From: Deltaproteobacteria bacterium | GTDB lineage: Bacteria; Myxococcota_A; Polyangia; Polyangiales; Houyiibacteriaceae | NCBI GenBank assembly: GCA_013151775.1 | Contig: JAADHO010000016.1 | Span: forward strand, 1 to 33,871 | Direction of reading: 5' to 3' | Length of the DNA stretch: 33,871 nt | Shown: positions 1 to 33,871 of the stretch, one piece after another | Numbering within the stretch: position 1 is the stretch's first letter | How the letters are laid out: each line of letters begins with the position of its first letter | The notes under the pieces: generated by a model | The model's database searches: none | What the model saw: only the letters and a program-made list of their open reading frames with translations | What the model was told of the DNA's origin: nothing | Position numbers and translations under genes: made by a program

Positions 1-91
1 CGCGGTCGCCATGGAGGAGCAGCAGCGCTTCGCCATTCGCGAGGGCGGACGCACCGTCGGCGCGGGCGTCATCACCAAGATCATCGAGTAG
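1..91 (+). CDS. tuf: Elongation factor Tu, C-terminal end (partial)
   Basis: The first 91 bases hold the last 29 complete codons of EF-Tu, the GTPase that brings aminoacyl-tRNA to the ribosome. The residues match the end of domain 3, including the [15 protein letters not shown] stretch that is nearly invariant in bacterial EF-Tu, and end in KIIE before TAG at 89-91. The rest of the gene lies upstream of the window. It stands 10 nt before rpsJ, the usual fusA-tuf-rpsJ arrangement. A second tuf copy elsewhere is common but cannot be seen here. Confidence 0.95.
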
Positions 92-101
92 GAGAGACAC
101 C

Positions 102-413
102 ATGGCATCCTCGACCAGGATTCGAATCCGCCTCAAGGCCTATGATCACCGCCTCTTGGACCAGTCCACGGGCGAAATCGTGGAGACGGCCAAGCGCACG
201 GGCGCACAGGTGGCGGGTCCCATTCCGCTCCCCACGCGCATCAACAAATACACCGTTCTACGTGGACCCCACGTGGACAAGAAGTCACGCGAGCAGTTCG
301 AGATTCGCACTCATAAGCGTCTCCTCGACATCCTCGAACCCACTCAAGAGACTCTCGACGCTCTGATGAAGCTGGACCTATCAGCTGGTGTCGACGTCGA
401 GATCAAGTCCTGA
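102..413 (+). CDS. rpsJ: 30S ribosomal protein S10
   Basis: S10 is a small-subunit head protein that also acts with NusB in antitermination. The 103-residue product has the standard family length and the conserved [16 protein letters not shown] start, the [18 protein letters not shown] loop and the [11 protein letters not shown] segment near its end. The ATG follows a GGAGAG ribosome-binding site. In almost all bacteria the next gene would be rplC (L3), but here rplD starts only 45 nt later. No internal damage is visible in S10 itself. Confidence 0.98.
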
Positions 414-458
414 CTTCCTGACCACATTCCCCTGAGTATAGGCTAAATCGGAGAACAC

Positions 459-1136
459 ATGCCGAAGGTCAAGGTATACGACCTGGATCGAAATGACGTT
501 GGAGAGCTTGAGCTCTCTGACCAGATTTTCGACGTCAAGGTCAACGAAGCGCTCTTCTACGACGTGCTAAAGGCGCAGCTCGCCTCACGTCGCAGCGGCT
601 CGGCCAAGGTGAAGAACCGCGCAGAGGTGCGGGGCTCCTCCCGGAAGGTCTACCGCCAGAAGGGCACGGGCAACGCGCGCCACGGCAACATCCGTGCGCC
701 GATCTACGTGGGTGGCGGACAGGCTCATGGCCCCAAGCCGAGGAGCTACGCGTATAGGCCGCCTCGCAAAATGCGCGCCGGAGCGCTGCGCAGCGCCCTC
801 TCCATGAAGCTCAAGGAAGGGCGTCTGCTGATCCTCGATGCGTTCGAGATGCCAGAGATCAAGACCCGCAAGCTCGAGCGTGTGCTCGAGACGCTCGAGG
901 TCGACTCCGGTGCGGTCATCGTGGACGCGGTGGACAACCAAACTCTTCGCCTCTCGGCGCGGAACATGAATGGCCACCTCTTCCTTCCACCCGAGGGCGT
1001 CAACCTCTACGACCTCCTCCGGCACGAACACCTGATCCTCACAAAGAAGGCTGTCGCCGCGCTAGAGCAGCGTCTTCAGCAGAGCTCCGCTCGACTTTCC
1101 AGTAAAGCTCCGCACGACGTTGCGCAGGCCGAGTAG
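459..1136 (+). CDS. rplD: 50S ribosomal protein L4
   Basis: L4 binds 23S rRNA and reaches into the peptide exit tunnel. The 225-residue product carries the family signature around residues 55-105: the RGSSRKVYRQKGTGNARHG tunnel loop and the GGGQAHGPKPRSY segment. It is a little longer than E. coli L4 (201 residues) because of a polar C-terminal tail after about residue 205. The ATG has a GGAGA site 5 nt upstream. It follows rpsJ directly, so rplC, which normally stands between them, is missing at this place. Confidence 0.97.
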   Translation: MPKVKVYDLDRNDVGELELSDQIFDVKVNEALFYDVLKAQLASRRSGSAKVKNRAEVRGSSRKVYRQKGTGNARHGNIRAPIYVGGGQAHGPKPRSYAYRPPRKMRAGALRSALSMKLKEGRLLILDAFEMPEIKTRKLERVLETLEVDSGAVIVDAVDNQTLRLSARNMNGHLFLPPEGVNLYDLLRHEHLILTKKAVAALEQRLQQSSARLSSKAPHDVAQAE

Positions 1137-1145
1137 GGAAAGACC

Positions 1146-1436
1146 ATGCAACTCGAACAAATCATCAAGCGCCCGCTGATTCTCACCGAGAAGGGGAGCA
1201 TCCTCCGAGAAGACGAGAATCAGTATCTCTTCGAGGTCGATCGTGGGGCAAACAAGATCGAAATCCGTGACGCCATCGAACGACTCTTCAACGTCAAGGT
1301 AACCGGCGTCAACACCCTGCTGATGCGCGGCAAGATGCGCCGCATGGGGCGCGGATACGCCAAGACCCGTAACTGGAAGAAGGCGTTCGTCACCCTCGCC
1401 AAGGGTGACACCATCGACTTCTTCGAAGGAGCCTAG
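1146..1436 (+). CDS. rplW: 50S ribosomal protein L23
   Basis: L23 sits at the exit of the peptide tunnel and is a docking site for trigger factor and SRP. The 96-residue product has the usual length. It shows the N-terminal [11 protein letters not shown] motif, the [22 protein letters not shown] core and the basic loop [20 protein letters not shown]. It starts 9 nt after rplD and ends 3 nt before rplB, in canonical order. Confidence 0.97.
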
Positions 1437-1439
1437 AAG

Positions 1440-2267
1440 ATGGCGATCAAGCGATTCAAGCCGACTTCTCCCTCGCGCCGCTTCTACGAGGCGTCCGACT
1501 TCGCAGGCATCTCCAAGAAGAAGCCCGAGAAGGCACTGACCGAGGCCAAGTCTTCCACCGGTGGCCGAAACAACAACGGGCGCATCACGGTGCGCTTCCG
1601 TGGAGGCGGCCACAAGCGCCGCTACCGCAAGATCGACTTCAAGCGCCACAAGACGGGCGTCCCGGCCACAGTCGCTGCGCTCGAGTACGATCCGAACCGC
1701 TCCGCACGCATCGCGCTGCTCCACTACGCGGACGGCGAGAAGGCCTACATCCTCGCTCCCGACGGACTCGCCGTGGGCGACACGGTGCTCTCCTCACGCC
1801 ACGCCGACGTAAAACCCGGCAACTCCTTGACCCTGCGCTACATGCCCCTAGGCACTCTCGTACACAACATCGAGATGAAGATCGGCAAGGGCGGTCAACT
1901 GGTGCGCTCCGCCGGGACCGCGGCTCAGTTGATGGCGAAGGATGGTAACTACGCGCAGCTGAGGCTGCCCTCGACCGAAGTGCGGATGATCCATCTGGAT
2001 TGTCGCGCCACCGTTGGACAGGTGAGCAACAAGCAGCACGCTCGCATCACCCTCGGCAAGGCGGGGCGCAGCCGTTGGCTCGGTCGTCGGCCTCACAACC
2101 GCGGCACCACCATGAACCCGGTCGACCACCCCATGGGCGGCGGCGAGGGTAGGACCGCCGGTGGACGTCATCCTTGTTCTCCGTGGGGTCAACTCGCGAA
2201 GGGCAAAAAGACCCGGAAGAACAAGGCGAGCGATAAGTTCATCGTCAGGAAGCGGAAGAAGAAGTAA
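1440..2267 (+). CDS. rplB: 50S ribosomal protein L2
   Basis: L2 is a primary 23S rRNA-binding protein near the peptidyl-transferase centre. The 275-residue product is full length. It contains the N-terminal [16 protein letters not shown] motif and the C-terminal [18 protein letters not shown] loop. The first histidine of that loop, the one implicated in E. coli activity, is present. The second, often His, is Met, a variant also seen in other bacterial groups. The stop shares one base with the rpsS start (TAATG), implying translational coupling. Confidence 0.98.
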
Positions 2268-2569
2268 TGGCACGTTCGATCAAGAAGGGTCCCTTCGTCG
2301 ACGACCACCTTCAGAAGAAGGTTGAGGCCGTACAGCGCTCGGGCGAACGCAAGATGATCAAGACCTGGTCACGCAGGTCCACCATCACCCCGGACTTCAT
2401 CGGCCTGACCTTTGCGGTCCACAACGGCCGGAAGTTCGTCACCGTGTTCGTCACAGAGAACATGGTCGGCCACAAGCTGGGCGAATTCGCACCAACGCGG
2501 ACCTTTCATGGTCACGCGGCGGACCGTAAGAGCAGGAAGGGCGGCAACCCGAGGACGGGTAAGCGCTGA
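2267..2569 (+). CDS. rpsS: 30S ribosomal protein S19
   Basis: S19 is a head protein of the small subunit that pairs with S13. The 100-residue product begins [15 protein letters not shown] and contains the conserved [31 protein letters not shown] and TRTFHGH segments. Length is close to the family norm of about 92. The ATG overlaps the rplB stop by one base. An 82-nt spacer to rplV follows, which is long for this operon. Confidence 0.98.
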
Positions 2570-2651
2570 CGAGTTGTCCGGGGACAGGCGGCGTGCTAGA
2601 TCGCCGGCCCCCGAGCAGGCTAGATCATAGAGTCACGGCCACAGGGAAGAC
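2570..2651 (+). other. Unusually long spacer rpsS-rplV with an imperfect hairpin
   Basis: Most junctions in this operon are 0-20 nt, but this one is 82 nt. It can fold into an imperfect stem at 2579-2613 (CGGGG and GGCG pairing with CGCC and CCCCG), and GCTAGATC occurs twice (from about 2594 and 2619). There is no U-tract, so a terminator is unlikely. Autoregulation, processing, or plain drift are all possible. The function is unknown. Confidence 0.35.
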
Positions 2652-3002
2652 ATGGAAGCCATCGCAAAAGCACGATTTCAAAGGATTTCTCCACGCAAGG
2701 CGCGGACGATCCTCAACATGGTGCGCGGCAAGAACGTCGCGGTCGCCCTCAACGAGCTGCGCTTCACCAAGAAGGCGGCCTCGCCTCTGGTGGCGAAGGT
2801 TCTCGACAGCGCCATCGCCAACGCCAAGAACCTGGATGAGAGCGTCAACCTCGACAATCTCTACGTCCAGACGGCGTTCGCGGACAAAGCACCGAATAGT
2901 CAGATGCGTCGCTGGAGGCCTCGTGCCATGGGTCGCGCAACACAAATCGTGAAGGGCATGAGCCACATCACGATCATCGTATCCGACCAGGAAGAGGTCT
3001 GA
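2652..3002 (+). CDS. rplV: 50S ribosomal protein L22
   Basis: L22 lines the peptide exit tunnel opposite L4. The 116-residue product has the usual length. It shows the conserved N-terminal [16 protein letters not shown] segment, the [27 protein letters not shown] helix region and the C-terminal beta-hairpin ending in HITIIVSD. A weak GGGAAG site precedes the ATG. The stop lies 1 nt before the rpsC GTG start. Confidence 0.97.
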
Positions 3003-3003
3003 A

Positions 3004-3660
3004 GTGGGTCAAAAGACACACCCCTATGGTTTTCGCCTCGGCATCATCAAGACTTGGAAATCCAAGTGGTATGAGGACAAGAACTACGCCACTTGGCTTC
3101 ACGAAGATCTCTCGTTGAAGCGCATGATCACCAAGAAGCACGCCCACGCTGGAATCGCAGATATCCGGATTGAGCGTGCCGCCAACAAGGCGAAGGTGGT
3201 GATCTACACGTCCCGTCCCGGGATCATCATCGGCAAGCGCGGTGCCGGCGTCGAGCAGCTCAAGAAGGAGCTGCAGGGCCTGACGAAGAACGAGCTCTTC
3301 GTGGACATCCAGGAGATTCGCAAGGCGGAGACGAACGCCAAGCTCGTCGCCGAGAACATCGCCTCTCAGCTCGAACGTCGCGTGGCCTTCAGGCGCGCCA
3401 TGAAGAAGGCGGTTTCGACCGCCATGAAGTTCGGCGTCAAGGGCATCCGCGTCAACGCCGCGGGGCGTCTCGGTGGCGTCGCCATCGCCCGACGCGAATG
3501 GTACCACGAGGGCCGCGTCCCGCTCCACACGCTACGCGCCGACATCGACTACGGCGAAGTCACAGCAAAGACAAAGGCCGGTACGGTCGGAATCAAATGC
3601 TGGATCTTCAAGGGCGAGATCGTCCCCCAACGCCGACGCTCCGGCGCTGCTCGCAGCTGA
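3004..3660 (+). CDS. rpsC: 30S ribosomal protein S3
   Basis: S3 forms part of the mRNA entry channel. The 218-residue product starts with GTG and the standard [13 protein letters not shown] sequence. It carries the KH-domain motif [20 protein letters not shown] around residues 71-90 and the C-terminal [23 protein letters not shown] region with the usual [13 protein letters not shown]. The reading frame is intact, so the damage in rplP begins only after this gene. It starts 1 nt after the rplV stop. Confidence 0.97.
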
Positions 3661-3684
3661 AACCTCTAGAACCGATAATTCACC

Positions 3685-4096
3685 ATGCTTCAACCCAAAC
3701 GAACCAAGTTCAACAAGCAGCAGAAGGGCCGCATGCGCGGGAAGGCCTACCGTGGGAGCAAGGTCTCCTTACTTCGGCCTGCAGGCCATCGAGGGCGGGC
3801 GCGTCTCGGCGCGCCAGATCGAAGCTGCTCGTATGGCTATCCAGCGGAAGGTGAAGCGCCAAGGAAAGCTCTTCATCCGCATTTTCCCGGACAAGCCCAT
3901 CACCAAGAAGCCCCTCGAGACCAGGCAGGGTAAGGGCAAGGGCCCGATCGAAGGTTGGGTCGCTATCGTTCGACCGGGGCGCATGCTCTACGAGATCCAG
4001 GGAGTAGCCGAGGAGCTGGCGCGCGAGGCCTTCCGGATCGCCGGCCACAAGCTGCCCTTGCCCACCCAGTTCCGCCGTCGGGAGGATCAGCTGTGA
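3685..4096 (+). CDS. rplP: 50S ribosomal protein L16, interrupted by a frameshift
   Basis: L16 organises the A-site region of the large subunit and is normally essential. The frame opened by the ATG at 3685 reads the classic start [16 protein letters not shown] and on to GSKVS (TCC at 3766-3768), then becomes nonsense and ends at 3933. The other two-thirds of L16, from [20 protein letters not shown] to RRREDQL, continues from TTC at 3773 in the +1 frame to TGA at 4096. Relatives have three codons between S and FGL, but only four bases (TTAC) are present. So about five bases are missing or, less likely, one base is skipped in translation. A sequence or assembly error is the simplest reading. 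A true pseudogene would need an intact copy elsewhere. Confidence 0.9.
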
Positions 4097-4293
4097 AGAG
4101 CTCCGAGATCAGAGAGAAAGCCACCGACGAGCTGGAGACGCTCGAGCAGGACCTGACGCGCAAGCTTTGGAAGTCCCGCTTCGAGAACCACAGCAACCAG
4201 CTCGACGACACCAGTAGCATCCCCAAGCTCAGGCGTGACATCGCCCGGGTGAAGACCATCCTCACGGAGCGCCGAACCGGAGCGACGGAGTAG
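4093..4293 (+). CDS. rpmC: 50S ribosomal protein L29
   Basis: L29 is a small two-helix protein beside the tunnel exit. The chosen start is GTG at 4093, which overlaps the rplP stop in a GTGA junction. This gives 66 residues beginning [14 protein letters not shown] after the initiator, matching the family's KxxELREKSxEEL opening. The second helix includes [16 protein letters not shown], again family-like. A longer in-frame opening from 3955 exists but would run through rplP and is rejected. Confidence 0.95.
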
Positions 4294-4296
4294 ACC

Positions 4297-4611
4297 ATGT
4301 CTGAGACTCAAGAACAGCAGACCGAAGAGACAGCGAAGGTGCGCGGGCGGCAACGTCAGCTGGTGGGGCGTGTCGTCAACGACACCGCCAACCCTGGGCG
4401 CGCCAAGCAGACCATCGTCGTCGAGGTCATTCGACGCTACCGCGATCCCTTCTATGGGAAGTACGTGAAGCGCAGCAAGAAGTACCACGCACACGACGAG
4501 CGTGAGGAGTACCGCACGCGAGATCTGGTCGAGATCAAGGCATGCCGACCGCGGTCGGCGACGAAGCGCTGGCAGGTCGTGCGCCTCATAGATCGTCCTC
4601 AGGAGGTTTGA
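4297..4611 (+). CDS. rpsQ: 30S ribosomal protein S17
   Basis: S17 is a primary 16S rRNA-binding protein. The 104-residue product is longer than the typical 80-85 because of an acidic, glutamine-rich N-terminal extension of about 18 residues before [14 protein letters not shown]. The core shows [32 protein letters not shown] and the conserved [20 protein letters not shown]. It starts 3 nt after rpmC and ends 1 nt before rplN. Confidence 0.96.
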
Positions 4612-4612
4612 C

Positions 4613-4981
4613 GTGATTCAGACGGAAAGCGTCCTCGACGTAGCTGACAATAGTGGCGCCAAGCGCGTCGCTTGTATCAAGGTCCTCGGTGGCTCGCGCC
4701 GACGCTATGCGGCATTGGGCGACATCATCGTGGTCGCGGTGAAGGAAGCCATGCCCAACGCGCACGTGAAGAAGGGCGAGGTCGCTCGCGCGGTCGTCGT
4801 GCGCACGCGACGCGAGTATCAGCGCAGCGACGGCACCTACATCAAGTTCGATAGCAACAGCGCGGTTCTGATCGACAAGGACAACGAGCCTGTCGGGACG
4901 CGTATCTTCGGACCCGTCGCGCGCGAGCTGCGCGCCAAGCGCTTCATGAAGATCATCGCCTTGGCGCCGGAGGTCATCTGA
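4613..4981 (+). CDS. rplN: 50S ribosomal protein L14
   Basis: L14 forms inter-subunit bridges. The 122-residue product has the exact family length and the textbook sequence: [19 protein letters not shown] at the start, [13 protein letters not shown], and the C-terminal [13 protein letters not shown]...[11 protein letters not shown]. Translation begins with GTG at 4613, with AGGAGG at 4601-4606 upstream. The TGA stop shares its A with the rplX ATG. Confidence 0.98.
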
Positions 4982-5298
4982 TGTCCACGCGACTCAAGAA
5001 GGGCGACAAGGTCGTCGTCACCACCGGCAAGGACAAGGGCGCCACGGGCCGCGTGCTCCTAGTGGACACCGAGCGAGATCGTGCGCTCGTGGAAGGTGTC
5101 AACCTGGTGAAGCGCCACCAGAGCGCTCAGAAGTTCGGTGAGGCCGCCATCATCGAGAAGGAAGCCCCTATTCATCTCTCGAACTTGATGATGGAAGATC
5201 CGAAGGACGGCGGCCCTACGCGCGTACGCTCCGGCGTCGACAAGGATGGCAAGAAGGTCCGTATCGCCGCTAAGAGTGGCGTGGTGATCCCCGACTGA
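4981..5298 (+). CDS. rplX: 50S ribosomal protein L24
   Basis: L24 is an early assembly factor of the large subunit. The 105-residue product has an N-terminal KOW motif ([20 protein letters not shown], about residues 6-25), followed by [11 protein letters not shown] and a C-terminal half with the [15 protein letters not shown] segment typical of bacterial L24. The ATG overlaps the rplN stop by one base. A 47-nt spacer precedes rplE. Confidence 0.97.
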
Positions 5299-5345
5299 AG
5301 AAGTTCTCCGGCCCACGTCTGTGTATCCCGGAGAAGGAATGAAAA

Positions 5346-5897
5346 ATGGCTGACTATATCCCCAGAATGAAGCGACGCTATCAGGACAAGGCGATCGCCG
5401 CCCTGATGAAGGAGTACCAGTACGGTAATCCCATGCAGGTGCCGCGGCTCGTGAAGGTCACCGTCAACATGGGCCTCGGTGAGGCCGTGCAGAACGGCAA
5501 ACTGATCGAGGTGGCAGCGTCCGAGATCGCGACGATCACTGGCCAGAAGCCCGTAATTACTCGTGCCAAGAAGTCCATCGCCGGCTTCAAGCTGCGCGAG
5601 GGCATGCCCATCGGCGCGAAGGTCACGCTGCGCAAGAGTAGGATGTGGGAGTTCGTAGATCGCCTGATCAGCACGGCGCTGCCTCGCGTGCGGGACTTTC
5701 GTGGACTCAGCCCCAAGGCCTTCGACGGTCGCGGAAACTATACGCTCGGAATTCGCGAGCAGATCATCTTCCCCGACGTCAACTACGACGCGGTGGACAA
5801 GATTCACGGCATGAACATCACGTTCGTGACCACGGCTCAGACCGACGAGCAGGGGCGTACGCTTCTGCGAGCGCTCGGCATGCCGTTCCGGAAGTAG
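5346..5897 (+). CDS. rplE: 50S ribosomal protein L5
   Basis: L5 binds 5S rRNA in the central protuberance. The 183-residue product has standard length. It shows [21 protein letters not shown] near residues 28-48, the [25 protein letters not shown] segment, and the [31 protein letters not shown] signature. An AGAAGGAAT ribosome-binding site precedes the ATG. rpsN follows after 7 nt. Confidence 0.98.
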
Positions 5898-5904
5898 GAA
5901 GACG

Positions 5905-6090
5905 ATGGCTAGCAAGCGCTCATTCGCCAAGTTCAACAAGAAGCCGAAGTTCTCGGTTCGTCACCGCAACCGCTGCCGCGTCTGCGGTCGGCCCCGTGGT
6001 TACTATCGGAAGTTCGAGCTTTGCCGTATCTGCCTGAGGAAGTACGCCCTGTCCGGCGACATCCCTGGCGTCACCAAGTCTAGCTGGTAA
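5905..6090 (+). CDS. rpsN: 30S ribosomal protein S14, zinc-binding (type Z)
   Basis: S14 is a head protein of the small subunit. This 61-residue short form carries four cysteines (C24, C27, C40, C43) in two CxxC pairs within [20 protein letters not shown], the zinc-ribbon version. Zinc-free S14 is about 100 residues and lacks them. It has the standard ending [11 protein letters not shown]. It lies between rplE and rpsH, the canonical place, 13 nt before rpsH. Confidence 0.98.
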
Positions 6091-6103
6091 GGGACTCTCC
6101 GTC

Positions 6104-6496
6104 ATGATGTCCGATCCGATTGCAGATATGCTCACCCGCATCCGAAACGCGGGCCAGGCTAAACACGACCGCACCTCGATGCCTCTCTCGAAGCTCAAGG
6201 TACAGCTCGCCAAGATCCTCAAAGCTGAGGGTTACATCGCGGACTACCGCATCGAGGAGGAGGCCTTTGGGAGCTTGGTGCTCTTCCTCCGCTACGGCCG
6301 AAACCACGAGAGCGCCATCGTGGGACTCAAGCGGGCGAGTCGTCCCGGTCGCCGCCTGTATGTGGGTGCGAGCAAGATCCCTCGAGTGCACAACGGGCTC
6401 GGAGTGGCCATCCTCTCCACCTCGAAGGGTGTCATGACCGACCGTTCCGCCCGTGAGGCCTGCGTGGGTGGTGAGATCCTCTGCGAGGTGTGGTGA
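6104..6496 (+). CDS. rpsH: 30S ribosomal protein S8
   Basis: S8 is a central-domain assembly protein and a translational regulator of the spc operon in E. coli. The 130-residue product has the usual length, with DPIADMLTRIRNA at the N-terminus and the highly conserved GLGVAILSTSKGVMTDRSARE near the C-terminus, ending in GGEILCEVW. Two adjacent ATG codons (6104 and 6107) could each start translation. Its TGA overlaps the preferred rplF ATG. Confidence 0.97.
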   Translation: MMSDPIADMLTRIRNAGQAKHDRTSMPLSKLKVQLAKILKAEGYIADYRIEEEAFGSLVLFLRYGRNHESAIVGLKRASRPGRRLYVGASKIPRVHNGLGVAILSTSKGVMTDRSAREACVGGEILCEVW

Positions 6497-7077
6497 TGGC
6501 CGAGGCAAGCAAGAAGCAGTCTCGCGTGGGTAAGCGTCCGCTGCCGATCCCTCCGGGCGTGGAGGTCACGCTAGAAGATGGCCTCGTCCGCGCCAAGGGG
6601 CCTAAGGGCGAGCACTTCAAGACCTTCCGCCCCGAGATCGAGGTGACCCGCGAAGGAGACCACCTGATCGTCAAGGCTCGGCCCGACGCAGGGCGTGTCG
6701 CGAACCAGTACCAAGGGTTGACCCGCTCGCTGCTCGCGGGCTTGATCGAAGGTGTTCACACTGGCTTCAAGAAGTCACTCGATTTTCGTGGAGTCGGTTA
6801 TCGAGCCGAGATCACACCGGGCTCGCTGAAGATGACCGTGGGGCTCTCCCACACCGTTACTCTCGCGATCCCGGACTGCATCACGGCCAAGTCCGAGATC
6901 ATCGATCAAGGGGGCACGAAGTTCCCCCGGGTCCATCTCGAGTCCTATGACAAACAGATGATTGGGCAGCTCGCAGCCCGCATCCGGTCCGTGCGTCCCC
7001 CGGAGCCCTACAAGGGCAAGGGTGTGCGCTATACGGGCGAAAAAATCCGCGAGAAGGCCGGCAAGTCGGGCAAGTAG
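6496..7077 (+). CDS. rplF: 50S ribosomal protein L6
   Basis: L6 sits near the factor-binding site of the large subunit. The start chosen is ATG at 6496, which overlaps the rpsH stop in a TGATG junction. Two in-frame GTG codons at 6490 and 6493 lie further inside rpsH and are less likely. The 193-residue product opens with a short basic extension, then SRVGKRPLPIPPGVEV. It contains GFKKSLDFRGVGYRAEI and the C-terminal signature PPEPYKGKGVRYTGEKIREKAGK. Confidence 0.96.
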   Translation: MAEASKKQSRVGKRPLPIPPGVEVTLEDGLVRAKGPKGEHFKTFRPEIEVTREGDHLIVKARPDAGRVANQYQGLTRSLLAGLIEGVHTGFKKSLDFRGVGYRAEITPGSLKMTVGLSHTVTLAIPDCITAKSEIIDQGGTKFPRVHLESYDKQMIGQLAARIRSVRPPEPYKGKGVRYTGEKIREKAGKSGK

Positions 7078-7086
7078 GGTATAGCC

Positions 7087-7440
7087 ATGCAGCAGCAAGT
7101 CACAGGTAGGGCGCGCCGCAAGCGCCGAATCCGCAAGAAGGTCTCGGGCAGCCCGAGCAGGCCGCGCTTGAGCGTCTTTCGCTCCGCGCGTCACATCTAC
7201 GCACAGGTGATCGACGACTCCACGGGTACCACCATCGCGTCGGCGTCGTCCATGGTCGAGGCCAAGGACAGCACCGAGGCCTCGAAGGTCGAACTCGCTC
7301 AGAAGGTCGGCGCCGCAGTGGCAAAGGCCTGCGCAGACAAGGGCGTCGAAGAGGTCGTCTTCGATCGCAATGGTTTCATGTATCACGGCCGCGTTCGCGC
7401 GTTGGCTGACGCGGCTCGAGAAGCCGGGCTGAGGTTCTGA
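7087..7440 (+). CDS. rplR: 50S ribosomal protein L18
   Basis: L18 binds 5S rRNA together with L5. The 117-residue product matches family length, with a basic N-terminus, the [20 protein letters not shown] segment and the C-terminal [28 protein letters not shown] signature. It is 9 nt after rplF and 5 nt before rpsE, in canonical order. Confidence 0.97.
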
Positions 7441-7445
7441 ACGCT

Positions 7446-7964
7446 ATGGCTCACGGTCGAGAAATCATCAAAGCCGACACGCTTGAAGACATTCAAGAGC
7501 GCGTCATTTTCATCAACCGAGTCGCCAAGGTCGTCAAGGGCGGTCGGCGATTCAGCTTCAGCGCACTCGTGGTCGCCGGAGACCAACACGGACACGTCGG
7601 TGTGGGACTCGGCAAGGCCAAGGAAGTGCCGGAAGCCATCCGGAAGGGCAACGAACGGGCTCGCAAGACCATGTTCAAAGTGCCCCTCGTCGGCGCGAGC
7701 ATCCCGCACAAGGTTGTGGGCCATTTCGGCGCCGGTCGCGTGGTCCTTCGACCCGCCTCCGCCGGTACCGGCGTGATCGCCGGCGGCGCCATGAGGGCCG
7801 TACTCGAGGTCGCTGGCGTTCACGACGTGCTCGCCAAGATCATCGGCACGACCAACCCCCACAACGTCGTGCACGCGACGCTCGACGCGCTCTCGCAGCT
7901 CGAGTCCGCGGAGGACGTAGCCCGTCGGCGCGGCAAGAGCGTCGAAGAGGTTGTGACGCCATGA
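7446..7964 (+). CDS. rpsE: 30S ribosomal protein S5
   Basis: S5 contributes to decoding accuracy. The 172-residue product contains the double-stranded RNA-binding region [19 protein letters not shown] and the family signature [20 protein letters not shown], then [28 protein letters not shown]. The length is typical. The stop overlaps the rpmD start (ATGA), suggesting coupled translation. Confidence 0.98.
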
Positions 7965-8149
7965 CCACCAAGCTCAAGATCACCCAGTTGAAGAGCAGCA
8001 TCGGTCGTCAGGGTCGCCAGGCCGCGACGCTCGCCGGGCTCGGCCTTCGCAAGATCAACCACACCGTGATCGTGGACAACACGCCGTCATTTCGCGGCAT
8101 GGTCAAGAAGGTGCTCCACCTTGTGAAAGTGGAAGAGATCAATGCCTGA
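7961..8149 (+). CDS. rpmD: 50S ribosomal protein L30
   Basis: L30 is a small large-subunit protein that some bacteria lack. The 62-residue product has the typical length and pattern: [31 protein letters not shown], ending [16 protein letters not shown]. It overlaps rpsE by 4 nt and rplO by 8 nt, the tightest packing in this operon. Confidence 0.96.
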
Positions 8150-8660
8150 GAGCGAAACGACTGAGTCCAACACGGAGGTGCCGATCCTCTCGCGCCTGCG
8201 GGCTCCGGTTGGAGCCGTGCATCGCAAAAAGCGTAAGGGACGCGGCAACGCTTCCGGCCTCGGAACCAACGCTGGTAAGGGCCAGAAGGGTCAGAAGTCC
8301 CAGAGCCCCGGCCACTTCAGCAAGCTCGGATTCGAGGGTGGCCAGACCCCGCTTCACCGTCGCCTGCCAAAGGTTGGATTCCACAACCCCTTCTCCAAGC
8401 GCGTGACGGCCTTGAACATTCGCGACCTCGCCCGTTTCGAGTCGGGCAGCACAGTCGATCTCGAGGTGCTGGCGAAGGCCGGGCTGCTCAAGCGTGGCTT
8501 CGACTCGGTCAAGATCCTCGGCAAGGGTGAGCTGGACAAGGCTCTGACCGTGCGAGCCCACAGCTTCAGCACCGGCGCCCGTTCGAAGATCGAGGCCGCT
8601 GGTGGAAAAGCAGAGTTGCTCAGCGACTCGAAGGCGCCTGCGGCTAGCGCCGAAGGCTGA
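8142..8660 (+). CDS. rplO: 50S ribosomal protein L15
   Basis: L15 is a late assembly protein of the large subunit. The 172-residue product shows the glycine-rich basic segment [28 protein letters not shown], the [18 protein letters not shown] signature, and [15 protein letters not shown]. It is longer than E. coli L15 (144 residues), owing to a leader of about 28 residues before the glycine-rich segment and a C-terminal tail of low-complexity Ala/Ser/Glu. It starts inside the last codons of rpmD. secY begins 23 nt later. Confidence 0.97.
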
Positions 8661-8683
8661 GGAACACTCCGACTAGGTCTGCC

Positions 8684-9997
8684 ATGAGCGTTATCTCGAA
8701 CATTGCTAAGATTCCCGAACTGCGTCGTCGTCTCCTCTTCACGTTGGGGATGATCGCCGTCTATCGCGTCGGCATCTTTGTGACGACCCCGGGCGTGGAC
8801 CGAAACGTCATGCGACGGATCATGCAGGATTCGTCCGCCTCGTTCCTCGGCATGTTCAACCTCTTCTCGGGAGGTGCTCTCAAGCAGCTGTCGATCTTCG
8901 CTCTCGGCATCATGCCCTACGTCTCGGCGAGCATCATCTTGTCGTTGATGGGCGTTGTCGTGAAGCCCCTCGAAGAGCTGCGCAAGGAAGGCGAGGCAGG
9001 TCAACGGAAGATCAACCAGTACACGCGCTACGGCACGGTGATGCTCAGCATCGTTCAGGGCTTTGGCATCGCGATGTACCTCGAGGGACTCAACGGCAGC
9101 TCTTCCTATGGCGATGTAGTCGCAAATCCGGGCTGGATCTTCCGCATCATCACCATCATCTCCCTCACCACGGGCACCGCGTTCATCATGTGGTTGGGCG
9201 AGCAGATCACCGAGCGTGGTATCGGTAACGGCATCTCACTGATCATCTTCGCCGGCATCGTCGCCGGGCTGCCCGACGCTCTCTTCCAGACCTTCCAGCA
9301 GGTGAAGATCGGCCAGATGAAGCCCATCGACATGTTGGTCGTCGCCTTCGTTGCCGTCTTGACGACCTCGGTCATCGTCTTCTTCGAGCGAGCGCAGCGC
9401 CGCCTGCCCATCCAGTATGCCAAACGCATGCAGGGTAAACAGGTGTATGGCGGGCAAGCCTCACATCTGCCCCTGCGGGTGAACATGGCGGGCGTGATTC
9501 CGCCCATCTTCACCTCGTCCTTGTTGATGTTCCCGGTGACCCTGGCGAACCTCAAGGTGCCTGGCATGACGTGGATCAACAACCACATCCAAACCGGCAA
9601 CTGGGTCTACCTGACCATCTTCGCCGTGATGACGATCTTCTTCTGCTTCTTCTACACGGCCGTGACCTTCCAGCCGGTCGAGGTCGCCGAGAATCTCAAG
9701 AAGCAGAACGCATTCATTCCCGGTATTCGGCCAGGTAAGGCTACCGCAGATTACATCGACGCTGTGCTCACGCGCATCACGGTCGGCGGCGCCTTGTATG
9801 TCGCCGCAGTGTGCACGGTGCCAACGCTCTTGCGCAGCGACTATCAAGTTCCCTTCTATCTCGGCGGCACGTCATTGATGATCGTGGTGGGCGTGGCTCT
9901 CGATACGGCGCAGCAGGTCGAGTCGCATCTAATCACGCGGCACTACGAGGGTCTGACCGGGCCTAGCAGTGCGCGGATTCGCGGGAGGAAGAGCTGA
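8684..9997 (+). CDS. secY: Protein translocase subunit SecY
   Basis: SecY is the channel of the SecYEG inner-membrane protein export machine. The 437-residue product has family length and many hydrophobic segments consistent with ten transmembrane helices. Recognised motifs are [19 protein letters not shown], the [18 protein letters not shown]-like cytosolic loop, [21 protein letters not shown], the [10 protein letters not shown]...[19 protein letters not shown] region and [16 protein letters not shown]. It ends by overlapping the adk start (TGATG). Confidence 0.98.
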
Positions 9998-10647
9998 TGG
10001 ACCTCGTCCTCTTCGGGCCGCCGGGAGCCGGCAAAGGCACGCAGGCCAAGTTCCTGGTGAAGTCACTGGGGATTCCCCAGATCTCCACGGGCGACATGAT
10101 GCGTGCGGAGCGAGCCTTGGGCTCGGAGCTCGGCGCGCGCTTCGACTCCTTCATGTCGGCAGGCAAGCTCGTGCCGGACGAGCTCGTGCTCGAGCTGATG
10201 GCCAAGCGCCTCGCTCGAGACGACGCGAAGGCCGGGGCGATCTTCGATGGATACCCTCGCACGGTGCAGCAGGCGGAGGCTTTGGACGCGCTCTTGGCAT
10301 CGCTCGATCGCAAGATCGACCGTGTGATCGCCCTAGATGTGGTGCTCGAGGATGTAGTCGAGCGCATCACAGGTCGCAGAGTCTGCCTCGGCTGTGGACA
10401 GACCTACCATGTGCGCTATAGTCCGCCCCCCGAATCGGGTGTTTGCGTTTCGTGCCAGGGCACGAAGATCGTCCAACGCTCGGACGACACCGAAGAGGTC
10501 GTGCGGCATAGGTATACGGAATATCAGGAAAAAACAGCATGCCTCCTCGACTACTACCGAGGCCTCGGCGTGGTCTCGGAGGTGGACGGACGAGGTGGCC
10601 TAGACGAGGTGACCCAGAGGATTCAGCAGGCGCTCGAGGCCCGCTGA
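9997..10647 (+). CDS. adk: Adenylate kinase with zinc-binding LID
   Basis: Adenylate kinase interconverts ATP, AMP and ADP in the cytosol. The 216-residue product has the P-loop GPPGAGKGT (residues 7-15), the AMP-binding STGDMMRAE, and IFDGYPRTVQQAEALD. The long LID domain carries four cysteines (C130, C133, C150, C153) in two CxxC pairs, the structural zinc site also seen in Gram-positive enzymes. It overlaps secY by one base. In many bacteria map follows, but here infA comes next. Confidence 0.97.
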   Translation: MDLVLFGPPGAGKGTQAKFLVKSLGIPQISTGDMMRAERALGSELGARFDSFMSAGKLVPDELVLELMAKRLARDDAKAGAIFDGYPRTVQQAEALDALLASLDRKIDRVIALDVVLEDVVERITGRRVCLGCGQTYHVRYSPPPESGVCVSCQGTKIVQRSDDTEEVVRHRYTEYQEKTACLLDYYRGLGVVSEVDGRGGLDEVTQRIQQALEAR

Positions 10648-10651
10648 AGGA

Positions 10652-10909
10652 GTGGTTGGACGGAAAGTAGTGGTCACAACAGCAGGGCAAGGCACGGAAC
10701 AGGGCGCGATTGAGGCCCCAGGTATAATTCAAGCGCACTTGCCCCGCGGGCTCTATCGGGTCCGTTTAGATGATGGGCGAATCGTCACAGCGACGATTGG
10801 CCGGGAACTCAGACGAGTTCTAGTCCGGATCACTCCGGGTGACAGGGTCTTGGTCGAGCCCTCAGAGGTCGACCCCACGCGTGGACGCATCATAGAGAAG
10901 CAGAAGTAG
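10652..10909 (+). CDS. infA: Translation initiation factor IF-1
   Basis: IF-1 blocks the A site during initiation. The S1-like OB fold is clear from [31 protein letters not shown], and it ends with the family signature [21 protein letters not shown]. From GTG 10652 the product is 85 residues, longer than the usual 72, with an unusual N-terminus. The AAGGAG sequence directly abuts this GTG, which is poor spacing. A second in-frame GTG at 10670 would give 79 residues, so the start is uncertain. No methionine aminopeptidase gene stands before it. Confidence 0.9.
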
Positions 10910-10919
10910 AGAGTCCGAG

Positions 10920-11033
10920 ATGAAGGTTCGACCCAGCGTCAAGAAGATTTGCGACAAGTGCAAGATCGTGCGCCGTAAGCGCGTCGTGCGCGTTCTTTGC
11001 GAAAATCCCCGCCACAAGCAGCGGCAGGGCTGA
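10920..11033 (+). CDS. rpmJ: 50S ribosomal protein L36
   Basis: L36 is the smallest large-subunit protein. Translation from ATG 10920 gives 37 residues beginning [15 protein letters not shown], the family hallmark. It carries the zinc ligands C11, C14, C27 and H32, so this is the zinc-binding type. It lies between infA and rpsM as in most bacteria. Confidence 0.97.
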
Positions 11034-11041
11034 GAGGTATC

Positions 11042-11410
11042 ATGGCACGTATCGCAGGCGTTGATCTCCCCGGGCGGAAGCATCTCTTCATCGCTCTCCA
11101 GTATATCTACGGCATCGGTCCGAAGAGTGCTGAGACCATCTGTGCTCAGACGGGCATTTCTCGTAACAAGAAGGCGGAGGACCTCGATGACAACGAGGTT
11201 CGCAGGATCCGCGAGTCAATTGACCAGAATTTTAAGGTCGAGGGTGACCTCCGGCGTGAAATCACGATGCATGTGAAGCGTCTGATGGATCTCGGTTGTT
11301 ACCGAGGCCTCCGGCATCGTCGCGGTCTCCCCGTCCGAGGCCAACGTACCCACACCAACGCCCGCACTCGCAAGGGGCCGCGTCGCGGACCCATGTCCCG
11401 TAAGCGCTGA
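11042..11410 (+). CDS. rpsM: 30S ribosomal protein S13
   Basis: S13 contacts the P-site tRNA and bridges to the large subunit. The start at ATG 11042 follows GAGAGG and gives 122 residues beginning [15 protein letters not shown], the normal N-terminus. An in-frame upstream ATG at 10997 lies inside rpmJ and is rejected. The [11 protein letters not shown] helix-hairpin region and the C-terminal [24 protein letters not shown] signature are present. Confidence 0.98.
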
Positions 11411-11428
11411 TCGACCGAGAAGAGAATC

Positions 11429-11824
11429 ATGGCTAAAGCGAAGACCAAGTCCAAGGGCAAGAAGAAGGCGAAGAAGGTCGCCGGCACGGGCATCGCCCAC
11501 GTGCAGTCGACCTTCAACAACACCATCGTCACCATCACCGACCTGAGCGGAGATGTGGTGTCGTGGTCGACAGCGGGTTCGCGAGGCTTCAAGGGCTCGC
11601 GGAAGAGCACGCCCTTCGCGGCTCAGCTCGCCGCCGAGACCGCAGCGCGTAAGGCTCAGGACATGGGCATGAACACCGTCGCGATCTTCGTGAAGGGCCC
11701 GGGCGCAGGCCGTGAGTCGGCCCTCCGCGCTTTCCAGCATGTGGGCATGCGCGTGACTCTGATCCGCGACGTGACCCCGATCCCCCACAACGGCTGCCGC
11801 CCTCCCAAGCGCCGCCGCGTCTGA
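11429..11824 (+). CDS. rpsK: 30S ribosomal protein S11
   Basis: S11 lines the mRNA exit channel on the platform. The 131-residue product has a lysine-rich N-terminus, then [51 protein letters not shown] and the highly conserved C-terminal [20 protein letters not shown]. Length is normal. It lies between rpsM and rpsD. Confidence 0.98.
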
Positions 11825-11839
11825 ATCGATAGGAACGTC

Positions 11840-12466
11840 ATGGCTCGTTATACTGGACCCGTCTGCAAGCTCTGTCGCCGTGAGGCGATGAAGCTCTTCC
11901 TCAAGGGAGAGCGCTGCTACACCGACAAGTGCTCCTTCGACAGGCGCCCCTATCCTCCCGGTCAGCACGGACAGCGCCGGATGAAGTTCACCGAGTACGG
12001 CATCCGTCTGCGTGAGAAGCAGAAGGTTCGCCGCATCTACGGCATGATGGAGAAGCAGTTCCACGCTGTCTTCAACGAGGCCGAGCGCGTGAAGGGCGTC
12101 ACGGGCGAGAACCTGCTCGCCCTGCTCGAGCGCCGTCTCGACTCCGCCGTCTACCGCTTGGGACTCGCGCGTACGCGCTCTGAAGCCAGGCAGCTGGTTC
12201 GTCATCGGCACTTCTCGGTCAACGGCCACACGGTGAACATCCCCTCGTTCCTCGTGAACCCTGGCGACAAGATCCAGGTGCGTGAGCGCAGTCGTCAGAA
12301 GGCGGTCTTCACAGCGTCTGTCGAACAGGCGGGCCGGCGTGGAACCCCCGAGTGGCTAGAGCTCGACAGCGCTTCCCTCGAGGGCACCATCAAGGCTCAG
12401 CCCAACCGCGAAGCGCTCACCCTGCCCATCCAAGAGCAGCTCATCGTCGAGTTCTATTCACGCTAG
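11840..12466 (+). CDS. rpsD: 30S ribosomal protein S4, cysteine-containing
   Basis: S4 initiates small-subunit assembly and affects fidelity. The 208-residue product has standard length. The N-terminal segment carries four cysteines (C9, C12, C26, C31) in the pattern of the zinc-binding S4 type. The central [38 protein letters not shown] is the S4 RNA-binding domain. An 88-nt spacer leads to rpoA. Confidence 0.97.
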
Positions 12467-12554
12467 TCCGAGCCTGAGCGCGGCCAGCGTTGGTCGCCAC
12501 CGCACCGCGCCGCATCGGGCGCCACCGTAGACCAAGCGAATTTCGGAGACCCCT

Positions 12555-13577
12555 ATGACCACCAGCACCCTCGTCGCCCGCAACTGGCGCTCGCTCATCC
12601 GCCCGAAGAGCCTGCCTGTCGATCAAGAGACGGCCACGCCCTACTACGCGAAGTTCGTCTGCGAACCTCTCGAGCGTGGTTTCGGCATCACCCTCGGCAA
12701 CTCTTTGCGACGCATCCTGCTCTCCTCGCTGCAGGGCGCGGCGATCACCGCTGTGCGCATCGATGGCGCGTTGCACGAGTTCACCTCCGTCCCCGACGTC
12801 GTGGAAGACGTCACGGAGATGGTGCTGAACTTCAAGGAGGTGATCGTCCGATGCCACACGGCCAAGACGCAGACCCTCCGCATCGACATGGAGGGTCCCT
12901 GCACCGTCACGGCGGGTGACATTCAGGTCAATGACCAGGTCGAGGTGCTCAACCCGGAGCGCGTGATCTGCAGCGTCGCCAAGGGTGGTCGCTTCAGCGC
13001 GGACCTCACGATCAACGTGGGTCGTGGCTATGTGCCGGCGGATCGCAACAAGGTGCCCGGCATGGCCATCGGTACCATCCCGATCGACGCCCTCTACTCG
13101 CCGGTCACCAAGGTCAACTACACCGTGACCAACGCCCGCGTCGGTCAGGTCACCGACTTCGACAAGCTCGCGCTCGAGGTCTGGACGGACGGTTCGGTGA
13201 ACCCGCAGGACGCCGTGGCGTTCGCCGCCAAGATCCTCAAGGAGCAGCTCAGCATCTTCATCAACTTCGAGGAAGAGGAAGAGTCGCTCGAGTTCGAGAC
13301 GGACGAGGAGCCGCTGAACGAGAACCTCTTCCGCTCGGTCGAAGAGCTCGAGCTCTCTGTGCGTTCGGCGAACTGCTTGCAGAACGCAAACATCAACCTG
13401 ATCGGTGAGCTGGTCCAGAAGACCGAGCCCGAGATGTTGAAGACGAAGAACTTCGGTCGGAAGTCCTTGAAGGAGATCAAGGAAATCCTCGCTGATATGG
13501 GCCTCTCGCTCGGCCTGAAGATCGACAACTGGCCCCAGATGCTCGAGCGTTGGCAGACACTTCAGGCGAACCAGTAG
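12555..13577 (+). CDS. rpoA: DNA-directed RNA polymerase subunit alpha
   Basis: The alpha subunit dimerises to nucleate RNA polymerase assembly and its C-terminal domain binds UP elements and activators. The 340-residue product has the N-terminal [28 protein letters not shown] motif, then [11 protein letters not shown]. After an acidic linker (about residues 235-258) comes the C-terminal domain, with [18 protein letters not shown] and [22 protein letters not shown]. Both domains are intact. Confidence 0.98.
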
Positions 13578-13592
13578 ATTTAGGGAAGACCC

Positions 13593-14111
13593 ATGCGACA
13601 TATGAAGGCAGGCCGTAAATTCGGCCGCAACACCAGCCATCGACGAGCCATGTTCCGCAACCTCGCGGGCAACCTCGTCTTGCACGGACGCATCCAGACC
13701 ACGGACGCCAAGGCGCGCGAGCTGAGCCGTATCGCGGATCGCCTCGTAACCCGTGCCGTGCGCCTTGGTGACGACCTCACGGTCGACATCGGCAAGATCA
13801 AGGATGAAGACGAACGGCAGCGTGTCGTCGCGCGCCGTGTCCACGCACAGCGACAGGTGGCTCGCTTCCTGCCGAAGCACCTGACGCGGACGATTGACGA
13901 GGACACCATCGAGGACGTGGACATCGTCCACAGGCTCTTCCACGAGATCGCGCCGCGTTACCTCGAACGAGTGAAGAACGACAAGGGTGGTGGCTACACG
14001 CGCATCATCAAGCTGCTCCCACGTCGTGGGGACAACGCCTCCATGGCCCTGATCGAGTTCGTGGGTAACGAAGACGCGGACGAAGTCCAGACGGACAACG
14101 CCGAAGCCTAG
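13593..14111 (+). CDS. rplQ: 50S ribosomal protein L17
   Basis: L17 is a tunnel-exit-side protein. The N-terminus MRHMKAGRKFGRNTSHRRAMFRNLAGNLVLHGRI is the family signature. The C-terminal RYLERVKNDKGGGYTRIIKLLPRRGDNASMALIEFV region is also typical. The 172-residue length exceeds the usual 115-130 because of an insertion between the two conserved blocks and an acidic tail. It is the last gene of the alpha operon, and a terminator hairpin starts 26 nt downstream. Confidence 0.97.
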   Translation: MRHMKAGRKFGRNTSHRRAMFRNLAGNLVLHGRIQTTDAKARELSRIADRLVTRAVRLGDDLTVDIGKIKDEDERQRVVARRVHAQRQVARFLPKHLTRTIDEDTIEDVDIVHRLFHEIAPRYLERVKNDKGGGYTRIIKLLPRRGDNASMALIEFVGNEDADEVQTDNAEA

Positions 14112-14136
14112 CCCCGGACCCGAGAGACAGAGCAGT

Positions 14137-14170
14137 AGACCCAACACTAGCTTCGGCTGGGGTTGGGTCT
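14137..14170 (+). terminator. Intrinsic terminator-like hairpin after rplQ
   Basis: AGACCCAAC at 14137-14145 pairs perfectly with GTTGGGTCT at 14162-14170. Between them CTAGC pairs with GCTGG (one G-T wobble) around a TTCG tetraloop, so the stem is long and stable. The following bases are only moderately T-rich. The site lies between the end of the + strand ribosomal operon and the end of the converging - strand gene, so it may serve both directions. Confidence 0.8.
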
Positions 14171-14194
14171 CTTCGTTGCGTGGTGGGCGGCTTC

Positions 14195-16081
14195 TCAGTC
14201 GAAGAGCGCGTCTGTTCCCTCGAAGGCGTCTGCGTCTCCGAAAGCAGCCGAATCCTCGAAGGGGTCGAGTTCCTTTGGCGCCGGCTGAAGGATCCCCAGC
14301 GCCTCCGCGACGGAGATGACGCTGGCAGCTTCGTCGGCGGGTGCGTCGATCCCTGGCGCCGTGGAGTACACGTCGTGGCAGTCAGTCACCGCAGCGCCCG
14401 GTGCGGTCGAGTGAAACTCCGCAGAAATGTCCATCCCTGGTGCCGTGGAGCAGGCTTCGGAGAGCTCGATGCCAGGTGTCGTGTCATGTGCGGCTTCTGG
14501 AGAGGCCTTCGGTCGCATGAGCGCCAAGGGGATGGATCGGCCCCAGGAGGCGCCCTCGAGCGCGCTGGTCTCGGCGCCCTTGAAGCTCAGCTGTGCACGA
14601 GCCCTGAGTGACCTGCCCGCAGAGGTGGCCATGCGTGCGCCGGCCATGGCGGCTCTGCGGGCCATCGCGACCGCGGGCAGCTCGTTTCCGAAGAGCATCA
14701 AGAGCCCGAGGATGGCCATGCATGCGCCCAGCAGCATCGAGACCTCGCGGCCGCCCCAGCCCTTGCCCCCTGGGGCCTGCTGTTCCGCGATGCGCCGTGC
14801 CGCTAGCTCTTGTCCCGGCGAGAGTTGGGTCACCAGCCGGTAGGCGCTCAGATCCACGATGCCGTTCTGGTTCTCCGCCTCCGCTTCGGCGAGCAGCGCC
14901 CGAGCACGCAGGTCTTCGGCTTCCCCGTCGTCGGCCAGCCGCGCGGCTCGCAGGAAGGCAGCTCGTGCTTCGGTGAAGCGGCCCGCATCCATCTCCGCAT
15001 CTGCCCAGCGCCCATAGCCCGGCGCCATACGCGAGCGTTCGGGGAGCAGCGGCGCCAGGCGAGCGGCGCTGTCGAAGTAGCGCCGCATCTCGTCTAGATC
15101 GCCGGTCTCGGCGGCTGCCAGGCCAGCCGCTAGGGCCTCTCTCGCCGGAGCGAGGCTTCGCTCATCGAGCTGTCGCACGAGTTCGTCGAAGGTGCGGCGC
15201 CAGCCCCACTCGCTAGGGGCGTCCTCGCCAAGGCTGCTGCGAAACTGCCGCCGCAGCATCCAGATGCCGTTCTGCCCGTAGCTGCGCATGGCGTCACGGG
15301 CGGCCTCACGCACTCGCCCATCCTCTGCGTCGACGAAGGTCACGACCACGGGCATGGCGTCGAAATCACGTGCGTCTGCCCAGGCCCTCAAGGTGTCCGC
15401 CAGCGCTCCCGGTCGACTCACCAAGGCGCCCACGACACGGCCTGCGTCTGCGCCTCGGACCGCCGGCACCGCCTGACGGGCCCAGCGCCGAATGTCTGGA
15501 CTCGAGTGCGAGCGCGCGTCGAGCAGCGTGGGCAGGAGCGAGAGGCCCTGACGGTGCAGAAGGCGTCGGCGCTCCCAGCGGAAGGCTCCAGGGTTCAGCG
15601 CCAGCAGGTCCATCAGCGCGCCTCCCGCTTGGCGTCCACCGAGCCGCTCCATCGAGCGCATCAGGGCCACGCGCTCGGCCATCGCTAGGGTCACCCGGTC
15701 GCGCGTGGACGCGAGCTCGATCAGCACACCCGGCGCGATGTCCACCATGTCGTCTGCGCGTCGGCTGCCAGTGCCGTGTCGAAATCTCCGAACCGCCTGC
15801 TGCGCCGCTTCGGGATCGAGGCGCTGTCGTCTCAGCCTCGAGGCGCGATCGCGTACGGCCTGCACCCAGGCGCTAGGGAGAGTCGTCAGCGACTCGAAGG
15901 CTCGCCTGCGCGTGTCGCCGTTCTCCGATCCGAGCTCGACCGCCCATGCCCGCAACGCCTCTGCGCTTGGCGCGTCGGTCGCCTCGGGGGCCTGCGCGAG
16001 GGCCACTCCGCTCACCGACCAGAGCAACGCCACGCCCAAGAGAGCGCGCACGAGGGCGTCTGCTCGGCGCCTCGAGCTCAC
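14195..16081 (-). CDS. Secreted/anchored protein with helical repeats and a C-terminal STAPG-repeat tail, function unknown
   Basis: Translation from GTG 16081 overlaps the acylphosphatase stop (GTGA) and gives 628 residues starting with a signal peptide (hydrophobic 10-28, AQA site near 31). The open frame extends upstream to 16447 but would run through acyP, so it is rejected. Residues about 40-440 are alpha-helical and alanine/arginine-rich, resembling HEAT- or TPR-like repeats. One membrane helix lies at about 447-466. The cytosolic-side tail carries four spaced (S/T)T(A/T)PG motifs at about 534, 545, 558 and 573, and an acidic end (DPFEDS...DALFD). I do not recognise a named family. It is co-directional with acyP and divergent from the pilus genes. 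Confidence 0.8.
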   Translation of the reverse strand: MSSRRRADALVRALLGVALLWSVSGVALAQAPEATDAPSAEALRAWAVELGSENGDTRRRAFESLTTLPSAWVQAVRDRASRLRRQRLDPEAAQQAVRRFRHGTGSRRADDMVDIAPGVLIELASTRDRVTLAMAERVALMRSMERLGGRQAGGALMDLLALNPGAFRWERRRLLHRQGLSLLPTLLDARSHSSPDIRRWARQAVPAVRGADAGRVVGALVSRPGALADTLRAWADARDFDAMPVVVTFVDAEDGRVREAARDAMRSYGQNGIWMLRRQFRSSLGEDAPSEWGWRRTFDELVRQLDERSLAPAREALAAGLAAAETGDLDEMRRYFDSAARLAPLLPERSRMAPGYGRWADAEMDAGRFTEARAAFLRAARLADDGEAEDLRARALLAEAEAENQNGIVDLSAYRLVTQLSPGQELAARRIAEQQAPGGKGWGGREVSMLLGACMAILGLLMLFGNELPAVAMARRAAMAGARMATSAGRSLRARAQLSFKGAETSALEGASWGRSIPLALMRPKASPEAAHDTTPGIELSEACSTAPGMDISAEFHSTAPGAAVTDCHDVYSTAPGIDAPADEAASVISVAEALGILQPAPKELDPFEDSAAFGDADAFEGTDALFD

Positions 16082-16374
16082 CGAGTCCCGGGTCGGTCTT
16101 CCGCGATCCGGAAGTCGGAGAACTCGCCCGTGTAGCTTCGCCACTTGGTCTCGACCTTGTCCACCCGAGCGGTGGAGGGGCCGTGCTGAGCCCACGAGAG
16201 GAAGTCCTTCACGTAGTCCTCCTCGCCTTCGACCACCATTTCGACGGAACCGTCCACGCGGTTCTTGACCCAGCCCGTGAGGGCGAGCTGCCGCGCCTCC
16301 CGCTGTGCGGTCGCCCGAAAGTAGACGTCCTGAACTCGACCTCGAACGACCAAATGGATGCGTTTCTGTCCCAT
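16078..16374 (-). CDS. acyP: Acylphosphatase
   Basis: Acylphosphatase hydrolyses carboxyl-phosphate bonds such as acetyl phosphate. The 98-residue product has the family length. It shows the phosphate-binding loop VRGRVQDVYFRA with the catalytic arginine (R20), the catalytic asparagine in LTGWVKNRVDGSVE (N38), and the family's later FLSWAQHGPSTARVDKVE. The loop reads QDVYFR where QGVGFR is commoner. An AGGAGG site lies 8 nt upstream of the ATG. It is followed by a 4-nt overlap with the next gene. Confidence 0.93.
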   Translation of the reverse strand: MGQKRIHLVVRGRVQDVYFRATAQREARQLALTGWVKNRVDGSVEMVVEGEEDYVKDFLSWAQHGPSTARVDKVETKWRSYTGEFSDFRIAEDRPGTR

Positions 16375-16492
16375 GCTCCCTTCCTCCTAAATCCCAATCG
16401 CTAGCTTGGGCAACTTTCTGGTACGACCCTGCACCGTCCTGCCGCACGACGCCATCTGGACTTTCCCCGTTAGGCCCCGCTAGGGGCTCGGG

Positions 16493-16522
16493 TTGACACA
16501 GCCCGGTGATCTGCCGTATTCC
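16493..16522 (+). promoter_or_regulatory. Candidate sigma-70-type promoter for flp
   Basis: A perfect TTGACA box at 16493-16498 is followed after 18 nt by TATTCC at 16517-16522. This would start the flp transcript around 16530 and give a 5' leader of about 120 nt. The -35 is strong and the -10 weak. The assignment rests on sequence likeness only. Confidence 0.4.
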
Positions 16523-16565
16523 CTTCGGTGTGGGATTAATCAGGGCAGCTGTACGCTCGGCCGTC

Positions 16566-16629
16566 CCAGGGCCTAGCTTAGGCCACCTGTCAAGAGTTCG
16601 GGACGCAAGTCCGGCGGATCAAAGTCCGG
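16566..16629 (+). promoter_or_regulatory. Potentially structured 5' leader of flp
   Basis: CAGG plus GCCTA (16567-16575) pairs with TAGGC plus CCTG (16579-16589), leaving a two-base bulge. Next, GGAC (16601-16604) and GTCC (16609-16612) close a GCAA tetraloop of the GNRA class. The octamer AAGTCCGG occurs twice (16607-16614 and 16622-16629), so GGAC could pair with either GTCC copy. This is compatible with a cis-acting RNA controlling pilin synthesis. No known riboswitch class matches fully. Confidence 0.35.
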
Positions 16630-16649
16630 GAAACCATGGAGAGTCAGAC

Positions 16650-16829
16650 ATGAAGAACCTTCGCCTCAATCAGCTCGTTCGCGATGAAGAGGGTCTCTCG
16701 ACCGTCGAGTACATCATCATCCTCGTGCTGATCGCCGTTCTCGGCATCGTGGCGTGGCGCGCCTTTGGTAGCGCCGTCAAGGCCAAGGTGCAGTCGTCCA
16801 CCGATCAGGTCCAGTCTCTCGGATCCTGA
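16650..16829 (+). CDS. flp: Flp/Fap type IVb prepilin
   Basis: This is the major pilin of a Tad pilus. ATG 16650, about 9 nt after a GGAGAG site, gives 59 residues. A short charged leader ends in glycine (G15), the prepilin peptidase cleavage site. It is followed by LSTVEYIIILVLIAVLGIV with the +5 glutamate (E20) and the adjacent tyrosine (Y21) that mark the Flp family. The rest is a short polar tail. The in-frame upstream start at 16506 lacks support. The tad genes follow after 291 nt, and higher expression of flp than of the rest is likely. Confidence 0.95.
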   Translation: MKNLRLNQLVRDEEGLSTVEYIIILVLIAVLGIVAWRAFGSAVKAKVQSSTDQVQSLGS

Positions 16830-17120
16830 CACCGTCGAGAGGCGGCCCATAGGCCTAAAGTGGGCTCCGTCCGTGGTGTGAGCCCAGCCAGTGAAGCTGG
16901 CGCGGTGGGGTTCCTCGGTCGTCTTCTTGGTCAGACGTCGGAATTCGAGCGACGGCTGTAGCTGCGTTTCGGGCTCGTGCCGTCCGCCTCGGTGGAGTAG
17001 CCGGGCGCTCATCTCGAGCGTCTGGCTGCACGGGCCGGTTTTGGGCTCATTGCCATTCTCAGAGCGGAGTGAATGACGTACAGTCGCTGTCACACGCTGG
17101 GTTCCTCAAGGTGAGAACGA
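16830..17120. other. Intergenic region between flp and cpaB
   Basis: 291 nt without a convincing gene. It contains a palindrome TAGGCCTA near 16850-16858 and a hairpin at 16861-16886 listed separately. A GTG-started open frame on the + strand (16891-17076) has no recognisable features and is not called. An AAGGTGAG ribosome-binding site for cpaB lies at the end. Confidence 0.6.
16861..16886 (+). terminator. Possible attenuator/terminator hairpin downstream of flp
   Basis: TGGGCTC (16861-16867) pairs perfectly with GAGCCCA (16880-16886) around a 12-nt loop, 32 nt after the flp stop. No T-run follows, so it may be a partial terminator or an mRNA 3'-end stabiliser. Either would leave flp transcript more abundant than the downstream assembly genes. 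Confidence 0.4.
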
Positions 17121-17903
17121 ATGAATCGAACGGCACTATTGGCTGCTGTGGTGGTAGCCGTGGTCGGAGTCATACTCTTCGGCCTCTACATGAAGCGCTT
17201 CGAGACCGAGGTGCAGGGCGGTGAGCCTGTACAGGTCCTGATCGCGACCGCGGACATCCCGGCGGGGCAGCCTTTGACTCGGGCGGCCTTGGGGACTCGG
17301 GAGCTACCGACGAAGTACGTCGAGGACAGGCACATCCGCGCGAGCGATCAAAATCGCGTGCTCGGAGTGAAGCTGAACAACCCGGTCAAAGCCAACGAGT
17401 CGCTGCTCTGGACCGACCTCGCGACGACCAGCCAGGAGCGTCGACACCTCTCCGAGTTGCTCAGGCCGGGCATGCGCGCGCTGACGATTCGGGTGGGAGA
17501 CAGCAGCGCCTTCGGCGGTCTGTTGCGTCCCGGCGATCGTTGTGACGTGCTCTTGACGGCTACCCGACCCGGAAGCGAAGAGCAGGTCACTGTGCCTTTG
17601 CTTCAGAACGTGCTCATCCTGTCGGTGGGGCAGGACACGGGGGGTCCGGACGCTCGAGACGGGAACGGTCGAAATCGCAGCGGTCGCGACGTGAACGTAG
17701 CGGTCACCATCGAGCAGGCTGCGCTGCTGACCCTCGCGGACGAGCGCGGGCGCTTGCGCCTCGTGCTGCGCAATCCCGAGGACGTCACCATCCTCGAGGG
17801 CCTCCCGGACACCACCGCCACCGATCTGATCGAGGCCGCACGCCGCGCCGTCCGTCAGACCCGTCGGCCTCCATCTACGCCCATGATCGAGAGAATCCAA
17901 TGA
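17121..17903 (+). CDS. cpaB: Tad pilus assembly protein CpaB/RcpC
   Basis: CpaB is a periplasmic, membrane-anchored partner of the pilus secretin. The 260-residue product has one N-terminal membrane helix (about residues 4-23), then the SAF domain with VLIATADIPAGQPLTRAALGTRELP, and LLRPGMRALTIRVGDSSAFGGLLRPGDRCDVLLT, the RcpC/CpaB signature. The C-terminal part has a TIEQAALLTLADERGRLRLVLRNPED segment typical of the family. It overlaps cpaC by 4 nt (ATGA), indicating coupled translation. Confidence 0.93.
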   Translation: MNRTALLAAVVVAVVGVILFGLYMKRFETEVQGGEPVQVLIATADIPAGQPLTRAALGTRELPTKYVEDRHIRASDQNRVLGVKLNNPVKANESLLWTDLATTSQERRHLSELLRPGMRALTIRVGDSSAFGGLLRPGDRCDVLLTATRPGSEEQVTVPLLQNVLILSVGQDTGGPDARDGNGRNRSGRDVNVAVTIEQAALLTLADERGRLRLVLRNPEDVTILEGLPDTTATDLIEAARRAVRQTRRPPSTPMIERIQ

Positions 17904-19111
17904 TCCCCCATCTTCGCGCCTCGCTTCACCTGTCGCTGGTCGTCGGCTTCGGCCTGGCGGTCTCTGGCGCTTCGGTGGCAAGGGCTCAGAACCGCACGGT
18001 CGATCTCGAGCTCGACGTCGGCCAGCAGACCAGCATCTCCGCGCGCAACGTGCGCAGCTACTCCGAGGGTGTGGGCGGGATCGCCGCCGTGCGCCTGACG
18101 GAGGACCAGACGCGCTTCGTGATCGTCGGTCAGCGCGCTGGCACGACGTCGCTCCTGTTGATCATGCAGGACGGAGGCCAGACCCAATATCGTATCACCG
18201 TGGGAGGCGGAGAGCCCGAGACGGACGACACGGACGGCGTGCCTGAGCGCGAGAACATCCGCCTCGACCTCTACTTCGTTCAGCTCTCGGACTCCTACTC
18301 CCACTCCATCGGCCTCGGCTGGCCCGGCTCCCTCGGCTCCGATAGCACGCTGACCGCCAACATCACCAGGATCCCTCCCACGGTCGGAGCCGGTGGCATC
18401 GTCACCACCCCTGCGCGGAACGAGACCACCTTCGCCCTGATCGCTCAGACCGCGCTGCCCCGCTTGGAGCTCGCGCAGGCCAGTGGTTGGGCGCGTGTCT
18501 TCCGTCAGGCCGCCGTGGTCACGGCCAACGGCACACGAGCGGAATTCCAGAACGGTGGTGAGGTGAACATCATCGTATCGGGTGGGCTCACGGGCGCGCT
18601 GCGGACCATCGAGTTCGGCACCAAGCTGAAGATGCTCCCGCGTTACGATCCCGAGACTCATCGCCTCGAGGTTCAGATCGACGCAGACATCTCCGACCTC
18701 ACAGACGACCGTGGGACGGGCGTTCCCGGGCGCATTACCTCACGGGTGCGCAGCCTGGTGAACCTCGAATTGGGTCAGTCCATCGTGATCGCTGGCATCA
18801 TCGCCCGCACGGACACTCGCTCGCGGACGGGCCTCCCCGGCCTCAGTCAGATCCCCGTCATCGGCGCTCTCTTCGGTGTGCACGCACGCCGCGAGGAGCA
18901 GAACGAGGCACTCCTCTTCATCGTCCCCAGCGTGGTCGAGGCGGTCCCCCTGACTCGTCGAAATCGCATTCAGGAGGCGCTCCGCGTGTACGAGGACTTC
19001 CGCGGTGGCACCGAAGAGGTCGAGCTGCTCGAGCAACCTCGCATTCGTCGCCGCAGCGGTTCAGCCGCTAGCTCGACTCCCATCACCCGAGGGAGCGAGG
19101 GTTCGGACTGA
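17900..19111 (+). CDS. cpaC: Tad pilus outer-membrane secretin CpaC/RcpA
   Basis: This would form the outer-membrane channel through which the Flp fibre passes. The 403-residue product has a signal peptide (about 1-29, ending ARA), then the pilus-secretin N-terminal domain (VDLELDVGQQTSI...). The C-terminal secretin domain has LVNLELGQSIVIAGII (about 286-301), the GLPGLSQIPVIGALF motif (about 311-325) and EALLFIVPSVVEAV. This length is short to normal for CpaC. A short charged tail follows. The FHA-CpaF gene starts 2 nt later. Confidence 0.94.
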   Translation: MIPHLRASLHLSLVVGFGLAVSGASVARAQNRTVDLELDVGQQTSISARNVRSYSEGVGGIAAVRLTEDQTRFVIVGQRAGTTSLLLIMQDGGQTQYRITVGGGEPETDDTDGVPERENIRLDLYFVQLSDSYSHSIGLGWPGSLGSDSTLTANITRIPPTVGAGGIVTTPARNETTFALIAQTALPRLELAQASGWARVFRQAAVVTANGTRAEFQNGGEVNIIVSGGLTGALRTIEFGTKLKMLPRYDPETHRLEVQIDADISDLTDDRGTGVPGRITSRVRSLVNLELGQSIVIAGIIARTDTRSRTGLPGLSQIPVIGALFGVHARREEQNEALLFIVPSVVEAVPLTRRNRIQEALRVYEDFRGGTEEVELLEQPRIRRRSGSAASSTPITRGSEGSD

Positions 19112-19113
19112 CG

Positions 19114-20808
19114 ATGACGCCCCGAGTCATCCTTTCGATCGAGATGCCCGACGGGCAGGTCGAACAGCTCCCCTTGGAGGAGTCGTGGCCCGCTGTGATC
19201 GGACGTGATCCCAGCTGTCACGTGGTTCTGCCCTCTCCCGAGGTGAGCCGACGCCACCTGGCTGTGGAGCGTCGCCCACAGGGTTTCAAGGTGACGGACC
19301 AGAGCGCGAACGGCACTCTGATCGGCGACCAGCGCGTGAAGCAGAGCGCGGTGCGCATCCCGCCCGGCGTGCCCATGCGCGTGGGCCCCTACGTGCTTCG
19401 GCTCTACGATCCTGCCTTGGCGGCGGTTCCGCCCAAGGGACCCGAGGCACCCGCGGCGCCCGCAAAGCCCGCGCCGAAGCCGGTCGATCGCAAGTCGCGC
19501 CCACCGTCTGAGCAGCTCTCGCTCTCGGGAGGAACGGCGGATGTCAGCGTCGAGCTGCGCCGTCGTGTCCACCGGATGCTGCTCGACTATCTCGATCTCG
19601 CGACCCTCGACCGGTCGCAGATGGACGATCGCTCCATGCGCCCGAAGGTGCACAAGGCGCTCGATCGCATCTTCAGCCAGCTCGCCGCGGACATCCCGCC
19701 AAGCACGGATCTCCAAGCCTTCAGAGGAGAGATGACGGACGAGGCGTTGGGCCTCGGACCATTGGAGAAGCTGCTTGCAGACGACGCTGTCAGTGAGATC
19801 ATGGTGATCGATCCCGAGAACATCTACGTCGAGCGCAACGGCAAGCTCTCGCATACGGACCTGCGCTTCACGGACGACGAGTCAGCACGTGCAGTCATCG
19901 AGCGCATCGTCACACCCCTCGGTCGGCGCATCGATGAGAGCACACCGCTGGTCGACGCGCGCCTCAAGGACGGCTCACGCGTGAACGCCGTGATCAAGCC
20001 GTTGGCCATCAACGGCGCCTGCATCACCATCCGCAAGTTCCAGAAGAACCCCCTCACCATCGACAAGCTCGTCAGCTTTGGTGCCATGACGCGGCAGATG
20101 GCCACCTTCCTCGATCGCTCCGTTCGCGTTCGCAAGAACATCGTGATCTCCGGAGGCACGGGCTCGGGCAAGACGACTCTGCTGAACGTGCTCTCGAGCT
20201 CGATCCCCGATCACGAACGCGTCATCACCATCGAGGACGCGGCCGAACTGCGCCTCGAGCAGCCGCACGTCGTGTCTCTCGAGACTCGCCCCGCCAACAT
20301 GGAGGGCAAGGGCGAATACTCGATCCGCGACCTGGTCAAGAACGCCCTGCGCATGCGTCCAGACCGCATCGTGGTCGGAGAGTGTCGCGGTGGCGAAGCC
20401 CTCGACATGTTGCAGGCCATGAACACGGGCCACGAGGGCTCCATGACCACGACCCACGCCAACAGCCCGCCCGAGGCGGTGAAACGTCTGGAGACCCTGT
20501 GCTTGATGTCGGGCATCGAGCTGCCCTCGCGCGCCATTCGCGAGCAGATCTCCGGGAGCATTCATCTGATCGTTCAGCAGTCACGCTTTAGTGACGGGTC
20601 GCGTCGCATCACGCGCATCACCGAGCTCGATGGTTTGGACGAGAACCTCGAGTTTCGGCTCCACGATATCTTCGCCTACTATCGCACCGGGACCGATGCG
20701 AAGGGCAAGATCGTCGGCGAGTTTCGGGCGAGCGGTTATCTCCCCTCGTTCCTCGACGAGTTCATCACCAACGGCTTGGTCGACGCCGATGGTGGGGAGT
20801 ATTTGTGA
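19114..20808 (+). CDS. cpaF: FHA-CpaF fusion: Tad pilus secretion ATPase with N-terminal phosphothreonine-binding domain
   Basis: CpaF/TadA is the hexameric cytosolic ATPase that powers Flp assembly. The 564-residue product starts with a complete FHA domain (about 1-100) bearing the phosphothreonine-binding signature: G30-R31, S45 and H48 in SRRH, and N66-G67. An Ala/Pro/Lys-rich linker (about 101-135) leads to the ATPase, with Walker A GGTGSGKT (347-354), the acidic IEDAAELRLEQPHVV box, Walker B DRIVVGECRGGEA (417-429) and the His box TTTHANSP (about 445-452). FHA fusion suggests control by Ser/Thr kinase signalling, an inference. The tadB GTG overlaps its stop by 4 nt. Confidence 0.95.
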   Translation: MTPRVILSIEMPDGQVEQLPLEESWPAVIGRDPSCHVVLPSPEVSRRHLAVERRPQGFKVTDQSANGTLIGDQRVKQSAVRIPPGVPMRVGPYVLRLYDPALAAVPPKGPEAPAAPAKPAPKPVDRKSRPPSEQLSLSGGTADVSVELRRRVHRMLLDYLDLATLDRSQMDDRSMRPKVHKALDRIFSQLAADIPPSTDLQAFRGEMTDEALGLGPLEKLLADDAVSEIMVIDPENIYVERNGKLSHTDLRFTDDESARAVIERIVTPLGRRIDESTPLVDARLKDGSRVNAVIKPLAINGACITIRKFQKNPLTIDKLVSFGAMTRQMATFLDRSVRVRKNIVISGGTGSGKTTLLNVLSSSIPDHERVITIEDAAELRLEQPHVVSLETRPANMEGKGEYSIRDLVKNALRMRPDRIVVGECRGGEALDMLQAMNTGHEGSMTTTHANSPPEAVKRLETLCLMSGIELPSRAIREQISGSIHLIVQQSRFSDGSRRITRITELDGLDENLEFRLHDIFAYYRTGTDAKGKIVGEFRASGYLPSFLDEFITNGLVDADGGEYL

Positions 20809-21677
20809 GCATGAATCAATTCTTCGGCAGCACTTGGGGTGGTGTTGTGGCGGCGGCGCTGATCGTGATCGGCGTGTCCGCGGCCTTGGCGATTCAGATT
20901 TCCGACCAGAACGCTCCCATGAAAGGCAAGTGGAAGCAGTACGAAGACTACCTCGATGGCATGGCTCGCTTCCTGTTTCTAGCTCAAAGGGGCCGCAGTA
21001 TCGCCCGCGTGCAGGCTGCCGCCGTCGCGGCCTTCTTGGTGCTAGGGGCCATCGCTGGCGAGACGCTGCTGTTGGTGTTGGCGGTGTTGATCGCTGTCGC
21101 CGTGCCCATGATGCTCAAGCGCCGCGTGCGGCAGCGCACGGAGAAGCTCGAGCAGCAGCTCGACGGCTGGCTCTTGATGCTCGCGAATGCGCTCAAGGCG
21201 ACGCCGGCCATCGGTGAAGCCATCAAGTCCACCGTGAACCTCGTGCAGCCACCCATAAGCCAAGAGCTAGATCTGATGGTGAAGGAGAATCAGCTCGGAA
21301 CTCCCGTGGATCAGGCCGTGTTGAACATCTCCGAGCGTGTGGGCAGTCCGCTCATCTCCGGTGCTCTGGCGACCCTGATCATCGCGCGCCAGACCGGCGG
21401 CGATCTGCCGAAGATCCTCGAGACCTCTGCGGGTTCTCTGCGCGAGATGGCGCGCCTCGAGGGAGTGGTTCGCGCCAAGACCTCCGAGGGCAAGGGGCAG
21501 GTCATCGTGCTCGGCGTGATCCCCTTCCTGATGGTTGGCCTGCTCGGATCCATCGATCCGACGTGGCTCACGCCGCTAACGAGCAACTTCATCGGCTACA
21601 TCATCGTTACCGTCGCCGTGACGCTCTGGCTCGGGGCCATGCTCTGGTCTCGCCAGATCCTCGACGTGGATATCTGA
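20805..21677 (+). CDS. tadB: Tad pilus inner-membrane platform protein TadB
   Basis: TadB and TadC form the inner-membrane platform that CpaF acts on. The 290-residue product has an N-terminal membrane helix, a second hydrophobic pair near residues 68-105, then the T2SSF domain with LDGWLLMLANALKATPAIGEAI and GALATLIIARQTGGDLPKILE. It ends with two more hydrophobic stretches (VIVLGVIPFLMVGLLG and IGYIIVTVAVTLWLGAML). It starts with GTG 20805 overlapping cpaF, and an alternative ATG lies two codons in. Confidence 0.92.
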   Translation: MSMNQFFGSTWGGVVAAALIVIGVSAALAIQISDQNAPMKGKWKQYEDYLDGMARFLFLAQRGRSIARVQAAAVAAFLVLGAIAGETLLLVLAVLIAVAVPMMLKRRVRQRTEKLEQQLDGWLLMLANALKATPAIGEAIKSTVNLVQPPISQELDLMVKENQLGTPVDQAVLNISERVGSPLISGALATLIIARQTGGDLPKILETSAGSLREMARLEGVVRAKTSEGKGQVIVLGVIPFLMVGLLGSIDPTWLTPLTSNFIGYIIVTVAVTLWLGAMLWSRQILDVDI

Positions 21678-21680
21678 GCC

Positions 21681-22580
21681 ATGCCCGCTGAATACATAGG
21701 CCTCGCAGCGCTCGCGCTGATCTTCGCAGGCACCGCCCTGGCTACCTTCGTGTTGGCCAAGAACCCCATCGCGGACCGCCCCGACCTCGGCCGTCGCGGA
21801 CTGAAGCGATCCCTTGCGCTCGAAGAAGGGGGCGTCTTCAAGACCATCGAGCTGCCCATGCGCATCGTCTCGGGGTGGGTTAGCGGACTCGCTCTCGACA
21901 ATCTTCGGAGCAAGCTCGACAAGCAGATCACCTTCGCAGGTGACTATCTCGGTCTGACCGCCAACGACCTGATCGGGCTCAGCATCGTCAGCGGTGTCGG
22001 CAGCATCACCTTCGCGCTGCTCGCGTCGAATCTCCTCGGGCTGCCGAGCTTGATGGTGGTCTTCGCCGGAGCGGTCGGATTCTACCTGCCTTTCTTGCAG
22101 CTTGGTGGCGTGCGCCAGGAGCGCTTCAAGGCGGTCAACCGATCCTTGCCCACGGCCATCGACCTCGCCGCTCTCTGCATGGGCGCCGGTCTGGATTTTC
22201 CCGGGGCGCTGCGTCAGGTCGTAGAGAAAGCCAGCAGCCGCGACGTGGTCATCGTCGAGGAGTTCAACCGAATTCTGCAGGAGCTCGAGCTCGGTCACAC
22301 GCGCCGCAAGGCTCTGGAGGCGCTCGCCTATCGCGTCCCGACGGAGGCCGTGAAGGATTTCGTGGGAACGGTGGTTCAGGCCGAGGAGAAGGGCACGCCC
22401 TTGGCCGAGGTGCTCACCATTCAGGCGCGTATGCTGCGCATGCGACGCAGCGTCATGGCCGAGGAGTCCGCCGCCAAGGCGGGCATGATGCTGATGGGCC
22501 CTCTGATGATGATGTTCATCTGCGTACTCTTTCTTCTCGTCGGTCCCTTCATCGTGAAGTGGATGAATTCTGGGATGTGA
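21681..22580 (+). CDS. tadC: Tad pilus inner-membrane platform protein TadC
   Basis: This is the second T2SSF-domain platform protein. The 299-residue product has an N-terminal helix, a central hydrophobic pair (LIGLSIVSGVGSITFALLASNLLG and LMVVFAGAVGFYLPFLQL), the domain motif LPTAIDLAALCMGAGLDFPGALRQV, and EFNRILQELELGHTRRKALEALAYRV. A C-terminal membrane helix lies in MLMGPLMMMFICVLFLLVGPFIV. It begins 3 nt after tadB, and the FHA-like gene follows after 6 nt. Confidence 0.92.
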   Translation: MPAEYIGLAALALIFAGTALATFVLAKNPIADRPDLGRRGLKRSLALEEGGVFKTIELPMRIVSGWVSGLALDNLRSKLDKQITFAGDYLGLTANDLIGLSIVSGVGSITFALLASNLLGLPSLMVVFAGAVGFYLPFLQLGGVRQERFKAVNRSLPTAIDLAALCMGAGLDFPGALRQVVEKASSRDVVIVEEFNRILQELELGHTRRKALEALAYRVPTEAVKDFVGTVVQAEEKGTPLAEVLTIQARMLRMRRSVMAEESAAKAGMMLMGPLMMMFICVLFLLVGPFIVKWMNSGM

Positions 22581-22586
22581 ACCTCC

Positions 22587-23450
22587 ATGGACGCTTTCGT
22601 CGAAATTACCAGACCGGATGGCTCGTCCGAACGCTTCCCCATCGAGGGGGCGCAGGCCACCCTCGGTCGTTCGGGCACCGCGGGCATCTCCCTGCCCGCG
22701 GAGTCTCAGCTCGAGCTCGAGCACATCCTGATCGCGCCGCGAGGTAAGGAGGGCTGCTGGATCTCGGCGTCCCAGGGCGCCATGACGCCGGTGATGGTGA
22801 AGGGACGTCCCTTCCAGAGCGGTATATTGAAGTGGGGCACGAGCCTCTCCATCGGCAGCCTCAAGCTCACGGTGACCAACAAGCGCGCGGCCACCAAGGG
22901 TGGACAGAATTCGGTCAGCCCCGTGCTCGTGCTCGGGCTCGTCGCCGCCCTCGGCGCCCTCGCGTGGATGTTCCTGTCGGAAGAGCCTGCCAGCATGCCT
23001 TCGGCCGAGGGCATGGAGGCCCCGCCGCTCTTCACTGACGAAGCCGTCGAGTGTCCGGCCGGCCAGACGGGTCCCCAGCTCGAGCAGGCCGCCGACAGTC
23101 GCGGCGATCGCTACGTCTACGATCCGCGGGATGGCGTCGCCTCCGTGCGACTCTACAAGGAAGCCGCCGCGTGTTTCGCAGCCTCGGGGGCTATGCACGC
23201 AGCCGACGCGCAGCGCGCCACTCGTGAGAGCCAGCAGATGCAGTCCACGATAGACGCGGACTACGCGGCTCGCCGTTTGCTCTTGGGTCGGGATCTCGAG
23301 ACCGAGGATTGGCGCTCGGTCGAGCGTCAGTCCAACGCGCTGCTCTCCATGACGCGACATCTCGAAGGCAACGACTGGCGCGCCTGGCTCGATCAGGTGC
23401 ATCGCATCGCTCAGGCTCGGGCCTCGCAGCTGCCTGAAGAACGGCGGTGA
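22587..23450 (+). CDS. FHA-like domain membrane protein in the Tad operon
   Basis: The 287-residue product has a cytosolic N-terminal domain (about 1-97) with an FHA-like strand pattern and GRSG at 27-30. The usual Ser of the SxxH motif is missing (ELEH at 43-46), and no NG pair is clear. The fold may be FHA without phosphothreonine binding. A single membrane helix (about 110-130) leads to a periplasmic helical region with cysteines, perhaps TPR-like. No exact family is recognised. It lies between tadC and a lipoprotein gene, so an accessory role in the pilus is likely. Confidence 0.75.
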   Translation: MDAFVEITRPDGSSERFPIEGAQATLGRSGTAGISLPAESQLELEHILIAPRGKEGCWISASQGAMTPVMVKGRPFQSGILKWGTSLSIGSLKLTVTNKRAATKGGQNSVSPVLVLGLVAALGALAWMFLSEEPASMPSAEGMEAPPLFTDEAVECPAGQTGPQLEQAADSRGDRYVYDPRDGVASVRLYKEAAACFAASGAMHAADAQRATRESQQMQSTIDADYAARRLLLGRDLETEDWRSVERQSNALLSMTRHLEGNDWRAWLDQVHRIAQARASQLPEERR

Positions 23451-24169
23451 GTGTTCGCGGCTCGGCACGGACGGAGGCAGCTCTTCGATCCCAGCGGGTA
23501 TTGCTCAGCGCCCTCTTCGCGCTGCTCGGAGTCGTAGGCTGTGGAGGGATCGGGGCTGGGGACCAGGCCAGGATACCGGACCCTCTCGCGGACGTTCCGG
23601 CGCGAGATCTCTTCGCGCGCGGGCGCGTGTTGGTCGTGCATGGAGATTCCATCCGGGCCGAGCAGTACCTCACAGCGGCCATGGACCGCGGCTACCCCGA
23701 GCAAGAGGCCATGCCCTTGCTGATCCGCGCCTGCGTGTCGTCCTCGCGCTTGAGCTCCGCCTTGGGCTACGCAGAGCCCTACCTGCGTCGACATCCCAGA
23801 GATTGGTCCTTGCGCTTCTTGGTGGCGACGCTGCAACAAGGTCTGGGTCGCACCGAGCGCGCGCGCGCGAATCTCGAGCAGGTCATCGTAGACGCTCCGG
23901 AGGCGCCCGAGCCCGAGTTCGTCCTGGCCATGTTGCTGCGCGACGATCTCTCTCTCGACGACGAGGCGAGACCTCTGCTCGAGCGCTATCTCGAGCTGGC
24001 TCCCCGAGGTCGCCACGCCGCCGAAGTGCGCGCCGCTCTGGCTCCCTCGCTCGTTCGCGTGCACGCCCCGGTGGAGATTCGACGAGACCATCCGTCCGAC
24101 GGGGACACACCGAGCGAGTCTCCCATTCCCTCCATCGCGCCTGCCGCAGATTCTGGAGTTCAACCGTGA
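23447..24169 (+). CDS. TPR-like lipoprotein, possibly TadD-type
   Basis: GTG 23447 overlaps the preceding stop (GTGA) and gives 240 residues. A lipoprotein signal ends in the lipobox GVVGC with the modified cysteine at about residue 32. The rest is helical and repeat-like: DLFARGRVLVVHGDSIRAEQYLTAAMDRG, then SALGYAEPYLRRHPRDWSLRFLVATLQQGLGRTERARANLEQVI, and so on, the pattern of TPR units. TadD lipoproteins in Tad loci have this architecture and help pilotin-like assembly. Identity with TadD is inferred. Confidence 0.75.
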   Translation: MSVRGSARTEAALRSQRVLLSALFALLGVVGCGGIGAGDQARIPDPLADVPARDLFARGRVLVVHGDSIRAEQYLTAAMDRGYPEQEAMPLLIRACVSSSRLSSALGYAEPYLRRHPRDWSLRFLVATLQQGLGRTERARANLEQVIVDAPEAPEPEFVLAMLLRDDLSLDDEARPLLERYLELAPRGRHAAEVRAALAPSLVRVHAPVEIRRDHPSDGDTPSESPIPSIAPAADSGVQP

Positions 24170-25278
24170 TCCCGAAGGAAGTCTTCGAGCAGACCATCCT
24201 GAAATTCTTCGATCCCATTCGACCCTATCTCGACGATCCCAGCGTGAGCGAGGTGATGATCAACGGTCCTAAGGAGATCTACATCGAGCAGAAGGGTCGG
24301 CTGCACAAGACGCCGGCGGAGTTTCCCTCGCAGGAGGCGCTGATGAGCGCTCTGCGCAACTTGGCTCAGTTCGTCGGGCGGCGGCTCAGCGAGGAGCACC
24401 CGATCCTCGAGGCGCGTTTCCCCGACGGATCACGCGTCGAGGCCGTGATCCCGCCTGCCTCTCCAGACGGCCCCTCCGTGTCCATTCGACGCTTCTCCAA
24501 AGACACGCTGACGATTCAGAAGCTGCTCTCCTTCGGTTCCATGACCCAGGACGCTGCCTCCGTGCTCGAAGCCCTCGTCGCCTGCAAGCAGAACGTGATC
24601 GTGGCGGGAGGCACGGGCTCAGGCAAGACCTCTCTACTCAACTGTCTCTCCTCCTTCATCCCTGACGATCAGCGCATTGTCGTGATCGAGGACGCTCGCG
24701 AGCTGCAGCTTCAGCTGCCTCACGTCGTACAGATGGAAGCGCAGCCTCCAGATCCGCGCGGCAAGGGTCAGGTCACCATCCGCGATCTCTTCAAGGCCAC
24801 CTTGCGCATGCGGCCCGATCGAATCGTCGTGGGCGAGATCCGCGGCGGTGAGGCCCTCGAGCTGATTCAGGCCATGACGTCGGGTCACGGCGGCTGTCTC
24901 TCCACGGTCCACGCCACCTACCCCATCGACACCCTGAACCGGCTCGAGACCATGGCCATGATGAGTGACGTGGAGATCCCCCTCGAGGCCATGCGCGCTC
25001 AGATCGCCTCGGCCATCGATATGATCGTCCAGACCTCGCGTCTGCTCGACGGATCCCGTTGCGTCACCCACATCACGGAGGTGTTGGGCTACGATCTCAC
25101 CGATGGCTATCAGCTTGGGGACGTCTTCATCCGCCGCTATCTGGGTCGGGACGAGTCCGGCGCCGTGCTGAGTGAGTTCGTACCCACGGGTCGCTTGCCG
25201 GGCTGTCTCGAGATGATTCGTGCCTTGGGGCTGGAGCTTCCAGCCAGTGTATATCAAGCTGCTCAAGCACAGGCCTGA
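24166..25278 (+). CDS. cpaF: Second CpaF/TadA-type secretion ATPase
   Basis: GTG 24166 overlaps the previous stop (GTGA) and gives a 370-residue CpaF without an FHA domain. The open frame extends upstream to 23803 but overlaps the lipoprotein gene, so it is rejected. Motifs present are DDPSVSEVMINGPKEIYIEQKG, Walker A GGTGSGKT (148-155), VIEDARELQLQLPHVVQ, Walker B DRIVVGEIRGGEALE and the His box STVHATYP. It is complete and appears active. It is clearly diverged from the first CpaF 3.4 kb upstream, so it is not a recent copy. Two such ATPases in one operon is notable. Confidence 0.94.
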   Translation: MIPKEVFEQTILKFFDPIRPYLDDPSVSEVMINGPKEIYIEQKGRLHKTPAEFPSQEALMSALRNLAQFVGRRLSEEHPILEARFPDGSRVEAVIPPASPDGPSVSIRRFSKDTLTIQKLLSFGSMTQDAASVLEALVACKQNVIVAGGTGSGKTSLLNCLSSFIPDDQRIVVIEDARELQLQLPHVVQMEAQPPDPRGKGQVTIRDLFKATLRMRPDRIVVGEIRGGEALELIQAMTSGHGGCLSTVHATYPIDTLNRLETMAMMSDVEIPLEAMRAQIASAIDMIVQTSRLLDGSRCVTHITEVLGYDLTDGYQLGDVFIRRYLGRDESGAVLSEFVPTGRLPGCLEMIRALGLELPASVYQAAQAQA

Positions 25279-25307
25279 TCTCAGGCGCAGATCTGAAGAG
25301 GAAATTC

Positions 25308-26813
25308 GTGTCCGCCAACGGAGCAAACCCTAACGTAGTCGCCTTGGCTTGGGCTCGTGTGAAACTCGCCCGAGGTGAGTCGAGCGCAGGACTCTGGGAT
25401 CTCTCGAGCGAGGTCCCCGAGGCTCGCATCGTCGTGGGGTCTGGCCCAGAGGCAGGCTGGCAGGTCCAAGCCCCTGGCGTCTTCCCCGCACATTTCGAGC
25501 TCTTCTGGGATGGCGCCTCCCTGTGGGTGTCCGCCGGGCGAGGCGTCCCCGTCAGCGTCGACGGATCGCCCGTGGTCGATTGGCGGCAGACCGTCGGTAG
25601 GGCTCAGGTCGAGTTCGGTCAGGCGTCCATGAGCATCGAGTCGTCCTTCACGGGTGTCTCCGATTTCGCCGACGATCCCGCCGGCTCGACGGTTGCTACG
25701 GACGACTTCGCAGATTTCGCCGAAGAGGATGAAGGCGTCAAGACCGCCGTCTTCGACCCCAACAGGCACAGTCTCCCGGACGCTCCACCCAAGGCCGAGG
25801 AGTTCAAGGTCGGCTCCACCCGCCTCGTGCGCATGCCCGGTCACGCGGCGCCCGCGGCTCCATCTCACGGCGTGCCCGAGCATGGCGCTCCGCAGGCCGC
25901 TCAGCCCATCGCGGCGGTTCCGGGCTTCGGTGGTGCCGCGGCGGCTCCGAGCTTCGGTGGTGCCGCGGCGGCTCCGGCGGGTCCGATAGACGCCGAGAGC
26001 ACGCGCATTCTCGACACGTCGCAGGGCTCGGACATCCCGGCCTTTGGGGAAGCGGGGAGCACGCGCATCCTCGACACCTCTGCGGATCCGGGCTTGGCCC
26101 CGGCTGCTCGTCCGCAGGTCGGGATCGGCGCCGGTGGGCTTTCGGAGGAGCGCCCCACCGTCGTCCCCGAGCATCTCCAGGCGTCGGCCGCCGCGGTCTC
26201 AGCCACCAAGGAGGCCACGGGGCGTTTTGCGCCGCCACCGCCAAGCGCCGACCCCAAGCCGAACCCCTTCGCGAAGCTGCTCGCGCTGCCCAAGCGCACG
26301 CTGATCCTCGCTGGCGTCACGCTCGTGGTGTCGATCGTGGGGCTCTCCATCGTCATCAGTCAGCGCTCCGCCGAGCAGGTCTACGTGGACGCACAGGCGC
26401 AGCTCGAGGCACAGCAAGCACAGGTCACCGCCGCCGCCGCCGCCCGTGTCGTTCAGGCACGCGCGGCTCGCGAAGCCAGGACCGCTCGCGAGCTAGCGCA
26501 GCAGACGAAGGCCTACGAGGAGGCGGCCCCACCACCGGCGCTCCCGGCCACCGACGCGGACGGTCAGCCCTTGGACGAAGCAGAGCTGGCCGCAGCTCGT
26601 CTAGCGGCGGCTCGTGTTCGCGCCACCGCCGAGCGCGCCGCGGCCGATCTGCTGGTGCAAAACGACTACATCCACGCGCTGCCCCACTATCTTCGCCTCG
26701 CCCGAGACTATCCCGACACCCCCGCCTTCGCTGCCATGGTCCGCATCCTGCGGGCCAAGATCGACGCCTACTGCCGTCTGCCCGCCTCGGCGGGTGACGA
26801 GGCCTGCCAATGA
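25308..26813 (+). CDS. FHA-like / disordered / single-membrane-helix protein with STRIL repeats
   Basis: GTG 25308 is preceded by GAAGAGGAA and gives 501 residues. Residues about 15-115 have an FHA-like strand pattern (RIVVGSGPEAGWQV, PAHFELFWDG) without clear phosphothreonine-binding residues. A long Ala/Pro/Gly-rich disordered region follows, with a 9-residue duplication and STRLVRMPG (170), STRILDTS (231) and STRILDTS (251). One membrane helix lies at about 331-351, then an Ala/Arg-rich coiled-coil-like segment and a short helical C-terminus. No family is recognised. Its place in the Tad operon suggests an accessory or regulatory role. Confidence 0.75.
   Translation: MSANGANPNVVALAWARVKLARGESSAGLWDLSSEVPEARIVVGSGPEAGWQVQAPGVFPAHFELFWDGASLWVSAGRGVPVSVDGSPVVDWRQTVGRAQVEFGQASMSIESSFTGVSDFADDPAGSTVATDDFADFAEEDEGVKTAVFDPNRHSLPDAPPKAEEFKVGSTRLVRMPGHAAPAAPSHGVPEHGAPQAAQPIAAVPGFGGAAAAPSFGGAAAAPAGPIDAESTRILDTSQGSDIPAFGEAGSTRILDTSADPGLAPAARPQVGIGAGGLSEERPTVVPEHLQASAAAVSATKEATGRFAPPPPSADPKPNPFAKLLALPKRTLILAGVTLVVSIVGLSIVISQRSAEQVYVDAQAQLEAQQAQVTAAAAARVVQARAAREARTARELAQQTKAYEEAAPPPALPATDADGQPLDEAELAAARLAAARVRATAERAAADLLVQNDYIHALPHYLRLARDYPDTPAFAAMVRILRAKIDAYCRLPASAGDEACQ
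25923..25976 (+). repeat. 27-bp in-frame tandem duplication
   Basis: Two nearly identical 27-bp units encode GFGGAAAAP and SFGGAAAAP in the disordered part of the FHA-like protein. This looks like a recent slippage expansion. Copy number may vary among strains. Confidence 0.85.
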
Positions 26814-27586
26814 CCTTTTCAGTACGGACTCCCCTCGCCACGTCAGATCGTCTCCGCAGCATCCTGGTCGGCTCCACGAGTCTCCTGTTCCTGCTCGCCG
26901 CCTGTGGTGTGGAGCCGCCGCCGCCGCGCTACGCGGTCGCCTTCTATGCCGAGGCCGACGCGGACGAGCCCTTGGCGGGAGTCGAGATCCTCGCCAACGG
27001 TCAGACCGTTGGCACCAGCGACGACACGGGGCTCGTGCAGGCGATCCTCGAGGGCCCCGAAGGGACACCCTTCGAGATAAGTTATCATTGTCCCGACGGC
27101 CACCGTTCACCCGAGGCGCCTCAGACGCTGCGACTGCGTGCCTTCACTGGGCTCTCCCCAGACGCCTCCACCAGCCTCTCCATGTCCCTCTCCTGTCCAC
27201 CGAACCTGCGTCGTGCGGGCTTCGTGGTGCGCACCAATCAGAAGCCTGGTTTGATCGTGAAGCTCGATGGACGCGAGGTCGCTCGCACGGACGTCGAGGG
27301 TGTCGCTCAGTTCTCCACCGAGGTGGCGCCCGGGACCTCCTTTCGCGTGCAGATCATGACGGGCGAGGACTCCGGTCTTCGTCCCCAGAGCCCCACCTCC
27401 ACCTTCGTGCTCGGAGACGCCGACGACTACTTCATCTTCGATCAGACCTTCGAGGTCGAGCCATCCGGCCGAAGGCGTCCTCGCGTCCGTGGTTCCCACC
27501 GAGCGAATCGTCCCCCCAGACCACGTCGCGGTCCCCGACGCGGTCCCCGACAGATTCGTCGCGTGCCGATGATCAACCACTTCTAG
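26810..27586 (+). CDS. Lipoprotein with PEGA-like beta domains
   Basis: The ATG overlaps the previous stop by 4 nt. The 258-residue product has a lipoprotein signal ending in LLAAC (cysteine at residue 32), a proline run, then two beta-rich modules, the second reading VKLDGREVARTDVEGVAQFSTEVAPGTSFRVQI. This resembles PEGA or carboxypeptidase-regulatory-like surface domains. The C-terminus is very rich in Arg and Pro. It is the last gene of the tight Tad run. Role unknown, with outer-membrane or cell-envelope anchoring likely. Confidence 0.78.
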   Translation: MTFSVRTPLATSDRLRSILVGSTSLLFLLAACGVEPPPPRYAVAFYAEADADEPLAGVEILANGQTVGTSDDTGLVQAILEGPEGTPFEISYHCPDGHRSPEAPQTLRLRAFTGLSPDASTSLSMSLSCPPNLRRAGFVVRTNQKPGLIVKLDGREVARTDVEGVAQFSTEVAPGTSFRVQIMTGEDSGLRPQSPTSTFVLGDADDYFIFDQTFEVEPSGRRRPRVRGSHRANRPPRPRRGPRRGPRQIRRVPMINHF

Positions 27587-27633
27587 GAGCGTGCAGTGCT
27601 TTCGACGGTTCCCCTCATGATGGGCGCGCTCTA

Positions 27634-28311
27634 GTGGCCCAGGGGCTCTTCGTGACCGCCACACGCCGCGGTCAAGGAAAGACGTGGCTGATCCGCGGCG
27701 TCGCCCGCTCGCTGCGTCGCAAGGACGTGCGCGTCGCCGCGCTGAAGCCCATCGAGATGGCCTGCACGCCCGATCCCAAGGACGCCTTCGCGCTCTCGCG
27801 CACCTGCGAAGAGCCGCAGTTGGTCGACGGACGCGATTTCCATCGCGTGGCCTCGCCCCTCTCTCCCTATGCAGCCACCTTGGAGGGAGCGCCCGCGCCA
27901 GCGGACACCGACCGCATCGCCTCGAGCATCCGTGGCGTCGCAGGAGGCTTCCCCGTGGCTTTGGTGGAAGGCGTGGGAGGATTGATGACGCCCATCGATC
28001 GAGAGCGTGTGGTCGCCGACATCGCCCTCGCCGTCGGTTTCCCTCTGTTGCTCGTGGCGCGTGATCAGGCGGGGGTCGTGGATGACGTCCTGATGGCCGT
28101 GGAGGCGGCGCGCGCTCGCGGGCTCAGGCTCTCGGCCGTCGTGCTCGTCCGTCCCGAGGTGACCGGCAGCGATCACACTCGCGGCACCAATCAGCGCATC
28201 CTGGCGCAGCGCCTGGCCGCCCCTGTGCGCATCTTCCCATCTAGCCGCGACGACGACGACGCCTTGGCCGACGCCGCCGACTCGGCGGGGCTGCCCGACT
28301 TCTTGTCGTGA
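27634..28311 (+). CDS. BioD-like (dethiobiotin synthetase family) P-loop protein
   Basis: Dethiobiotin synthetase closes the ureido ring in biotin synthesis. The 225-residue product, from GTG 27634, has the BioD layout: an N-terminal FVTATRRGQGKT loop, ALKPIE with the conserved lysine (K38), VALVEGVGGLMTPI, and a VAxDQAG-like strand. The P-loop differs from the canonical FVTGTDTEVGKT in that Asp and Thr are replaced by Arg and Arg, while GKT remains. No other biotin genes are in view. Activity as BioD is therefore uncertain. The start is also uncertain because no good ribosome-binding site is seen, and the frame runs open far upstream. Confidence 0.7.
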   Translation: MAQGLFVTATRRGQGKTWLIRGVARSLRRKDVRVAALKPIEMACTPDPKDAFALSRTCEEPQLVDGRDFHRVASPLSPYAATLEGAPAPADTDRIASSIRGVAGGFPVALVEGVGGLMTPIDRERVVADIALAVGFPLLLVARDQAGVVDDVLMAVEAARARGLRLSAVVLVRPEVTGSDHTRGTNQRILAQRLAAPVRIFPSSRDDDDALADAADSAGLPDFLS

Positions 28312-28318
28312 GCGGGTC

Positions 28319-29869
28319 GTGAGCTCGCGCCGGCTGCTCAGCATCGTGCTGCTGGCCGCGCTCGGTGTCTCCCTCACCATCGCGGGCCTGACCGCCGCGA
28401 CCTCGCGCGTCTTCGATCCCGACGTTCATTGGCTCGCCGCCGCAGGACGTCAGCTGCTCGCTAGCGGCCATGTGCCTTCGGCCAACGTCTTCTCTTACAC
28501 GGCGCCGAACTACCCTTGGCTGATGCACGAGTGGCTGCTCTCGCCGCTCTACGCCTGGCTGATCGAGACCCTCGGTCCGAGCGGGTTCCCGTTGCTCGCG
28601 CTGGTCGCCACCTTGGGTATGGCCATCTTGCAGCTTCAGCTCAGCGTCGGTCGCGCCCGAAATTGCCTCGCGGGCCTGCTCGTGGCGTTCTTCACTGCGG
28701 GCGTATTCGTCTTTCTGATGGCGAGTCCGCGGCCGACGGTGGTCGCTCGGCTCTTTCCTCTTGGAATGTTGCTGCTCGCCACCACGCCCCGCTTCCGTCT
28801 GCGTCACGCCATCGCCGCCGTCCTCCTGCAATGGGTGTGGGCGAACGCCCACGGCAGCTTTCCCTTGGGCGTGGTGCTGCTGCTCGTCGGGGCCGCGGAC
28901 GCCGATCACGCTCGCTCGCTGCGCGTGAAGGCGGCCATCGCCGCAGCGTGTATCAGCCTGCTCAACCCCGCGGGCTGGAAGCTCGTAGCCCTCTCCTTCG
29001 GCTACCTCGTGGGCAGCTCCGAGACCCTCGCCTTGATTCACGCGCACATCCGCGAGTTCAGCTCGGCGCTGACCTTGCTCGAGGATTCGTGGCCCTTCTT
29101 CGAGCTCGGAGGGCTCGCGCTCGTGCTGGTGTTCTCGCTGCACGCCTTGGCACGTCGACGCCATCGGGCGCGTGCGCTGCTCGCGCTCGTGCTCTGCGTC
29201 ATGGCTCTGGTTCAGGCGCGTCACGTCATGCTCGCGATCCTGCTCGGCGGACCCTTGCTGCTGCCCGAGGTCGAGTCCCTGCTCGCGGGGCGTGGCGCGC
29301 GCCTCCCGCTGCCCTCGGCGCGAGTCCTGATCCCGCTCCTGGTCTTGCCCGCCGCGCTGATGGCTTCGTCGGCCTGGTTCCTTCAACGCTCCGAGTTCGA
29401 GCCCGGACAATGGGTCGCGCCAAGCCTAGGTGGTGAGAGCTTCGCTCGCCTGGCCGCTCGCTTGCCCGACGGCGCTCACGTCTATACTCACTTCGGCGTC
29501 GCCGGGCGCTTGATCTGGCTGGCCTCACCGCGCGGCGTGCGGGTGTTCTACGACTCGCGCAATGACTGCTATCCGCCAGAGGTGGTGCGCGAGGCCTTCG
29601 AGCTCGCCGACCCCGAGATCGCGCCCGAGCGCGCCCTCTCCGTGCTGGCGTCTCGTGGCACCGACACCGCGCTCCTCGGTCCCTACGGTCGCCTCGGGGC
29701 CATCTTCGAGGCGAGCCCCGACTGGACCTCGGACGTCAGCGATGGTCCTTGGCGGATCTGGCGTCGTTCAGCGAGGCCCGAGCAGATCCATGGCGCCGCT
29801 GACGGGGGTGTAGAGGCCATAGACCAAGAGCCCGTTGGCGGCCACGGCGGTGACGATGCCGAAGAATAG
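28319..29869 (+). CDS. Multi-pass membrane protein, GT-C glycosyltransferase-like
   Basis: GTG 28319 gives 516 residues with roughly ten hydrophobic segments. The opening (FDPDVHWLAAAGRQLLASG, then FSYTAPNYPWLMHEWL) follows a pattern seen in a family of GT-C-like membrane proteins in bacteria. The C-terminal soluble part, with RVFYDSRNDCYPPEVV, resembles that family's FIDGRxDxY segment. The substrate is unknown; glycan or lipid-linked sugar transfer is a guess. The last 34 codons lie opposite the end of a - strand gene and look unlike the rest. Confidence 0.7.
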   Translation: MSSRRLLSIVLLAALGVSLTIAGLTAATSRVFDPDVHWLAAAGRQLLASGHVPSANVFSYTAPNYPWLMHEWLLSPLYAWLIETLGPSGFPLLALVATLGMAILQLQLSVGRARNCLAGLLVAFFTAGVFVFLMASPRPTVVARLFPLGMLLLATTPRFRLRHAIAAVLLQWVWANAHGSFPLGVVLLLVGAADADHARSLRVKAAIAAACISLLNPAGWKLVALSFGYLVGSSETLALIHAHIREFSSALTLLEDSWPFFELGGLALVLVFSLHALARRRHRARALLALVLCVMALVQARHVMLAILLGGPLLLPEVESLLAGRGARLPLPSARVLIPLLVLPAALMASSAWFLQRSEFEPGQWVAPSLGGESFARLAARLPDGAHVYTHFGVAGRLIWLASPRGVRVFYDSRNDCYPPEVVREAFELADPEIAPERALSVLASRGTDTALLGPYGRLGAIFEASPDWTSDVSDGPWRIWRRSARPEQIHGAADGGVEAIDQEPVGGHGGDDAEE

Positions 29870-30190
29870 GATGACGCTCGCCGTGTTGGTGTCGAAGAGC
29901 CTGCGCTGTCGCGTGCCGTACCAAGCGAAGAAGGCCATCAGCATGGCGGACGCGGCCGCGTAGCCGCGCGAGTAGACGATCTTCGTGATGCCCGGCATCA
30001 CATGCTCGAGGGGTGTGTAGATGGTCACGGCGCTCGGCACGATCAGCGCCCTGAGCAGGATCACGATCACGGCTCCGAAGAGGGCGATGCCCACGGCGAG
30101 CTTGTCGAAGTTCGTGAGCTCATTGGGCGACCATGCGCCACCACCGCTCTTTGGGTCGCCGAAGCGTGGGTCGTCGTAGAAGTCGCTCAT
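29768..30190 (-). CDS. Small membrane protein of unknown function
   Basis: The 140-residue product has a polar N-terminus with DDPRFGDPKSGGG and three hydrophobic segments (about 32-52, 76-93 and 105-127). No family is recognised. Its ATG overlaps the dehydratase stop (ATGA), so it is the last gene of the - strand operon. Its 3' end overlaps the converging GT-C-like gene by 102 nt. Confidence 0.7.
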   Translation of the reverse strand: MSDFYDDPRFGDPKSGGGAWSPNELTNFDKLAVGIALFGAVIVILLRALIVPSAVTIYTPLEHVMPGITKIVYSRGYAAASAMLMAFFAWYGTRQRRLFDTNTASVILFFGIVTAVAANGLLVYGLYTPVSGAMDLLGPR

Positions 30191-31161
30191 GCCCGCAGGC
30201 TACTCCCAAAAGGCAGGGCTTCGAGCTCGACGTTGCCCCCCGAGAGCAGGACGCCTACGCGCATGCCCGCGAGCCCGGCTTCGGCGTCGAAGAGGGCTGT
30301 CGCCACGGCCACCGCGGCGCTCGGTTCGATCAGCAGCTTCATGCGCTCCCACACCAAGCGCATGGCGCCGACGATCTCGGGCTCGTCCACCAGACGGATG
30401 CGGACGTCGTGCTCGCGCAGGATGCGAAAGGGCAGCTCACCGAGTGCCGTGCGCAGCCCGTCGGCCAGAGTCACGGGATCGAGGGAGGGCTGGCGTTGGC
30501 CCGACTCGAGGGAGCGAAAGGCGTCGTCCGCCGCCGCCGGCTCCGCGCCGATCACGCGCAGCGCGCCGCCCTGTGAGCTCGCCGCCAAGGCGGAGCCGCT
30601 GAGCAGGCCTCCGCCTCCCACGGGCGCGATCAGCACGTCGAGCTCGGGTTCTTGTTCCAAGAGTTCGAGGGCGGCCGTGCCTTGTCCGGCGATCACGCGC
30701 GCGTCGTCATAGGGGTGAATCGGTGTGGCGCCGGTGGCCTCCACGACCTCGGCGAGCGTCTGTTCCCGGGCCCGCAGGTTCGACGCGCAGGTCACGATGC
30801 GCGCGCCGTAGCTCTCTGCCGCCGCACGCTTCACCTCGGGCGCGTCCTCGGGCATGACCACGTGGGCGTCGACGCCTCGCAGCTTGGCCGCGAGGGCGAC
30901 CGCTTGGGCGTGGTTGCCGGAGGAGTGGGTGGCGACTCCGCGGCGCGCCACAGCGTCGCTCAGCGAGAAGATGGCGTTGGTCGCTCCACGCATCTTGAAG
31001 GCCCCGACGCGCTGGAGGTTCTCGCACTTGAAGTACAGGGACGCGTTCGCCATGGCGTCGAGCGTCCGCGAGCGCATCACCGGCGTGCGGTGGATGTGGG
31101 GCGCGATGCGCCGGGCGGCTGCGCGCACGTCCTCGAGGCTGGGCAGGGGGCGCTCGCTCAT
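30187..31161 (-). CDS. PLP-dependent threonine/serine dehydratase-like enzyme
   Basis: The family removes water and ammonia from threonine or serine, or racemises serine, using pyridoxal phosphate. ATG 31161 overlaps the previous stop (ATGA) and gives 324 residues, and an upstream in-frame start at 31194 is less likely. Motifs present are FKCENLQRVGAFKMRGA with the Schiff-base lysine (K56), THSSGNHAQAVA, APVGGGGLLSG and LIEPSAAVAVA. There is no C-terminal regulatory (ACT-like) domain, so this is the short catabolic, serine-racemase or hydroxyaspartate-lyase type rather than biosynthetic IlvA. Confidence 0.9.
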   Translation of the reverse strand: MSERPLPSLEDVRAAARRIAPHIHRTPVMRSRTLDAMANASLYFKCENLQRVGAFKMRGATNAIFSLSDAVARRGVATHSSGNHAQAVALAAKLRGVDAHVVMPEDAPEVKRAAAESYGARIVTCASNLRAREQTLAEVVEATGATPIHPYDDARVIAGQGTAALELLEQEPELDVLIAPVGGGGLLSGSALAASSQGGALRVIGAEPAAADDAFRSLESGQRQPSLDPVTLADGLRTALGELPFRILREHDVRIRLVDEPEIVGAMRLVWERMKLLIEPSAAVAVATALFDAEAGLAGMRVGVLLSGGNVELEALPFGSSLRA

Positions 31162-32171
31162 AACACGGTACCGGCGCCGACCCGCAGGCCCCACACGCCT
31201 GCGTCGGAGAAGGAGGGACCGAAGGGCGTGTCGAGGTTGATCTCGAGACCTGCTGTGACGAAGGAGCGGCCGAAGAGGAAGCGCGCGTAGGGCATCAGAG
31301 CGAACTGAAGGTTGTCGTTGTCGAGTGAGGAGGTGCTCGGCGCCAGATCGGCATACAGCACCATGGTCAGCCGCAGCCCCACGAAGAGCGGGCCCTTGGC
31401 GTGGTACTCGCCATCGGCGCCCGCCTCGATCGAGAGGTTCGTGTTGGCGCCGTCACCCGTGCCGATCAGCAGGGCCGCCGCGCCATCGCCTCCGATCACG
31501 ATGTTCTCTCCCAGATCGCCCTCCACGCGTCCGGTGGCGATCAGACTCAAGCGGTTGGGCATCCACAGCCACGGGTGAAATCCTCCGCGCATCGCCATGG
31601 CGAGACCGATGGCGAGATCCTGCGTGGCGCTGTCGCTGCTCGCGACCGGCAAGGCCAAGCCCGCGCCCACGCGGTAGCGCAGCGAGTCACGGTGCCCGAG
31701 GAGGTCCACGCTGATCAGCGGGTTGCCCAAGCGCAGGGTCGAGTCGGACGGAGTGGTCTCGATCCCGCCCACGGTAATTCCATCGTGGCTCGCTAGGGAG
31801 AAGCCCCACTGGGCCGAGATTCGCGCGCGCGAGGTCAGGGAGTAGGCCGCCCCGATCAGCGGTGATGTGGCGAAGGTGTCGGTCTGCCCGCCTGCGCGCT
31901 CGACTCCGCCGGCGAAGAACGCGAGCTCTGCCCAGAGGGCGAGCTGTCCGCCGCCCTCGGGATCTCCCGTGTCGAAGAGACTGTCGTCCTCCGACTCGCC
32001 GCCTTCCTCGGTCGACTCGGGATCCGCGTCGGGATCGAGAGCGCCCGGGTCGCGCCCGTCGGAAGACGTGTCCGTGGACAGGTTGGACTCTGCGTTGTCC
32101 CAATCTCGACCCTGTGCGTGTGCCACGAGGGGACAGGCGAGGGCGAGCAGGAGCGAGAGCAGCGGCTTCAT
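31158..32171 (-). CDS. Putative outer-membrane beta-barrel protein
   Basis: The 337-residue product has a signal peptide (about 1-19, AHA site), an acidic disordered segment (residues about 25-70, rich in Asp/Glu/Ser), then alternating hydrophobic and polar strands with many glycines, such as RISAQWGFSLASHDGI and LRYRVGAGLALPVAS, consistent with a barrel. It ends GLRVGAGTVL rather than with the common final aromatic. It overlaps its neighbours by 4 nt at both ends. Function is unknown. Confidence 0.75.
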   Translation of the reverse strand: MKPLLSLLLALACPLVAHAQGRDWDNAESNLSTDTSSDGRDPGALDPDADPESTEEGGESEDDSLFDTGDPEGGGQLALWAELAFFAGGVERAGGQTDTFATSPLIGAAYSLTSRARISAQWGFSLASHDGITVGGIETTPSDSTLRLGNPLISVDLLGHRDSLRYRVGAGLALPVASSDSATQDLAIGLAMAMRGGFHPWLWMPNRLSLIATGRVEGDLGENIVIGGDGAAALLIGTGDGANTNLSIEAGADGEYHAKGPLFVGLRLTMVLYADLAPSTSSLDNDNLQFALMPYARFLFGRSFVTAGLEINLDTPFGPSFSDAGVWGLRVGAGTVL

Positions 32172-33280
32172 CGGCCTAGAGTATCATCGCGCCGGGTCGC
32201 GCGGACCACTCTGTCGCGCCCACGGCGTTTGGCTCGGTACAGCGCCTTGTCCGCGGCGGCTAGGATACGCGCGCCGCGCGAGGCGTGGCTGCTCGCGTGC
32301 CGCAGAGAACAGCGCGCGCTGGCCACGCCGACAGAGAGCGTGACCTTGGGCAGCCGGCCGCCGTGGCGCATGGGGCGTTCGTTGATCTCCGAGACCGCCG
32401 CACGGACCGCTTCCGCGAGCTCTTCGGCTCGCTCCAGGCGCTGGCTCGGCAGGATCACCACGAACTCGTCCCCTCCAAAGCGATAGGCCCGCGCGTCCGT
32501 GAGCGCGAGCGCCCGCAGGCTGTGGTCCACCGCCCGTCCAACGCGGCGCAAGAGCTCGCTGCCGGCCCCGTGCCCGAGGCGATCGTTCACCGCCTTCAGG
32601 CGGTCGACGTCGAGGAAGAGCACGCTGAGGTCCGCGTCGGCTGTCCGCGCCTGTCGCGTCAGCTCGGACCCCAGGTATCGTTCGAGGCTGCGCGTGTTGT
32701 AGAGCCCCGTCAGATCGTCGCGCAGCGCGAGTTGATTTTGTTTCAGGATATCGACGGCGTTGAGAATGGCTCGGGAGACGTGCTGCGCGAAGAGCTCCAC
32801 GGTCAGTCGGTCCCGCTCCGAGAAGCGGGCTCGACCTTTGCGGTTCACCAGCTCGAACACGCCGCAGACCTTCGACTCGAGCCGAATGGGTGCCGCTACC
32901 ACGGAGCGTGTCTGGAACGACGCCGACTGATCGACGCTGCCGAAGAAGTGCGGGTCGTCCCCCGGATCCGCCGTCACCCAGGTCACGCCCTCACGATACA
33001 CGTGTCCGACGATGCCTCGCCCGGCCGGCACGTTCATGCCGATCAGCCGCTCCGACGCCGGACCAAAGGCCGCCACGAAGGTCAGGGGCGAGGTCGCACC
33101 TCGTCTGCCGGGCTCGTCCAGGAGCAAGGAGCCGGCCTGACTCGGCACGAGCGTCCGCGCCAAGTCGAGGGTCTGGGCAAGCCACGCGGCCAGCGGCGGT
33201 GGTTCGATCACCGTCCGCCCGCGACGTTTGCGCCCCAGGAAGAGTCTGAGTTGCTCCTCCGGGATGGCGATCGAGGGCAC
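32168..33280 (-). CDS. GAF-GGDEF diguanylate cyclase
   Basis: The enzyme class makes cyclic di-GMP from two GTP. GTG 33280 with a TAGGA site upstream gives 370 residues. A GAF sensor domain lies at about 35-175 (VPAGRGIVGHVYREG, VVAAPIRLESKVCGVFELVN). It is followed by the GGDEF domain with DDLTGLYNTRSLE, FLDVDRLKAVND and the active-site GGDEF (269-273). The usual inhibitory RxxD site is not present, the equivalent place reading ALTD. It is the first gene of a four-gene - strand run. Confidence 0.92.
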   Translation of the reverse strand: MPSIAIPEEQLRLFLGRKRRGRTVIEPPPLAAWLAQTLDLARTLVPSQAGSLLLDEPGRRGATSPLTFVAAFGPASERLIGMNVPAGRGIVGHVYREGVTWVTADPGDDPHFFGSVDQSASFQTRSVVAAPIRLESKVCGVFELVNRKGRARFSERDRLTVELFAQHVSRAILNAVDILKQNQLALRDDLTGLYNTRSLERYLGSELTRQARTADADLSVLFLDVDRLKAVNDRLGHGAGSELLRRVGRAVDHSLRALALTDARAYRFGGDEFVVILPSQRLERAEELAEAVRAAVSEINERPMRHGGRLPKVTLSVGVASARCSLRHASSHASRGARILAAADKALYRAKRRGRDRVVRATRRDDTLGR

Positions 33281-33344
33281 GCGAGCATCCTACGGAAGCC
33301 GAGGGCTCCGCGCCAAGATTCTGCCCGTTACGACTTTGACGGGT

Positions 33345-33373
33345 CCAGATCCCACGATCTGTCGACGATCTGG
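33345..33373. promoter_or_regulatory. Candidate operator: three GATCTG half-sites
   Basis: CCAGATC (33345-33351) and GATCTGG (33367-33373) form a perfect inverted repeat, and a further copy of GATCTG lies between them (33356-33361). The two direct copies are 11 bp apart, about one helical turn. The site is about 65-95 nt upstream of the GGDEF start codon. It is a plausible regulator-binding site. The regulator is unknown. Confidence 0.4.
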
Positions 33374-33568
33374 CCGAAAAGAACCTCTGCGTGGGTTCCG
33401 CGCCAGGCTGTCACACCGTCATCTAAACACCGTACCGTAGGGTGAGAGCCGGAATTGGTTGTGATCTCAAGGGGTTTCCGCGCTGTCGCCGAACTGGCAC
33501 GGGCATTGCTCCCATCAGCGTGACGGTAGGAGACGACCCTCGCTTCGTGCGCACCATAACGCGCGAGG

Positions 33569-33589
33569 CCTCTCGGATATTCCGAGGGG
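33569..33589. promoter_or_regulatory. Inverted repeat beside a TTGACA box
   Basis: CCTCTCGG (33569-33576) pairs with CCGAGGGG (33582-33589) around ATATT, with one G-T wobble. It stops 3 bp before a TTGACA box. It could be an operator or a hairpin. No T-run follows. Confidence 0.4.
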
Positions 33590-33592
33590 ACG

Positions 33593-33621
33593 TTGACAAC
33601 ACGGTGCCCTTTGAGTAACGG
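33593..33621 (+). promoter_or_regulatory. Candidate promoter for the downstream secreted-protein gene
   Basis: TTGACA (33593-33598) is followed after 17 nt by TAACGG (33616-33621). The -35 is perfect and the -10 weak. It points toward the GTG at 33729, about 108 nt away. Confidence 0.35.
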
Positions 33622-33728
33622 AGGCGCACCGCGTGTCAGCGGCGACGGAAACGAGCCATCCGACCCTAGCCCGGACTCGGCCAAAGCCCATCGGGGCCCA
33701 ACCCGGAACGGTTCACGGAGAACGTGCA

Positions 33729-33871
33729 GTGAAGCGCACCCCCCTCACACTCATACTCATCTCATGCCTCCTGACGCCGGCCCTCGCGCTAGCGCAGGAC
33801 GCTCCGGCGGACGACGCTCCGGCGGACGACGCTCCGGCGGACGACGCTCCGGCGGTCGACACGGTCGCAGA
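33729..33871 (+). CDS. Secreted protein, N-terminal part (partial)
   Basis: GTG 33729 follows a GGAGAA site by about 8 nt. The 47 codons in view encode a signal peptide (KRTPLTLILISCLLTPALALA, cleavage near residue 22) and then an Asp/Ala/Pro repeat. The frame stays open to the window end. A lipoprotein is not indicated because the only cysteine (residue 13) lies inside the hydrophobic core. Function cannot be told from this part. Confidence 0.75.
   Translation, partial: MKRTPLTLILISCLLTPALALAQDAPADDAPADDAPADDAPAVDTVA
33798..33857 (+). repeat. 15-bp in-frame tandem repeat, four copies
   Basis: Four head-to-tail copies of GACGCTCCGGCGGAC encode DAPAD units just after the signal peptide. The first three are identical, and the last ends in GTC instead of GAC. 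The 15-bp period preserves the frame, so copy number could change the linker length without frameshift. Confidence 0.92.

Follow-up and report, generated by a model that had tools for sequence, protein, structure and literature searches.

In this genome of the order Polyangiales, the gene for ribosomal protein L3, rplC, has very probably been moved out of the S10 operon in an old event, leaving rpsJ and rplD directly joined and L3 retained at another site under a putative promoter of its own that is of the rRNA type. Few bacterial gene orders are conserved as strongly as the start of the S10 operon, which serves as a reference for phylogenetics and for models of ribosome assembly. The canonical operon reads rpsJ-rplC-rplD-rplW-rplB-rpsS-rplV-rpsC-rplP-rpmC-rpsQ. 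The other members read here keep the same order and lie directly after tuf, whereas rplC is missing and just 45 nt connect rpsJ to rplD.

The window (33,871 nt) is an entire contig, C82, whose start falls within tuf. Its first features are the following.

1-91, forward strand: tuf (EF-Tu), 3′ end only, truncated by the contig boundary; frame from base 2, 29 residues, stop codon at 89-91
102-413, forward strand: rpsJ, ribosomal protein S10, full length by TIGR01049 and PF00338; stop TGA
414-458, forward strand: rpsJ-rplD junction, 45 nt without an open gene, the place of rplC in most other bacteria (direct reading)
450-453, forward strand: GGAG ribosome-binding site of rplD (direct reading)
459-1136, forward strand: rplD, ribosomal protein L4, by TIGR03953 and PF00573; start ATG

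An earlier note on this DNA had reported that rplC is absent from its conserved place and that only 45 nt separate the rpsJ stop from the rplD start, and the ends read at 413 and 459 agree with it on both points. The same note described the junction as natural in appearance, with a good ribosome-binding site for rplD; the GGAG at 450-453 bears this out, and the junction is common to the relatives in the order, closed chromosomes included. Past the junction, rpsJ, rplD, rplW, rplB, rpsS, rplV, rpsC and rplP (frameshifted) follow each other on one strand in canonical order at 102-4096, and the remainder of the S10-spc-alpha cluster continues in order between 102 and 14111 (reading of the ORF list, with rpmJ outside the reading). 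A search of positions 1-1500 of the window for promoter-like sites returned none. Because EF-Tu genes often occur in duplicate, a break of the contig inside tuf would be expected; in about a dozen relatives the contigs likewise start about 380-510 nt 5′ of rplD.

Two further features of the window are recorded here in their own right. The rplP gene (L16, 3685-4096) is split over two frames, with a break at about 3769, where 1 nt stands against 9 nt in relatives, an 8-nt deletion. It is the sole L16 gene of the assembly, so the break probably reflects either an error in the sequence or a mutation of the strain. Farther along, two genes for CpaF-like secretion ATPases (19114-20808 and 23803-25278) lie in one region of Tad/Flp pilus type, as read from ORF translations.

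A whole-genome search for L3, which the earlier note had proposed, gives a single match to PF00297 in the assembly (460 contigs, about 6 Mb). This match lies on contig C358 and none falls in the window, in accordance with the note's statement that no L3-like sequence occurs elsewhere in it. The features of the new site are as follows.

C358:308-344: candidate sigma-70-type promoter of rplC, TTGACG-N16-TACTAT followed by GCGCAGCCC; the -10 box ends 27 nt before the start codon
C358:363-1037: rplC, ribosomal protein L3, 224 aa, intact, the sole L3 gene of the genome

The encoded protein (C358:363-1034) aligns with positions 1-202 of the 202 of TIGR03625 at 229.6 bits (cut-off 142.9) and also exceeds the cut-off of PF00297; it is a full-length bacterial uL3. 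A true loss of L3 is rejected, since the genome has the gene in intact form. Upstream of rplC is a gene for a TPR protein, and rlmE starts 18 nt 3′ of rplC, followed by tatD and by a HEAT-repeat gene on the other strand. The rlmE product belongs to the FtsJ family (PF01728, above the cut-off) and is a homologue of the 23S rRNA U2552 methyltransferase; the RlmE equivalog models cover most of its length with scores below their cut-offs. Since only 18 nt separate rplC and rlmE, the two genes are probably co-transcribed. A sister genome of the same genus carries the corresponding rplC-rlmE-tatD block, with L3 87% identical, which argues that C358 is not a stray contaminant.

The candidate promoter is a conserved element. 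TTGAC-N17-TANNNT occurs upstream of rplC in 34 of 38 loci of the order, against about 0.1 in shuffles, and the boxes are mostly followed by a GC-rich stretch, in 28 of the 38 by a strict GC-discriminator pattern. Many of these loci come from one genus and they are thus not independent; the motif is also present in seven of ten order loci from other families, and in none of 11 loci from outside the order. At rplC of this genome the sequence conforms to an rRNA-type sigma-70 promoter (TTGACN-N16-18-TANNNT with a GC-rich discriminator). The exact motif with GCRGCCC has four matches in the 6-Mb genome, and a reversed-pattern control has none. Besides the site before rplC, these are:

C105:963-1000: before rpsP (S16)
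C353:11624-11660: before a DUF1844 gene
C382:13878-13914: about 480 nt upstream of a 16S rRNA gene

Judging from this motif, the DUF1844 protein may share its regulation with translation genes. A GC-rich discriminator is a usual feature of rRNA and ribosomal-protein promoters under stringent control. Given this, and because the motif is shared with rpsP and with the region upstream of a 16S rRNA gene, we infer that rplC has an active promoter of its own, growth-rate controlled in the manner of rRNA promoters. A conserved RNA leader as the upstream element of rplC is rejected: neither the rplC loci nor the window gave an Rfam match, and the conserved element looks like a promoter.

Within the order, the arrangement is uniform. 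The earlier note had also suggested comparing the junction in relatives, and in all 44 order genomes in which it could be read, from ten families, rpsJ runs straight to rplD without rplC, with a gap of 13-80 nt between aligned ends. Its recurrence in 44 genomes excludes both chance and error. In the order genomes searched for both genes, rplC and rplD lie far apart or on different contigs without exception; one example is a single contig of 10,327,335 bases (G044), in which they stand at 4.92 and 9.06 Mb, 4.1 Mb apart. Many of the assemblies used are fragmented MAGs. At its new site rplC of the order usually adjoins rlmE and has a putative promoter of its own. As a separate observation, the S10 operon is broken again after rpsS in several families of the order: at seven loci (L086-L090, L093 and L095) rplV and rpsC were not found behind rpsS in the fetched stretch of 1.5 to over 4 kb, and at L094 they come after a 1.8-kb insertion.

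The pattern extends well beyond the order. A sample of 142 genomes of the phylum yielded rplC in 140 and rplD in 136, and the two genes adjoin in one genome only (G060). Among the other pairs that share a contig, the smallest distance is 13 kb, and in two closed chromosomes (G064 and G135) the genes are megabases apart. In a scan of named genomes, rplC adjoins rplD in 65 of the 65 loci taken, from their record titles, to lie outside the phylum. The order genomes and nearly all of the phylum sample thus share the relocation while outside loci are canonical, and the relocation is therefore old and inherited, and spans practically all of the phylum as sampled (Polyangia, Bradymonas-like and other classes); the absence of rplC from the window is not an oddity of one genome. 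G060 has a normal rpsJ-rplC-rplD-rplW-rplB run, and a further locus, Myxococcota by its NCBI label (L131), has the canonical rpsJ-rplC-rplD order. These two may represent the state that preceded the move. The G060 assembly carries 6% contamination. Two records titled as Klebsiella pneumoniae MAG (L137 and L142) have an rplC context typical of this myxobacterial phylum, so their titles look wrong.

The L3 tree is in step with taxonomy at the levels of order (support 100/98) and class (98/90), which points to vertical inheritance within the class, and its deeper branches are weak. Immediately 3′ of rplC stands rlmE in 31 of the 69 rplC loci examined, and the pair is found in two separate clades of the tree, that of the class of this genome and a second one of other classes. 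Clades without rlmE have rplC in other contexts, for example adjoining CoA-transferase and guaB genes. As the rplC-rlmE pair recurs in two clades across several classes, the distribution favours a shared new site beside rlmE, with later changes in other lineages. Forcing all relocated L3s into one clade costs 2.15 log-likelihood units, and such a clade is not rejected (p-AU 0.405), a result that does not prove one origin.

The weakness of the deep branches also leaves room for rplC having moved more than once, independently in different classes of the phylum. Its gene contexts number at least three (rlmE; CoA-transferase and guaB; a Bradymonas-type one), and both G060 and the NCBI-labelled locus keep the canonical order. 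However, the rplC-rlmE pair is common to two clades, a single clade of relocated L3s is not rejected, and a single departure with later moves is the simpler account; independent moves are thus considered rather unlikely. A second alternative is replacement, in which a foreign rplC was gained elsewhere and the copy in the S10 operon was then lost. An old foreign origin draws its plausibility from the failure of the L3 tree to resolve the phylum as one clade and from the unrelated genes around rplC in some lineages, but within order and class the tree follows taxonomy with strong support, joining all relocated L3s has the small cost given above, and no donor group is nested among them with support, all of which makes replacement improbable.

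The earlier note had left the choice between a moved gene and an assembly gap of about 0.6 kb, and the gap, in which rplC would have been dropped between rpsJ and rplD, can be dismissed: errors near the end of a contig that begins within tuf are conceivable in a 460-contig genome, and rplP on the same contig does carry its 8-nt deletion, but the junction recurs in 44 separately assembled genomes of the order, the sole rplC stands intact on a different contig, where its neighbours are those conserved in the sister genome, closed chromosomes have the genes megabases apart, and a finding that, according to the note, would indicate a deletion, a relative with rplC between rpsJ and rplD, occurs in no relative of the order and in the phylum sample only in G060.

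The preferred reading is thus a relocation, for which the following course is proposed. Very probably rplC left the S10 operon, and rpsJ and rplD have stayed directly joined. Now ahead of rlmE, rplC would be transcribed on its own together with that gene, and the stoichiometry of L3 would be held by a growth-rate-responsive promoter of rRNA type instead of by membership in the S10 operon.

Dispersal of ribosomal protein genes is already known. Borrelia and Treponema have dispersed ribosomal operons, with several S10-spc-alpha genes elsewhere (PMC2481283). As in these genera, ribosomal protein genes exit the cluster and persist elsewhere; unlike in them, the start of the S10 operon has lost a single internal gene, rplC, nearly phylum-wide. 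Such an exit of rplC is unexpected, though ordinary rearrangement of genomes could account for it. The principal survey of these clusters is reportedly that of Coenye and Vandamme from 2005. The limited literature that could be searched contained no report that rplC had left the operon, whether in myxobacteria or across a phylum. In Myxococcus xanthus, tuf is MXAN_3298 (PMC9601211) and rpsS is MXAN_3303 (PMC10313047), leaving four locus tags between them as compared with the five usual genes rpsJ, rplC, rplD, rplW and rplB. Since four tags span the place of five genes, this indirect count of locus tags fits an absence of rplC from the S10 region there too; the phylum sample is without a Myxococcus-type genome (MglA at most 85% identical to that of M. 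xanthus).

A stable and near-phylum-wide exception of this kind shows that co-transcription with S10 and L4 is dispensable for L3. As a rare event, the move of rplC can mark branches within the phylum, and it allows a natural test of how ribosomal proteins are balanced outside a shared operon. Tentatively, and with less confidence than the relocation itself commands, one ancestor of most of the phylum may have freed uL3 on a single occasion, moved it next to rlmE and coupled its dosage to the synthesis of rRNA by way of an rRNA-type promoter. If this is true, control of a ribosomal protein of early assembly would go with rRNA, no longer with the genes that once shared its operon.

Follow-up and report, generated by a model that had tools for sequence, protein, structure and literature searches.

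Two CpaF-family ATPases of separate lineages in one Tad pilus operon of Myxococcota

Background

In type IVa pili, with their ATPases PilB and PilT, the accessory ATPase is missing an N-terminal domain and is not known to occur in the absence of the motor for extension. Tad pili, on the other hand, have been stated in print always to run on one bifunctional motor, exemplified by the single CpaF/TadA of Caulobacter (structures 8rkd, 8rjf and 9e24), and the Kil system of Myxococcus xanthus was likewise published with a single ATPase (PMC8460266). CpaF proteins fall into classes I-III, all of which, according to the part of PMC12019362 drawn on here, include a three-helix bundle in their minimum architecture. 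The main texts of the open-licence literature searched pointed to no Tad system with two CpaF proteins. Here we describe such an arrangement, which, on our reading of CpaF2 as a probable second motor, contradicts the printed one-motor statement.

The operon and its two ATPases

The window, i.e. the whole stretch of 33,871 nucleotides analyzed (contig JAADHO010000016.1), carries a ten-gene Tad operon at 17121-27586 on the plus strand, the strand of all features below as well. Both ATPases are encoded in it, and the segment 19114-25278 corresponds exactly to the distance from the first base of the CpaF1 gene to the stop of CpaF2. Since adjacent genes from CpaB (17121) to the lipoprotein-like LIP (27586) overlap by 4 bp or sit at most 29 bp apart, co-transcription appears likely. 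Profile scans together with the sequence identified CpaB, secretin, CpaF, TadB, TadC and Flp pilin. The Flp-type pilin (59 aa, 16650-16829) has a type IVb pilin-like N-terminus, and a profile built from it matches other Tad loci. CpaB/RcpC is found at 17121-17903 (TIGR03177, 166.8 bits, exceeding the cut-off of 71; PF16976) and a short CpaC secretin at 17900-19111 (PF00263 and PF13629). Neither CpaE/TadZ nor a prepilin peptidase was found among the scanned proteins of this operon, and the prepilin peptidases of the genome are located on other contigs.

CpaF1 (19114-20808, 564 aa) consists of an FHA domain, a linker, a three-helix bundle, an NTD and the ATPase domain (PF00498 and PF00437), thereby matching class III, the FHA class, as described in the same part of PMC12019362. 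The FHA domain covers residues 28-86 (19195-19371; E = 8.5e-14) and the bundle residues 146-212 approximately (19549-19749), as seen in a structure model of residues 139-555 in which three helices (model positions 8-22, 34-51 and 62-74) precede the NTD. Walker A lies at 20152-20175, invariant in the CpaF1 alignment (A2), and Walker B, RIVVGE, was placed by alignment at 20365-20382. The platform proteins TadB/CpaG (20805-21677; PF00482, E = 1.3e-10) and TadC/CpaH (21681-22580; PF00482, E = 4.2e-16) follow, and thereafter FHAX (22587-23450), with a cytoplasmic FHA-like domain, one transmembrane segment read from the sequence and a periplasmic part, and a TadD-like TPR protein (23447-24169; PF13371). 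The second ATPase, CpaF2 (24166-25278, 370 aa; PF00437, E = 3.1e-59), is a plain CpaF. Its mechanical open reading frame begins further upstream, with a TTG at 23803; the ATG start is supported by the stop of the TPR gene, which overlaps it by 4 bp. Walker A (24607-24630) and Walker B (24820-24837) were placed by alignment, and the His box histidine, H249, is at 24910-24912. The operon ends with FHAY (25308-26813), FHA-like with one transmembrane segment and a periplasmic tail, and LIP (26810-27586), with a lipobox-like N-terminus read from the sequence. No Pfam match was obtained for FHAX or FHAY in the scan of the operon proteins, while a profile of FHAX itself overlaps with the FHA profile.

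A previous sequence-only reading had proposed two clearly different CpaF ATPases in one Tad operon, one fused to an FHA domain and one plain, both with Walker A, Walker B and His boxes. All of this holds: FHA and T2SSE domains are found in the first and T2SSE alone in the second, the Asp box and Arg-finger positions are also kept in both, and the two proteins share 47% identity over approximately 340 residues.

Two deep lineages

In a tree without outgroup, a 25 versus 34 split with 100/100 support set CpaF2 apart from every CpaF1 and every ordinary CpaF, and every two-ATPase locus in the tree contributed one ATPase to each side. When the tree was rooted with the long-branched TrbB/VirB11 outgroup, CpaF1 and ordinary CpaF formed one branch (82/100), with the CpaF2 rows at the base without resolution; in the trees that include outgroup rows, CpaF2 stays apart from these. 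A recent or local duplication is ruled out by the 47% identity and by two lineages split across phyla.

Regarding family identity, TIGR03819 (CpaF/TadA, cut-off 373.15 bits) gave 336.3 bits for CpaF1 and 280.9 for CpaF2, below the cut-off yet the best NCBIfam match for both. CpaF2 also remained below the cut-offs of the VirB11 (229.1 against 249.95), TrbB (210.6 against 304.55) and PilT/PilU profiles (TIGR01420, 47.7 against 319.1). The three solved structures nearest to its AF2 model are all CpaF (8rkd_A, 8rjf_A and 9e24_A, ranks 1-3), and phmmer scored it at 317.9 bits against a CpaF solved structure. The phylogenetic check suggested by the sequence-only reading places CpaF2 with CpaF, away from VirB11/TrbB and PilT; tree, profile and fold together rule out an unrelated secretion ATPase.

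Co-occurrence and gene neighborhoods

That reading had also asked whether the pair recurs across Myxococcota, and it does, with no signs of an unrelated secretion system for either ATPase. Matches were found in 28 of 37 searched genomes (the genome of the window included), 27 of which hold both ATPases, far beyond chance; in the remaining one (G003), CpaF1 alone is visible, near a contig end beyond which the CpaF2 position would fall. Among 115 genomes sampled at class level, counting CpaF1 fragments, 43 had both, two CpaF2 only (G059 and G082), two CpaF1 only (G095 and G127) and 68 neither; with whole CpaF1 only, the numbers were 38, seven, two and 68, respectively. CpaF2 was absent from all ten genomes listed as having ordinary CpaF only, a list that omits weaker CpaF-like rows (e.g. 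G129, G053, G061, G084, G104, G139 and G143). In a phylum sample of 237 genomes at least 90% complete, counted by eye, all 64 genomes with a CpaF2-level match had at least one further CpaF match among the matches listed, its class being seen for part of the 64, and 56 other genomes held CpaF without CpaF2, again among the matches listed. CpaF2 was here called by a bit score of at least 454 plus a start at position 5 or earlier; a rule based on start position only was dropped, as some CpaF1 rows also align from positions 2-5. The pair is also found beyond the order of the window.

The neighborhoods of the two genes differ. The gene directly after CpaF1 is TadB in 25 of 26 loci, whereas in none of 46 cases does TadB come after CpaF2, for which FHAY is the usual next gene (18 of 46). 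CpaF2 sits within the pilus operon here, in line with the earlier reading, and the two ATPase genes are unlinked in other lineages. L210 has FHAX, TPR, CpaF2, FHAY and LIP grouped at a locus of their own, and L208 has the same set with FHAY not recognized; LIP stays with CpaF2 even when unlinked from CpaF1 (L208, L210, L215 and L218).

Compared with the Kil system, the window operon likewise has an FHA-fused CpaF, several FHA proteins and a short secretin, with the difference that both ATPases share one operon, while the M. xanthus CpaF2 gene is situated away from kil. M. xanthus has exactly one CpaF1, which lies at kilC-kilF-kilD, and a single orphan CpaF2 elsewhere (L194/L223), i.e. two CpaF by genome count where one ATPase was published; a Kil role for the second is putative. 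KilF (L199/L222) groups with the FHA-CpaF1 proteins, and M. xanthus AM003 and Archangium violaceum have two CpaF matches each. In Myxococcaceae, CpaF2 is long-tailed and encoded by an orphan gene, and could have another job; the M. eversor homologue of the M. xanthus orphan begins MTMYTESLRAFLKPVLPY. No recognizable partner was found in the neighborhood of the orphan CpaF2 in Myxococcus, and no Tad core gene was recognized in the flanks examined in Myxococcaceae and Bdellovibrio sp. L116.

Intact active sites and a rewritten surface

In a Caulobacter-referenced alignment, K287, T288, E312, R347, R223 and E357 are invariant in 60 of 60 CpaF1 and 117 of 117 CpaF2 sequences, R217 is kept in 112 of 117 CpaF2, and the His box is invariant in both alignments (A1 for CpaF2, A2 for CpaF1). 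All catalytic residues checked are accordingly kept in CpaF2 at the sequence level. The dN/dS values against L072, 0.067 for CpaF1 and 0.069 for CpaF2, indicate purifying selection on both; together with the invariant residues, the latter value rules out a dead second copy.

What CpaF2 lacks is the bundle. Its AF2 model (pLDDT 87.1) shows short helices only before the NTD, and in the class sample untruncated CpaF1 matches begin at model position 3-14 and CpaF2 matches at 52-77. CpaF2 consequently has no place in classes I-III, for which the portion of PMC12019362 considered describes a bundle. Relative to the single Caulobacter motor, both proteins have the same fold, Walker motifs and Arg fingers, and CpaF1 also retains the bundle and the platform-contact residues, while CpaF2 has neither hinge glycine 149 nor the acidic pore-loop residue E331. 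The latter is R or K in 81 of 117 CpaF2 sequences (R198 of the window protein, in an extended central pore loop at 24739-24777), and Caulobacter R198 is N in 109 of 117. Helix alpha5 and loop 8 (24331-24402; R64, N65, Q68 and F69), predicted to face the platform, are rewritten compared to CpaF1. In three predicted contact elements, defined from AlphaFold models and Caulobacter mutants, 9 of 19 CpaF1-conserved residues are kept in less than 10% of CpaF2, against 10 of 134 elsewhere (p = 4.4e-5), and when the alignment positions are shifted circularly, the observed fraction is reached at 2 of 341 positions, with the zero shift counted among them; for the pore loop alone the enrichment is not significant (p = 0.12). 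The Caulobacter substitutions D208K, E331K/G332A/S333A/G334A and G147A/G149A abolished extension, according to the available text of PMC11300603, in which the authors themselves caution that expression of the mutants was lower. CpaF2 naturally differs at positions 331, 208 and 149.

Possible roles of the second ATPase

With two CpaF per locus or genome rather than one, we consider it probable that CpaF2 serves the same pilus as a second motor and never operates by itself. CpaF1 would be the extension motor, because it keeps the platform-contact residues and TadB is encoded next to it. CpaF2, probably a hexamer hydrolyzing ATP, would be unable to extend the pilus alone, being without the bundle and the conserved residues predicted to face TadB and TadC. 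The extension/retraction split offered by the sequence-only reading stands insofar as these losses and the dependence on CpaF1 fit such a motor; that CpaF2 serves retraction specifically is possible, though short of an even chance. Our tentative explanation, which we hold with less than even confidence, is that CpaF2 is a dedicated antagonist of CpaF1 within one machine, PilT-like in role and CpaF-like in descent, which the adjacently encoded membrane FHA proteins would recruit after a phosphothreonine signal. By analogy with PilB/PilT, there are two ATPases, the second of which is without an N-terminal part and tied to the first. Against a dedicated retraction motor speak the low PilT score, the nearest folds being CpaF, the orphan, long-tailed Myxococcaceae forms and the modest correlation between the distance matrices of paired ATPases (Mantel r = 0.37, 20 pairs), which makes the mirror-tree weakly informative. 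In addition, alpha5/loop 8 of CpaF2 resembles TrbB/VirB11 (R at 197, A.F pattern), and its surface could therefore be ancestral instead of an adaptation to retraction.

The same resemblance, along with the modelled absence of the bundle, favors a rather unlikely alternative, i.e. a VirB11/TrbB-like helper that does not turn the platform and extracts pilins, or loads tip or effector proteins via the FHAX/FHAY/lipoprotein set. The separate gene sets and the absence of TadB/TadC after all 46 CpaF2 genes also fit such a helper; however, profile and fold put CpaF2 nearer to CpaF than to VirB11, and the Pfam scan recognized no T4SS genes in the operon.

Improbable, in our view, is a single hexamer in which CpaF1 and CpaF2 alternate (3+3), the two kinds of subunit being matched to TadB and TadC. 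Inter-subunit Arg fingers and active-site residues are kept in both ATPases, the pair is inherited together, and the available text of PMC11300603 presents models of 6:3:3 CpaF:CpaG:CpaH; however, the single-motor CpaF functions as a homohexamer, and a fixed stoichiometry would be hard to keep in the several lineages, among them M. xanthus, whose CpaF2 genes are orphans or lie apart from CpaF1. The mixed hexamer of the sequence-only reading is thus disfavored in its obligate fixed-ratio form, and its division into a regulated and an unregulated subunit proved too simple, as some CpaF2 carry FHA (L132 and L135) and some CpaF1 a CpaE-like domain in its place (L196 and L219).

That CpaF2 merely rides along in the operon and serves an unrelated system is quite improbable: the orphan genes of Myxococcaceae and Bdellovibrio sp. 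L116 would fit, but the co-occurrence with FHA-type CpaF1 is near-perfect even when unlinked, and the operon position of CpaF2 is fixed in the relatives of the window. That CpaF2 is another extension motor, either redundant or specific to certain conditions, would be compatible with two intact ATPases under similar purifying selection but is very improbable, given the missing bundle, the differences at residues facing the platform, where Caulobacter substitutions abolish extension, and the complete loss of M. xanthus pili upon kilF deletion alone as given in the accessible portion of PMC12075869, which hints that CpaF2 is unlikely to restore pili without CpaF1.

Implications

The Tad pilus discussed here is used for gripping by Myxococcota, soil bacteria of the predatory type, and its second ATPase may be a motor for retraction, or a helper, that has long been overlooked. 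We regard it as conceivable, though rather doubtful, that one entire branch of the Tad/Kil pilus family (Myxococcota, Bdellovibrionota, Planctomycetota and Verrucomicrobiota/Lentisphaerota) runs on two ATPases, with CpaF1 for extension and a bundle-less, so far unrecognized CpaF2 dedicated to retraction. If true, a PilB/PilT-type division of labor arose a second time, within the CpaF family, and the predation pilus of M. xanthus has a second motor that has been missing from its description, with a gene outside the kil clusters. In such a natural two-motor Tad system, with residue sets already separated by evolution, direction could be assigned to sequence, and the M. xanthus CpaF2 would offer a one-gene test of retraction in the predatory Kil pilus.

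A Tad operon with two CpaF ATPases

The genome assembly that holds the window (6.05 Mb, 460 contigs, 100% complete; the window is its contig C82) has Myxococcota assemblies as its closest named relatives, and CpaF2 is 91% identical to a homolog in a 'Myxococcales bacterium' record (L072). The Tad operon spans 17121-27586 and encodes, in order, CpaB, a secretin, the FHA-fused CpaF1 (564 residues, 19114-20808, plus strand), TadB, TadC, FHAX (an FHA-like protein with one TM segment), a TPR protein, the plain CpaF2 (370 residues, 24166-25278, plus strand), FHAY (a second FHA-like protein with a TM segment) and the lipoprotein-like LIP; a Flp pilin gene (16650-16829) lies ahead of CpaB. All genes of the operon run in the same direction, with junctions from 4-bp overlaps up to a 29-bp gap, which bears out the sequence-only reading of two CpaFs in one operon. 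Exactly two proteins of the genome match at CpaF level at E 1e-40; its remaining T2SSE matches are other ATPases. Neither CpaE/TadZ, TadE/F/G nor a prepilin peptidase was found within the operon; three prepilin peptidase matches are located on other contigs (one on C399 and two, adjacent, on C146). A ribosomal-protein-type region (8684-13577; SecY, adenylate kinase, RpoA) adjoins the operon, and a GAF-GGDEF diguanylate cyclase (32168-33280, minus strand) is found a few kb downstream.

FHA-fused CpaFs are already known, as class III (PMC12019362) and as KilF (PMC8460266). No description of a Tad system with two CpaFs turned up in searches of open-licence PMC papers, and a 2026 paper has Tad pili always using one bifunctional motor (PMC13170226).

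Distribution of the pair

The pair is no local oddity of the window. A search of 37 genomes from the window's genus, family and order, among them its own genome, gave a match to the CpaF2 query at E 1e-40 in 28 and both ATPases in 27, mostly on one contig and strand with about 4.4-5 kb between the genes. One genome (G031) carries two pairs (contigs C963, C321 and C105; loci L058, L030, L071 and L040), the one on C105 being more divergent. A further sample comprised the window and 80 named loci gathered for their similarity to CpaF2. Of its 79 plus-strand CpaF2 genes, 29 had a CpaF1 on that strand no more than 9 kb away, many of the others being short loci or orphan CpaF2 genes; the spacing was 3.9-5.0 kb in 26 linked pairs and 6.2-6.5 kb in three. 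The two genes share a locus, too, in records that carry the labels Bdellovibrionales (L132), Lentisphaerae (L143), Planctomycetota (L130), Pseudomonadota (L135) and Myxococcota MAG.506 (L134).

Co-occurrence across Myxococcota, left as a question when the operon was first read, was found at class level: profiles of CpaF2 and of CpaF1 with its three-helix bundle, searched in the same 115 genomes, placed both ATPases in 43 and one alone in four (CpaF2 in G059 and G082, CpaF1 in G095 and G127), with neither in 68 (Fisher p 1.2e-26, relatedness ignored, CpaF1 fragments counted). With whole CpaF1 only, the counts were 38 both, seven CpaF2 only, two CpaF1 only and 68 neither (p 7.6e-21, relatedness again ignored). 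Two CpaF1 fragments beside an intact CpaF2 (G112, contig C117; G130, contig C393) are possibly assembly frameshifts or decayed genes. Among class genomes at least 90% complete, CpaF1 was present in 31 of 32 with CpaF2, and CpaF2 in 31 of 31 with CpaF1; CpaF2 was absent from all ten listed genomes having an ordinary CpaF and no FHA-type CpaF1. Across 237 phylum genomes at least 90% complete, counted by eye, a CpaF2-level match (454 bits or more, with its start at position 1-5) occurred in 64, each of which had two or more matches at E 1e-95, and at least 56 further genomes had CpaF without CpaF2, among the matches listed. No CpaF2 lacking a second CpaF match was thus seen among the matches listed in this sample, while CpaF does occur alone, a distribution that a dependent second motor would be expected to show.

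Gene neighbors also differ. The first recognised gene after CpaF1 was TadB in 25 of 26 cases in the locus sample; after CpaF2 it was never TadB or TadC (0 of 46), being FHAY in 18, with nothing recognised in 22. Where the pair is unlinked, CpaF2 has its own locus, FHAX-TPR-CpaF2-FHAY-LIP in L210 and the same without a recognised FHAY in L208, and CpaF1-TadB-TadC lies at separate loci (L209, L211). In genomes of group f37, CpaF2 and LIP are on the strand opposite to the main Tad locus, at a distance of about 15-19 kb (L214/L215, L217/L218).

Two old lineages

CpaF1 and CpaF2 are two old lineages. In a tree of 59 rows (LG+C20, no outgroup), CpaF1 and ordinary CpaF (25 rows, including Caulobacter, Sinorhizobium, Rhizobium, Pseudarthrobacter, Chloroflexota and Bacillota) were separated from CpaF2 (34 rows) by a branch of 0.51 with 100/100 support, and the two window ATPases, earlier noted to differ clearly in sequence, fall on opposite sides. 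A quick tree of 110 rows supported the two sides at 94 and 87. When rooted with TrbB/VirB11, CpaF1 and ordinary CpaF formed a branch (82/100) and the base of CpaF2 was not resolved, so CpaF2 may be either a clade or an older grade.

Both lineages occur in Myxococcus xanthus AM003 and Archangium violaceum, which have exactly two CpaF matches each at E 1e-25. One is an FHA-CpaF1 flanked by a secretin and an FHA protein (L222, L224), the order described for kilC-kilF-kilD (PMC8460266); the second, an orphan CpaF2, opens directly with the NTD and ends in a long tail. No recognisable Tad genes were found beside this orphan, which is conserved across Myxococcaceae. The tail is proline-rich as well as long in L194/L223 (M. 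xanthus AM003) and L128 8713-10770 (M. eversor). Both M. xanthus ATPases lie close to their counterparts in one further Myxococcota group, f19, in the tree as well as by sequence distance. The Kil system was published with one ATPase, the single one involved according to its authors (PMC8460266), with KilF treated as the polymerisation/depolymerisation ATPase in a later paper (PMC12075869), whereas the M. xanthus genome here has CpaF1 plus the orphan CpaF2.

Residues and domains

Alignment of 60 CpaF1 and 117 CpaF2 rows (72 and 151 before near-duplicate removal; Caulobacter numbering) showed K287, T288, E312, R223, R347, G356 and E357 to be invariant in both, with R217 in 112 CpaF2 rows. Elsewhere the two diverge: E197 (59/60 CpaF1) becomes R/K in 99/117 CpaF2, R198 (58/60) N in 109, the usual T201 Q in 115, P202 (58/60) F/Y in 113, and E331 (59/60) R/K in 81, F/Y in 16 and H in four; R206 and D208, present in 60/60 CpaF1, are retained in 11 and 48 of the 117. 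Modelled CpaG/CpaH contacts comprise helix alpha5 (189-200), loop 8 (201-212) and the pore loop (325-337), as given in PMC12019362 and PMC11300603. CpaF1-conserved residues kept in fewer than 10% of CpaF2 rows made up 9 of 19 in these elements vs 10 of 134 outside them (Fisher p 4.4e-5). Since neighboring positions are not independent, the contact mask was also slid around the protein; two of 341 positions, the true one included, reached the observed fraction. The pore loop by itself had no significant enrichment of lost residues (p 0.12).

The CpaF1 model has three predicted helices (8-22, 34-51, 62-74) ahead of the first NTD strand, and that of CpaF2 (pLDDT 87.1) reaches this strand after predicted helices 4-14 and 16-22. 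In Caulobacter, D208K, the loop mutant E331K/G332A/S333A/G334A, hinge mutant G147A/G149A and removal of residues 1-146 each cause loss of pilus function, several with the authors' caution on expression (PMC11300603), and bundle removal abolished expression in another study (PMC12019362); CpaF2 naturally lacks the bundle and, in almost every row, G149 and E331 as well.

Some architectures vary. CpaF1 of L196 (385-2553, Bdellovibrio sp. ZAP7, G147; GGKGGVGKS) and of L219 (5792-8053, minus strand, G248) appears to carry an N-terminal MinD/ParA-like domain resembling CpaE/TadZ in the place of FHA. The CpaF2-side ATPases L132 6242-7816 and L135 7943-9511 have their own N-terminal FHA, making both motors of the pair FHA-fused. 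CpaF2 matches in L031-L035 and L037 (genus g2, window's family) lack the C-terminal tail, ending about 40 residues short, and the same holds for f20 genomes.

A putative division of labour

Sequence comparison supports a division of labour in which CpaF1 would be the extension motor and CpaF2, predicted to hydrolyse ATP and to be unable to engage the platform in the manner of an extension motor, would be a second motor of the same pilus. The main rival is that CpaF2 is a VirB11-like helper: TrbB and VirB11 have an alpha5 pattern similar to CpaF2, so the platform-facing surface of CpaF2 may be ancestral, which argues against a purely retraction-based reading. Retraction is the preferred candidate role, since in type IVa pili the accessory motor shares three marks with CpaF2. 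This motor has no N-terminal domain and is not known to occur without the extension motor. PilT also contacts the platform in a mode different from that of the extension motor (PMC12019362). CpaF2 likewise lacks an N-terminal domain, would contact the platform differently and, among the matches listed in the phylum sample, was not seen without a further CpaF match. Finally, CpaF1, FHAX and probably FHAY carry FHA domains, which may point to switching through threonine phosphorylation.
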